Below, piece by piece: positions 1-48,710 of a DNA stretch of 48,710 nt (positions are counted from its first letter, which is position 1; the number at the start of each line of letters is the position of its first letter). The DNA is from Tepidiphilus sp. J10. Its GTDB lineage: Bacteria > Pseudomonadota > Gammaproteobacteria > Burkholderiales > Thiobacillaceae. Made by a program: the position numbers and the translations under genes. Location of the stretch: the NCBI GenBank assembly GCA_945897955.1, contig CAMDGQ010000029.1:1-48710 (forward strand), given 5' to 3'. The notes under the pieces are model-generated. The model saw nothing but the letters and a program-made list of their open reading frames with translations, did no database searches and had not been told where the DNA came from.

Positions 1-78
1 GCGCGCTATTTCCGCATGTACCAGCCCAACGACAAGGCCTACGAGCAGGCCGCGCAGTCGCGTTGGCAGGTTCGTTGA
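1..78 (+). CDS. 3' end of an unidentified gene (probable yfa/mag operon member)
   Basis: The window opens inside a reading frame that ends at TGA 76-78 and gives the last 25 residues of a protein (ending in SRWQVR). The fragment is too short to assign. The next two genes are DUF2300 and DUF2135 proteins. In enterobacterial yfa and pseudomonad mag operons these sit beside a DUF1175 protein and a bacterial alpha-2-macroglobulin, so either is a reasonable guess from context only. The stop is followed 7 bases later by the next possible start codon, which suggests one transcript. Confidence 0.6.
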   Translation, partial: ARYFRMYQPNDKAYEQAAQSRWQVR

Positions 79-85
79 GGCCGTC

Positions 86-1759
86 TTGTCATTGCCCATG
101 CGTCGCCTGCGATTCTTCACTGCCGTGCTGCTGGCGCTGCTGACTGCCGTGCCGGCCGGCGCGGTGGAATATGCTGCGCTGCGCGGCGGTGAGGCGCGCT
201 ATTGGCAGACCCGGGACACCGCGCCGACGCGCGAATCATCGCTGGACCCGCATCTGCGAACGCCGCTGGGCAGCGTCTGGAAACTGTTTGTCCACGTCTA
301 CCTGATCGATCGGCAGATCGAGACGGAAGACTATGTCTGCGGCGGCCGCGACCGCGAGGAAGTCTATTGCTGCCAGCCCGGCGGCAGCATTGGCCGCGAT
401 GCGGCGCTGGCGCGATCCTGCGGCCTCTACTTCGAACCGCGTCGGCTCGGCATCGCCGCCGCCGATTGGCGGCAATACTGGCAGGCGCGCGGCGCGCCGG
501 TCTGGCTGCACGATCTGCGTGCCATGCGGCCGGATACCCAGGTCGAAGTCGAACAGTTGTTGCGTGCGCTCGCCGTCGTGCCGGCGCCGGCACGGCGCGC
601 CGCCGGTGGTGCCTTGTTGTCCAGCGTGCTGGGCGCTGCCGATGCCGAAGGGCTGCGCGCGTTCGGCGCCCGGCTGCGCGCCAAGACCTGGAGCTGGCAC
701 CAGCCCGGCCAGCCGGAGGCGCGCATCGGCGGCGCCGCCGGCTGGCTGGCCGACGGCACGCCGATCTGGCTGCGAGCGCCGGGTACCAGCCGCGTCGTGT
801 TGCCGCTGGCCGCGCGCCGGCTTCCGGCGGCGCTGCGCGTCGATGCGCCGGCCTCAGCCGCAACCGGCGATGCTTGCGTGCGGGTCGATCTGTTCGCGCG
901 CTATCCGCTGCGCGGCGTGGAAGATGCCGCAGGCCGGCCGGCACAGGCCGGTGTGCTGCGCGGCCGCCATCTGGCCCGCTTCGCCAACGGCAACACACTC
1001 AAATTCAGCAGCACCGGCGAGATCGAACTTGGCGCGGATGGACGTCTGCGCGCGACGCTGGACGTCAACGACTACGTCGCCCGTGTCATCGAACGCGAAG
1101 CCGCGCCGGAGCCGGTCGAAGCCGCCCGCGCGTTGGCCATCGTCGCGCGCAGCTATCTCTATCAGAACGCCCGCCGCGAGCAGAGTTGCCTGCGCATCGA
1201 CGACAGCAGCGCCAGCCAGCGCGTCGGTCCGTCGCCGCCGGGACAGGCCGCGCGGGACATCGCGGCCTGGTCGGATAGTCTGGTGCTGGATGCCACACCG
1301 GTGAACTATCACCTCGACCAACCCGGTCGCAACCGGCTGGCCTGGCGTCAAGCCGAGGCGCAGGCGCTGCGCGGCGAACCGTTCGACCGCATCCTGGCCC
1401 AGGCCTTTCCGCGTGCCAGCCTGATTTCCACCGACAGCCCGCTGGCCACCGATTGCGCCCGGCTGGACGCGGCGGAGCGCTGGCTGAAAAACCGCCTGCC
1501 GGCCTGGGAACGCGCGCTGGCCGATCTGGACGGCTTCGAACCGGTGCCCGCGCCGGCGGTCTGCCGGCTGCGCCAGGGCAACCCGTATGCCGATCCCGAA
1601 CGCGGCCGCATCCACGTTCACGGCCTGGACGGCCGCGAGGCGCGCCTGACGCTGGCGCACGAATACCTGCATCTGGCCTTCGCCCACCATCCGCGCGGAC
1701 TCGACGAGACATTCATCGAAACCACCGCTCGCCGCCTGCAAGTGGAGGGACAGCCATGA
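86..1759 (+). CDS. DUF2300 (YfaQ-like) exported protein with transpeptidase-, SpoIID- and HExxH-like motifs
   Basis: Predicted periplasmic protein of 557 residues with an N-terminal signal peptide. Start choice is open: TTG at 86 has a GAGG five bases upstream, while ATG at 98 gives a cleaner signal peptide (MRRLRFFTAVLLALL). Three parts can be seen. Near residue 63 is an SVWK tetrad, which resembles the SxxK nucleophile motif of penicillin-binding proteins. Around residues 326-358 the sequence resembles SpoIID (NDYVARVIEREA, then ARALAIVARSYL). At 525-529 is HEYLH, a zinc-protease HExxH motif, followed by E541 and E545 as possible third ligands. The family match rests on similarity to the DUF2300 layout and on the downstream DUF2135 gene. 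A role in envelope or peptidoglycan maintenance with the macroglobulin system is inference. The stop overlaps the next small reading frame (ATGA). Confidence 0.75.
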   Translation: MSLPMRRLRFFTAVLLALLTAVPAGAVEYAALRGGEARYWQTRDTAPTRESSLDPHLRTPLGSVWKLFVHVYLIDRQIETEDYVCGGRDREEVYCCQPGGSIGRDAALARSCGLYFEPRRLGIAAADWRQYWQARGAPVWLHDLRAMRPDTQVEVEQLLRALAVVPAPARRAAGGALLSSVLGAADAEGLRAFGARLRAKTWSWHQPGQPEARIGGAAGWLADGTPIWLRAPGTSRVVLPLAARRLPAALRVDAPASAATGDACVRVDLFARYPLRGVEDAAGRPAQAGVLRGRHLARFANGNTLKFSSTGEIELGADGRLRATLDVNDYVARVIEREAAPEPVEAARALAIVARSYLYQNARREQSCLRIDDSSASQRVGPSPPGQAARDIAAWSDSLVLDATPVNYHLDQPGRNRLAWRQAEAQALRGEPFDRILAQAFPRASLISTDSPLATDCARLDAAERWLKNRLPAWERALADLDGFEPVPAPAVCRLRQGNPYADPERGRIHVHGLDGREARLTLAHEYLHLAFAHHPRGLDETFIETTARRLQVEGQP

Positions 1760-1821
1760 ATTTCTTCTTTCCGGAGGTCGCCATGCGTACGCCGGAAACA
1801 CCATTCGGGAGACGTACATGA
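1756..1821 (+). CDS. possible 21-codon coupling peptide between the DUF2300 and DUF2135 genes
   Basis: A short frame encodes MNFFFPEVAMRTPETPFGRRT. Its ATG at 1756 overlaps the DUF2300 stop (ATGA), and its own stop at 1819-1821 overlaps the ATG of the DUF2135 gene at 1818 (again ATGA). It would thus carry ribosomes from one gene into the next. It has no recognisable domain. It may simply be spacer DNA that happens to be open, since 21 codons is short and GC-rich DNA has few stops. Confidence 0.25.
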   Translation: MNFFFPEVAMRTPETPFGRRT

Positions 1822-2600
1822 AACAAGATTTCATCCCGCTGCGCGTTCTGTCCGCCGCGTGTGTCGCTGTGTTGACCACCTCGGCATACGCCGCCGATGT
1901 CTCGCTCAGCGCGCCGCTGGGTGGTTGGCGCAACAGCGCGGATCAACGGGTTGGCTACACCCAGCCAGTCAACTATCCGGCTGTATCGGTTTCAACGCCG
2001 GAAGGCCAGTCGAGCGCCGGCCTGATTGCCGGACACATCGTGCGGACGCCGAAATCCGGCACGCAACCCGCCACCGTGATCGTCAACGGCGTGCCCTTGC
2101 CGCAGCGGGTCGAGCCGGATGGTCGTTTCTCCCGGCCGTACAGCTTCGGCCAGGGCAGCAACAGCGTCGAAGTCCGTTCACCGGAAGGCGGCACGCGCCG
2201 CGTGCAGTTTTACGAGTCCTACGCCGGCCGCGCGCAGACCCGCTTGCGCGTGGTGCTGGCCTGGGACAGCGACGGCACCGATCTCGATCTGCATGTCATC
2301 ACGCCGGATGGCGGGCACAGCTTTTACGGCAACCGCGTCCTCGACAACGGCGGCACACTGGACGTTGACGTCACCAGCGGTTACGGCCCGGAAATCTTCT
2401 CCATGCCGGCACCGCTTCCGGGCGCCTATCTGGTTTACGTGAATTACTTCGGCAGCGGACAGGGCAGCGAAGACCTGACGGTGGCCAACGTCACGGTCAT
2501 TGCCCAGGAAAGCACGCCGTCGGAGAAGAAACAAAACTTCAGCGTGCCGCTGCGCAATGCCGGCGAACTGATCCAGATCGGGACGTTTCATTACCCCTGA
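1818..2600 (+). CDS. DUF2135 (YfaP-like) exported protein
   Basis: 260 residues with a signal peptide ending near SAYA (about residue 25), so periplasmic or exported. The C-terminal half (about residues 130-215) holds the conserved DUF2135 core with LAWDSDGTDLDLHVITPDG, then GNRVLDNGGTLDVDVTSGYG and a GAYLVYVNYFGSG segment, a beta-rich fold found in YfaP. The middle part (about 45-125) is an Ig-like stretch with INGVPLP-type wording (VNGVPLPQRV). YfaP-type genes travel with bacterial alpha-2-macroglobulin and DUF2300 genes. The biochemical role is not known; support of the periplasmic macroglobulin is inference. It is the last gene of this operon, and a hairpin follows the stop. Confidence 0.85.
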   Translation: MKQDFIPLRVLSAACVAVLTTSAYAADVSLSAPLGGWRNSADQRVGYTQPVNYPAVSVSTPEGQSSAGLIAGHIVRTPKSGTQPATVIVNGVPLPQRVEPDGRFSRPYSFGQGSNSVEVRSPEGGTRRVQFYESYAGRAQTRLRVVLAWDSDGTDLDLHVITPDGGHSFYGNRVLDNGGTLDVDVTSGYGPEIFSMPAPLPGAYLVYVNYFGSGQGSEDLTVANVTVIAQESTPSEKKQNFSVPLRNAGELIQIGTFHYP

Positions 2601-2608
2601 ACCCCTGG

Positions 2609-2628
2609 GCCCCGGCCATCGCCGGGGT
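2609..2628 (+). terminator. GC-rich hairpin after the DUF2135 gene
   Basis: CCCCGG at 2610-2615 pairs with CCGGGG at 2622-2627 across a six-base loop. It starts 10 bases after the stop. There is no T-run behind it, so it is at best a weak intrinsic terminator or an mRNA 3' end stabiliser. Confidence 0.35.
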
Positions 2629-2657
2629 GTCTAACCACAGGTGGAAACAAGGTAATC

Positions 2658-2676
2658 AATCATTGCTTAAATGATT
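2658..2676. promoter_or_regulatory. distal inverted repeat upstream of hupS
   Basis: AATCATT and AATGATT form a perfect 7-bp inverted repeat around GCTTA. It lies in an AT-rich patch about 100 bp upstream of the sigma-54 promoter, the usual distance for an enhancer-binding protein or IHF site. Which protein binds, if any, cannot be told from the sequence. Confidence 0.35.
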
Positions 2677-2723
2677 AACATGGTTGCCTGTCGCAGCGCT
2701 CGGGTACCGCCATGTTGTTCCGC

Positions 2724-2747
2724 TAACTACATGATTATTTGTAGTTA
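2724..2747. promoter_or_regulatory. proximal inverted repeat upstream of hupS
   Basis: TAACTACA and TGTAGTTA form a perfect 8-bp inverted repeat with an 8-base AT-rich spacer. The repeat ends 18 bases before the -24 element of the proposed hydrogenase promoter. Its centre is about 68 bp from that of the distal repeat. It is a candidate operator for the HoxA/HupR-type activator or for another regulator. Confidence 0.4.
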
Positions 2748-2765
2748 ATGTGTTTGTCGATGCGC

Positions 2766-2781
2766 TGGCACGCTTCTTGAT
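2766..2781 (+). promoter_or_regulatory. sigma-54 (-24/-12) promoter of the hydrogenase operon
   Basis: TGGCACGCTTCTTGAT matches the sigma-54 consensus TGGCACG-N4-TTGC closely. The -24 part is perfect, and the only departure is GA instead of GC at -12. Transcription would begin near 2792, leaving a leader of about 60 bases before hupS. Sigma-54 promoters need an NtrC-family activator, and such a gene lies in the same cluster at 9607-11049. This fits known HoxA/HupR control of uptake hydrogenase operons. Confidence 0.7.
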
Positions 2782-2852
2782 CATCTAGCTCTGCCATCTA
2801 CCGGTTTCATTCGTTTCCGGGGTGGTCATTTGTGATCGAGAGGAGACCCTCC

Positions 2853-3938
2853 ATGGTGGAAACCTTTTACGAGGTGATGCGGCGGCAGGGCATCACTCGC
2901 CGCAGCTTCCTCAAATATTGCAGCCTGACTGCGGCTTCGCTCGGCCTCGGGCCCGCCTTCGTGCCGAAGATCGCGCATGCGATGGAAACCAAGCCGCGTA
3001 CGCCGGTGCTGTGGCTGCACGGTCTGGAATGCACCTGCTGCTCGGAATCATTCATCCGTTCCGGCCATCCGCTGGCCAAGGACGCGGTGCTGTCGATGAT
3101 CTCGCTCGACTACGACGACACCATCATGACCGCCGCCGGGCATCAGGCCGAGGCGATCCTGGAAGAGGTGATGACCAGGTACAAGGGCAATTACATTCTG
3201 GCGGTGGAAGGCAATCCGCCGCTGAATCAGGAAGGCATGAGCTGCATCATCGGCGGCAAGCCGTTCATCGAGCAGTTGAAGCACGTCGCCAAGGACTGCA
3301 AGGCGATCATTTCCTGGGGCTCCTGCGCGTCCTGGGGTTGCGTGCAGGCGGCCAAGCCGAATCCGACCCAGGCGACGCCTGTCCACAAGGTCATCCATGA
3401 CAAGCCGATCATCAAGGTACCCGGCTGCCCGCCGATTGCCGAGGTGATGACCGGCGTGATCACCTACATGCTGACCTTTGACCGCCTGCCGGAACTCGAT
3501 CGCCAGGGCCGGCCGAAGATGTTCTACGGCCAGCGCATTCACGACAAATGCTATCGCCGGCCGCACTTTGACGCCGGCCAGTTCGCCGAAGCCTGGGACG
3601 ACGAGGGGTCGCGCAAGGGTTACTGCCTCTACAAGATGGGCTGCAAGGGACCGACCACCTACAACGCCTGCTCGACGGTGCGCTGGAACGGCGGCGTGTC
3701 GTTCCCGATCCAGTCCGGCCACGGCTGCATCGGCTGTTCAGAAGACGGTTTCTGGGACAAGGGCTCGTTCTACGACCGGGTCACCGACATCCAGCAGTTC
3801 GGCGTCGAATCGAATGCCGACAGGGTCGGCGGCGCAGCCCTCGGCGTAGTCGGCGCGGCGGTGGCGGCGCACGCGGCGGTGAGCGCAATCAAGCAGAGCC
3901 GTAGCAAGCAATCCGACGTCAACGACAAGCAAGGGTGA
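2853..3938 (+). CDS. hupS: uptake [NiFe]-hydrogenase small subunit, O2-tolerant type
   Basis: Small, Fe-S electron-transfer subunit of a membrane-bound H2-oxidising hydrogenase (group 1, HyaA/HoxK-like), 361 residues from ATG 2853, which follows a GAGGAG ribosome site. The Tat signal is TRRSFLK at 15-21, with likely cleavage after AHA (41-43). Cluster ligands start with C60 and C63 in LECTCCSES, then C158 and C163 in GSCASWGC. C62 and C163 match the two extra cysteines (C19 and C120 in E. coli Hyd-1 mature numbering) that hold the [4Fe-3S] cluster of O2-tolerant enzymes. The C-terminus (about 320-350) is a hydrophobic anchor that would contact cytochrome b. The next gene, hupL, follows almost directly. 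Confidence 0.97.
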
Positions 3939-3943
3939 ACGAC

Positions 3944-5734
<1,791 letters not shown>

Positions 5735-5736
5735 CT

Positions 5737-5795
5737 GGCAAGTCGCAAGTGGCGAGTGGCAGTGGCCACTTGCCACTCGCCACTCGCTACTCGCC
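5737..5795. repeat. heptanucleotide-repeat palindrome between hupL and hupC
   Basis: The right arm is four near-identical 7-mers (CACTTGC, CACTCGC, CACTCGC, TACTCGC). The left arm (5737-5765) is their inverted counterpart, so the whole interval folds into a hairpin of about 29-bp arms with almost no loop. The best-matched part is 5748-5765 with 5766-5784, broken only by one extra T. It lies 3 bases after the hupL stop and 13 bases before hupC. Confidence 0.85.
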
Positions 5796-5807
5796 AAGGA
5801 GAAGCAC

Positions 5808-6524
5808 ATGCTTTCAGCCCAAGACATGCGGGAAGCCGAAGCCCACGGGCGTTCGGTCAAGGCGGTCTATGTTTACGAAGCGCCGGTGCGTTTGTGGCAC
5901 TGGGTCAATGCGCTGGCGATCACCGTGCTGGCGATTTCAGGCTGGTTTATCGCCAGCCCGTTGCCCAGCCAGCCGGGCGAAGCCAGCGAGAATTTTCTGA
6001 TGGGCTACATCCGTTTCGCCCATTTCAGCGCCGGCTATGTGCTGCTGATCGGCCTGCTCGGCCGCATCTACTGGGCCTTCGTCGGCAACCATCACGCCCG
6101 CCAGTTGTTCGTGCTGCCGATCTTCAACGGCACCTGGTGGAAGGAAGTGCTGTTCGAGCTGCGCTGGTATCTGTTCCTGGAGCGCGACCCGAAGAAGTAC
6201 GTTGGCCACAACCCGCTGGCGCAGTTTTCGATGTTCACGCTGTTCCTGACCACCACGCTGTTCATGATCGTCACCGGCTTCGCGCTGTACGGCGAAGGTG
6301 CGCAGGAAGGCAGCTGGGCGCACACGCTGTTCACTTCCTGGGTGATTCCGCTGTTCGGGCAGAGTCAGGATGTACATACCTGGCACCACGTCGGCCTCTG
6401 GGTGTTTTTGCTGTTCGTCCTGCTGCACATCTACGCCGCGATCCGGGAAGACATCATGTCGCGCCAGAGCCTGGTCTCCACCATGCTGTCCGGCTGGCGC
6501 ATGTTCAAGGACGACAAGCCATGA
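5808..6524 (+). CDS. hupC: hydrogenase-linked b-type cytochrome
   Basis: 238-residue membrane protein of the HupC/HyaC/HoxZ family. It anchors the HupSL dimer and passes electrons from H2 to quinone. Four membrane segments are visible (about 31-50, 70-95, 140-160 and 195-215). Candidate haem ligands are H31 (RLWHW), H72 (FAHFSAG), H190 and H193 or H194 (DVHTWHH) and H207 (LLHIYAA). ATG 5808 has AAGGAGA upstream. A strong hairpin separates it from hupL, which could lower its expression relative to the catalytic subunits. Its stop overlaps the hupD start (ATGA). Confidence 0.95.
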   Translation: MLSAQDMREAEAHGRSVKAVYVYEAPVRLWHWVNALAITVLAISGWFIASPLPSQPGEASENFLMGYIRFAHFSAGYVLLIGLLGRIYWAFVGNHHARQLFVLPIFNGTWWKEVLFELRWYLFLERDPKKYVGHNPLAQFSMFTLFLTTTLFMIVTGFALYGEGAQEGSWAHTLFTSWVIPLFGQSQDVHTWHHVGLWVFLLFVLLHIYAAIREDIMSRQSLVSTMLSGWRMFKDDKP

Positions 6525-7168
6525 GCACGGTATCCAGCGTTGACCTCGACTACCGCTGCGACACGCTGATCCTCGGCATCGGCAACCTGCTCTGGGCCGA
6601 CGAGGGCTTCGGCATTCGCGCGCTGGAACATCTGCATGCCGGCTGGCAGTTCCGCGCCGGAGTCAGGCTGCTTGATGGCGGCACGCAAGGGCTGTATCTG
6701 CTGCCCCATGTAGAAGGCTGCCGCCGCCTGCTGATCTTCGACGCAGTCGATTACGGTCTGCCGGGCGGCACGCTGAAAGTGGTGCGCGACGAGGAAGTGC
6801 CGCGCTTCATGGGCGTCAAGAAAATGAGCCTGCACCAGACCGGCTTTCAGGAAGTGCTGTCGGTCGCGCAACTGCGCGGCTGGAATCCGCTCAACGTCAC
6901 CCTGATCGGCTGTCAGCCGGAAATCCTGGATGACTATGGCGGCAGCCTGTCCGACACGGTCAAGACCCGCATCCCGCAGGCGCTCGGACTGGCGCTGGAT
7001 ACGCTGTACGGCTGGATGGCCCGGCCGCAACGCCGCATCGCCCCGGCCGAGCGCATCACGCTGGACAGCCTGGCGCTGGACCGCTACGAGGGTCAGCGGC
7101 CCAGTGCCGAAATGGCTTGCCGGCTGGGTGATGGACGGTTTCTGGGGACGGCCGTCCCATGTGTCTAG
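6521..7168 (+). CDS. hupD: hydrogenase maturation endopeptidase
   Basis: 215-residue Ni-sensing protease (HupD/HyaD/HoxM family, peptidase M52) that cuts the C-terminal peptide from HupL after nickel insertion. The three metal-binding residues are present with the spacing known from HybD: E28 (GNLLWADEG), D74 (IFDAVDYG) and H105 (MSLHQT). The start overlaps the hupC stop by four bases, showing translational coupling. The C-terminal 45 residues (PQRRIAPAER onward) extend beyond the protease core, as in other HupD proteins. Its substrate should be the 15-residue tail of HupL; HupV has no such tail. Confidence 0.95.
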   Translation: MSTVSSVDLDYRCDTLILGIGNLLWADEGFGIRALEHLHAGWQFRAGVRLLDGGTQGLYLLPHVEGCRRLLIFDAVDYGLPGGTLKVVRDEEVPRFMGVKKMSLHQTGFQEVLSVAQLRGWNPLNVTLIGCQPEILDDYGGSLSDTVKTRIPQALGLALDTLYGWMARPQRRIAPAERITLDSLALDRYEGQRPSAEMACRLGDGRFLGTAVPCV

Positions 7169-7473
7169 GCCTGCCCATGCAAGTCATCGAATGCAACGGC
7201 TATGTTGCCCTGTGCCAGGGGCGCGGCGGGCGGCGTCAACTTGATCTCGCCCTGGTCGGCGCGCAGCCGCCCGGTACCTGGCTGCTGGCGTTCATTGATT
7301 CCGCGCGTGAAGTCATCGACGCCGAGCGCGCGGCGCAGATCAACGCAGCCCTCGATGGTCTGGAGGCGGTCATGGCCGGTGCCAGCGACATTTCCAGCCA
7401 CTTCGCCGACCTGCTCGACCGTACCCCCGAATTGCCCGCTCACCTGAGAGGAACCGCCCCATGCACGCCCTGA
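7159..7473 (+). CDS. hupF: HypC/HupF-family hydrogenase assembly chaperone
   Basis: 104 residues beginning MCLGLPMQV, the HypC-family N-terminus whose Cys2 binds the Fe(CN)2CO precursor or the large subunit. Operon-linked paralogues named HupF/HoxL assist the large subunit, in rhizobia specially under oxygen (family knowledge). The C-terminal extension (about 75-104) is what separates HupF from plain HypC. The gene overlaps hupD by 10 bases and hupG by 13, so all three are probably translationally coupled. Confidence 0.92.
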   Translation: MCLGLPMQVIECNGYVALCQGRGGRRQLDLALVGAQPPGTWLLAFIDSAREVIDAERAAQINAALDGLEAVMAGASDISSHFADLLDRTPELPAHLRGTAPCTP

Positions 7474-7898
7474 TCAACCGCCTGATCGATGAATTCGGCT
7501 ACCCGCTGCTCGATGCCGACAATCTGGATGCGTTTTGCGACGCGCCCGGCGACGCCGTGCTGTTCTGCGCAGGCGATCCGGTGCAGCACCCGGAATGCCT
7601 GGACGTGGCGGTGGTGCTGCCGGAAATCCTGCGCGCCTTTCCCGGTCCGAGTGGTGGCAACCAATTCCGTGCCGGCATCGCCTGCGCCGAACTGGAATCG
7701 CCGCTGCAACTGCGCTACGGCTTCAACCGCTGGCCGACGCTGGTGTTCCTGCGCGATGGCGGCTATGTCGGCACCATTTCCGGCATCCAGGACTGGTCGG
7801 TCTATCTTGCCCGCATCAATACGCTGCTCGCCGCGCCGGTCAGCCGGCCGCTGTCCATCGGCGTCGCCGTCGTCAACACGGCAAACCACTGTCACTGA
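7461..7898 (+). CDS. hupG: HupG/HyaE-family (thioredoxin-like) maturation protein
   Basis: 145 residues with the compact thioredoxin-like fold expected for HyaE/HupG/HoxO. It lacks a redox-active CxxC pair; the cysteines present (C26, C36, C45 and further on) are not arranged as a thioredoxin site. Conserved features are the VLFCAGDP strand and the FNRWPTLVFLRDGGYVG segment, where the cis-Pro of thioredoxins would sit. HyaE/HoxO proteins bind the Tat signal of the small subunit and are thought to proofread its export. It overlaps hupF and sits 10 bases before hupH. Confidence 0.9.
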   Translation: MHALINRLIDEFGYPLLDADNLDAFCDAPGDAVLFCAGDPVQHPECLDVAVVLPEILRAFPGPSGGNQFRAGIACAELESPLQLRYGFNRWPTLVFLRDGGYVGTISGIQDWSVYLARINTLLAAPVSRPLSIGVAVVNTANHCH

Positions 7899-7908
7899 GG
7901 AACCCTCC

Positions 7909-8754
7909 ATGCACGCCTTTCCCATTCCCGTCGTCGCCTTTGGCGAAACCCGTGGACCCGGTTCCCAGCCGGAAGACGAGGCGCTTGATTACCTGCCGAT
8001 GCCGCATGACATGCGCACCTATCAGGCACCGATCCTGCCGGAGCCGGAAGAAGTGCGCGAGCGCGTCGCCGCGCGCGCCTGGCTGGGCTGCCTGCTCGAT
8101 GCCGTGCAGAACTGGCAACCCGGCCAGTCCGTGCGCAGCCTGGACATGAGCGGGCTGGACGAGGCGGATCGGCTGTTGATCGACCAGGTGCTGGGCGAGG
8201 GCGAAGTCGGCGCCCAGGTGGTCGGCGAGGGCGGCAGTCTGCATATTCAGGAAAGCGTGTTCGCCGGCATCTGGCGCCTGCGCGGTCGCGACAACGACGG
8301 CTATACCTATGCCGACCGCGTCGAAGTGGGCGACGTGCCCGCCGCCGTGCGCGCCTGCGGCGGCCTGGCCAGCCCGGTCGGGGTGCCGCTCGAAGCCGGC
8401 GTGATCAACGCACCGGCGTTGCTGGCCGAGATTGCCGAACAGGTCGCGCGGCCCAGCGCTCCCAGCCACGTCATCAACCTTTCCCTGCTGCCGTTCGGCC
8501 CGGAAGACGCCGCCTGGCTCGATCAGTGCCTTGGGCGCGGCAAGGTCACGCTGCTGTCGCGCGGCTACGGCAACTGCCGCATTACCGCCACCGGTGTCGC
8601 CCGCGTCTGGTGGGTGCAGTACTTCAACTCGCAGGACGCGCTGATCCTGAATACGCTGGAAATCACCGATGTGCCCGAAGTCGCCCGTGCCGCCGATGTC
8701 GATCTGGCCGACAGCGCCGAACGTCTGGCCGAAGTCATCGAGTGGATCGGTTGA
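7909..8754 (+). CDS. hupH: HupH/HyaF-family hydrogenase maturation protein
   Basis: 281 residues, similar throughout to HupH/HyaF/HoxQ, a cytoplasmic accessory protein of O2-tolerant hydrogenases thought to act with HupG in small-subunit cluster maturation. Recognisable segments are LDYLPMPHDMRTY (about 26-38), SVFAGIWRLRG (about 118-128), NLSLLPFGPEDAAWLDQCLG (about 187-206) and the C-terminal GVARVWWVQYFNSQD (about 229-243). The ribosome site GAGG overlaps the hupG stop. No transmembrane segment or signal is visible. Confidence 0.92.
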   Translation: MHAFPIPVVAFGETRGPGSQPEDEALDYLPMPHDMRTYQAPILPEPEEVRERVAARAWLGCLLDAVQNWQPGQSVRSLDMSGLDEADRLLIDQVLGEGEVGAQVVGEGGSLHIQESVFAGIWRLRGRDNDGYTYADRVEVGDVPAAVRACGGLASPVGVPLEAGVINAPALLAEIAEQVARPSAPSHVINLSLLPFGPEDAAWLDQCLGRGKVTLLSRGYGNCRITATGVARVWWVQYFNSQDALILNTLEITDVPEVARAADVDLADSAERLAEVIEWIG

Positions 8755-8760
8755 AATAAT

Positions 8761-8775
8761 CCCTTTGCGAAAGGG
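8761..8775. other. short perfect hairpin between hupH and hupI
   Basis: CCCTTTGCGAAAGGG is a 6-bp stem with a 3-base loop, placed 6 bases after the hupH stop and about 37 bases before hupI. It has no T-run, so it is more likely an mRNA processing or stability element than a terminator, if it does anything. Confidence 0.4.
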
Positions 8776-8812
8776 GGCGACAAAGCGGGGCGAGTCGGGC
8801 CAACATGTCGCC

Positions 8813-9040
8813 ATGAATGCCTCCATGAACACCTTTGAAGGTTCCTTCCTCGGCGATGTCAGCCGTCTGCCGCCGAATGCCCGTCTGGAATGCAAGATAT
8901 GCTGGCATGTCTATGACCCGGCTGCAGGCGACCCGGTCTGGCAGATTCCGCCCGGCACCGCTTTCGCCGATCTGCCGCCACACTGGCGTTGCCCGAACTG
9001 CGACGGCGCCAGAGAGCAATTCATGGTGATGGATGCTTGA
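8813..9040 (+). CDS. hupI: rubredoxin of the hydrogenase cluster
   Basis: 75-residue rubredoxin (HupI/HoxR type). Four cysteines bind one iron: C27 and C30 in ECKICWHVYDP, C60 and C63 in WRCPNCDG. The N-terminal extension of about 24 residues before the first cysteine pair is common in HoxR. In O2-tolerant hydrogenase systems this protein is needed for correct maturation of the small-subunit [4Fe-3S] cluster under oxygen. Start ATG 8813 is chosen by family length; ATG 8825 is possible. Ribosome-site support is weak. It overlaps hupJ by eight bases. Confidence 0.93.
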   Translation: MNASMNTFEGSFLGDVSRLPPNARLECKICWHVYDPAAGDPVWQIPPGTAFADLPPHWRCPNCDGAREQFMVMDA

Positions 9041-9593
9041 CGCGCTGATCGATGCACCCGATCGGGACCGCGCCGCGCAAAAGCTGGAAGCCGTCTTCCG
9101 CGATATTGCCGCCACTCGCATGGCAGGTGTTTCCCTGCTCAACCCGGCGCTCCAGGTCGAGGCTGTCGGCTTCCGGCTTTGGCGCGATGACTGGGTAGGT
9201 GTGTTGATCACGCCCTGGTTCATGAACCTGATCTGCCTGCCGACGCCGGCGTCGGCCCGCGAAGCGCTCGCCAGCGGCACGCGCCTCGATGTAGCCCTGC
9301 CAGCCGGCGAGTACGAATTTCTCCACGCGCATGAAGATGCACTGGGCGTTTACCTGACCAGTTCGCTGTTTTCCCCGATGTTTGCCTTTCCCGACCAGGC
9401 CAGTGCCAGGGAAGTGGCGTTGGCAGTGCTGCTCGAATTGTTCAAACCGGCCGAGCCGACCCCGACTGCGTCGCCATCGCCTGTCGCAGGCATCGCCGCC
9501 AAGCTGGAACAGCCGCTGAGCCGGCGCGGATTCCTGGGCGGATTGCTTGGCGGGACGCGGCGCGGCGAGGCCGACTCCAGCCTCGAACGCTGA
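9033..9593 (+). CDS. hupJ: HupJ/HoxT/HybE-family hydrogenase chaperone
   Basis: 186 residues. The core (about 1-140) matches the HybE/HupJ family of [NiFe]-hydrogenase assembly chaperones, with VEAVGFRLWRDDWVGVLITP and then FMNLICLP and LPAGEYEFLHAHED. A Pro/Thr/Ser-rich linker (about 140-152) leads to a C-terminal segment with LSRRGFLGGLLGG (162-174), which looks like a twin-arginine motif at the wrong end of a protein. It overlaps hupI and lies 13 bases before the regulator gene. HupK (HoxV) often follows in this position in other clusters but is absent here. Confidence 0.88.
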   Translation: MLDALIDAPDRDRAAQKLEAVFRDIAATRMAGVSLLNPALQVEAVGFRLWRDDWVGVLITPWFMNLICLPTPASAREALASGTRLDVALPAGEYEFLHAHEDALGVYLTSSLFSPMFAFPDQASAREVALAVLLELFKPAEPTPTASPSPVAGIAAKLEQPLSRRGFLGGLLGGTRRGEADSSLER

Positions 9594-9606
9594 ACCGGTC
9601 GAGCCC

Positions 9607-11049
9607 ATGCTCCCCAGCGTTCTGGTCATCGACGACGAGGTCCGATCCCAGGAAGCACTGCGCCGCACGCTGGAGGAGGATTTCGAAGTTCATACCGCGT
9701 CCGGTGCGGCGCAGGCGCGCGCCATCATGGAGCAGCGAAGCATCCAGGTGGTTCTGACCGACCAGCGCATGCCCGAGGTCAGCGGCGTCGAATTCCTCAA
9801 GGAAGTCCGCCGCGACTGGCCCGATGCGGTGCGCATCATCATTTCCGGCTACACCGACAGCGAGGACATCATCGCCGGTATCAACGAGGCCGGCATCTAC
9901 CAATACCTGCTCAAGCCCTGGCATCCGGAACAGTTGCTGCTGACACTGAAACGCGCCGCCGAGCTGTTCCGTCTGCAACAGGAGAACTGCCAACTGGCGG
10001 TGGAACTGCGCGCCGCAGAACCGGTGCTGCGCGGCCGCGTCGAGGCGACGCGGAAGCGGGTGAAGCAGGCCTTCGCCCTCGACAACATCGTGCGCACGCC
10101 GGCCAGCCCGATGAGCGACGTGTGCGATCTGGTGCAGCGCGCCGCCCGCTACGATGTATCGATTCTGCTGTCCGGCGAATCCGGCACCGGCAAGGAGCTG
10201 CTGGCGCGCGCCATCCATTACGCCAGCGGCCGCGCCGACCAGGCGTTTGTCGTGGAGAACTGCGGCGCGCTGCCGGACAACCTGCTCGAATCGGAACTGT
10301 TCGGCCACAAGCGCGGCGCCTTCACCGGCGCTTTCGAGGACCGCGTCGGCCTGTTCCAGCAGGCGCACGGCGGCACCCTGTTCCTTGACGAAATCGGCGA
10401 GACCTCGCCCGCCCTGCAGGTCAAGCTGCTGCGCGTGCTGCAGGAAGGCGAGTTCCGTCCGCTCGGCGGCAACCGCACGGTCGGCGTCGATGTGCGAGTG
10501 ATCGCCGCCACCAACCGCGACCTGGAAGCCGAAGTGAAGGCCGGTCGTTTCCGCGAAGACCTGTACTACCGCCTGGCCACCGTGCCGTTGCGCCTGCCGT
10601 CGCTGCGCGAGCGGCGCATGGATATTCCCGCCCTGGCCCGCGCCATCCTGAGTCGCATGGGCAAGGCCCTGAGCCGGCCGGTCGAAGGCTTCGCGCCTGC
10701 TACGCTGGATTGCCTCGCCGCCTATGCCTGGCCCGGCAACGTGCGCGAAATGCAGAACGAGATCCAGCGCATGCTGGTGCTGTCCGACGGCCCGGTGCTG
10801 ACCCCCGATGTGCTCGCCCCGCACATCCGCCAGGCCGGACTCGCTGCCGTGCTCGACGGCGGCAGCCCAGGCGGCCTGCGCGGTCGCGTCGATGCACTGG
10901 AAAGCGCTCTGCTGGTTGAGACCCTGGAGCGGCATCGCGGCAATCTGTCACGCACCGCAGAGGAACTCGGCCTGTCGCGGCTGGGCTTGCGCAAGAAGAT
11001 GGCGCGGCTGGGGGTGGAGCGGCCAGGGAAGGGGGCGCAGGATGATTGA
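9607..11049 (+). CDS. hoxA: NtrC-family sigma-54 activator of hydrogenase genes (HoxA/HupR type)
   Basis: 480-residue response regulator. The receiver domain (about 1-120) keeps D9, D10 and the phosphoacceptor D52 (VVLTDQRMP), and the lysine in LLKPW. The AAA+ domain has Walker A GESGTGKE at 190-197, the sigma-54 contact loop GAFTGA at 237-242 and Walker B FLDEIGE from 259. A Fis-type helix-turn-helix ([20 protein letters not shown]) ends the protein. Position inside the hydrogenase cluster and the sigma-54 promoter before hupS point to hydrogenase control. In R. eutropha and R. capsulatus the unphosphorylated form activates; whether that holds here is not known. Start ATG 9607 is chosen because the upstream extension has no domain. 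Confidence 0.92.
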
Positions 11050-11067
11050 GCGCATGGCGCACCCTAC
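11050..11067 (+). repeat. short dispersed-repeat remnant before hupU
   Basis: GCGCATGGCGCACCCTAC begins just after the regulator stop. It resembles the end of GGTGCGCCA/CACCCTAC-type palindromic repeats common in betaproteobacterial genomes, but only one arm is present. Confidence 0.3.
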
Positions 11068-11091
11068 TGAAATACCCGCTGAGTGCAGGCC

Positions 11092-12099
11092 ATGACCGCC
11101 CCCCTCAACCTCCTCTGGCTCCAGTCCGGCGGCTGCGGCGGCTGCACCCTGTCGCTGCTCAACGCCGAGCAGCCGCATGTGCTCGAACTGCTCGATCAAG
11201 CCGGCATCCGGCTGCTCTGGCATCCATCGCTCAGCCAGGAGTCCGGCGGCGAGGCGCTCGACATCCTGGCCGCCTGCGCCGAGGGGCGCGAGCGGCTCGA
11301 CATACTTTGCGTCGAAGGCGCGGTGATGACCGGCCCGCACGGCACGGGCCGTTTCCATATGTTGTCCGGCACGGGGCGACCGATGATGTCCTGGCTGCTC
11401 GATCTGGCCGCGCGCGCCCGCCATGTGCTGGCGGTGGGCAGTTGCGCCGCGTTCGGCGGCATCACCGCCGGCGGCGGCAATCCGGCCGGCGCGGTGGGTC
11501 TGCAATACGACGGCGAGCATGTCGGCGGCCTGTTGGGGCAGAGCTTCCGCGCCGGCGACGGTCTGCCGGTGATCAACGTCGCGGGTTGCCCGACGCATCC
11601 CGGCTGGGTGCTGGATACCCTGCTGGCGCTGGCCCTGGAGCGGTTCACGGCGAGCGATCTGGACCCGCTCAACCGGCCGCGGTTCTACGCCGACCATCTG
11701 GTGCATCACGGCTGCCCGCGCAACGAGTTCTACGAGTTCAAGGCCAGCGCCGAGAAGGCCTCCGACCTTGGCTGCATGATGGAGAACCTGGGCTGCAAGG
11801 GCACCCAGGCGCACGCCGACTGCAACACCCGCCTGTGGAACGGCGCCGGCTCCTGCCTGCGCGGCGGCTATGCCTGCGTCAGTTGCACCGAACCGCGCTT
11901 CGAGGAACCCGGCCATCCCTTCGCCGAGACGCCGAAAGTGGCCGGCATCCCCATCGGCCTGCCCACCGACATGCCGAAAGCCTGGTTCGTCGCACTCGCC
12001 GCGCTATCGAAATCCGCCACGCCGAAGCGGGTGCGCGAAAACGCCGTGGCGGACCATACCGTGGTGACGCCGGCGGTGAAGAAGACAGGGCTGAAATGA
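11092..12099 (+). CDS. hupU: H2-sensing (regulatory) hydrogenase small subunit
   Basis: 335-residue small subunit of the group 2b sensory hydrogenase (HupU/HoxB). Unlike HupS it has no Tat signal and no membrane anchor, so it is cytoplasmic. C15 and C18 (GGCGGCT) begin the proximal cluster. Glycines sit where HupS has its extra cysteines (AVGSCAAFGG), so the proximal cluster should be an ordinary [4Fe-4S]. Further cluster cysteines lie in HHGCPRNEF, LGCMMENLGCKG and CVSCTEP. A C-terminal tail of about 40 residues after LPTDMPKAW is typical of sensory forms and, in R. eutropha, contacts the kinase HoxJ. ATG 11092 lies 42 bases after the regulator gene; the stop overlaps hupV (ATGA). Confidence 0.94.
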   Translation: MTAPLNLLWLQSGGCGGCTLSLLNAEQPHVLELLDQAGIRLLWHPSLSQESGGEALDILAACAEGRERLDILCVEGAVMTGPHGTGRFHMLSGTGRPMMSWLLDLAARARHVLAVGSCAAFGGITAGGGNPAGAVGLQYDGEHVGGLLGQSFRAGDGLPVINVAGCPTHPGWVLDTLLALALERFTASDLDPLNRPRFYADHLVHHGCPRNEFYEFKASAEKASDLGCMMENLGCKGTQAHADCNTRLWNGAGSCLRGGYACVSCTEPRFEEPGHPFAETPKVAGIPIGLPTDMPKAWFVALAALSKSATPKRVRENAVADHTVVTPAVKKTGLK

Positions 12100-13520
12100 C
12101 CACGCGAATTCTCGGCCCCTTCAACCGTGTCGAAGGCGATCTCGAAGTGCATCTCGACATTGCTGACGGCCGCGTTGCCGCCGCACGCGTCAACTCGCCG
12201 CTGTATCGCGGCTTCGAGCAGATGTTGCCGGGAAAATCGCCGCTCGATGCGCTGGTCATCGTGCCGCGCATCTGCGGCATCTGTTCCGTGTCGCAGAGCG
12301 CCGCCGCTGTCGCCGCGCTGCGCGATCTGATCGGTCTGACACCGCCGCCCAACGGCCGTCTCGCCGAAAAGCTGATCGGCGCCTGTGAAAACCTGGCCGA
12401 TCACCTGACCCACTTCTATCTGTTCTTCATGCCGGATTTCGCCCGCCCGGTTTATCGGGCGCGGTCCTGGTTCGCCACGGTCGAGGCCCGCTTCAGGGCG
12501 GTGACCGGCAGCGCGGCGGCGGACATGCTGCCGGCGCGCGCCGAGTTCATGCATCTGATGGGCCTGATGGCCGGCAAGTGGCCGCACACCCTCAGCCTGC
12601 AACCGGGCGGCACCTCGCGGCCGCTGGAACAGGCGGAAATCCTGCGCCTGATCACGCTGTTGCGAGGCTTCCGCCGTTTTCTCGAACGGCACACCTTCGG
12701 CGATGTGCTGGAAGCGATTGCCGACCTTGACAGCCTCGCCGCGCTGAACGACTGGCGGCAGGGGCGGCAAAGCGATCTGGCGCTTTTTCTCGCCGTTGCC
12801 GACGATCTCGAATTGCACAAACTGGGCCGCGCCAGCGACCGTTTCCTCAGCCACGGCGCCTACGGCCTGTTCGAAGCCGGCATCTGGAATGAGGATTCCG
12901 GCCCGGCTCCGCTTGATGCCGCCGCCATCGCCGAGGATGTCAGCCACGCCTGGATGGCCGGCCTAACCCTGCCGCCGGCCGAGGGCCTGACCCGGCCGTT
13001 GCCGGACAAGGCCGATGCCTATACCTGGTGCAAAGCGCCACGTTACGCCGGGCAGGTCATGGAAACCGGCGCGCTGGCGCGGCAGATGGTGAGCGGTCAT
13101 GCACTGATCCGGGAATGCGTCGCCACGCATGGCGGCAGCGTCCAGGCGAGGGTGCTGGCGCGACTGCTGGAGCTGGCCATCGTGCTGCCGGAAATGGAAC
13201 GCTGGGCGCGCGCGCTGACCCCCGGCGAAACCTGGTGCCACCACGCCGACCTGCCGGATTCAGGCAGCGGCATCGGCCTCGTCGAAGCCGCGCGCGGCGC
13301 GCTCGGCCACTGGCTCAGCGTGCGCCACGGCCGCATCGAGAACTACCAGATCATCGCCCCCACCACCTGGAACTTCTCGCCCCGCGACACGGCCGGCAAC
13401 CCCGGCGCACTGGAACAGGCCCTGGCCGGCATGGAAATCGAAGCGAACGACCCCATGCCGGCGGCGGTGCAGCATGTCGTGCGGTCTTTCGATCCGTGCA
13501 TGGTATGTACGGTGCATTGA
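12096..13520 (+). CDS. hupV: H2-sensing (regulatory) hydrogenase large subunit
   Basis: 474-residue large subunit of the sensory hydrogenase (HupV/HoxC). The Ni-Fe ligands are C60 and C63 (RICGICS) and C468 and C471 in the C-terminal DPCMVCTVH. The protein ends exactly at that histidine. There is no cleavable C-terminal peptide, the hallmark of regulatory hydrogenases, which mature without an endopeptidase. It starts inside the hupU stop codon. In R. eutropha the next gene is the kinase hoxJ; here the cluster stops and a convergent gene follows after about 200 bp. Confidence 0.95.
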   Translation: MTTRILGPFNRVEGDLEVHLDIADGRVAAARVNSPLYRGFEQMLPGKSPLDALVIVPRICGICSVSQSAAAVAALRDLIGLTPPPNGRLAEKLIGACENLADHLTHFYLFFMPDFARPVYRARSWFATVEARFRAVTGSAAADMLPARAEFMHLMGLMAGKWPHTLSLQPGGTSRPLEQAEILRLITLLRGFRRFLERHTFGDVLEAIADLDSLAALNDWRQGRQSDLALFLAVADDLELHKLGRASDRFLSHGAYGLFEAGIWNEDSGPAPLDAAAIAEDVSHAWMAGLTLPPAEGLTRPLPDKADAYTWCKAPRYAGQVMETGALARQMVSGHALIRECVATHGGSVQARVLARLLELAIVLPEMERWARALTPGETWCHHADLPDSGSGIGLVEAARGALGHWLSVRHGRIENYQIIAPTTWNFSPRDTAGNPGALEQALAGMEIEANDPMPAAVQHVVRSFDPCMVCTVH

Positions 13521-13724
13521 GGTTGAATTGCGCCCAAATCCGACCCGGGGATTGCACTGAATATTGAGCCACCTGGATAAGCCAATGTACGGCTCAGCTT
13601 GGCAGTGATTTTCTGGTTTTAGCCGCCTTGCCGGTCAGGGTTGAGCGGTTGCGGAAGCGGTCACTCCGTTGCCGGTTTCCAGGATATGGCAGTGGTGCGT
13701 CAGCCCTACGAATTCGCTTCACAT

Positions 13725-16700
13725 TCACCGGGCTTTCACCCTCAACTCGACGTTGTGGTCCCGATGATCGTCCACCATGGGAATGGCCGGCGTATTCAGC
13801 TCAACCCCATCAACGCTGAGACCTGCCGTACCGTCCTGCACAACGCTGATGTGATACACCGTTTCGCGGAAGCGGTAATGCAGCTTGAAGCCCGGCCAGT
13901 GAGCCGGCAAGCAGGGGGTGATGTGCAGCTTGTCCACTTCCAGGCGCAATCCCAGCAGCGATTCGACGATGAGCCGGTACATCCAGCCGGCGGAGCCGGT
14001 GTACCAGGTCCAGCCACCGCGGCCGGTGTGGGGCGATACGGCGTAGATGTCGGCGGCCATGACATAGGGTTCCACTTTGTAAACCGCGATGGCGTCGGTG
14101 GATTTGGCGTGGTTGGCGGGGTTGATCAGGGTGGTGATTTCCCAGGCGCGGCGGTTGTCGCCAAGTGCAGCGAAGGCCATTGCCGCCCAGATCGCGGCGT
14201 GGGTGTACTGGCCGCCGTTTTCGCGTACACCGGGCACGTACCCTTTGATGTAGCCGGGGTCGAGGTCGGTCTGGTCGAACGGCGGGTCGAGCAGTTGCAC
14301 CAAGCCCGCTTCGCGGCGGACCAGGCGTGCGTCCAGCGCCTGCATGGCGCGGCGGGAACGCTCGCTGCTGTTGACTCCCACCGAGATGCCGGACAGCACC
14401 GACCAGCTTTGCGATATGGAGTCGATCTGGCATTCGCTGTTGCCGGCCGATCCCAGCGGCGTGCCGTCGTCGAACCAGGCGCGGCGATACCAGTCGCCGT
14501 CCCAGGCGTGCTGTTCGATGTTGTCGCGCAGACGCTGGCCTTCGGTTGCGCAGAATTCGGCGAAATCGGGGTCGTCGTGTTGCTGCGCCAGTGTGCCGAA
14601 CTGGCGCAGCACTTCGATCAGGAAGAAGCCTAGCCAGACGCTTTCGCCCTTGCCGTGGATGCCGACTCGATTCATGCCGTCGTTCCAGTCGCCGGAGCCG
14701 ATCAGTGGCAGGCCGTGTTCGCCGAAGCGCATGCCATAACGGATGGCGCGAAGGCAGTGTTGATACAGGCTTTCCGTGCCCGAGGCTGAGCCGGGCAGGT
14801 CATAGTAGGACTCGTCGTCCGGATTGAGCGGGCGGCCTGCCAGGAACGGCACAGCTTCCTCCAGCACGCCGGTGTCGCCGCTGCACAGCACATAGCGGCT
14901 GGTGGCCAGCGCCAGCCACAGGTAATCGTCGGAACAATGGGTGCGCACGCCGCGTCCGGCGGGCGGATGCCACCAGTGCTGCACATCGCCTTCGCTGAAC
15001 TGGCGACTGGCGCTCAACAGCAGTTGCGCGCGCAGCAAGCCGGGTTCGTTGTGCACCAGCGCCATCGCATCCTGCAACTGGTCGCGGAAGCCGAAGGCGC
15101 CGCCGGACTGGTAATAGCCGCTGCGCGCCCACATGCGGCAGGCCAGGGTTTGATACAGCAGCCAGCCGTTGGCCAGTACGTTGAGCGATTCATCCGGCGT
15201 TTCCACCTGCACCGCGCCCAGGCTGTGGTTCCAGAACGCCCAGACCGCTTCCAGCGTGCGACGGGCGGCGTCGTTGCCACGGAAGCGATGCACCAGACGA
15301 TTGGCGTCTTCAGCACCCGGTATGCCTCCCACGCCCAAACGGAACACGATCTCGCGCGTCTGCCCGTCGCCCAGATTGACGCCGACCTGCAGCGCGCAGC
15401 ACGGGTCCAGCCCGCTGCCCAGCTTGCCGGAAAGATGCGTGCGGCCGAGTGCCGCCGGGTTTTTCAGGCTGCCGTTGCGGCCGATGAATTCGGCGCGGTC
15501 GCAGGTGAAGCTGCGCTGCGGGTCGTCCACATCAAAGAAGGCGACGCGGTCGGGAAATTCCGTGTTGTAGGCATTGCGCGCGTAGATCGCGCCGCTGGCG
15601 GCATCGACTTCGGTGGCGACGTGCATCGCGGTCTTAGGCCGTAGATCGCCCAACACCCATTCCACATAGCCAGTGGCCGACAGACGCCGCGCGCGGCCGG
15701 ACTGGTTGTGTAGTTTGAGCACGGCGAACTTCACCGGCGCGTCGGTGGCGACATAGATCCACAACTCGGAATGGATGCCGCTTTCGGTATGTTCGAACAC
15801 GCTGTAGCCGAAGCCGTGCCGGCTGACGTAAGGCGTCGCACCGCGCCGGGGCAGCGGCGTCGGTGACCAGAACTGGCCGGTGTCCTCGTCACGCAGATAG
15901 AACGCTTCGCCGCCGGTGTCGCTGACCGGGTCGTTGTCCCATGGCGTCAGGCGGAATTCGTGCGCGTTCTCGGCCCAGGTGTAGGCCTGGCCGCTTTCGG
16001 AAATGACGCTGCCGAATTGCGCATTGGCCAGCACGTTGACCCACGGCGCCGGAGTCAGTTGCTCCGGCGTGGTGGTGATGACGTATTCGCGACCATCCGG
16101 CGTGAAACCGCCGATGCCGTTGGCCAGGATCAGCTCGCGTTGCGGCAAGTTGAAGGCGGCGGGCAATTCTGGCCTTGGCACCTTCCACGGCAATCTTGGC
16201 ACGCGCACCACCGGCGGCAAGGGGCGGTCGAGTTGTTCCGCCAGCGTGCCCCAGTTGTCGCTCAGAATGACGCGGGCGACGGTCTGGAACAGCGTGCGGT
16301 CTTCCTCGGAAATCTGCTCCGCCGAACGGATGAAGATGCCGCCCGGCCGGTCGATGATCTGGCTTTCCAGGCCCACCGCGACCAGGCCGAGAATCTGGTC
16401 CTGCAAGGCCTGGCGATAACCGGCGCGATCCTCGTTCCAGATCACCAGGTCGACCACCAGCCCCTTCAGCCGCCAGTAGGCATGCGCCTGAATCAACTGG
16501 CGCACCAGTTCGATGTTGGCCAGGTCGCCGATCTGCAGCAGCACGATCGGCAGGTCACCGGAAATGGCATAGCCCCAGAGGCCGGACTGGCCGCGCCGGT
16601 TCTTCATCAAGACGCCGCTGTCGGCGCGCAAGCCGGCATGCGCGTAGAGGATCGAATTCGCCAGACGCCCGTAAAGCTGGGCGTCGGCCTCGTTGGCGTT

Positions 16701-19700
16701 GATCTGGCGCAACAGCACCTGGGCGTGGGTCCAGGCCAGCTCGAAGACGCGATCGGCTAGCCGGCGATCCTGATATTTCTCGACCAGATTGAGCACCGCC
16801 GCGCGGCTGTCGCCGATACCGAACACCAGATCGATGCTGGCCGACTGTTCCGGCTGCAGCGTGATGCGGCAGCGGATCGCGACAACCGGGTCGAGCACCG
16901 AACCCTGGCTGCCGGACAACGCGCCATCCTGCTCCATGGCCTGCGGCGACGCGGCGATACGGCCGCGACCGATGAAGCGGGCGCGATCCGTTTCGAAAGA
17001 CAGTGATTCGACCTCGGCATCGTGTACCGACATCAGATGGAACAGCCAGGGAGAATGCTCTTCGCGCGAGCGTGGCCGCCGGGTGCAGAGGATGGCCTGG
17101 CGCGATTCGATGATCTCGCTCTGCACGAACAGATTGCTGAAGGCCGGATGCAGCGCATCGGCGGCGGGTGTCGCCAGCACCACTTCGGCATAGCTGGTGA
17201 TTTCGATCGTGCGCGGCGCGTCGCCCCGGTTGGTGATGCGGACCCGGCGCAATTCGATGTCGTCTTCCGGCGAGACGACGATATCGGTGTGGGTCTCCAG
17301 ATCGAAGTCTTCGCCCCGGCTATGGCTGCCAACATCATGCCGGCGGAATTCGGCGCGGCCTTCCGAGAAGATCGCTTCGTAATGCGTGGCGCGGCGCTGC
17401 GTCGGCTGGTGCGCGGTGGACCAGGTCGCGCCGCTGGCCACGTCATGCAGATAGGTGAAGGTGCCCCAGGCATCGCGCACGCTGTCTTCCCGCCAGCGTG
17501 TCACCGCCAGGTCGTTCCAGCGGCTGTAACCGCCGCCGGTATGGGTCAGCATGACGTGATAGCGGCCATTCGACAGCAACTGTACTTCCGGTGTCGGCGT
17601 ATCCAGATTGCGCAAAACGCGGATCGGCATTTCCGGTGTGCTGGTGCCGGTATCGATGCCGGTCAGTTCGGCGGTTTGGGCGTACAGCAGCGAAGCGCGC
17701 GGGATGCGTTCCTGCAGCAGCAACAGCGTCGATTGCAGCAGCGGGTCGGCGGCAAAACGTTTCTGCATCGGCCGATCCAGCAACAGATAGGCCAGCGCCA
17801 GCAGGCTCATGCCCTGGTGATGCACCATGTAGGAGCGCACCAGCGTCTGTTTTTCGCCGCGTCGCTGACGCAGCGGCGTGTAGTCGATCGCCTCGTGAAA
17901 ACCGAAGGCGCCTTCAGCCCCGGCCGCGGACAGCCGTTGCAGATTCAGGCAGGCCGCTTCCGGCGCCACCATCAGCGCCATCACCGAAGCATAGGGCGCC
18001 ACCACGCGATCTTCGCCGAGGCCGCGTTTCAGTCCCAGGCCGGGCACGCCGAACGCGCGGTATTGATAGTTGAGCTGCAGATCGACCGTGTTGTAGCCGG
18101 ATTCCGAGACACCCCAGGGCAGGCCGAGTTGCTGGCCGTATTCGATCTGCCGCGCCACCGCCGCGCGCGCGGTCTGGTCGAGTAGGGTGTGGTCGTAGGT
18201 CGGCATCACCAGTTGCGGCATCAGGTACTCGAACATCGACCCGCTCCACGACAACAGAATCGGTTCACCGCCGGCGCGGGTGAGCAGACGTCCGAGCGCG
18301 AACCAGCTCTCCTGCGGCAACTGCCCCTGCGCGATGGCGACGAACACGGCGAGACGCGCTTCCGATGCCAGCAGGTCGTAGAAACTGCTGTCGCGCCGCC
18401 GCTCTTCCACGCTGTAGCCGATGACAAGTTGGCGTGCCGCCTTGTCGTACAGGAAACCGTATTCCATGTTGGCCATTTCACCGGCCTGCAACGCCAGTTG
18501 CTCGATGCTGGCGATACGCGCCCGGGCATGCGCGCTGCCTTGTTCCAGATCATTGGCGAGGGTATTGAGCCACTGGGTCTGGGCTGAAGATGTGCTTGCA
18601 TCGAGCCGGCTTGCCAGGCGGTCCGACCAGGCCAGTTTCAGCCCGGCCAGATCGCGCAAGGTCGGTATCAGGTTGATATCGTCAAAACCGCCCAGCCCGA
18701 CCGGGGCTTCCGGCAGGCCGCTCCAGGGCGCGAGAAAGATCAGTTCCTCGCGCATCGCCTGACATTGCCGGGACAGTGCGCCGGCCCACCAGTTGGCCTG
18801 GTTTGCCGGCTCATTGGCAAAATCGTCGGCGAATTCGTCAATGATCGCAGTGGCGTAGCGCGCCAGCCGGTCGAACAGATGCCGAGCCGCTACCAGTGTG
18901 AGTTCGTAGGGCGGAAAAGCCGGCGGGGTTTGGCCGGCGCCTTCCGCCGTATGAGCGGCCCACCTTCCGGCGGAAGGCGCGATAAAACTGCTTTTCCGCC
19001 CTACGATCTGCGCGGATTCCAACGCCATCTTGAACTGCGTCACCGTCGCCGGTGTCGGTTGGCCCGCCGCCGCGATCAGGATTCCCAACGTGTCGCGCAC
19101 GCCGTCCAGCGTGCGCGGCGACAGGATCTGCTGGTCCAGCAAGGCCAGTAGGCCGGGGCGTAAAGTCAGCAGATGGCCGGCCAGATTGCCGCTGTCCACC
19201 GTCGAGATGTAAGCCGGGTGCAGCGGACGCAGGGTTTGCGTGTCGTACCAGTTGTAGAAATGGCCGCGATGGCGTTCCAGCCCGGCCATGCTGGTCAGCG
19301 CGTTGGCAGTGCGTTCGAGCAGTTGCCCGGTCGGGATGTAGCCGAAATCATGCGCCGACAGATTGGCCAGCAGCGACAGGCCCATATTGGTCGGCGAGGT
19401 GCGATGCGCCAGCGTGGCGGCGCGGTACTCCTGGTAATTGTCCGGCGGCAGCCAGTGGTCGTCCGGGCCGACGAAAGTCTCGAAATACGCCCAGGTCTTG
19501 CGCGCGATGCGGCCGAGGAAACGCGTCTGTTCCGCGCTCAGGCGCGCCACACGACGCGGCAGCGGCAGGCTGAGCCACCAGACGATGGCGGGGGACAGCA
19601 GCCACAGCAACAAAATCGGCCCGGCCAGCGGCAGCGCGGCCGGATTCATCACCACCAGCCAACTTGCCGTGGCGATGGCCAGCGCGGGCGCGAACGCCAT

Positions 19701-22574
19701 GCCGTGCAATACAGCGAGCGGATCGTCGCGGCGGCTCGGGTCTTGATCGCCGGAGGCTTTCCATTCCAGCAGCCGTTGCTGCGTGAACAGCAATCGGCCG
19801 AGCGTGCGCAGGGCCGCATCCAGGCTGTAAGCCGCTTCATGCGGCAATGTCACCAGCGCAAATCCGGTTTGCAGCAGGCGCTGGACGGCGGCGTGCGCAG
19901 TTGCCGCGAAATGCTGGCCGGGGCGCATGTCGGTCGGTTTGCGCAGCACATCCAGCAGGCTGGAAAGCACCGGCGGTATCAGCAGAATGCCGAGTACCGC
20001 CAGGGTCCAGAACAGGGGCGAAGCAAACAGCGTCCAGCCTAGCAGCAACAGCAGCGTCAATGCCGCCGGCACCAGACTGCGGCGCAGGTTATCCAACAAC
20101 TTCCAGCGCGACAGCAGGGTCAGCGGATTTCGCTGCCAGCGCCCATTCGCCCCCGGCGCCCAGGGCAGCAGCCAGGCGACGAGCTGCCAGTCGCCGCGGA
20201 TCCAGCGATAGCGTCGCTCCACGTCGGCGCCGTAGCGGGCCGGATATTCCTCGTACAACTGCACGTCGCTGAGCAAGCCGGCGCGGGCGTGGCAGCCCTC
20301 CAGCAGGTCGTGGCTGAGTATGCGATTTTCCGGGAAGCGGCCGGACAGCGCCTGTTCGAACGCGGCAACGTCGTAAATGCCCTTGCCGATGAAGGAACCT
20401 TCCTGGAACGCGTCCTGATACACATCGGACACCGCCCGCGTGTACGGGTCGATGCCCGGCTCGCCGCTATTCAGGCGGGCATAGCGCGATTGATTGGCGA
20501 CCGGCAGGCTGGAGCTGACGCGCGGTTGCAGGATGCCGTAGCCGGCGCGGACGCGGCCCAGTACCGGGTCATAGATGGCTTGATTGAGCGGGTGCGCCAT
20601 GGCGCCGATGAATTGCTGCGCGGCTTCGCGCGGCAACTGCGTGTCGGTATCCAGCGTGATGACATATTTCACGCCGGCCAGGCTGGCGATGTCGCCGATC
20701 AGCAACGAGAAAGCATCGGATCGACCTGTGCGCAGCAAGGTGTTCAGGTCCGCCAGCTTGCCGCGCTTGCGCTCGTAGCCCATCCAGATGCGGTCATGCG
20801 GGTTCCACCGGCGCGGGCGATGCAGCAGAAAGAAGACATCATCTCGGCCCGCCGCGTATTGCGTGTTCAACGCAGTGATACGCTCCGCCGCCAAGGCCAG
20901 CAATGACGCGTCTTGCGGCAGGGTTTCCTCGGCGGCATCGCGAAAATCGGTCAACAGCGCGAAGTGCAGATGGGCATTGCGATTGGCCAGAAAACGCACT
21001 TCCAGCGCCTCGACCAGATGCTCGACGTTTTGCGGGCTGCTCAGCAGCGTCGGCACCGCCACCAGCGTGCGGTATTGCGGCGGGATGCCGTTGGAAAAAT
21101 CCATGCGCGGCAGCGGCCGCGGCGACGCCAGCGAGGTGGTCAGCCAGTTCACCAGCGCGGTCGCAAGCTGGCCCGTGGCGAGCAGGGCGAGGAGGCCGGT
21201 CAGCAGCAACACCCAGACGTTGACGCCGTTCAGCCAGGCCCGCGCCACCAGCCCGGCGCTGAGCAGCAGCGTCAACAGCGTGATCGCGCCGAGATACCAC
21301 AACAAGGGGGTCCGGCTGGCGCCGCGCCGCAGCCGGGTGGTGAACGGCAAATGCGCGCCACAAGCCTGTTCCAGCTCGTGGCGGCCGCGGTCGATCAGGT
21401 AATAACCGACATGCGAGCGGCGGTCGGTTTTTCCCAGCGTTTCAGCGCTCGCTCGTGCCAGCTCAATGGCCTTGTCGGCCACGCTGGCTTCCGCCAGCTT
21501 GCTGGTGTTGACGCACACCTTGGCGATGGACTCCACCATGTGGCGATAGCCGTCGCGGCTGGCGAAATCCATGCTGGCGTAGGCCACGGCCGGATCGTTG
21601 CGCAACGTACTGTCGACCACGCTCATCGCCTCGACGAACTCGCGCCAGTCCTGCGTGCTCAACAGGCGCAGGCTGCCGATGCTGTTGCTGATCGAAACCT
21701 GATCGGCGGCTTGCTGCTGGTTGCCGGCGCGCACCACTTGTTCGATGTTGAGCCCGCCATCGGCCAGTTGCTGCTCGATCCAGGTCAGCGGTAGGCTCAG
21801 TGACGGACCCTGGCCTTGCAGGCGACGCGCCAGTTCCGAGATGAACGGCGGCGACATCGGTGGTTTCGAGTGCGCCATGTCGGCGATCACCAGAATCAGA
21901 TTTTTCGGATCCCGATGCGAAATCTCGCTCAGCGTCTCCGCCCAGCCGACGGCCAGATCGCGTTCCCTTCTGCCCGCCGAAATGCGCACCGCCACTCGGC
22001 GCAGATTCTCGATCAACGCCAGACGCAGCATGATCGGAATTGCCCACAACTCACCCAGGCGCAACGGCGTCACGGTCTGATAAGTGGCGACAAAGCGGCG
22101 CAGGCTGTCCGGGTCGACGCGTCCGTCGCCATGCGCGATGGTTTCCAGCGCGATGTCATATACGCGAGGCAAGCCGCTGGAAACGCCATCGGCCAGGCTG
22201 GGCAGCTCGCGGCTATAGCCCCTGGGCAAGTGGCGGCGGGCGGTGCGTATCTGTTCTTCGATCAGATACAGGTTGTCGAGCAGCCATTCGGCGGCCGGGG
22301 TGATGCGGTGCTTCGCCGCCACCGCCAGAGTGAGTTGGCGGCAGGTCTCGACCAGCACCGCCTCGTTGGCATCGAGTCGCGCCAGCAACTGGTCCGGCTG
22401 CCGTCCCACTGCGATGCGGTGCGCGTCGGCCAGGCGTGCGCCGTGCTGCGCCATCTGGTCGGCGCTGAACAGCTCGGCGCGCAGCGGTGCTTCATCAAGC
22501 GATGCATTAGGTGGCATGCCGCGACTGCGCAGCCGCGATTTGATCTGTCGCCAATATTCGGGGAGCTTTACCAT
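13725..22574 (-). CDS. ndvB: cyclic beta-1,2-glucan synthase-like protein (NdvB/Cgs family)
   Basis: About 2,949 residues from the ATG at 22574, roughly 100 longer than rhizobial NdvB/Cgs. These are inner-membrane enzymes that make periplasmic cyclic beta-1,2-glucans from UDP-glucose, used in osmotic adaptation. An N-terminal region precedes membrane segments near 430-500. The GT84 glycosyltransferase follows, with DTDT at about 642-645 and RYRWIRGDWQ further on; more membrane segments lie after it. The large C-terminal half has carbohydrate-binding and GH94 phosphorylase-like domains, with GDWNDG at 2628-2633 including the expected catalytic Asp. Residues about 1191-1224 (VGRKSSFIAPSAG...PPYEL) are encoded by a palindromic repeat element lying in frame. 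The gene begins 10 bases after the stop of the PerM gene, so they form an operon. Confidence 0.9.
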   Translation of the reverse strand: MVKLPEYWRQIKSRLRSRGMPPNASLDEAPLRAELFSADQMAQHGARLADAHRIAVGRQPDQLLARLDANEAVLVETCRQLTLAVAAKHRITPAAEWLLDNLYLIEEQIRTARRHLPRGYSRELPSLADGVSSGLPRVYDIALETIAHGDGRVDPDSLRRFVATYQTVTPLRLGELWAIPIMLRLALIENLRRVAVRISAGRRERDLAVGWAETLSEISHRDPKNLILVIADMAHSKPPMSPPFISELARRLQGQGPSLSLPLTWIEQQLADGGLNIEQVVRAGNQQQAADQVSISNSIGSLRLLSTQDWREFVEAMSVVDSTLRNDPAVAYASMDFASRDGYRHMVESIAKVCVNTSKLAEASVADKAIELARASAETLGKTDRRSHVGYYLIDRGRHELEQACGAHLPFTTRLRRGASRTPLLWYLGAITLLTLLLSAGLVARAWLNGVNVWVLLLTGLLALLATGQLATALVNWLTTSLASPRPLPRMDFSNGIPPQYRTLVAVPTLLSSPQNVEHLVEALEVRFLANRNAHLHFALLTDFRDAAEETLPQDASLLALAAERITALNTQYAAGRDDVFFLLHRPRRWNPHDRIWMGYERKRGKLADLNTLLRTGRSDAFSLLIGDIASLAGVKYVITLDTDTQLPREAAQQFIGAMAHPLNQAIYDPVLGRVRAGYGILQPRVSSSLPVANQSRYARLNSGEPGIDPYTRAVSDVYQDAFQEGSFIGKGIYDVAAFEQALSGRFPENRILSHDLLEGCHARAGLLSDVQLYEEYPARYGADVERRYRWIRGDWQLVAWLLPWAPGANGRWQRNPLTLLSRWKLLDNLRRSLVPAALTLLLLLGWTLFASPLFWTLAVLGILLIPPVLSSLLDVLRKPTDMRPGQHFAATAHAAVQRLLQTGFALVTLPHEAAYSLDAALRTLGRLLFTQQRLLEWKASGDQDPSRRDDPLAVLHGMAFAPALAIATASWLVVMNPAALPLAGPILLLWLLSPAIVWWLSLPLPRRVARLSAEQTRFLGRIARKTWAYFETFVGPDDHWLPPDNYQEYRAATLAHRTSPTNMGLSLLANLSAHDFGYIPTGQLLERTANALTSMAGLERHRGHFYNWYDTQTLRPLHPAYISTVDSGNLAGHLLTLRPGLLALLDQQILSPRTLDGVRDTLGILIAAAGQPTPATVTQFKMALESAQIVGRKSSFIAPSAGRWAAHTAEGAGQTPPAFPPYELTLVAARHLFDRLARYATAIIDEFADDFANEPANQANWWAGALSRQCQAMREELIFLAPWSGLPEAPVGLGGFDDINLIPTLRDLAGLKLAWSDRLASRLDASTSSAQTQWLNTLANDLEQGSAHARARIASIEQLALQAGEMANMEYGFLYDKAARQLVIGYSVEERRRDSSFYDLLASEARLAVFVAIAQGQLPQESWFALGRLLTRAGGEPILLSWSGSMFEYLMPQLVMPTYDHTLLDQTARAAVARQIEYGQQLGLPWGVSESGYNTVDLQLNYQYRAFGVPGLGLKRGLGEDRVVAPYASVMALMVAPEAACLNLQRLSAAGAEGAFGFHEAIDYTPLRQRRGEKQTLVRSYMVHHQGMSLLALAYLLLDRPMQKRFAADPLLQSTLLLLQERIPRASLLYAQTAELTGIDTGTSTPEMPIRVLRNLDTPTPEVQLLSNGRYHVMLTHTGGGYSRWNDLAVTRWREDSVRDAWGTFTYLHDVASGATWSTAHQPTQRRATHYEAIFSEGRAEFRRHDVGSHSRGEDFDLETHTDIVVSPEDDIELRRVRITNRGDAPRTIEITSYAEVVLATPAADALHPAFSNLFVQSEIIESRQAILCTRRPRSREEHSPWLFHLMSVHDAEVESLSFETDRARFIGRGRIAASPQAMEQDGALSGSQGSVLDPVVAIRCRITLQPEQSASIDLVFGIGDSRAAVLNLVEKYQDRRLADRVFELAWTHAQVLLRQINANEADAQLYGRLANSILYAHAGLRADSGVLMKNRRGQSGLWGYAISGDLPIVLLQIGDLANIELVRQLIQAHAYWRLKGLVVDLVIWNEDRAGYRQALQDQILGLVAVGLESQIIDRPGGIFIRSAEQISEEDRTLFQTVARVILSDNWGTLAEQLDRPLPPVVRVPRLPWKVPRPELPAAFNLPQRELILANGIGGFTPDGREYVITTTPEQLTPAPWVNVLANAQFGSVISESGQAYTWAENAHEFRLTPWDNDPVSDTGGEAFYLRDEDTGQFWSPTPLPRRGATPYVSRHGFGYSVFEHTESGIHSELWIYVATDAPVKFAVLKLHNQSGRARRLSATGYVEWVLGDLRPKTAMHVATEVDAASGAIYARNAYNTEFPDRVAFFDVDDPQRSFTCDRAEFIGRNGSLKNPAALGRTHLSGKLGSGLDPCCALQVGVNLGDGQTREIVFRLGVGGIPGAEDANRLVHRFRGNDAARRTLEAVWAFWNHSLGAVQVETPDESLNVLANGWLLYQTLACRMWARSGYYQSGGAFGFRDQLQDAMALVHNEPGLLRAQLLLSASRQFSEGDVQHWWHPPAGRGVRTHCSDDYLWLALATSRYVLCSGDTGVLEEAVPFLAGRPLNPDDESYYDLPGSASGTESLYQHCLRAIRYGMRFGEHGLPLIGSGDWNDGMNRVGIHGKGESVWLGFFLIEVLRQFGTLAQQHDDPDFAEFCATEGQRLRDNIEQHAWDGDWYRRAWFDDGTPLGSAGNSECQIDSISQSWSVLSGISVGVNSSERSRRAMQALDARLVRREAGLVQLLDPPFDQTDLDPGYIKGYVPGVRENGGQYTHAAIWAAMAFAALGDNRRAWEITTLINPANHAKSTDAIAVYKVEPYVMAADIYAVSPHTGRGGWTWYTGSAGWMYRLIVESLLGLRLEVDKLHITPCLPAHWPGFKLHYRFRETVYHISVVQDGTAGLSVDGVELNTPAIPMVDDHRDHNVELRVKAR
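18905..19005. repeat. 101-bp palindromic repeat element inside ndvB
   Basis: The ends are perfect 15-bp inverted repeats, CGTAGGGCGGAAAAG and CTTTTCCGCCCTACG. Inside is a second inverted pair, GGCGCCTTCCGCCG against CGGCGGAAGGCGC. The element relates to copies at 28954-29049 and 36345-36459. It lies wholly inside the glucan synthase frame without adding a stop. Left-end sequence (as its reverse complement) and the right half of the third copy agree at most of 49 positions. Confidence 0.85.
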
Positions 22575-22584
22575 GGTGAGCCCT

Positions 22585-23748
22585 TTAGTCCCCCAGCAAT
22601 TCAGCCACCGGTTCAAGTTGCTCGACATGCTGCGCCACCACTTTGATCAGCACCGTGATCGGCATGCTCAGCAACATGCCCCAGACACCCCAGAGCCAGG
22701 TCCAGAACAACAGCGAAACGAACACCGCCGCGGTATTCATGCGGGCGATGCGACCGGTCAGCCAGGTGGTGATGAAGGTGCCGACGAGGGTCGCGATCAG
22801 CAGCGAAACGCCGGCAGCCAGCAACGCCGGCGTCAGGCTGTCGAACTGCAGGAAGGCGACCATGCCGATGGCGGCGGCGGTAACGGCCGGACCGAAGTAG
22901 GGGATGACGTGGAGCAAACCGGCGGCTACCGCCCAGGCGCCGGCGTTATCGAGGCCGATCCAGCGCAATGCGAACCAGGTCAGCAAGCCCACCAGCACGT
23001 TGGTCGCCAGCAGCATCAGCATGTAGCGCTGGATCGAGGCGTTGATGTCGTCGAGGATATGGACGGCGATCTTCTTGTTCGACAACGAAGGTCCGGTGAG
23101 TCGCACCAGCTTGCGCTTATAGGTGTCGCCGGAGAGCAAAAGAAAATAAGTCAGGAACAACACCATGGCGGTCTGGCCGATCATCCCGGCCGCCCCCATC
23201 GAGCCCGACCACAGGATATCGCCGAATTTGAAGCCGGGCGTCTCGATCACCACGCGCGTCGCGCGCTGTTTCTGCGGTATCGCCATGCCGGCTGCCTGGC
23301 TGGTCGCTTGCTCCAGTTCGCTGGCGGCGGTCTGGATCTTCTGCATCGTGCTGTCCCGGCCCTGACGCAGACTGGCGACCCCGGTCGACAACTCGCTCAC
23401 CGCCGCCGGCAGTTGTTCGAGGATGGTCCGCACCTGACCGCGCAAGGCGAAACTGCCCAGCACGAGCGCAGCCACGCCCGCCGCCATGATCAGCGTGGCG
23501 CCCGCCACACGCGGAATCTTGATCCGCTCCAGCCAGACCACCAGTGGGTTGAGGGTATAGGCGAACAGGATGCCGACGAGCAGGGAAATAACGAAGCTCT
23601 GCGCCCACTCCAGCGCAAAGACCACCGCCACCGTGGCCAGGATGGTCAGCGCCAGGCCATGTCCGGCGACCGGCAAGCGGATGGCGGCTGGTTGCGTAAT
23701 GGGCTCGTTGCTTTGCGCAACTTCCGCTTCAGACATGGCAACCGGCAT
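22585..23748 (-). CDS. AI-2E/PerM-family membrane transporter
   Basis: 387 residues, a polytopic membrane protein of the AI-2E transporter (PerM/TqsA/YhhT) family. An N-terminal polar stretch of about 28 residues is followed by pairs of membrane helices (about 30-70 and 80-105), a long extramembrane segment (about 105-190), then the conserved C-terminal helices with NVLVGLLTWFALRWIG and LHVIPYFGPAVTAAAIGM. Family members export small molecules, exchange Na+ or have unknown substrates; an AI-2 role should not be assumed. ATG 23748 has AAGGTGG upstream and lies 2 bases after the yihY-like stop. Its stop is 10 bases before ndvB. Confidence 0.88.
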   Translation of the reverse strand: MPVAMSEAEVAQSNEPITQPAAIRLPVAGHGLALTILATVAVVFALEWAQSFVISLLVGILFAYTLNPLVVWLERIKIPRVAGATLIMAAGVAALVLGSFALRGQVRTILEQLPAAVSELSTGVASLRQGRDSTMQKIQTAASELEQATSQAAGMAIPQKQRATRVVIETPGFKFGDILWSGSMGAAGMIGQTAMVLFLTYFLLLSGDTYKRKLVRLTGPSLSNKKIAVHILDDINASIQRYMLMLLATNVLVGLLTWFALRWIGLDNAGAWAVAAGLLHVIPYFGPAVTAAAIGMVAFLQFDSLTPALLAAGVSLLIATLVGTFITTWLTGRIARMNTAAVFVSLLFWTWLWGVWGMLLSMPITVLIKVVAQHVEQLEPVAELLGD

Positions 23749-23750
23749 GG

Positions 23751-24725
23751 CTATCCACCTTTTGGATCGGGCGGCGCCGGCTGCAGGCTGCCGAACCCCA
23801 GTGCGTACTGGCGAGTGAATTCCGCCCCGAGAAAGAAAATCTGCGCCGAGTAATACACCCAGAGCAGCAAGGCGATCAGCGACCCGGCGGCGCCGAAGCT
23901 GGAAGCGACACCACTGTTGCCCAGGTAGAGGCCGATGGCATATTTGCCCAGGCTGAACAGCCCGGCCGTGAACAGTGCGCCGATCCAGACGTCGCGCCAG
24001 GACAGCGGCGCATCCGGCAGCGTCTTGTAGATCACCGCGAACAGACCGGCGATGACCGCGAAAGAAATACCCGATGTGGTGGTTGTGAGCATTTCATACG
24101 AACCGCCCCATATTTCGCCGGCATAGCGTTCGAACATGGCCAGCACGGCGCTGATCACCAGCGAGACCAGCAGCAGAAAGGCCAGCACCAGCACCAGACC
24201 GAACGACAGCAGCCGGGTTCGCACCAAGATGCGGAAAACCGACCGGCTCGATTCTTCAATGCCCCACAACTCATCCAGACTGCCCTTCAACTCGACAAAG
24301 ACACTGGTGGCGGCGAGCAGCAGCAGCACGCTGGCGACCAGCGTCGCGATCAGGCCGGAAGCGGGGTTGCGCGCGCCGGCCAGCAGGGCTTGCACAGCCT
24401 GCGCGCCATTCGGCCCGATCAAGCCTTCCACCTGGGCGACGATCTCGCCCTGCGCCGCCTCCGCGCCGAAGAAATAGCCGGCGAACGCGATCGCCAGCAC
24501 CAGGATCGGCGTGATGGAAAACAAGGTATAGAAAGCCAGCGCGGCGCCCTTGCTGTCAGCCCGATGATCAAACCAGGATTTCAGGGACTGGATCAGGACG
24601 ATCTGAAAACGCCTGATCCATTGTGCAGGTGCGAATGCATTCGTACAGCCACGCTTGATTGTTCGAATGGATTCGTATCTACCCTCAGACTCACGCTGGA
24701 ATTGAGGTTGCAAAACAGCCTCCAA
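23751..24725 (-). CDS. YihY/BrkB-family inner-membrane protein with a repeat-derived N-terminus
   Basis: YihY/virulence-factor BrkB family membrane protein, once wrongly called ribonuclease BN. Six membrane helices start at KGAALAFYTLFSITPILVLAIAFAG. Family landmarks seen are SLDELWGI and SFGAAGSLIALLLWVYYSAQIFFLGAEFTRQYA. The start is a problem. There is no ATG, GTG or TTG between the conserved body and the palindromic repeats, so the frame must begin upstream at TTG 24725, or elsewhere upstream, and read through a 65-bp repeat unit (residues about 13-34). The normal family start would fall near residue 34. Translation may begin at a rare codon, or the 5' end may have been replaced by the repeat pair. 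It precedes the PerM gene by 2 bases. Confidence 0.8.
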   Translation of the reverse strand: MEAVLQPQFQRESEGRYESIRTIKRGCTNAFAPAQWIRRFQIVLIQSLKSWFDHRADSKGAALAFYTLFSITPILVLAIAFAGYFFGAEAAQGEIVAQVEGLIGPNGAQAVQALLAGARNPASGLIATLVASVLLLLAATSVFVELKGSLDELWGIEESSRSVFRILVRTRLLSFGLVLVLAFLLLVSLVISAVLAMFERYAGEIWGGSYEMLTTTTSGISFAVIAGLFAVIYKTLPDAPLSWRDVWIGALFTAGLFSLGKYAIGLYLGNSGVASSFGAAGSLIALLLWVYYSAQIFFLGAEFTRQYALGFGSLQPAPPDPKGG

Positions 24726-24805
24726 ACGGTTGCAGTTGGCCCGACTGTAGGTGCGAATTTATTCGCACAATCAACAGCTTGCGTGCGAATGAATCTGCAC
24801 CTGCA
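24624..24805. repeat. inverted pair of 65-bp palindromic units (REPIN-like)
   Basis: Two 65-bp units, 24624-24688 and 24741-24805, are inverted copies of each other around a 52-bp middle. Each unit holds two 18-bp palindromes of the form GTGCGAAT-NN-ATTCGCAC, starting at 24629, 24661, 24751 and 24783; the one at 24751-24768 is perfect. Within both pairs the spacing is 32 bp. The layout is that of a REP doublet. One unit overlaps the presumed coding start of the yihY-like gene. Confidence 0.88.
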
Positions 24806-24867
24806 TCCTTAACGCAAGCAATTGAAATTTCACATCATTCCACGCCAACTGCGGTTATTGAGTTGAC

Positions 24868-25194
24868 TTACTTGAGACGCATATCGTTGGTGACGCCCTT
24901 CACACCGCCGACGTTGCGCGCCAGTTCAACCGCCTTGTTTGCCGAGGCCTGCGAACTGACGAAGCCGCTCAACTGGACGACACCCTTGAAGGTCTCGACG
25001 TTGATTTCGGTCGCCTTGGTCAGGTCATTCTCAAACAGCGCTGCCTTGACCTTGCCGGTGATGACGCTGTCATCGATGTACTGGCCGGCGCCTTCAGTCG
25101 TCGGCGTGGATGAGCAACCCACGACGGAGCCCATCGTAAAGGTCACTGCAGTGGCCAGGAAAACAGCGGAAAGGTATTTGTTGACTTGTTTCAT
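24868..25194 (-). CDS. BON-domain lipoprotein
   Basis: 108 residues from ATG 25194, which has GGAGA upstream. The signal peptide ends in a lipobox (SVVGC, C27), so it is a predicted lipoprotein. One BON domain spans about 39-106, with DDSVITGKVKAAL, TEINVETFKGVVQLSGFV and the closing VKGVTNDM. BON domains bind membranes or phospholipids and occur in OsmY and DolP; single-BON lipoproteins are usually tied to osmotic or envelope stress. It lies among other stress-type genes. No partner gene is coupled to it. Confidence 0.9.
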   Translation of the reverse strand: MKQVNKYLSAVFLATAVTFTMGSVVGCSSTPTTEGAGQYIDDSVITGKVKAALFENDLTKATEINVETFKGVVQLSGFVSSQASANKAVELARNVGGVKGVTNDMRLK

Positions 25195-25412
25195 GGTGAT
25201 TCTCCAGATGGTTGTAATAAAGGGTTTCTCCAGCACGCTGTCGGAACCTGATTGGCAGCGTAGAGGGATAGGGCGGGGCGCTCGGTACGCTTCCGCACAT
25301 AACGAAATTATTTTTCTTGTGCGGGTGCGAAGCCGCAGGGCGAACTTCAAGCGGTCGATCAGGGATCAGGTCAAGCCGGATAGTGGTTGGGATGGCGTGC
25401 ATGGCAGCATGC

Positions 25413-25619
25413 CTATTTCAACGCGGATTCCCGCTGCACCCGCAGATTGCCTTCCCAACTGCAGCCGAGGGAGCCGCAGCGGAAGCGGTAGACCGGCATG
25501 AAAAAATTGACGAAGCGATCGAACGGTCGCCGTTGGACGCGGTGTGCCGCGCCGCTGCAGCAGGGGCATATGCCGCTGTAGGCTCCTGGCGCCGGGATCA
25601 AATGGGCAAGACTCGTCAT
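25413..25619 (-). CDS. small zinc-ribbon-like protein
   Basis: 68 residues from ATG 25619, with AAGGA upstream. Two cysteine groups, C18-P-C20-C21 and C48-(4)-C53, flank a basic stretch (RRPFDRFVNFF) and a YRFRCGSLGCSWEGNL segment. This pattern recurs in short proteins of proteobacteria with CxxC, a run of basic residues and a YRCxxCxWxG-like ending. Zinc binding is inferred from cysteine spacing. Function is unknown. Confidence 0.6.
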   Translation of the reverse strand: MTSLAHLIPAPGAYSGICPCCSGAAHRVQRRPFDRFVNFFMPVYRFRCGSLGCSWEGNLRVQRESALK

Positions 25620-25709
25620 GCATAAAGTCCTTTCAGGAATAGGCGGCCCCGATGCTGTTCACGGCGACGTGCCGCGCCCAGATCAAGGCCGGAGAGCGTG
25701 GATTGCAAG

Positions 25710-25913
25710 TCAGTCCTTGCTGCTCTCTTCAAACTGCTTGATCTGCTTTTCGGCTTCATCTTTTGTGATGCCATAAGCTTCCTGAATCTTGCCCGTCAGC
25801 TCGATGCGCTTGCCGGCGATTACATCGAGATGGTCGTCGGTCAGTTTGCCCCACTGCGCTTTCACTTTGCCTCTGAATTGGTTCCAGTTGCCTTCAGCGA
25901 TATCCCAGTTCAT
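25710..25913 (-). CDS. CsbD-family stress protein
   Basis: 67 residues, small and strongly charged, matching CsbD throughout: MNWDIAEGNWNQFRGKVKAQ, WGKLTDDHLDVIAGKR and a Lys/Glu-rich ending. E. coli YjbJ belongs here. CsbD genes respond to general stress (sigma-B in Bacillus, RpoS in enterics), but their molecular role is unclear. A strong ribosome site, AAGGAGA, lies 5 bases before ATG 25913. A stress role fits the BON and crystallin genes on both sides. Confidence 0.93.
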   Translation of the reverse strand: MNWDIAEGNWNQFRGKVKAQWGKLTDDHLDVIAGKRIELTGKIQEAYGITKDEAEKQIKQFEESSKD

Positions 25914-26127
25914 TTCAATCTCCTTGTGTTTGCATTCGACCGGCGGAATCGCCCATCGAGCATCCTTCGTCGCCGCAGGCCGTTGCACATAGGACAGCGG
26001 CAGGCCTGACTGATTCTGGAATTCCGGATGCAGATTGCAGGCTGATCGCAAATCCGGCGTTAGTCGGTGCGTTGGCGAACATGACACGACGGTTTCGCGC
26101 TGCTGCCCGCTCTTCTTCCGCCGCACG

Positions 26128-26157
26128 CAAGCGAAACGGCCCCGCAGGGCCGTTTCG
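26128..26157 (-). terminator. strong hairpin downstream of the crystallin-domain gene
   Basis: AGCGAAACGGCCC (26128-26140) and GGGCCGTTTCGCT (26145-26157) form a perfect 13-bp stem with a 4-base loop, 20 bases beyond the stop of the minus-strand gene. Only a short TT follows on that strand, so termination strength is uncertain. Confidence 0.65.
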
Positions 26158-26177
26158 CTGCATTTGCACCCTTTGGC

Positions 26178-27101
26178 TTATTCCCTGGGTTCGCCGAGCT
26201 CGTTGACGGTGACGCTGGGGCCCGGATTGGCGGTCATCTGCAGGCGATGTTCGCGGCCACGGAAGGTGTAGCTGACATCCCAGTATTCGGGTTTGGCATA
26301 GCGGTGGGTGTTGGCGCAATGCTGAACATCCTGGGTTACCACCTCCTGTTCGTTACGGTCGCGATTGATGTTGGCGCCCAGCAAGGCACCGCCTACCGCG
26401 CCACCGGCCGTGGCAAGGTCCTGGCCGCTGCCGCCGCCGAACTGGTGGCCGAGGACGCCACCGATCAAGGCGCCGACAATCGCCCCGGGGGCGTTTGAGC
26501 GAGATTTTTCCTGCACGACTTGTTCGCGTTCGACCCAGCAGCGCTGCTCGGGCGGTCCGACTACCGCGCGCACCGACGTGACGTTCGCTTCGTAAGTCCG
26601 CTCGTTGTAGCGGCGGTGAAAATCGTAGGGTGCTGCCGGCCTGGTCAGATAGGGATTTGCATTCGGATGAGAGTTGCCAAAATTGCGCGCATCGGAGCGC
26701 TGATGCTGATCCGCTGCCACGCTGGGCTGCTGCAAATAGGGGTTGTTATGAGGTTTGGCCATGGGATGACCATTACCATTTTGGATATGGCTCATCAGCC
26801 GCACCGATGAAACACTGTTGTTCAAGCCCATATCGCCCAACGAGGCATATTTACCCGGACGCAGGAAGACGCAGCGTCCCTCAAACCGGGCATCTTCGCA
26901 AACCTGCCACCAGTCACGGTCAACCACGACTGACGAAGCGCGGTCATTGAAGCCAATTTTTTTGAAATTTTCGATCTGTTGTTCGGTATTGAAGGATCGA
27001 CCTTTGAAGTCTTCACGTTCGTAAAAAGTGACTTCCGCAGCCGCTTGAGTGGCGAAAGCCACACCGGCCAGCGCCAGCGCGTTTCTCAAAATTGCATTCA
27101 T
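26178..27101 (-). CDS. exported beta/gamma-crystallin plus glycine-zipper (17-kDa antigen-like) protein
   Basis: 307 residues from ATG 27101, with AGGAG upstream. A signal peptide ends near AAA (about residue 22). Residues about 24-105 form two beta/gamma-crystallin Greek-key motifs: VTFYEREDFKGRSF ... IGFNDRASSVVV and WWQVCEDARFEGRCVFL ... LNNSVSSVRL. A long Asn/Pro/His-rich linker follows. Around 203-240 is a Gly-zipper pair (GAIVGALIGGVLGHQFGGG, then GGAVGGALLGANI) of the Rickettsia 17-kDa antigen/SlyB type, which inserts in or spans membranes. The last 65 residues, with YWDVSYTFRGREH, are a typical tail of this family. Crystallin domains often bind Ca2+; a stress-protective outer-membrane role is inference. 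Confidence 0.85.
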   Translation of the reverse strand: MNAILRNALALAGVAFATQAAAEVTFYEREDFKGRSFNTEQQIENFKKIGFNDRASSVVVDRDWWQVCEDARFEGRCVFLRPGKYASLGDMGLNNSVSSVRLMSHIQNGNGHPMAKPHNNPYLQQPSVAADQHQRSDARNFGNSHPNANPYLTRPAAPYDFHRRYNERTYEANVTSVRAVVGPPEQRCWVEREQVVQEKSRSNAPGAIVGALIGGVLGHQFGGGSGQDLATAGGAVGGALLGANINRDRNEQEVVTQDVQHCANTHRYAKPEYWDVSYTFRGREHRLQMTANPGPSVTVNELGEPRE

Positions 27102-27523
27102 GAATTTCTCCTGAGGGATAAAGATAGGTCTGAAGCCGAGGTTGACGGGATTGCGACCCCGACCGTCGAGGCAATCAGGCAACCATCATTGCGAGTCTTT
27201 GCGCCGCAGTCTGTGCGGGCACGAACATAGCGAATCGGTATCGCCCCCGCGAAGGTGAAACAGGGAGTAGGAGCGTCCGCTTGCGGCACGATTTCCTGCG
27301 CGGTTCGCGCCAGGCGCAGTCAATCGCCGTCTTTGTAATTCCTTGTGTTCGCTAACGAACTGAACTGCTTGGGTATTCGGTACAAGCTATCCATGTACTG
27401 ATTGCGGCATCCGGATCGGACCGGTCGGTTATTGAGTCGGATCGCTATTTCCGTGAATCCGACGCTCCCGCGCAGGTGGGAGCCCAGGGTCGGTCGGCTG
27501 CGCAATGAATTGCTGGAGGCTTG
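27102..27523. other. divergent intergenic region with candidate operator
   Basis: This 422-bp stretch separates the minus-strand crystallin gene from the plus-strand phospholipase-D gene, so it should hold both promoters. No clear coding frame is visible. A palindrome GTTCGCTAACGAAC lies at 27347-27360. GTAGGAGCGTCCGCTTGCGGCACGA-like sequence from 27267 resembles one arm of dispersed palindromic repeats. GCTCCC (27464-27469) pairs with GGGAGC (27478-27483). No confident -35/-10 pair was found. Confidence 0.4.
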
Positions 27524-28933
27524 ATGATCTCGTCGTTCCTGAATTTTCTGCCCGCGTGCCGATGGCTGGCCATCTCACTGCTCCTGCTGGCGGGTTGCAG
27601 CAGCTTGCCGAAGATCGTGCCCGATCTGGCGCGGCATCCCGGCCTGCCGGTGCAGATGGAAGGCGCGCGTGGCGCGCTGTCGGTGGCGCAAACCAAGGCG
27701 ATTCTCGGTCGGCTGGAAAGTCACAGTGTGGAGACCGGCATCTTCGAGCGCCACCTGGCGGTCGAAGAATCCATCGTCGGCAGTCCGCTGACCACCGGCA
27801 ACGATGTGCGGTTGTTGCAGGACGGTCCGGCCACCTATCAGGCGATGTTCGCGGCTATCGACGCGGCGGTGGACCATATCAACCTGGAAACCTACATCCT
27901 GGACGACGACGAGATCGGCCAGCGTTTCGCCCAGGCATTGATCGCCAAGCAACAACAGGGCGTGCAGGTCAACCTGATGCACGACAGTGTCGGCACCATT
28001 GACACCCCGACGGACTTCTTCCAGCAACTGACCGACAGCGGCATCCAGGTACTCGAATTCAATCCGATCAACCCTTTGGAGACGCGCAAGGAATGGACGC
28101 TGAATCAGCGCGACCACCGCAAGTTGCTGATCGTCGATGGCAGCACAGCGTTTCTCGGCGGCATCAACATCAGCAGCGTCTACTCTGGTGGTTCGTTCAG
28201 CAAGCGGTTACGTCTCAAGCCCGACCGCGGACCCGACGGCCGCCTGGCCTGGCGCGATACCGACCTGCAACTGCAAGGGCCGGTAGTGGCCGAGTTCCAG
28301 AAACTATTCATCAGCGCCTGGGAAAACCAGAAGGGCGCGCCGCTGGCCGAGAAGAACTACTTTCCGCCGCCCAAAATCGCCGGCGACCAAGTGGTGCGCG
28401 CGATCGGCAGTTCGTCCGAAGAACCATTCAGCCTGATCTATGCCACGCTGCTTTCGGCGATCGGCAGCGCCGAAACCAGCGTGCATATCACCAACGCCTA
28501 TTTCGTTCCCGACCCGCAATTGCTCGCAGCGCTCGAAGCCGCCGCCCGGCGTGGCGTCGGCGTCACCCTGATCCTGCCAAGCCGAACCGATTCCTGGCTG
28601 GTGTTCCACGCCGGGCGCGGCTACTACGCGCGGCTGTTGCGCGCGGGCGTGAAAATCTTCGAGCGGCGCGGTGTCATCCTGCATTCCAAGACGGCGCTGA
28701 TCGACGGCGTCTGGGCCACGGTCGGCTCGACCAACCTGGACTGGCGCAGCTTCCTGCACAACCACGAGTTGAATGCTGTGGTGCTCGGCTCGGCGTTCGG
28801 CAAACAGGTGCAGGCGATGTTTGCCAAGGATCTGGCGATGTCCGATGAAATCACTTTGGAGCAGTGGCGCAAGCGCGGGCTCAATCCGCGCCTGAAGGAG
28901 TGGTTCGCCCGGGTCTGGGAGTACTGGCTATGA
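27524..28933 (+). CDS. phospholipase D / cardiolipin synthase-like lipoprotein
   Basis: 469 residues. ATG 27524 is preferred because GGAGG sits 4 bases upstream; TTG 27521 is too close. A lipoprotein signal ends at C25 (LLLLAGCSS). Two HKD motifs form the active site: H198-K200-D205 in DHRKLLIVDG and H387-K389-D394 in ILHSKTALIDG, each followed by G[GS]xN (LGGINIS, VGSTNLD). This is the cardiolipin-synthase/ClsB-like layout with no N-terminal membrane helices. It likely hydrolyses or transfers phosphatidyl groups; synthesis of cardiolipin versus other PLD activity cannot be decided. A role in membrane adaptation would suit the stress genes next door. Confidence 0.88.
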   Translation: MISSFLNFLPACRWLAISLLLLAGCSSLPKIVPDLARHPGLPVQMEGARGALSVAQTKAILGRLESHSVETGIFERHLAVEESIVGSPLTTGNDVRLLQDGPATYQAMFAAIDAAVDHINLETYILDDDEIGQRFAQALIAKQQQGVQVNLMHDSVGTIDTPTDFFQQLTDSGIQVLEFNPINPLETRKEWTLNQRDHRKLLIVDGSTAFLGGINISSVYSGGSFSKRLRLKPDRGPDGRLAWRDTDLQLQGPVVAEFQKLFISAWENQKGAPLAEKNYFPPPKIAGDQVVRAIGSSSEEPFSLIYATLLSAIGSAETSVHITNAYFVPDPQLLAALEAAARRGVGVTLILPSRTDSWLVFHAGRGYYARLLRAGVKIFERRGVILHSKTALIDGVWATVGSTNLDWRSFLHNHELNAVVLGSAFGKQVQAMFAKDLAMSDEITLEQWRKRGLNPRLKEWFARVWEYWL

Positions 28934-29068
28934 ACCTGCCCGGTAGCGAAACACGTCGGGCGGAAAAGCGGCCTTATCGCGCCTTCCGCCGGATGTTGCT
29001 CATGCGGCGGATAACGCCGGCAAAAGGACGCCGGCTCACCCGTCCTACGCAAGCTGGCTATGAACCTG
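28924..29068. repeat. palindromic repeat copy flanked by a direct repeat at the PLD/CheB-CheR junction
   Basis: A second copy of the GGCGGAA/TTCCGCC palindromic family spans 28954-29049 (starts CGTCGGGCGGAAAAG, ends CCTACG). CTGGCTATGAACCTG occurs at 28924-28938 and again at 29054-29068, and similarity continues for about 15 further bases. The first copy contains the phospholipase-D stop; the second contains an ATG in frame with the CheB/CheR gene. Confidence 0.75.
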
Positions 29069-29158
29069 ACACGCAGCGGCGAAGCACTCAAGCAGCCGGC
29101 GAAATTCGATGGAGTACTATCGAACGGCAGTGCGCCAGCCAGGCGCCGGGATGAAGTC

Positions 29159-32100
29159 ATGAATAAGAGCAACGCAGCGAAATTAACCCGGCCTGAATCA
29201 TTGGTCATTCCGATCAATACTCCCGACGCCAACTTCCCCATCGTCGGCATTGGCGCATCGGCCGGCGGGCTGGCGGCGTTTCAGGAATTCTTCTCCGGCA
29301 TGTCCACCGACACCCAGCCGGGCATGGCCTTTGTGCTGGTGCAGCATCTGGCGCCGGACCACAAGAGCATCCTCAGCGAACTGATCCAGCATCACACGCC
29401 TCTGCAGGTCTTCGAGGTTGTGGACGGCATGACCGTGCTGCCCGACTGCGTCTACATCATCCCGCCCAACCGCGACATGGCCTTTCTCAACGGCGCCCTG
29501 CACCTGCTGGAGCCGGCCGCGCCGCCCGGCCATCGTTTGCCGATTGATTTCTTCTTTCGCTCCCTGGCGCAGGACCAGCGCGAACGGGGCATCTGCATCG
29601 TGCTCACCGGCACCGGCAGCGACGGTACGCTGGGGTTGCGGGCGATCAAGGCTGAGGGTGGCATGGTCATGGCGCAGCGCCTGGATTCCGCCGAATACGA
29701 TGGCATGCCGCGTAGCGCCATCGCCACCGGCCTGGTCGATTACGAGCTGTCGCCGGCCGAGATGCCCGCCCAACTGATTGCTTACGCTGCATACGCCTAC
29801 GGCAAGTTCCCCCGACTGGCCACCGCCCTGGCGCCCAATGCCGAGAATGTGCTGAAGAAAATCTTCGTTCTGGTGCGCGCCCAGACCGGCCACGACTTTT
29901 CCCAATACAAGCCAAGCACCCTGCACCGGCGCATCGAACGGCGCATGGCCGTCCACCGCATCGAAGCGATCGACGGCTACGTCAAGTATCTGCAGCAGAC
30001 GCCGGCCGAAGTGGATGCGCTGTTTCACGACCTGATGATCGGCGTGACCCAGTTTTTCCGCGATCCGGAGGCGTTTCAGGCGCTTGAACAGGACATCATT
30101 CCCCGGCTGTTTGCCGGCAAGCCGGCGGGCGGGGTGATTCGGGTCTGGTCGCCGGGCTGTTCCACCGGCGAGGAAGCCTATTCCATCGCCATGCTGCTGC
30201 TGGAGTACATGCAGGCGCTGAAGCAGAACTACACGGTGCAGATATTTGCCACCGACATCGACAGCCAGGCGATCGCCACCGCCCGCGCCGGTCGCTACCC
30301 GGCCAATATTGCCGCCGATCTGTCGGCGCAACGGCTGGCGCACTTTTTTACCGCCGAGGCTGACGGCAGCGCATATCGCATCCACAAAGTCCTGCGCGAC
30401 ATGCTGGTGTTTTCCGAGCAGGACGTGATCAAAGACCCGCCTTTCTCCAAACTCGATCTGATCAGTTGCCGCAATCTGTTGATCTATATGGGCAGCGAGC
30501 TGCAGCACAAGCTGCTTGCGTTGTTCCACTACGCGCTGAACCCGGGCGGCTTGCTGTTCCTGGGCACTTCCGAAAGCGTCGGCGAGTTTGGCGAGCTGTT
30601 TGGCGTGCTGGACCGAAAAGCGAAGTTTTATCAGCGCCGGGAAGATGGGCACGAGGGTCACGGCGGGCGGCGCACGGCGATGGGTCGGCTGCTTTCGCCG
30701 ATGGCGGGGAGGGATGCGGCGCAGCCTTGGGTAGTCAAGAAATCCATTATTCCGGCGAAACCGCCGCTGCGCGAACTGACCGAGCAGGCGCTCCTGCGGC
30801 AGCTCGCACCGGTCGCCGCGCTGGTCAACGGCCAGGGCGACATCCTCTATCTGCACGGCCGCACCGGCTTGTACCTGGAACTGGCGCCGGGCGAGGCGGG
30901 CATCAACAACATCCTGAAGATGGCCCGCGAAGGGCTGCGGCGTGATCTGACCATTGCGCTGCACAAAGCGGCGCGGACAGCGGAAATCGTGCAATGCCCC
31001 GGCTTGCTGGTGAAAACAAACAGCCACTACACCCCGTTCAATTTAATTATCTGTCCGCTGGCAAAGGACGCGACTGCTTCGACCGAGGCGCCTCTGTATC
31101 TGGTGATCCTGGCGGAAGCGCAAATCGGCCTCGAACAAGTTCAACAGGCCGCACTGAGTGTCATCGCAGGGGTGGAAAGCTCGGACAACCCGAATGATCC
31201 CGCAGCCAACAGCGATCCCCGTATCGCGGCGCTCAAGCAGGAATTGCGGGCGAAGGAGGAATACCTCCAGACCACCAATGAGGAACTCGAAACCGCCAAC
31301 GAAAACCTTAAATCCTCGAATGAGGAAATGCAGTCCGTGAACGAGGAACTGCAATCGGCCAACGAGGAACTGGAGACCTCAAGAGAGGAATTGCAATCGG
31401 TCAACGAGGAGCTGATAACCGTCAACGCCGAATTGCAAACCAAGGTGACGGATCTGTCGCGCGCCAACAACGACATGAACAATCTGCTGGCCGGTAGCGG
31501 CGTCGGCACCGTGTTTGTCGATCATCAACTGCGTATCCTGCGTTTCACGCCCGAAGCGCGGGCGATCATCAACCTGATCCAGGGCGACGAGGGCCGACCT
31601 GTCGCGCATCTGGTTTCCAATCTGGTCGGCTATGACCGCCTGGTGGCGGACGTACAGGTGGTGCTGGATAGTCTGATTTCGAAAGAAGTGGACGTTGAGA
31701 CCACGGCGGGCAAGTGGTACACGATGCGCATCCTGCCCTACCGCACGCTTGACAACGTGATCGAGGGTGCGGTGCTCACCTTTGTCGACATCACCGAAAT
31801 GGTGCGCACCCGCGAGGCGCTGCAGAAAGCCAATGAAGTCCTGCGTCTGGCGGTCGTGGTGCGCGATGCGCACGATGCCATCACCGTGCAGGATCTCGAT
31901 GGCCGCATGCTGGCCTGGAATCCGGGCGCGGTGCGGATGTACGGCTGGAGCGAAGCCGAGGCGCTGGAGATGAATGTCCGCGACCGGACGCCAAAAGCGC
32001 TGCGCGAGGCTGCGATGGAACGGGTGCATCAGCTCAGCCAGGCGGAGATTCTGGAACCGTTTCGCACCCAGCGCATTACCAAGAACGGCACGGCTGTGGA

Positions 32101-32221
32101 GGTCTGGATGACCGCCACCGCTTTGCTCAACAAGGCCGGAAAGATGTATGCGATTGCGACCACGGAACGGGCGCGAGGAACGAAAGCCGGCGCATTGAAA
32201 CCCGAAAATGGCGCAGATTGA
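29159..32221 (+). CDS. CheB-CheR-PAS fusion signalling protein
   Basis: About 1,020 residues from ATG 29159; an ATG at 29060 in the same frame is possible but lacks a ribosome site. Residues about 28-215 are a CheB methylesterase domain with S34 (GASAGG), H63 (VQHLAP) and D155 (GTGSDGT). Next is a CheR methyltransferase domain with SPGCSTGEEAYSIAMLL, the ATDID segment and ISCRNLLIYM. A long heptad coiled coil (NEELE/NEELQ repeats, about 695-770) leads to two PAS domains, ending near ITEMVRTREAL and at the C-terminus. There is no histidine kinase domain, unlike many relatives. Such fusions methylate or demethylate targets outside classical chemotaxis; the output here is unknown. It overlaps the next gene by 14 bases. 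Confidence 0.9.
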   Translation: MNKSNAAKLTRPESLVIPINTPDANFPIVGIGASAGGLAAFQEFFSGMSTDTQPGMAFVLVQHLAPDHKSILSELIQHHTPLQVFEVVDGMTVLPDCVYIIPPNRDMAFLNGALHLLEPAAPPGHRLPIDFFFRSLAQDQRERGICIVLTGTGSDGTLGLRAIKAEGGMVMAQRLDSAEYDGMPRSAIATGLVDYELSPAEMPAQLIAYAAYAYGKFPRLATALAPNAENVLKKIFVLVRAQTGHDFSQYKPSTLHRRIERRMAVHRIEAIDGYVKYLQQTPAEVDALFHDLMIGVTQFFRDPEAFQALEQDIIPRLFAGKPAGGVIRVWSPGCSTGEEAYSIAMLLLEYMQALKQNYTVQIFATDIDSQAIATARAGRYPANIAADLSAQRLAHFFTAEADGSAYRIHKVLRDMLVFSEQDVIKDPPFSKLDLISCRNLLIYMGSELQHKLLALFHYALNPGGLLFLGTSESVGEFGELFGVLDRKAKFYQRREDGHEGHGGRRTAMGRLLSPMAGRDAAQPWVVKKSIIPAKPPLRELTEQALLRQLAPVAALVNGQGDILYLHGRTGLYLELAPGEAGINNILKMAREGLRRDLTIALHKAARTAEIVQCPGLLVKTNSHYTPFNLIICPLAKDATASTEAPLYLVILAEAQIGLEQVQQAALSVIAGVESSDNPNDPAANSDPRIAALKQELRAKEEYLQTTNEELETANENLKSSNEEMQSVNEELQSANEELETSREELQSVNEELITVNAELQTKVTDLSRANNDMNNLLAGSGVGTVFVDHQLRILRFTPEARAIINLIQGDEGRPVAHLVSNLVGYDRLVADVQVVLDSLISKEVDVETTAGKWYTMRILPYRTLDNVIEGAVLTFVDITEMVRTREALQKANEVLRLAVVVRDAHDAITVQDLDGRMLAWNPGAVRMYGWSEAEALEMNVRDRTPKALREAAMERVHQLSQAEILEPFRTQRITKNGTAVEVWMTATALLNKAGKMYAIATTERARGTKAGALKPENGAD

Positions 32222-34865
32222 CATCATGACAAACCAGAACCCGTACACCGGCAACGATGCGATTTCGGCGAGCACAGCGCAGGCTTTGCGCCGGCAGGCG
32301 GAAGAGATCGCCTGTTTGAATGCAGCCCCGACACCAGAACATCTTGCGGCCATGACGCCCGAAAAGGCGCGCCAGGTGCTGCACGAGTTGCAGGTGCATC
32401 AGATCGAACTGGGACTGCAGAACGAGGAACTGCGGCGCGCTCAGGTCAGTCTGGGCGCGGAGCAGGCACGCTATTTCGACCTCTACGATCTGGCGCCGGT
32501 GGGTTATTTCAGCCTCGGCGAGACGGGCCTGATTCTGGAGGCCAATCTCACCGCCGCCACGCTGCTCGGCACGGCCCGGAGCGCGCTGGTGAATCAGCCG
32601 ATCACCCGTTACATATTGAAGGAAGCCCAGGACAGTTTTTACCTCTATCACAAGCGGCTGGTTGCAACCGGGGAAGCGCAAGCGTGCGAATTGCAGATGC
32701 ACAAGTTCGACGGCACGCCATTCTGGGCGCGCCTGCAAACGATCATCGCGAGGGATGCCGACGGCTTGTCGGTCTGGCGTGTCGTGCTGACCGACATCAG
32801 CGAGCGCAAACAGACTGAAGCAAGGCTGTTTCTGCTGGGCAACGTCTTCGCCCATGCCCGCGAAGGCATCCTGATTACTGACGCCGACGGCACCATCCTC
32901 GATGTCAATGACAGCTTCTGCAGCATCACCGGCTATCAACGTGACGAAGTTCTCGGCCGCACGCCGCACCTGCTCAGTTCCGGCCACCAGCAAAAGGCGT
33001 TCTACACCGCGATGTGGCAGGAACTGCTGGAGAAAGACCACTGGCACGGCGAGATATGGAATCGGCGCAAGAACGGCGAGCGTTATGTCATCCAGCAAAC
33101 AATCAGCGCCGTCTTCGATGCGCACAGTAATACCCGGCAGTATGTGGCCTTGTTCTCCGATGCCACCGAAAGCAAGAAACAGGAACGCGCGCTGGAGCAC
33201 AGCGCCCACTACGATGCACTGACCACGCTGCCCAACCGCGTGCAACTGGCCGAGCAGTTGAAGCGGGCCATGGCTCAGGCCCTGCTGCACGGACAACGGC
33301 TGGCGGTTGCCTATCTCGACCTGGATGGCTTCAAGGCGATCAACGATCAGCACGGCCATTCCGCCGGCGACTTGTTGCTGATCGCCGTGGCCTCCCGCAT
33401 GAAGCAGGTACTGCGCGAAGGCGACACCCTGGCCCGGATCGGCGGCGATGAGTTCGTCGCCGTGCTGCCCGACCTGCCGGAGGGCACAGCCAGTGCGCCC
33501 ATGCTGACCCGCCTGCTCGTCGCCGCCGGCCAGCCGGAACTGATCGGCGACGCCGGCGGCACGCTCGTTCTTCAGGTCACGGCCAGTCTGGGCGTGACGT
33601 TCTATCCGCAATCCGATGAGGTCGATGCCGATCAACTGCTGCGCCAGGCCGATCAGGCCATGTATCAGGCCAAACTGGCCGGCAAGAATCGTTACCACCT
33701 GTTCGACACCGAGCAGGACCGCAATATTCGCGGTCATCACGAAAGCCTTGAGCATATCCGCCGCGCCCTCGGCGCGAACCAGTTCGTGCTGTATTACCAG
33801 CCCAAGGTCAACATGCGTACCGGCGCGGTGATCGGCGCCGAGGCGCTGATCCGCTGGCAACACCCGGAGAAAGGTCTGCTGCCGCCGGCGGCATTCCTGC
33901 CGGTGATCGAGGAGCATCCGCTGGCGATCGAAATCGGCGAGTGGGTGATCAACACCGCGCTATCCCAGTCGGAAGCCTGGCACGCGGCTGGGCTGAGCAT
34001 CCCGGTCAGCGTCAATATCGGCGCCCGCCAGTTGCAGCAGGCCGATTTCGTCGAGCGCCTGCGCGGTTTGCTGGCGGCGCATCCGCAAGTCAAGCCGAGT
34101 TGCCTCGAACTGGAAGTGCTCGAAACCAGCGCGCTGGAAGATCTGGCCCAGGTTTCCCAGGTGATCTCGGCTTGCCGGGAGATCGGGGTGATGTTTGCGC
34201 TGGATGATTTCGGCACCGGTTATTCCTCGCTGACCTACCTGAAACGGTTGTCGGTCGCGCAGCTCAAGATCGACCAGAGCTTTGTCCGCGACATGCTCGA
34301 CGACCCGGACGATCTTTCCATTCTGGAGGGGGTGCTGGGTCTTGCCATCGCGTTTCGCCGCCAGGTCATCGCGGAAGGCGTGGAAACGGTTGCACACGGC
34401 AAGATGTTGCTGCAACTCGGCTGCGAACTGGCCCAGGGCTACGGCATTGCGCGCCCGATGCCGGCCGACGAATTTCCGGGCTGGTCGGCATCCTGGCGTC
34501 CCGATGCCTCCTGGCGTGACGTGATCGCGGTCAGCCGCGACGACTTGCCGGTGCTGTTTGCCCGCGTTGAACATGTCGCGTGGGTGGCCGCGCTGGAAAA
34601 CCACCTCAAGGACATGCGCGCAGCGCCGCCGTCGCTGGACCACCGCCAGTGCCGCTTCGGCATGTGGCTGTATGGCGAGATTCTGGCTGGCCGCCGGGCG
34701 CTGCCCGTGTTGCAGGCCATTGAACCGTTGCACCAGGAAGTGCATGCCCTGGCGTTGGAGTTGTTGCGCTTGAAAGCGCTGGGTCGCACACCTGAGGTGC
34801 TGGCGCGGCTGGGCGAGCTGCACGGCCTGCGCGATGCCTTGCTTTCACTCCTGAAAACGCTTTGA
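32208..34865 (+). CDS. PAS-PAS-GGDEF-EAL-CZB cyclic-di-GMP protein
   Basis: 885 residues with no membrane segment. Two PAS domains (about 90-205 and 210-330) precede GGDEF, where GGDEF itself is at 412-416 and an RxxD inhibitory site (REGD) lies five residues before it. The EAL domain keeps EAL at 545-547, SVNIGARQL, DDFGTGYSSLTYL, LKIDQSF and AEGVET, so both synthesis and breakdown of c-di-GMP look possible. The C-terminal about 110 residues match the zinc-binding CZB domain: H789 (VEHVAW), H812 and C815 (DHRQCRFGMWLYG), H842/H846 (HQEVH). Zinc or redox control of the enzyme is inference from CZB in DgcZ. The start at 32208 overlaps the CheB/CheR gene; ATG 32226 is an alternative. Confidence 0.9.
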   Translation: MAQIDIMTNQNPYTGNDAISASTAQALRRQAEEIACLNAAPTPEHLAAMTPEKARQVLHELQVHQIELGLQNEELRRAQVSLGAEQARYFDLYDLAPVGYFSLGETGLILEANLTAATLLGTARSALVNQPITRYILKEAQDSFYLYHKRLVATGEAQACELQMHKFDGTPFWARLQTIIARDADGLSVWRVVLTDISERKQTEARLFLLGNVFAHAREGILITDADGTILDVNDSFCSITGYQRDEVLGRTPHLLSSGHQQKAFYTAMWQELLEKDHWHGEIWNRRKNGERYVIQQTISAVFDAHSNTRQYVALFSDATESKKQERALEHSAHYDALTTLPNRVQLAEQLKRAMAQALLHGQRLAVAYLDLDGFKAINDQHGHSAGDLLLIAVASRMKQVLREGDTLARIGGDEFVAVLPDLPEGTASAPMLTRLLVAAGQPELIGDAGGTLVLQVTASLGVTFYPQSDEVDADQLLRQADQAMYQAKLAGKNRYHLFDTEQDRNIRGHHESLEHIRRALGANQFVLYYQPKVNMRTGAVIGAEALIRWQHPEKGLLPPAAFLPVIEEHPLAIEIGEWVINTALSQSEAWHAAGLSIPVSVNIGARQLQQADFVERLRGLLAAHPQVKPSCLELEVLETSALEDLAQVSQVISACREIGVMFALDDFGTGYSSLTYLKRLSVAQLKIDQSFVRDMLDDPDDLSILEGVLGLAIAFRRQVIAEGVETVAHGKMLLQLGCELAQGYGIARPMPADEFPGWSASWRPDASWRDVIAVSRDDLPVLFARVEHVAWVAALENHLKDMRAAPPSLDHRQCRFGMWLYGEILAGRRALPVLQAIEPLHQEVHALALELLRLKALGRTPEVLARLGELHGLRDALLSLLKTL

Positions 34866-34877
34866 CCGAGATTTGCC

Positions 34878-35102
34878 ATGTCCCAAACATTCAGCGATAC
34901 CGTCATGCTTGATCCCCCTGCCGGCGCAAAGGATGGCTTCAGCGAACTACTGCGCCAGGAGTCATTGCTGAAGACCGGCGCGTTGCAGAACGCGATCTTC
35001 AATAGTGCCAATTTTTCCAGCATCGCCACCGACGCCAGGGCGTCATCCAGATTTTCAATGTTGGCGCCGAACGCATGCTGGGTTATGCCGCCGCCGACGT
35101 GA
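34878..35102 (+). pseudogene. N-terminal fragment of the PAS-GGDEF gene, cut off by a frameshift
   Basis: The frame from ATG 34878 encodes MSQTFSDTVMLDPP and a normal PAS beginning (LQNAIFNSANFSSIATDA). It then loses the family pattern at about 35037 and stops at 35100-35102. One missing base near 35037-35038, in GACGCCAGGGCG, would rejoin it to the downstream frame. It may be a true pseudogene start, a phase-variable site or a sequencing or assembly error. Confidence 0.75.
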
Positions 35103-36331
35103 TCAACCTGATCACGCCGGCCGATATTTCCGATCCGCAGGAATTGCTTGCGCGGGCCGCAAAGTTGAGCGCCGAACTTGACACCCCCATCGCGCCGGGC
35201 TTCGAGGCCCTGGTATTCAAGGCCTCGCGCGGCATCGAGGACATTTACGAGCTGACCTACATTCGCAAGGACGGCAGCCGTTTCCCGGCGGTGGTCTCGG
35301 TCACCGCGCTGCGCGACGATCTGGGCGGCATCATCGGCTACCTGCTGATCGGCACCGACAACACCGCGCGCAAGCAGATCGAGGCAGAGCAGATGCAGCT
35401 CGGCCAGCGCCTGCGCGACCAGCAGTTCTACACGCGCTCGCTGTTCGAAGCGAACATCGATGCACTGATGACCACCGACCCGGCCGGCATCATCACCGAC
35501 GTCAACAAACAGATGGAGGCGCTCACCGGTTGCACCCGCGGCGAGTTGATCGGCGCACCGTTCAAGAACTACTTCACCGACCCGGAACGGGCCGAGGCGA
35601 GCATCAAACTGGTGCTCAGCAAAAACAAGGTCACCAACTACGAACTGACTGCGCGCGACCGCGACGGCAGGGAAACCATGGTGTCCTACAATGCGACCAC
35701 TTTCTACGATCGGGACCGGCGCCTGCAGGGCATGTTCGCCGCAGCGCGCGACATTACCGAGCGCAAGCTGGCCGAGGCGCAAATTCTCAATCTGGCCTTG
35801 CATGACAGCTTGACCGGGCTGCCCAATCGCCGCCTGCTGAACGACCGCCTGGTGCAGGCGATGACCGCCAGCAAGCGTAATGCCAACCATGGCGCGCTGA
35901 TCTTCCTGGATCTGGACAACTTCAAGCCGCTCAACGACACCCACGGCCATCACGTCGGCGACTTGCTGCTGATCGAAGTGGCACAGCGCATCTGCGGTTG
36001 TGTGCGCGCGGTGGACGACATCGCGCGATTCGGCGGCGACGAGTTTGTCGTGATACTCAGAGAACTGGGCAAGGACAACGCTGAGGCAACCCGGGAAGCC
36101 GGCGGCGTCGCCGAAAAAGTCCGCGCAATCCTGGACAAACCCTATGTGCTGAAGGTCAAGTCCGAAGGCAATACAGCAACCTCTGTCGAGCATCATTGCT
36201 CATCAAGCATCGGCGTATCGATGTTCCTGGATCATGAAGTCAGCGCCGAGCAAGTCATCAAGTGGGCGGATCAGGCGATGTATCAAGCCAAGGAGGCCGG
36301 CGGCAATCAGGTGAGGTTCTTCGATGCGTAA
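35075..36331 (+). CDS. PAS-GGDEF diguanylate cyclase, main part after the frameshift
   Basis: 418 residues from ATG 35075, the first start in this frame; the intact gene probably began at 34878. Residues 1-100 are the rest of a PAS domain (MLGYAAADVINLITPADISD, then YELTYIRKDGSRFPAVVSVT and a PAC segment). A second PAS covers about 115-235. The GGDEF domain (about 240-418) has FGGDEF with an RxxD product-inhibition site (RAVD) five residues before it, so cyclase activity is likely. SIGVSMF and QAMYQAKEAGGN close the domain. Loss of half of PAS 1 may change sensing but not catalysis. The intergenic space behind it is filled by a palindromic repeat. Confidence 0.82.
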   Translation: MLGYAAADVINLITPADISDPQELLARAAKLSAELDTPIAPGFEALVFKASRGIEDIYELTYIRKDGSRFPAVVSVTALRDDLGGIIGYLLIGTDNTARKQIEAEQMQLGQRLRDQQFYTRSLFEANIDALMTTDPAGIITDVNKQMEALTGCTRGELIGAPFKNYFTDPERAEASIKLVLSKNKVTNYELTARDRDGRETMVSYNATTFYDRDRRLQGMFAAARDITERKLAEAQILNLALHDSLTGLPNRRLLNDRLVQAMTASKRNANHGALIFLDLDNFKPLNDTHGHHVGDLLLIEVAQRICGCVRAVDDIARFGGDEFVVILRELGKDNAEATREAGGVAEKVRAILDKPYVLKVKSEGNTATSVEHHCSSSIGVSMFLDHEVSAEQVIKWADQAMYQAKEAGGNQVRFFDA

Positions 36332-36344
36332 CGTCAGAACGAAT

Positions 36345-36459
36345 CGTAGGATGGGCCAAGCGGAGCATGTAGTGCTGAAAAGCGATAGCGCCTTCCGCCA
36401 ACGCTCGCTGCATACGGCGGAAGGCGCCGGCAAGAAACCGCCGGCTTTTCCGCCCTACG
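36345..36459. repeat. third copy of the GGCGGAA/TTCCGCC palindromic element
   Basis: It runs from CGTAGGATGGGCC to CTTTTCCGCCCTACG, with an internal pair GCGCCTTCCGCC / GGCGGAAGGCGC. The right half nearly equals the reverse complement of the left half of the copy inside ndvB. It fills most of the gap between the GGDEF gene and the PerM gene. Confidence 0.85.
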
Positions 36460-36484
36460 TTCTTCGCATCAGGGTGAGCCAACC

Positions 36485-37543
36485 ATGAACCTGGACCTCT
36501 ACCGCAAGGCCTTCGCCATTGTCGTCGCGGCGTTATTTGCCCTCGCGCTTTACTGGATGCTGGCGCCGTTCTGGGGCGCGCTGGCCTGGGGCATCGGCCT
36601 CGCCTTCCTGCTGGCGCCGGTTCAACGCTGGCTGACCCGCAAGCTGAACGGACGCGCCAGTCTGGCGGCGGGCTTGCTGACCGTGCTGGTGCCGGTTGTT
36701 CTGACCGGCCCGCTGGTCAGCCTGGGCGTGGCATTCGTGCATCAATTCGCCGATCTGGTCACGCATCTGCAACAACAGCCTCTCCGATTCAACGCCAGTT
36801 CGTTGGCGCAACTGGAGCAGAACCCGTTGATCGGCAGCGTCGCCGAGTGGCTGCGCCAGAACGTCACCGCCAGCACTGAACAGGTCCAGGGTTGGCTGAT
36901 CAACGGCGGCCAGATGCTGCTGAAGTCGCTGGCGGGCACTGGCGGAAACTTTCTGCTCAGCGCGCTGGGCACGGTCATCCACTTCTTCATGATGCTGTTC
37001 CTGCTGTTCTTTTTCCTGCGCGACGGTCGCCAAATGCTTGGCCGTGTTGTTCGCCTGGTGCCGATGGAACCGGTGCGCAGAGGTGAATTGCTGAAGCTGA
37101 TCGGTGACACCACGCGAGCCGTGGTGTACGGCGAGGTAATGACCGGTATTGCGCAAGGCGCCCTGGTCGGAATCGGCTTCGCCATCGCGGGGTTGCCTTC
37201 CGCCGTGGTGTTCGGCGTGCTGGCTGCGTTTCTGGCGCTGTTGCCGATGGTCGGCGCAGCTTTCGTCTGGGTGCCGGCGACCATCTATCTGGCCGCGACT
37301 TCGGAATGGGGCTGGGCGATCTTCATGCTGATCTGGGGCAGTGGCGTTTCGGTTGCCGACAATCTCTTGCGGCCGCTGTTGGTTGCGCGTCGTGCGCCGG
37401 TGTCGATCCTGGCCGTTTTCGTCGGCGTCATCGGCGGTGCCTCGGCCTTCGGCATGATCGGCGTGATCATCGGCCCGGTGCTGCTGACGGTCATCGCAGC
37501 ATTGCTGCACTTCCTCGATCAAGCGATGGCGCACCAGGCCTGA
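36485..37543 (+). CDS. second AI-2E/PerM-family membrane transporter
   Basis: 352 residues, polytopic, of the same family as the gene at 22585-23748 but of different subtype and lower similarity. Two N-terminal helices (about 8-42) are followed by another near 58-85, an extramembrane region (about 90-155) and a C-terminal block with SALGTVIHFFMMLFLLFFFLRDG, then GFAIAGLPSAVVFGVLAAFLALLPMVGAAFVW and a GPVLLTVIAALL end. No key cofactor motif is expected. Substrate unknown. Its ATG follows a weak GGGTGAG. It stands alone after the repeat element and is not closely followed by another gene. Confidence 0.88.
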   Translation: MNLDLYRKAFAIVVAALFALALYWMLAPFWGALAWGIGLAFLLAPVQRWLTRKLNGRASLAAGLLTVLVPVVLTGPLVSLGVAFVHQFADLVTHLQQQPLRFNASSLAQLEQNPLIGSVAEWLRQNVTASTEQVQGWLINGGQMLLKSLAGTGGNFLLSALGTVIHFFMMLFLLFFFLRDGRQMLGRVVRLVPMEPVRRGELLKLIGDTTRAVVYGEVMTGIAQGALVGIGFAIAGLPSAVVFGVLAAFLALLPMVGAAFVWVPATIYLAATSEWGWAIFMLIWGSGVSVADNLLRPLLVARRAPVSILAVFVGVIGGASAFGMIGVIIGPVLLTVIAALLHFLDQAMAHQA

Positions 37544-37725
37544 CGCCGCTGCCGAGGGCTGGAAAGCGCGTCGCCAAGGTCGCCCGAGCGGCTTTCGTGT
37601 TCCAGCGTACAGACCCCCTCCGCTCACGCTGCCACGCTGCATGCGCATCCATGTTTCGGCATTGACTTGCCATGACTGGATGCACATGTCGCCCGCTTTT
37701 TCCGCTTCCAACGAGGATCACTCAA

Positions 37726-38442
37726 ATGACTAAACATTTACTGCTTGTCTCCGCACTGGCCGGTCTGTTCACGGCCGGTTCCGCAAACGCATTGATCATC
37801 GATGATTTCACGGTTGATCAACCCGATATCACCCTCACCGGGCCTTCCACTGCAATCAGCCTGCTGCAATCCGGCCCGGTCGGCAACATTCTTGGCGGCA
37901 TTCGCCAGACTGACGTAACAATGTACCTGGGCCTTGTAGATGCGCTGACCACGGTCAGAGTGCTCTCCAGCGGCGTGCTCGACATCAGCAATTCGGTGAG
38001 CGCGCAAAGCCGTACCGTTCTGACCTGGAATGCCGGTGGTGTAGCACTGGGCCTGGGAGATATGGACCTGTTCGACACCGGGTCCACCGGAATTTTCATG
38101 GCCTTCCCGACTGCGATGGATCATGCCCTTGATCTGACTTTCGAGATTGAAGACTACGGAAACAGTATCGCTACGCTCAGCAGAACTTTTCCCGCCGGAT
38201 CTCAAGGCGATGATTTCTTCTTCTCGTTCAGCCAATTTTCCAACATCGCGGCACTGTCGTCGGCGGACTCCATCCGCATGACGATTGACTCCACCACGGA
38301 AGGTCTGGACGCAAGCATCGATCTGATCGAAACCCGCGACGCACCTCCCGGCAACGTCCCCGAGCCCGCCACCATGGCTTTGCTCGGTCTCGGTCTGCTG
38401 GGTCTCGGCGCCATGCGTCGCAAGGCTACCCGCAGCGCGTAA
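37726..38442 (+). CDS. PEP-CTERM exported protein
   Basis: 238 residues. A signal peptide (MTKHLLLVSALAGLFTAG) ends near ANA. The C-terminal 28 residues hold the sorting signal: VPEPATM (from residue 211), a hydrophobic helix and a basic tail (MRRK). Exosortase cuts at this signal and the protein is then attached or released at the cell surface. The body (about 22-205) is beta-rich and Asp/Thr-rich, with no domain recognised. No exosortase or EPS gene is present in the window. A ribosome site GAGGA lies about 10 bases upstream of the start, and a strong terminator follows. Confidence 0.9.
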   Translation: MTKHLLLVSALAGLFTAGSANALIIDDFTVDQPDITLTGPSTAISLLQSGPVGNILGGIRQTDVTMYLGLVDALTTVRVLSSGVLDISNSVSAQSRTVLTWNAGGVALGLGDMDLFDTGSTGIFMAFPTAMDHALDLTFEIEDYGNSIATLSRTFPAGSQGDDFFFSFSQFSNIAALSSADSIRMTIDSTTEGLDASIDLIETRDAPPGNVPEPATMALLGLGLLGLGAMRRKATRSA

Positions 38443-38463
38443 TTTGATTGGTATCGCAACAAT

Positions 38464-38491
38464 AAAAAATCCGGCTTTTGCCGGATTTTTT
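38464..38491. terminator. bidirectional intrinsic terminator
   Basis: AAAAAATCCGGC (38464-38475) and GCCGGATTTTTT (38480-38491) form a perfect 12-bp stem with a TTTT loop and T-runs on both strands. It serves the PEP-CTERM gene (+) and hipA (-), whose stop lies at its right edge. Confidence 0.9.
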
Positions 38492-39752
38492 ATTTCGCCT
38501 CGCCACTCCGTGCGCAGTGCGGACTTGCCAGCCGTTTGGCGTTGGCGTCGATGGTCTGCCGCACTGCCTTGAACGTAGCCTTGCGGATCGTGAACGAGCT
38601 GGTCAGTTCACTGAATCGGCTTGCCTGGTCCAGCATCCGGTCGATCACCGTTGCCGCCCAGCCAGGACTCAGGTCGGCCTGACTGGCCAGCTTCAGCAAG
38701 TCCGCACGCGTCACCTGCCGCCCTTCGCCGCATATATCCATCTGGTGCTCGCCGCCAGGGCCAGTGCTGAAGGTCAGGTCATAGCATGGCGCCAACCGCC
38801 AGCGCCGGTCCTTCCCGAGCCGGTACGATACGTTCTTGCCATGATCGTCCCGGTTGTGGAACAGCACGTTGAACACGGCGCGTTCATAGGCCTTGTTCAC
38901 CTCCCGTACGTCCTGCGTGAGATAGCGGGTGGCGCGCAGAAACGTGGTGTAGTCGATGCTGCCAGGTACGCGGAAGTCGGCGTGCAGCAAGCCGGCCAGT
39001 GTATGCACCGGCACGCGCATGCCGGCCTCGCGGTCGAAGCGCGCCACACCGAAGCCGGCCAGCTTCGGGGATAGATCGAAGTAATGCGCTTGCGGCATAT
39101 CCAGCCCGCAGGCCCGAGCCAGGTCGGCATAGGCCCGCTCCAGTGCACACACTTCCTTGTGCTCGCCGCTGGCCTGAAACTTGACCAGCCAGGGTTCCCC
39201 GCCTTCGAAGGGATAGGTGCTGACTCGCTGCGAGTCCGGACAGAAATACACCAGCACCTTCGGCCGGGCGCCGTGAGGAGAGCCACCAAGCCGGGCTAGT
39301 TCGAGCAGAACCGCTTCATCCTCGCCATCGATATGCACGCGGTACGCTTCGCTCGCCAATTTCAGCAGGCTTGCGTCCTGCCCAGGCATGGCCCAGGACT
39401 CGGCAGGCTCGAAGGTCAATGCGCCCATGCCACGGTCGCCGATGAACGCCAGCCGATCCAGAGGGGAAATCTCGCCCGCCGGCCGACCATGCCTGCGGAA
39501 CAAGCGGTCCATCAGCAGCAATCCCCAGCCGTCCGGAAGCGCGTCGGCAATCAGGCCTGGCAGGCGCAATTGGCTGGCCGGAAACCCGTCATAGGCCGCA
39601 GCCTGAAGATTCAGGTGTCGCGGCGAGAGTTCGAGGCCTTGGGCCAGAGCGGTCTCGCTGTATTCGAACAACACGGTTTGACCGTTGTCGGCCAGCGTGC
39701 CCAGAGTCCAACGCTCGCCCCAACCTGCGTAAGTGACGATGATTTTCTTCAT
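38490..39752 (-). CDS. hipA: HipA-family serine/threonine kinase toxin
   Basis: 420 residues from ATG 39752. HipA kinases phosphorylate glutamyl-tRNA synthetase or other targets and cause dormancy unless bound by HipB. The N-terminal couple_hipA region (about 1-110: GLELSPRHLNL, LPGLIADALPDGWG) and the kinase core are present. Catalytic residues lie in HNRDDHGKN (D302/D303) and APCYDLTFS, the equivalent of the DFG segment. The WLVKFQ strand carries the ATP-binding lysine. The ATG overlaps the hipB stop (ATGA), so toxin follows antitoxin in one coupled operon. Target specificity cannot be read from the sequence. Confidence 0.9.
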   Translation of the reverse strand: MKKIIVTYAGWGERWTLGTLADNGQTVLFEYSETALAQGLELSPRHLNLQAAAYDGFPASQLRLPGLIADALPDGWGLLLMDRLFRRHGRPAGEISPLDRLAFIGDRGMGALTFEPAESWAMPGQDASLLKLASEAYRVHIDGEDEAVLLELARLGGSPHGARPKVLVYFCPDSQRVSTYPFEGGEPWLVKFQASGEHKEVCALERAYADLARACGLDMPQAHYFDLSPKLAGFGVARFDREAGMRVPVHTLAGLLHADFRVPGSIDYTTFLRATRYLTQDVREVNKAYERAVFNVLFHNRDDHGKNVSYRLGKDRRWRLAPCYDLTFSTGPGGEHQMDICGEGRQVTRADLLKLASQADLSPGWAATVIDRMLDQASRFSELTSSFTIRKATFKAVRQTIDANAKRLASPHCARSGEAK

Positions 39753-40066
39753 GTCGGCGGGCCGCGCCGGGAAGCCCGGACCCGGAGCGGGCGAGCGTCT
39801 CGTTCCATCTGGGCGATGGATTGCGGCCTGGCCGCCAGAAACAGCGGTTGCAGGGCTTCCACCAGACCCAGCGCCATCAACACCTTGACCAGGGATTCCA
39901 GCGTGACCTGGCCCGCCCGTTCGAGATGCCGGATGGTGCCGAGGGAGACATTCGCCCGTGCCGCCAGTTCTTGCTGCGACAGGTTTCTGGCCAGACGTTG
40001 CTGCTTCAAGCGGGTTCCAAGTTCGAGACAGATCTCGGTCTGGGTGGCAAAGGCAAAGTCCTGCAC
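39749..40066 (-). CDS. hipB: HipB-like XRE-family antitoxin
   Basis: 105 residues from GTG 40066, with GGAG 7 bases upstream. A Cro/C1-type helix-turn-helix occupies about 17-75 (LKQQRLARNLSQQELAARANVSLGTIRHLERAG). The C-terminal 25 residues are Arg/Pro-rich and probably flexible. By family, HipB binds HipA and represses its own operon. The stop overlaps the hipA start by four bases. A longer frame that joins upstream sequence to hipA in the other frame covers this same DNA, but the helix-turn-helix here marks the real gene. Confidence 0.9.
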   Translation of the reverse strand: MQDFAFATQTEICLELGTRLKQQRLARNLSQQELAARANVSLGTIRHLERAGQVTLESLVKVLMALGLVEALQPLFLAARPQSIAQMERDARPLRVRASRRGPPT

Positions 40067-40069
40067 GGA

Positions 40070-40165
40070 CCGCTCCAGAATTAGATAACAATCATAATAA
40101 TGACATTAAATACATATTTCACAACTTAATAGTAATTAAAACGTTCTTTATTGATCGGCGTGATC
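40070..40165 (-). promoter_or_regulatory. AT-rich promoter/operator region of hipBA
   Basis: This stretch is much more AT-rich than the rest of the window. On the minus strand TTGTGA (40120-40125 complement) could be a -35, with TTATTA or TATTAT near 40095-40101 as a -10 at 18-19 bases spacing. No clear HipB-type TATCC-N8-GGATA operator is present. Confidence 0.35.
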
Positions 40166-40210
40166 TGGCTGTTTCATCAATCCGCGCTGTAGTACGAAGT
40201 GAGAGCAACC

Positions 40211-41236
40211 TCACCGCATGGTTCGCTGACGCAGGTTTTCCCGCAGCTTCATGTCGATGTATGCCGAACGTTCCATTTCATGCAGTTGGCGGGGGTATTG
40301 CTCTGTCGCGGTAAACCATGCCTGTAGACGCTTTTGCAGTTGTTGCGAGGGTGGCGCGGCGGATGCGCCAAGGTAGGCGTCGATGGCGAGGTAATAGCGC
40401 ATGGCGTTGCGCTCGACCAGCCCGCGCATGCCCCGGATGTACTCGGGCTGACCGTTGCCTTGCCGGCGGGTGACGGTGAAACCGACCTTGCCGCTGCCGA
40501 TGGTGGCGAGGTAGGTTTTCATGGCGATCCGACCGGCCCATCCATAGGCATAAAAGTAGGTCATGTGCAAAAAGGTGCGGCCGTTGGTCAGCGGTATCGC
40601 CTGTACCTGGATACGGTAGTTGCGGGTGCCCATCGGCCCTTTTTCCGCGCTGAGCTGGATTTCCAGGTACTTCGCGGTTGATGCTGTGACGCGATAGGTG
40701 AACTCGAGCGTGTAAGCGTCTTCGAGCGGTTGACTGAATTTTTTGCCGATGCTGACACGCAGCATGGTTTTGGCGTTTTCAGATGTGACACGGCAGTACT
40801 TGGTATTGAGGTGCAGGCTCAGCACATCGCACCAATTGTCCGGGTCGTTGAGCCCGGCGTTGACGGTGGCGAACGGGTAATCGACCACGGCGTAGATATC
40901 CCCCTCGATGTCGGTTCCCGATTCAGTCGAGTCGAGATAGAGCGGGCGCTGATACGAGTTTTGCTGAAGCCGGTCTGCCAGCGAAGTGTATTTGTCGAGC
41001 AGCGCTGCACCCGTGGAGGACTCCGGCGCGGCGGCAAACACAACCCCGAGGCCGGATAGTGCGATCCACGCCAGCAGCAGGCGTGTGAACCAGATTGGCG
41101 AAGCGATCGGCCCGCAGCCGAAAATCGCACCGAAGAAACACGGTCGTGGCCGTGATGGTGGATGCGCTTCGCTTGTCCACCCTACAGAATCAATGGCTGG
41201 CGAGGTGTTTCTACAGTGGAAAGAAATCGCAGGCAC
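40211..41236 (-). CDS. exported protein of unknown function
   Basis: 341 residues from GTG 41236, which shares one base with the upstream stop codon (TAGTG), so translation is coupled. A hydrophobic segment (FTRLLLAWIALSGLGVV, about 51-67) looks like the true signal peptide, yet no normal start codon lies just before it. The extra N-terminal residues (about 18-32) come from a dispersed repeat. The mature part has conserved-looking runs such as IEGDIYAVVDYPF, DNWCDVLSLHLNTKYC and FYAYGWAGRIAMKTYL. The fold could be SRPBCC/START-like, but this is a weak guess. No catalytic motif is seen. Confidence 0.65.
   Translation of the reverse strand: MPAISFHCRNTSPAIDSVGWTSEAHPPSRPRPCFFGAIFGCGPIASPIWFTRLLLAWIALSGLGVVFAAAPESSTGAALLDKYTSLADRLQQNSYQRPLYLDSTESGTDIEGDIYAVVDYPFATVNAGLNDPDNWCDVLSLHLNTKYCRVTSENAKTMLRVSIGKKFSQPLEDAYTLEFTYRVTASTAKYLEIQLSAEKGPMGTRNYRIQVQAIPLTNGRTFLHMTYFYAYGWAGRIAMKTYLATIGSGKVGFTVTRRQGNGQPEYIRGMRGLVERNAMRYYLAIDAYLGASAAPPSQQLQKRLQAWFTATEQYPRQLHEMERSAYIDMKLRENLRQRTMR
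41157..41185. repeat. dispersed GGTGGA...TCCACCCTAC palindromic repeat
   Basis: GGTGGA (41157-41162) and TCCACC (41176-41181) enclose a TGCGCTTCGCTTG loop, followed by CTAC. This matches a widespread proteobacterial repeat type (GGTGGATGCGCTTCGC... CCACCCTAC). It falls inside the N-terminal coding region of the exported protein at 40211-41236. Confidence 0.6.
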
Positions 41237-42351
41237 TATTTTTCACCCAAAGCGCCAAGTGCCAGGACGGGAAAGAGCATGGGGTCGGGCTTCCAGTTCA
41301 GCTTGCACGCGCTATTGAATCCTGTGCTGCGGGCTTCCGGCGCTGGCCGCTGGCTGACTGTGCAGTCGAGCATGATCGGCATCGGGCCGATCCGGTAGCG
41401 ATCAAATGCGGTCAGTTCAGTCACTGATATCCCTTTCACCTGCTCCAAGGTCAGCATGCGTTCCATGTAACTGCGTTTCGGCGGCGCTTCTCCGCCGGGA
41501 TGAATGCTGACGAAGTAAAGTGCGCGCGGCGGGTAACCGTTGCGGATGCGGACCGGGTTTTCGTAACGCGCTACCGTGTTGGCTTCACCCGGCAGGCTGC
41601 CGGTGCTGGCCGGGTCGCCATAGCGGGTATGGCCGAGTTCGTGCGAAATGATGGCGAACGGGTCTACCCGTTCGTTGCTGGCGGGAAACCGTTCACGCAT
41701 TCCGGCATTGCCCAGACCAACCGCGCCCGGGTGCGCCATCGCGCCATGGCCGGCATAACCGGAGAACATGAAGATGTCGGCATCGTCGGCGAATTGCGCG
41801 GTTTCCGTCAGGCGGCCGGTCAGCAATTCGGAGAGCAGCGGCAAACGGCCCTGTTTGACGCCGCGTTTCCACACTGCCGGGTCGTATTCCAGGTAGCCCC
41901 GATTGAACAAACGCAAGGTGTCATCGGTTATTGCGCGTAACCAGGCCGCACCGGCGTCGCTTAGTGCAAAGCGTTCGAGCAATTCAAGTTGCGGCGCGGC
42001 CAGCGGCAACCCGAGCGGATGCGCTTCGCCTTTGCGCGCCAGATTGATGCGTCGAGCAAGGGCGAATTGTTCGGCGCGGCGGGCTTGCTCGGCAGCCTTG
42101 TTTCGCGGCGGTTGCAGTAATCGGCCAACCCTGGGCGTGCCCTCGGGTGAGCAAATCAGCACGATCCGGCCGCCAGCTTGCCAGGGGGCTTCGAGTTCGT
42201 GCGTCAGATCAACCGATTGATGAACCGCCGCAGGCTCGGTGAAGTCGGCGGGCGGAGGCGGGCAGGCCGCAACGGCTGTGCCGGCCAGGCCGGAAATCAG
42301 CGCACTGAAAAAATGGCTTGGCCTGACAAATCCGAGCAGCCAGGATTCCAC
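41236..42351 (-). CDS. predicted secreted zinc metallopeptidase-like protein (HELGH)
   Basis: 371 residues if it begins at GTG 42351, which places a signal peptide right at the N-terminus (VESWLLGFVRPSHFF... ending near AVAA). Upstream in-frame starts reach 42483 and cannot be excluded; ribosome-site support is poor for all. The key motif is ISHELGHTRYGDP, an HExxH zinc-protease site; the third ligand is not clear. Other features are FMFSGYAGHGAMAHPGAVG before the motif and a C-terminal RYRIGPMPIMLDCT segment. The next gene starts on its stop codon, so the two products may work together. Substrate unknown. Confidence 0.65.
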   Translation of the reverse strand: MESWLLGFVRPSHFFSALISGLAGTAVAACPPPPADFTEPAAVHQSVDLTHELEAPWQAGGRIVLICSPEGTPRVGRLLQPPRNKAAEQARRAEQFALARRINLARKGEAHPLGLPLAAPQLELLERFALSDAGAAWLRAITDDTLRLFNRGYLEYDPAVWKRGVKQGRLPLLSELLTGRLTETAQFADDADIFMFSGYAGHGAMAHPGAVGLGNAGMRERFPASNERVDPFAIISHELGHTRYGDPASTGSLPGEANTVARYENPVRIRNGYPPRALYFVSIHPGGEAPPKRSYMERMLTLEQVKGISVTELTAFDRYRIGPMPIMLDCTVSQRPAPEARSTGFNSACKLNWKPDPMLFPVLALGALGEK

Positions 42352-42472
42352 GTGTTTGGATGCTGTCGGTTTGATAAAAACTCCAGTTGTTTCAGTCCCG
42401 ATCGGCGCTGGGACGAACAAAGGACGCTCTGCATGACAAACGTGCATGCCGAGCGCCACATGACAACGCAGG

Positions 42473-42916
42473 TCAACGGCCAAGCATCATCCGCAGCATC
42501 ATTTGCATCATGTCCATGCGTGTTTCCAGGGCATCCATGCGTTGTTCGTCGAGTTCGTCATGGCAGGAACGATCACGCCGTTGCCCCATGTTGTCGGGAC
42601 ATCCATCCGGATTCATACCTAGCCGCTGCATCATGCCCATGCCGCCAGCCGGACCCATGCTCTGCCGAGCGTCACGGAATTGTTGCCGCTTTTCCAGCAT
42701 CGCCTTGCACTTGGCGGGGTCCATGGTCATTCTGCCGGCCCCCGCATCCTGCTTCAGCTCCATGCGATCCGCCGGGGCGGCGTCGACTGCATCGCTGGCG
42801 TCGGTCGGCGGGGAAGCTACCGCCGCTATTGTGGCTGTCTCGGCCAACACTGCGCCAGGTGCGCACAAAGCGGCCAAAAGCATGGCTGCCAGCAAATGAT
42901 GTTTGGTTTGGTTCAT
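42473..42916 (-). CDS. methionine-rich exported protein
   Basis: 147 residues from ATG 42916 (AGGA upstream). A signal peptide ends at VLA (about 24). An Ala/Pro linker leads to a segment with PAKCKAMLEKRQQF, then Met-rich GPAGGMGMMQRLGMNPDGC and the very Met-rich tail MDMMQMMLRMMLGR. Met clusters with His/Cys in periplasmic proteins often bind Cu(I) or Ag(I), but amphipathic helix packing is another reason for them. No known family was recognised. It lies between an HExxH protein and a small lipoprotein on the same strand. Confidence 0.7.
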   Translation of the reverse strand: MNQTKHHLLAAMLLAALCAPGAVLAETATIAAVASPPTDASDAVDAAPADRMELKQDAGAGRMTMDPAKCKAMLEKRQQFRDARQSMGPAGGMGMMQRLGMNPDGCPDNMGQRRDRSCHDELDEQRMDALETRMDMMQMMLRMMLGR

Positions 42917-43158
42917 GTTGATTTCCTTTGGGTTTGAACGCGACTGGCAGTATTGCCAATCGAACATCCTTTGCCGAAGTCGGCCATTTGTTGCGAACCA
43001 ATCGCCACTCGATCCGGGCCGGCCCCACGCGAACATTGGATGCCATTGCATACTGGTTGCGAAATCCGGGACGGTCTGTTCGGTATCGCACCCGTATCAA
43101 ATGAGCATGAAAAATCGATCAATGCCCGGGAGCCGGAAAGGTTCATGCGCGGCATTGC

Positions 43159-43323
43159 TCACCGATAAACATCACGACTCCTATCGTGATTACGGTCCCG
43201 GTCATTCTCGTGACGTTGATCCCGGTCACCCCGATAACCATCGTCATGACCGCGGTGCGGCACGGCATAACAACCGCTCAAGCCCACCACCAGCAAACTC
43301 AAAATCACCATCAGTTTTTTCAT
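43159..43323 (-). CDS. small Asp/Arg/His-rich lipoprotein
   Basis: 54 residues, read as MKKLMVILSLLVVGLSGCYA and then a tail made almost wholly of D, R, H, N, Y and G. The lipobox is LSGC with C18, so the mature lipoprotein is only about 37 residues. GAAGGAAG lies a few bases before ATG 43323. Such tails may bind metals or lipopolysaccharide, but no family is known to me. It is next to another exported protein with a similar charged tail (43382-43837), on the same strand, 58 bases apart, which supports both as real genes. Confidence 0.6.
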   Translation of the reverse strand: MKKLMVILSLLVVGLSGCYAVPHRGHDDGYRGDRDQRHENDRDRNHDRSRDVYR

Positions 43324-43381
43324 GATGCTTCCTTCAATGAAGTTGTAAAACCGCTCTGCGAGCGGCTAACCCGCAGCTTGC

Positions 43382-43837
43382 TCAGCGATTGGAGCCATTG
43401 CCGCGGCCGTTGTCGTGGCGGTCGTTGTCGCGGCGGTCGTTGTCACGGAGGTCGTTGTCACGGTCATCCTGCCGATCGTCCCTGCGATCGTCACGTCGAT
43501 TTTGAAAACGCTCCTGGTAACGCGGCACGTATTCCTGGCTGTACCAGTTGTCCTGCACAAAATAGACCCGTTCGTTGCAGGCGTCGTATTCACGGCAGTG
43601 CATACGCCAGTTCTTTGCGTGGCTTGGCGGTACGTGCATGTAGATGGGCTGGCGGTTTAACGCCGACCGATACATGACGCGTGGCTGCTGGTAGATCAGT
43701 CGTGGTTGTGGAAAGTCTCCGATGTCGACGTGACCATAGAAGCCAGGCTGGCCTAGGCTGAGCGATATCCCGACATCGGCGGCAAGCGTCGGCGCGGCGA
43801 TGGCCGCGAGTGCCGCTGCAAATAGCAAAAGTTTCAT
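43382..43837 (-). CDS. exported conserved protein with Arg/Asp repeat tail
   Basis: 151 residues from ATG 43837 with AAGGAA upstream. A signal peptide ends near LAA (about 20). The body (about 20-110) has DVGISLSLGQPGFYGHVDIGD, MHVPPSHAKNWRMHC and VYFVQDNWYSQEYVPRYQER, a pattern seen in small conserved exported proteins of betaproteobacteria. C-terminal residues (about 112-151) are DNDRRDNDR-type repeats encoded by 15-bp tandem repeats. Function unknown; envelope location is likely. Confidence 0.78.
   Translation of the reverse strand: MKLLLFAAALAAIAAPTLAADVGISLSLGQPGFYGHVDIGDFPQPRLIYQQPRVMYRSALNRQPIYMHVPPSHAKNWRMHCREYDACNERVYFVQDNWYSQEYVPRYQERFQNRRDDRRDDRQDDRDNDLRDNDRRDNDRHDNGRGNGSNR
43403..43462. 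repeat. 15-bp tandem repeats in the Arg/Asp tail coding region
   Basis: Four units of the form GCGGTCGTTGTCGCG follow one another (units at about 43403, 43418, 43433 and 43448), with one to three changes each. Each unit codes for a five-residue RDNDR-type block, so the tail length could vary by slipped-strand copying without loss of frame. Confidence 0.75.
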
Positions 43838-43859
43838 GGTGGTTCCTTCCGATGAGTTG

Positions 43860-43875
43860 TGCAGGTGAACCTGCA
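43860..43875. promoter_or_regulatory. palindrome in the divergent promoter region of the efflux operon
   Basis: TGCAGGTGAACCTGCA is a perfect 7-bp inverted repeat around GA, 22 bases upstream of the minus-strand gene start and about 150 bp before the efflux operon. It may be an operator for either side. No regulator gene for it is in the window. Confidence 0.3.
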
Positions 43876-44020
43876 TCACCACTCTAGGCAAACATGCACG
43901 ACAAATCGGTGCGCTGGCGAACAGAAGCGCCACGCACGAAGGCGCAAAGTGCATGGGCCGAAAGCTGCAAGCACCGCTGTTTCGTCATTCCGCTTTGCAG
44001 CAGGCCACCCTGGATTCGCC

Positions 44021-45562
44021 ATGATCAATAGCTGTTTGACCGCATTACGCAACGATTGCAGCGAGACGCTTGCGCGCAGATTGCTGATTCCGTACCTCAT
44101 GCTGGTCCTGACGCTGATCCTGAGCAGTTGCGCGTCCGTCGCACCGCGTCAGGACAAGCCGATGGTGCTGGCAATACCGACCGGATGGTCGAACGCAGCC
44201 GATGCCAATGCTGGTACCCCCGCCAGCCAGGCCTCCTCGCTGGCGCAGTGGTGGACGCGCTTTAATGACCCGCAACTGAGCCAACTGGTGGCGCGGGCGA
44301 TGCAGACCAACACCGACGTGAACCGTGCGCAAGCCGCGTTGCGCCAGGCGCGGGCGCTGCGCGATGTCGCTGCCGCCGGATTGCGGCCGACCCTGGGCAG
44401 TTCCGCTTCGGCGTCGCATGGCACGGCGGGCGGCAACAGCACCGGCAACCTGTTCAAGGCCGGGCTGGATGCCGCCTGGGAACCCGACATCTTCGGCGGC
44501 AAACAGAGTGCGCTGGATGCGGGCGATGCCACGCTGCGCGCCAGCGCCGCCAGCCTGGGCGATGTGCAGGTGTCGATCGCCGCCGAAGTGGCGCTGAGTT
44601 ACCTCACACTGCGCGGCGCACAGGCGCGGCTGGCCATTGCCGAGTCCAACCTGGCAAGCCAGCTCGATACCCATGAAATCACCGGCTGGCGCTTGCAGGC
44701 CGGGTTGGTGTCCTCGCTGGAAGCCGAACAATCGCTCAGCGCCACGGAACAAACGCGCGCCCAGTTGCCGGTCCTGCGGACCAGCATCGCGCAAACCCGG
44801 CACGCCCTGGCGGTGTTGACCGGCCAGCCGCCGGCGGCTTTGACCGTTGAATTGACCGCTGAATTTGCTACCGGGTTTGCCACCGGGGTTGCCAGAACAC
44901 CGCCGATTCCGCAGGCGGCCGACGATCTGGTGTTGAGTTTTCCCGCCGACACCCTGCGTCAGCGGCCCGATGTGCGCGCCGCCGAGCAACAGGTCGCGGC
45001 CGCGCTGGCGCGTGTCGATCAAGCCGATGCGGCGCGCAAGCCGAGCTTCAGAATCGGCGGTTCGCTGGGTTTGAGCGCCCTGACTCTGGGCGCGCTGACC
45101 GATGGCGCTTCGGTGGTCAGTTCTCTGCTGGCCGGCGTGACGCTGCCGATCTTCGACGGCGGCGCGGCGCGCGCCAACCTGCGCGCCGAACAGGCCGCGC
45201 TGGAACAGGCGCGGGAGGCATACCGGGCCACCCTGTTGACCGCATTGAAGGAAGTGGAAGACGCGCTGGTCGCGCTGCGCGGCGACCGCGAACGCCTGCT
45301 GCGCCTGAATCTGGCCGCCGAATCCGCCCGCAATGCCGCGCTGATGGCGCGCCAACGTTATGACAGCGGCCTGGTGGACTTTCAGGTGGTGCTGGAAACC
45401 CAGCGCAGCCAGCTTGCCACGCAAGACAGCGTCGCCAGCACCCAGACCGATCTCGCCGCCGACCATGTGCGCTTGTACAAGGCGCTGGGAGGGGGCTGGA
45501 ACCCCGAGCTTTTGAATACAGACATCGCCGCCGTCGCACCCAACCGGACTGAATCGAAATGA
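44021..45562 (+). CDS. NodT/OprM-family outer-membrane efflux lipoprotein
   Basis: 513 residues from ATG 44021; the ribosome site is weak and a shorter start at 44099 is possible. A lipoprotein signal ends at C37 (LILSSCAS). The body is the two-repeat TolC-like fold of RND outer-membrane factors (NodT family), with WWTRFNDPQLSQLVARAMQTN near the front, LDAAWEPDIFGG, and the second-repeat marks LRQRPDVRAAEQQVAAALARVDQADAARKP-like sequence. It forms the outer-membrane channel of the tripartite pump encoded by the next three genes. The stop overlaps the membrane-fusion gene (ATGA). Confidence 0.93.
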   Translation: MINSCLTALRNDCSETLARRLLIPYLMLVLTLILSSCASVAPRQDKPMVLAIPTGWSNAADANAGTPASQASSLAQWWTRFNDPQLSQLVARAMQTNTDVNRAQAALRQARALRDVAAAGLRPTLGSSASASHGTAGGNSTGNLFKAGLDAAWEPDIFGGKQSALDAGDATLRASAASLGDVQVSIAAEVALSYLTLRGAQARLAIAESNLASQLDTHEITGWRLQAGLVSSLEAEQSLSATEQTRAQLPVLRTSIAQTRHALAVLTGQPPAALTVELTAEFATGFATGVARTPPIPQAADDLVLSFPADTLRQRPDVRAAEQQVAAALARVDQADAARKPSFRIGGSLGLSALTLGALTDGASVVSSLLAGVTLPIFDGGAARANLRAEQAALEQAREAYRATLLTALKEVEDALVALRGDRERLLRLNLAAESARNAALMARQRYDSGLVDFQVVLETQRSQLATQDSVASTQTDLAADHVRLYKALGGGWNPELLNTDIAAVAPNRTESK

Positions 45563-46920
45563 CCGCCCCCACACCACCCCCCGCCTCTACGCCCACGCCC
45601 GCCACGGTTCCTGTGCCGACTGCCGCCACAAGCACCACGCCACCCGACGACCTCGCCAAACTGCTTGACGAACCGGCGCCGCGCGCCTGGTATCGCCGCC
45701 GAATGGTGTGGGCCGCTGCGCTGGCTGTGGTGCTGCTCGTCGCCGGAGCCTGGTACTGGCAAGCGAAAAAATCCGCCAACGCCGCGCCGACTTACCTGAC
45801 CCAGCCGGTGGCGCGCGGCAACCTGTCGTTGACAGTGACCGCCAACGGCACGCTGCAACCGGTGCGGACGACCAGCATCGGCAGCGAGCTTTCCGGCACG
45901 GTGTTGAAGGTCAACGTGGACGTCAACGATCTGATCAAGAAAGGCCAGGTGCTGGTCGAACTGGATACCGCCAAGCTGCGCGACCAGATCCTGCGCTCGC
46001 GTGCCGCGATCACCGCCGCCAACGCCAGGGTGGCGCAGGCCGCCGCCACGGTGAAGGAAGCGCGCGCCGGGCTGGCCCGATTCGAAGAAGTTGCGCGCCT
46101 GTCCGGCGGCAAGGTGCCGTCGAAAGCTGAACTGGATACCAGCCGCGCCACCCTGGCCCGCGCCGTGGCCGATGCCGCCAGCGCCCAGGCCAGCGTCAGC
46201 GATGCGAATGCGGCGTTGTCCACCGACATGATCAATCAATCGAAGGCGTCGATCCGCGCGCCGTCGGATGGCATCGTGCTGACCCGCAGCGTCGATCCCG
46301 GCAATGCCGTGGCGGCCTCGTTGCAGGCGGTAACACTGTTCACCGTGGCCGACGATCTGGCGCTGTTGCGCTTGCAGGTCTATGTCGATGAAGCCGATGT
46401 CGGCGCCGTGAAAATCGGCCAGAACGCCTTGTTCACGGTGAGCGCCTACCCGCGCCGCAAGTACCCGGCGCGGATTACGCGTGTCGCCTTCGGTTCCACC
46501 ATCACCGACAACGTCGTCACCTATCTGACCGATCTCGACGTGGACAACGCCGATCTCAGCCTGCGCCCCGGCATGACCGCCACCGCCACGATCACCGCGA
46601 CGCAACGCCACGACGTGCTGCTGGTGCCCAATACCGCGCTGCGCTTCTCGCCGACTGCGGCGGCCGATTCGGCATCGGCCAAGAAGGCGGGCGGGATCAG
46701 CTTGATGCCGCGCATGCCGGGCAGCAGAACGCGCAAGTCGGCCGCGGACGGCGCCAGCACGGCGGCGGCGCGCCAGGTTTGGGTGTTGCGCGAGGGCAAG
46801 GCGGTTGCCGTGGCGGTAACGCCCGGCATCAGCGATGGCCGCATGACCGAGATCACCGGCGGCGACCTGCGAGTAGGGATGCAGGTCATCACGGGTCAAC
46901 AAGTAGTGGTGAAGGAATGA
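45559..46920 (+). CDS. macA: MacA-like periplasmic membrane-fusion protein
   Basis: 453 residues. A Pro/Thr-rich cytoplasmic lead (1-40) and one membrane helix (about 49-66) precede the periplasmic adaptor. The lipoyl/biotinyl-like half motifs (VTANGTLQPVRTTSIGSELSG ... VLVELDTAKL, and IRAPSDGIVLTRSVDPGNAV), a coiled-coil hairpin (about 130-230) and a beta-barrel domain follow. It links the MacB-type ABC transporter to the outer-membrane channel. The insertion SLMPRMPGSRTRKSAADG (about 390) near the membrane-proximal domain is unusual. It starts in the NodT stop and ends 70 bases before the ATPase gene. Confidence 0.92.
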   Translation: MTAPTPPPASTPTPATVPVPTAATSTTPPDDLAKLLDEPAPRAWYRRRMVWAAALAVVLLVAGAWYWQAKKSANAAPTYLTQPVARGNLSLTVTANGTLQPVRTTSIGSELSGTVLKVNVDVNDLIKKGQVLVELDTAKLRDQILRSRAAITAANARVAQAAATVKEARAGLARFEEVARLSGGKVPSKAELDTSRATLARAVADAASAQASVSDANAALSTDMINQSKASIRAPSDGIVLTRSVDPGNAVAASLQAVTLFTVADDLALLRLQVYVDEADVGAVKIGQNALFTVSAYPRRKYPARITRVAFGSTITDNVVTYLTDLDVDNADLSLRPGMTATATITATQRHDVLLVPNTALRFSPTAAADSASAKKAGGISLMPRMPGSRTRKSAADGASTAAARQVWVLREGKAVAVAVTPGISDGRMTEITGGDLRVGMQVITGQQVVVKE

Positions 46921-46950
46921 GCGCCGCCCGGACGTTCCGAAGGCGCTCGC

Positions 46951-46979
46951 TCCCCCTCGGGGGGAAGGTCCGCAGGACC
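46951..46979. other. paired small hairpins before the ABC ATPase gene
   Basis: TCCCC-CTCG-GGGGA (46951-46964) and GGTCC-GCA-GGACC (46967-46979) lie between the membrane-fusion and ATPase genes. This CTCCCCCTCGGGGGGA ... AGGTCCGCAGGACC unit is a common intergenic repeat type in betaproteobacteria; it may act on mRNA stability. Confidence 0.5.
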
Positions 46980-46990
46980 AGGGCGGCGAC

Positions 46991-47733
<743 letters not shown>

Positions 47734-47734
<1 letters not shown>

Positions 47735-48710
47735 TGCTGTACAGCGTATTCATGCTGGCGCTGCGCTCGATCCGCCGCAACCTGCTGCGTTCCTTCCTCA
47801 CCATTCTGGGCATCGTCATCGGTGTCAGCGCGGTGATCACCATGGTCACGCTGGGCAATGGCGCCACCGCATCGATCAAGGCGCAAATCTCCGGTCTGGG
47901 CACCAATCTGCTGATGGTGCGGCCCGGCCAGCGCTCCGGGCCAGGCGGAAGTGGCGGCGGCGGGGGCGGCGTGCCGCAATTCAAGGAAGGCGATGCCGAA
48001 GCCATTGCCGCCGAGATCGGCGGCATCGCCGCCGTCGCGCCGGAAGGCCGCGCCAGCGTCACCGTGGTTGCCAACGGGCGCAACTGGGCCACCAGCGTCA
48101 TCGGCAGCAGCAATGCCTGGTTCGATACCGGCAACTGGAAACTGGCCAGCGGCCGCATCTTCGAAGCCGACGAACAACTCGCCGGGGCGGCCGTGTGCAT
48201 CATCGGCGAGACCGTGCGGCGCGAAATCTTCGACGGCACGGCCGGGCAAACCGGGCTGGGCGAGCAACTGCGCGTGCGCAAGTTCTCTTGCACCGTGATC
48301 GGCATCCTCGCAGCCAAAGGCCAGAGCGGCATGGGCGACCAGGACGACACCGTGGTGGTGCCGCTGCGCACCCTGCAACGCCGCGTCACCGGCAGCCTCA
48401 AGGTGGCCACGTTGCTGGTATCGATGCAGGACGGCAGCGACAGCGCACCGTTGAAAGCCAGTCTGCGCGAGCTGCTGCGCGAACGCCGCCAGCTCGCCGA
48501 AAGCGACGACGACAACTTCAACATCTTCGACACCCAGCAACTGGCCGAAACCCTGTCCAGCACCACCGAGGTGCTGACCACGCTGCTCGGCGCGGTGGCG
48601 GCGGTCAGCCTGCTGGTCGGCGGCATCGGCATCATGAACATCATGCTGGTCAGCGTCACCGAACGCACCCGCGAGATCGGCCTGCGCCTGGCCATCGGCG
48701 CGCTGGAACA
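47734..48710 (+). CDS. macB: MacB-type ABC transporter permease, truncated by the window end
   Basis: Open frame from ATG 47734 to the window end, 325 residues, without a stop. MLYSVFMLALRSIRRNLLRS and LTILGIVIGVSAVITMVTLG give the first membrane helix with the typical MacB/FtsX N-terminus. A Gly-rich loop (GPGGSGGGGGG, about 70-80) enters the periplasmic domain, and VSLLVGGIGIMNIMLVSVTERTREIGLRLAIGA marks the second helix and coupling helix. The third and fourth helices lie beyond the window. It works with the separate ATPase and MacA-like adaptor to export macrolides, peptides or siderophores; the substrate is unknown. Confidence 0.95.

Follow-up and report, generated by a model that had tools for sequence, protein, structure and literature searches.

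A GTAG-type REPIN lying in frame within a betaproteobacterial cyclic glucan synthase gene

The host gene and its palindrome

The window analysed here, a stretch of 48,710 nucleotides, carries on its minus strand an open reading frame of 2967 codons with a single, terminal stop (13725–22628). The 2967-aa product contains GH94 and glucoamylase-type Pfam domains and matches cyclic glucan synthases of known structure (PDB 8rf0, 8rf9 and 8wy1); by similarity to these Cgs/NdvB enzymes it is a cyclic beta-1,2-glucan synthase (NdvB/ChvB/Cgs-like). Within this gene lies a palindromic repeat of 101 bp (18905–19005) which is read on the minus strand, in frame, as (I)VGRKSSFIAPSAGRWAAHTAEGAGQTPPAFPPY(E). 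It occupies codons 1208–1242 counting from the ATG at 22628. The initial annotation had recognised the same site, but its numbering of residues about 1191–1224 fits a start at Met19. Its statement that the repeat adds no stop and keeps the frame of an NdvB-like gene agrees with the single terminal stop of the ORF. The idea that the insert may explain the extra length of the protein is weaker, with a net gain of about 31 residues and an open frame of 2947 already present in the element-free relative G006.

The outer arms of the palindrome (18901–18920 and 18990–19009) pair at 19 of 20 positions, including a perfect stretch of 17 bp (18904–18920 and 18990–19006). Nested between them is a second palindrome whose arms, 18937–18949 and 18968–18980, pair at 13 of 13 positions. 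Each half of 18905–19005 starts on its own strand with GTAG, followed by a palindromic stem-loop. Folded as single-stranded DNA, the 101 nt reach −40.2 kcal/mol compared with −22.7 ± 2.7 for 200 shuffled sequences, none of which folds as well (z = −6.4). We thus find two close inverted units that fold as one hairpin, as in a REPIN: REP unit 1 (CGTAGGGCGGAAAAGC...CTTCCGCC) at 18905–18948 on the plus strand and the inverted REP unit 2 at 18969–19005 on the minus strand, with boundaries placed according to the arms. Terminal inverted repeats as in a classical MITE are present in the form of the perfect 17-bp arms. No target-site duplication was found in the flanks of this copy, the other junctions having been inspected by eye only. 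Because of its GTAG ends, its organization as an inverted doublet and the lack of a target duplication at the cgs copy, the element is REP-like (a REPIN) rather than a classical MITE. Arm pairing and fold confirm the palindrome with inverted ends and inner palindrome first described; the ends are indeed perfect but longer than the 15 bp then given, and of the proposed MITE- or REP-like nature the REP-like part stands.

Between the two helices flanking the site, the window protein has 36 residues. The best 80 of 580 named homologues, a set from which the nearest records are possibly missing, have only 3–9 (five residues in 72, six in 4, three in 2, eight in one and nine in one), so that about 31 residues appear to have been gained. 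An alignment of 23 sequences drawn from the genus, family and order shows the element in five of them (C29, which is the window's own contig, its identical twin in G002, C70, G013 and G012) and its absence in 18; the G046 match, which aligned only as two pieces, was left out of this region alignment. A gap in homologues had been named at the outset as the mark of an insertion made after the gene evolved. The stretch is absent from all of the best 80 of 580 named homologues and from 18 of the 23 aligned relatives, and the lack of the insert in outgroups supports this order of events. Homologues having the residues without the palindrome, the case that would have spoken against the insertion, were found neither among the best 80 of 580 nor among the 23 aligned relatives. 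The stretch 18905–19005 is a real in-frame REPIN insertion in cgs.

The surrounding part of the protein, residues 1055–1640 (17709–19466, minus strand), was modelled from an alignment of 45 sequences with a mean pLDDT of 81.4. Its best structural match is the cyclization domain of 8wy1 (Foldseek, query TM 0.80–0.82). In the model the insert lies between helices 140–157 and 191–215, with pLDDT below 50 at model positions 162–185 (protein residues 1216–1239). No aligned homologue covers the insert and low confidence is therefore expected there, so that the low pLDDT is only suggestive of disorder. With this proviso the model suggests a disordered loop between two confident helices, in line with the loop initially proposed for the coded stretch.

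The repeat family and its other insertion sites

The repeat is dispersed in the genome. At up to three mismatches the 15-mer occurs at six places in the window where 1.35 are expected, and none of 100 shuffles reaches six. In G000, the genome bin of the window, GTAGGGCGGAAAAGC is found at 84 places at up to two mismatches, compared with nine for the reversed pattern. The two intergenic relatives noticed initially are both family-1 REPINs between ORFs, one at 36369–36458 and one, partly degenerate, at 28954–29049 (one mismatch in unit 1, right half degenerate). At the position of the former, the spacer in G002 measures about 30 instead of 150 bp and lacks the element, a presence/absence difference. 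REP-like remnants were also seen at 13700–13709, next to where the glucan synthase gene ends and not far from the limit of synteny with relatives, and at 41171–41185, the latter of the GTAGGGTGGATAAGC type.

The exact 15-mer is present in 10 of 399 genomes drawn from the order, comprising four of the six genus members drawn and six genomes of other families. Near-consensus complete doublets occur in 11 of 23 genus genomes, some of which are incomplete, at 1–31 each (reversed control: 0): 31 in G010, 20 in G005, 17 in G012, 11 in G018, 8 in G000, 4 in G013, 2 in G016, and one each in G002, G007, G017 and G022, with none in the other 12. When more mismatches are allowed, 19 complete family-1 doublets are found in the stretches fetched from G000. 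Four lie in genes, all in frame, and 15 are apparently intergenic as judged by ORF composition. One of these 15, the C80:468–620 doublet, lies within a 131-codon ORF that just passes the filter and was judged spurious. A second family (GTAGCCCGGATGNAG) is found in G000 at 49 places at up to one mismatch, compared with none in the control; three of its 13 doublets in the fetched stretches lie in genes, all in frame, two more overlap only an N-terminus and the others are apparently intergenic. The fetched stretches represent part of the 84 family-1 and 49 family-2 places and genes were called from ORF length and codon-position G+C (glcF failed this filter and was recognised by eye), which makes the intragenic counts approximate. 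Judged by the fetched G000 stretches, family 1 as a whole is mostly extragenic, as are REPINs in general, and the cgs copy itself is intragenic. In the RepRanger report REPs are described as seldom overlapping coding regions (PMC12306157).

In the genus, in-frame REPINs of family 1 or 2 are also present in earP, glcE, glcF and two MmeI-like methyltransferase genes. The glcE gene of G000 contains a family-1 element of 89 bp with a net gain of 78 nt relative to G013, so about 11 nt of the target were lost; it is absent from 11 other aligned homologues and also, in a second comparison, from G013, G002, G021 and G006. The rows of G022, G005 and G010 had merged with a neighbouring homologous gene in this second comparison and were left out of it, these genomes being covered by the first. 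Within earP, a family-1 element occupies one shared site in G013 and G012 and none is found in the other nine aligned sequences. The earP gene of G021 carries a decayed copy (alignment score 81.2 compared with 40.7 ± 4.7, the best of 2000 shuffles reaching 60.4) which has lost most of its left arm with the frame kept. In the MmeI-like gene on G000:C26, a family-1 element is matched by a partial copy at the corresponding position of the G013 protein; G011 and G010 have none there. The C26 gene (L215 2612–5647) contains a second in-frame REPIN, of family 2, and hence two families in one gene; close to this second site, a related coding repeat is seen in the homologue of G011. A further MmeI-like gene, located on C119, contains an in-frame family-2 element, no element-free homologue having been aligned in this case. 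The family-2 element of glcF is found at the same site in G021 and is absent from five other homologues. The neighbouring genes glcF (L216 4144–5871) and glcE (L078 1487–2605) thus contain one in-frame REPIN each, of different families.

Several candidates were not counted as coding: lipA of G018, where the element lies upstream of the LIAS domain and probably before the start; a long ORF on G005:C20 with the element near its start; the ORFs on G010:C162 and G010:C225, which match no Pfam family; an antisense-looking ORF of 587 codons; and the family-2 cases L281 and L286, in which the 15–18 codons before the element were treated as upstream sequence. An Rrf2 gene on G010:C74, an N6/N4 methyltransferase ORF on G017:C11 and a short ORF on G018:C211 also stand outside the coding count.

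TnpA-REP is reported to recognise GTAG and to cleave nearby (PMC8266576). A RAYT gene flanked on both sides by exact family-1 REPs was not found. G000 yielded a single Y1 transposase (L031); it scores 63.6 bits against a cut-off of 80 for REP_Tyr_transpos, and it was rejected as the cognate RAYT since its 3.3-kb locus contains no family-1 REP. Among 29 further Y1 loci scanned, out of a larger number of matches, the Y1 gene has family-1 REPs in its vicinity at one locus of G005 (L222) and at two of G012 (L224 and L244). The G005 locus has a family-1 REPIN about 90 bp after the Y1 gene and none before it on the contig. Directly upstream of this transposase gene lies a short CRISPR-like array with the repeat GACTGAATCACAGACCTGAAAAAGAAGGGATTAAGAC (L222 1–210, G005:C60). 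Both G012 loci were discarded as family-1 cognates; to judge from reading the sequence, a third repeat (GTAGGTGCGAAT...) seems to be the cognate of L224, and the GTAGGGTGGATAAGC family that of L244. A plasmid search returned three partial matches and was uninformative.

Copies at the same site and selection on the insert

In-frame cgs copies stand at the same site in four lineages, C29 of G000 (identical in G002), C70 of G000, G013 and G012, with GTAG-to-CTAC lengths of 99, 90, 111 and 90 bp, respectively. The frame is kept in every length variant: a 533-residue region measures 1599, 1614, 1638 and 1578 nt in the same order, all multiples of three and free of stops. The G000 bin contains two syntenic cgs regions of about 87% identity (the window and L094 on C70), probably from two species, and C70 probably belongs to a sister species though binned with the window. 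Window positions ~14501–31000 are 99.9–100% identical to G002 contig C7, and 13722–14500 are 95.6% identical. In the scan, positions below 13722 were without a match in G002 C7, and beyond ~31000 identity is 77–92% where matched. This block would reflect either a recent between-species recombination or a chimeric contig.

The cgs tree, calculated with the insert left out, is ((C29,(C70,G013)),(G012,(G021,G017))), in which each of the two groups has a support of 100 and the C70–G013 pair one of 87. The REPIN-bearing G012 is grouped with the REPIN-free G017 and G021 and the REPIN-bearers do not form one clade; therefore a single insertion requires loss or local transfer. The left halves of the cgs copies are of two types which do not follow the gene tree. 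In the 50-codon window before the insert, the identity of G012 to C70 and G013 is 0.887 and 0.867 compared with 0.82 and 0.84 to G021 and G017; in that after the insert the values are 0.804 and 0.826 compared with 0.768 and 0.775. This hints at a local transfer of the filled site. It is only a hint because, of the ten windows compared, two non-flanking ones (1100–1150 and 1443–1493) also favour C70/G013 and one is a tie, the remaining five pointing the opposite way. A REPIN scar in the 42-nt cgs segments of G017 and G021 is not claimed: local alignment to the four REPINs gave p = 0.0045 in one of eight comparisons and 0.10–0.87 in the other seven, with 0.11–0.43 in four comparisons for the control G006.

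The cgs gene minus the insert has a dN/dS of 0.14–0.20 in six pairs. The insert gives 0.76–1.28 in five pairs and 3.6 in the sixth (C70–G012, with 0.5 synonymous and 5.5 nonsynonymous changes), noisy values obtained over 31–35 gapped codons; for this last pair, dS is 0.02 in the insert versus 0.46 in the gene. To judge from these ratios the host gene is under purifying selection, the insert hardly. The left half and the centre of the insert are more variable than the right half. Fourteen codons of the right REP (42 nt) show no difference at all among the four lineages, with 1667 of 2840 third positions invariant elsewhere; 8 of 2826 fourteen-codon windows are equally conserved at third positions, the stretch having been selected with the alignment in view. 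The two loop codons between the stem codons of the right REP differ among lineages. Since the right stem codons are invariant while the insert is hardly constrained by dN/dS, what is conserved seems to be the palindrome at the DNA level and not its amino-acid reading.

Two of the three phases of the elements are mostly free of stops, which may help explain why such an insert is tolerated. For 33 distinct elements considered on both strands, the GTA GGG phase is open in 48 of 66 cases and the third phase in 44 of 66, as against one of 66 for the TAG phase. This corresponds to 2.82 open frames per element compared with 2.17 ± 0.17 in dinucleotide shuffles.

Origin of the insert and its meaning

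We consider it highly probable that the insert is a mobile REPIN tolerated within a helix–helix loop of the cyclization domain, and that it is its DNA, not its protein sequence, which is conserved. A non-autonomous mobile palindrome of two inverted GTAG-type REPs, probably mobilised in the past by a RAYT (a HUH Y1 transposase) acting in trans, would have entered the cyclic glucan synthase gene in an ancestor belonging to this betaproteobacterial genus, where it replaced or enlarged the 5-residue loop. One original insertion would have been followed by recombination or conversion between copies. The copy may have survived because there is no stop in this phase, the frame remained intact and only a floppy loop was added. 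The loop would be translated and the peptide selectively neutral, which means that the cell probably makes about 31 extra and seemingly unneeded amino acids in its glucan synthase.

One step of this scenario is disputed by the idea that independent insertions occurred at one hotspot in several lineages instead of once in an ancestor. The non-monophyly of the REPIN-bearers on the gene tree, the two types of left halves and the fact that 11 of 78 element sides have AAC ahead of GTAG, versus a background of 1.2% (shared-site copies being counted repeatedly) would fit such a hotspot. However, the junction codons are identical across copies and G012 is nearer to C70/G013 than to G021/G017 in both windows flanking the insert, the hint of local transfer mentioned above; we regard repeated insertion as a possible but doubtful alternative. 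An artefact of assembly or binning would have to be invoked against the recurrence of the element at one site in four diverged sequences, of which one has an identical counterpart in a second genome. The G000 bin consists of 128 contigs with 4.93% contamination and does contain a second syntenic copy of the region, yet we can hardly give credence to this explanation.

Two further alternatives concern the reason why the insert persists. The palindrome might be kept for a DNA or RNA role in the gene (an mRNA hairpin, attenuation, gyrase or protein binding), as its very stable fold and the nucleotide-level conservation of the right-stem codons next to variable loop codons could suggest. The same pattern is predicted by conversion between copies or transfer, which we favour as the cause of the right-stem conservation; in addition, presence of the element is patchy and the earP copy of G021 lost most of its left arm with the frame kept. 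Such a role appears unlikely. Even less likely is exaptation of the peptide, selected as a functional part of the synthase in ring-size control or partner binding. It was kept in frame in four lineages, in all of which HTAEGAG and PPAFPPY are identical, but REPINs in earP and other genes encode much the same peptide, amino-acid changes per site are about as frequent as synonymous ones, the insert is variable in length, and it is missing from 18 of the aligned relatives and from each of the best 80 of 580 named homologues. The tolerated, neutral REPIN accordingly remains our preferred reading. A more general proposal is offered tentatively: in this genus two REPIN families might keep adding peptide inserts to conserved enzymes, the coding copies staying live members of the REPIN population whose palindromes are refreshed by conversion or recombination at the DNA level, with the host gene forcing change to be in frame. 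After the REPIN population dies out, a copy would decay to ordinary protein sequence, as perhaps in earP of G021.

Intragenic GTAG REPs have already been published. Their occurrence within ORFs as monomers, dimers and clusters is described for several species (Di Nocera, De Gregorio, Rocco 2013, PMC3733652), with the suggestion that they are neutral in loops or linkers. The cgs insert resembles these cases in being a GTAG-tagged REP dimer within an ORF, there coding for 20–30 aa, and in its probable position in a loop, loops and linkers being the tolerant sites proposed; different REPs at about the same recB site in two Xanthomonas species recall the shared-site copies. It differs from the cases we drew from that paper in its occurrence in an uncultured betaproteobacterial genus, in the host genes (cgs, earP, glcE, glcF and MmeI-like genes) and in the comparison made here of element-free and decayed homologues, dN/dS and a structural model. 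With the REPINs of Pseudomonas fluorescens SBW25 (Bertels and Rainey 2011, PMC3116915) the element shares the inverted REP doublet, the hairpin and the many dispersed copies. As far as we draw on that study, the SBW25 REPINs were analysed in extragenic space, whereas the cgs copy is part of a coding sequence and a flanking cognate RAYT did not turn up in G000. The palindromic elements of Rickettsia, as portrayed in a review (PMC10969869), likewise stand within unrelated genes with the frame intact, and different species have them in common; they are about 150 bp long compared with 101 bp here, and the likeness is one of description. A search of the open-licence literature by title, with subscription journals mostly outside its reach, revealed no report of an in-frame REPIN in a cyclic glucan synthase. 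As an addition to the published intragenic cases, the cgs insert comes with unusually complete comparative evidence.

Proteins do gain new segments, but where these come from can rarely be seen. In this case the DNA that gave rise to the segment can still be recognised, close relatives provide empty, filled, length-variant and decayed states, and the same event has affected several enzymes. For these reasons the way in which mobile DNA becomes a protein loop can be tested stepwise in free-living bacteria.
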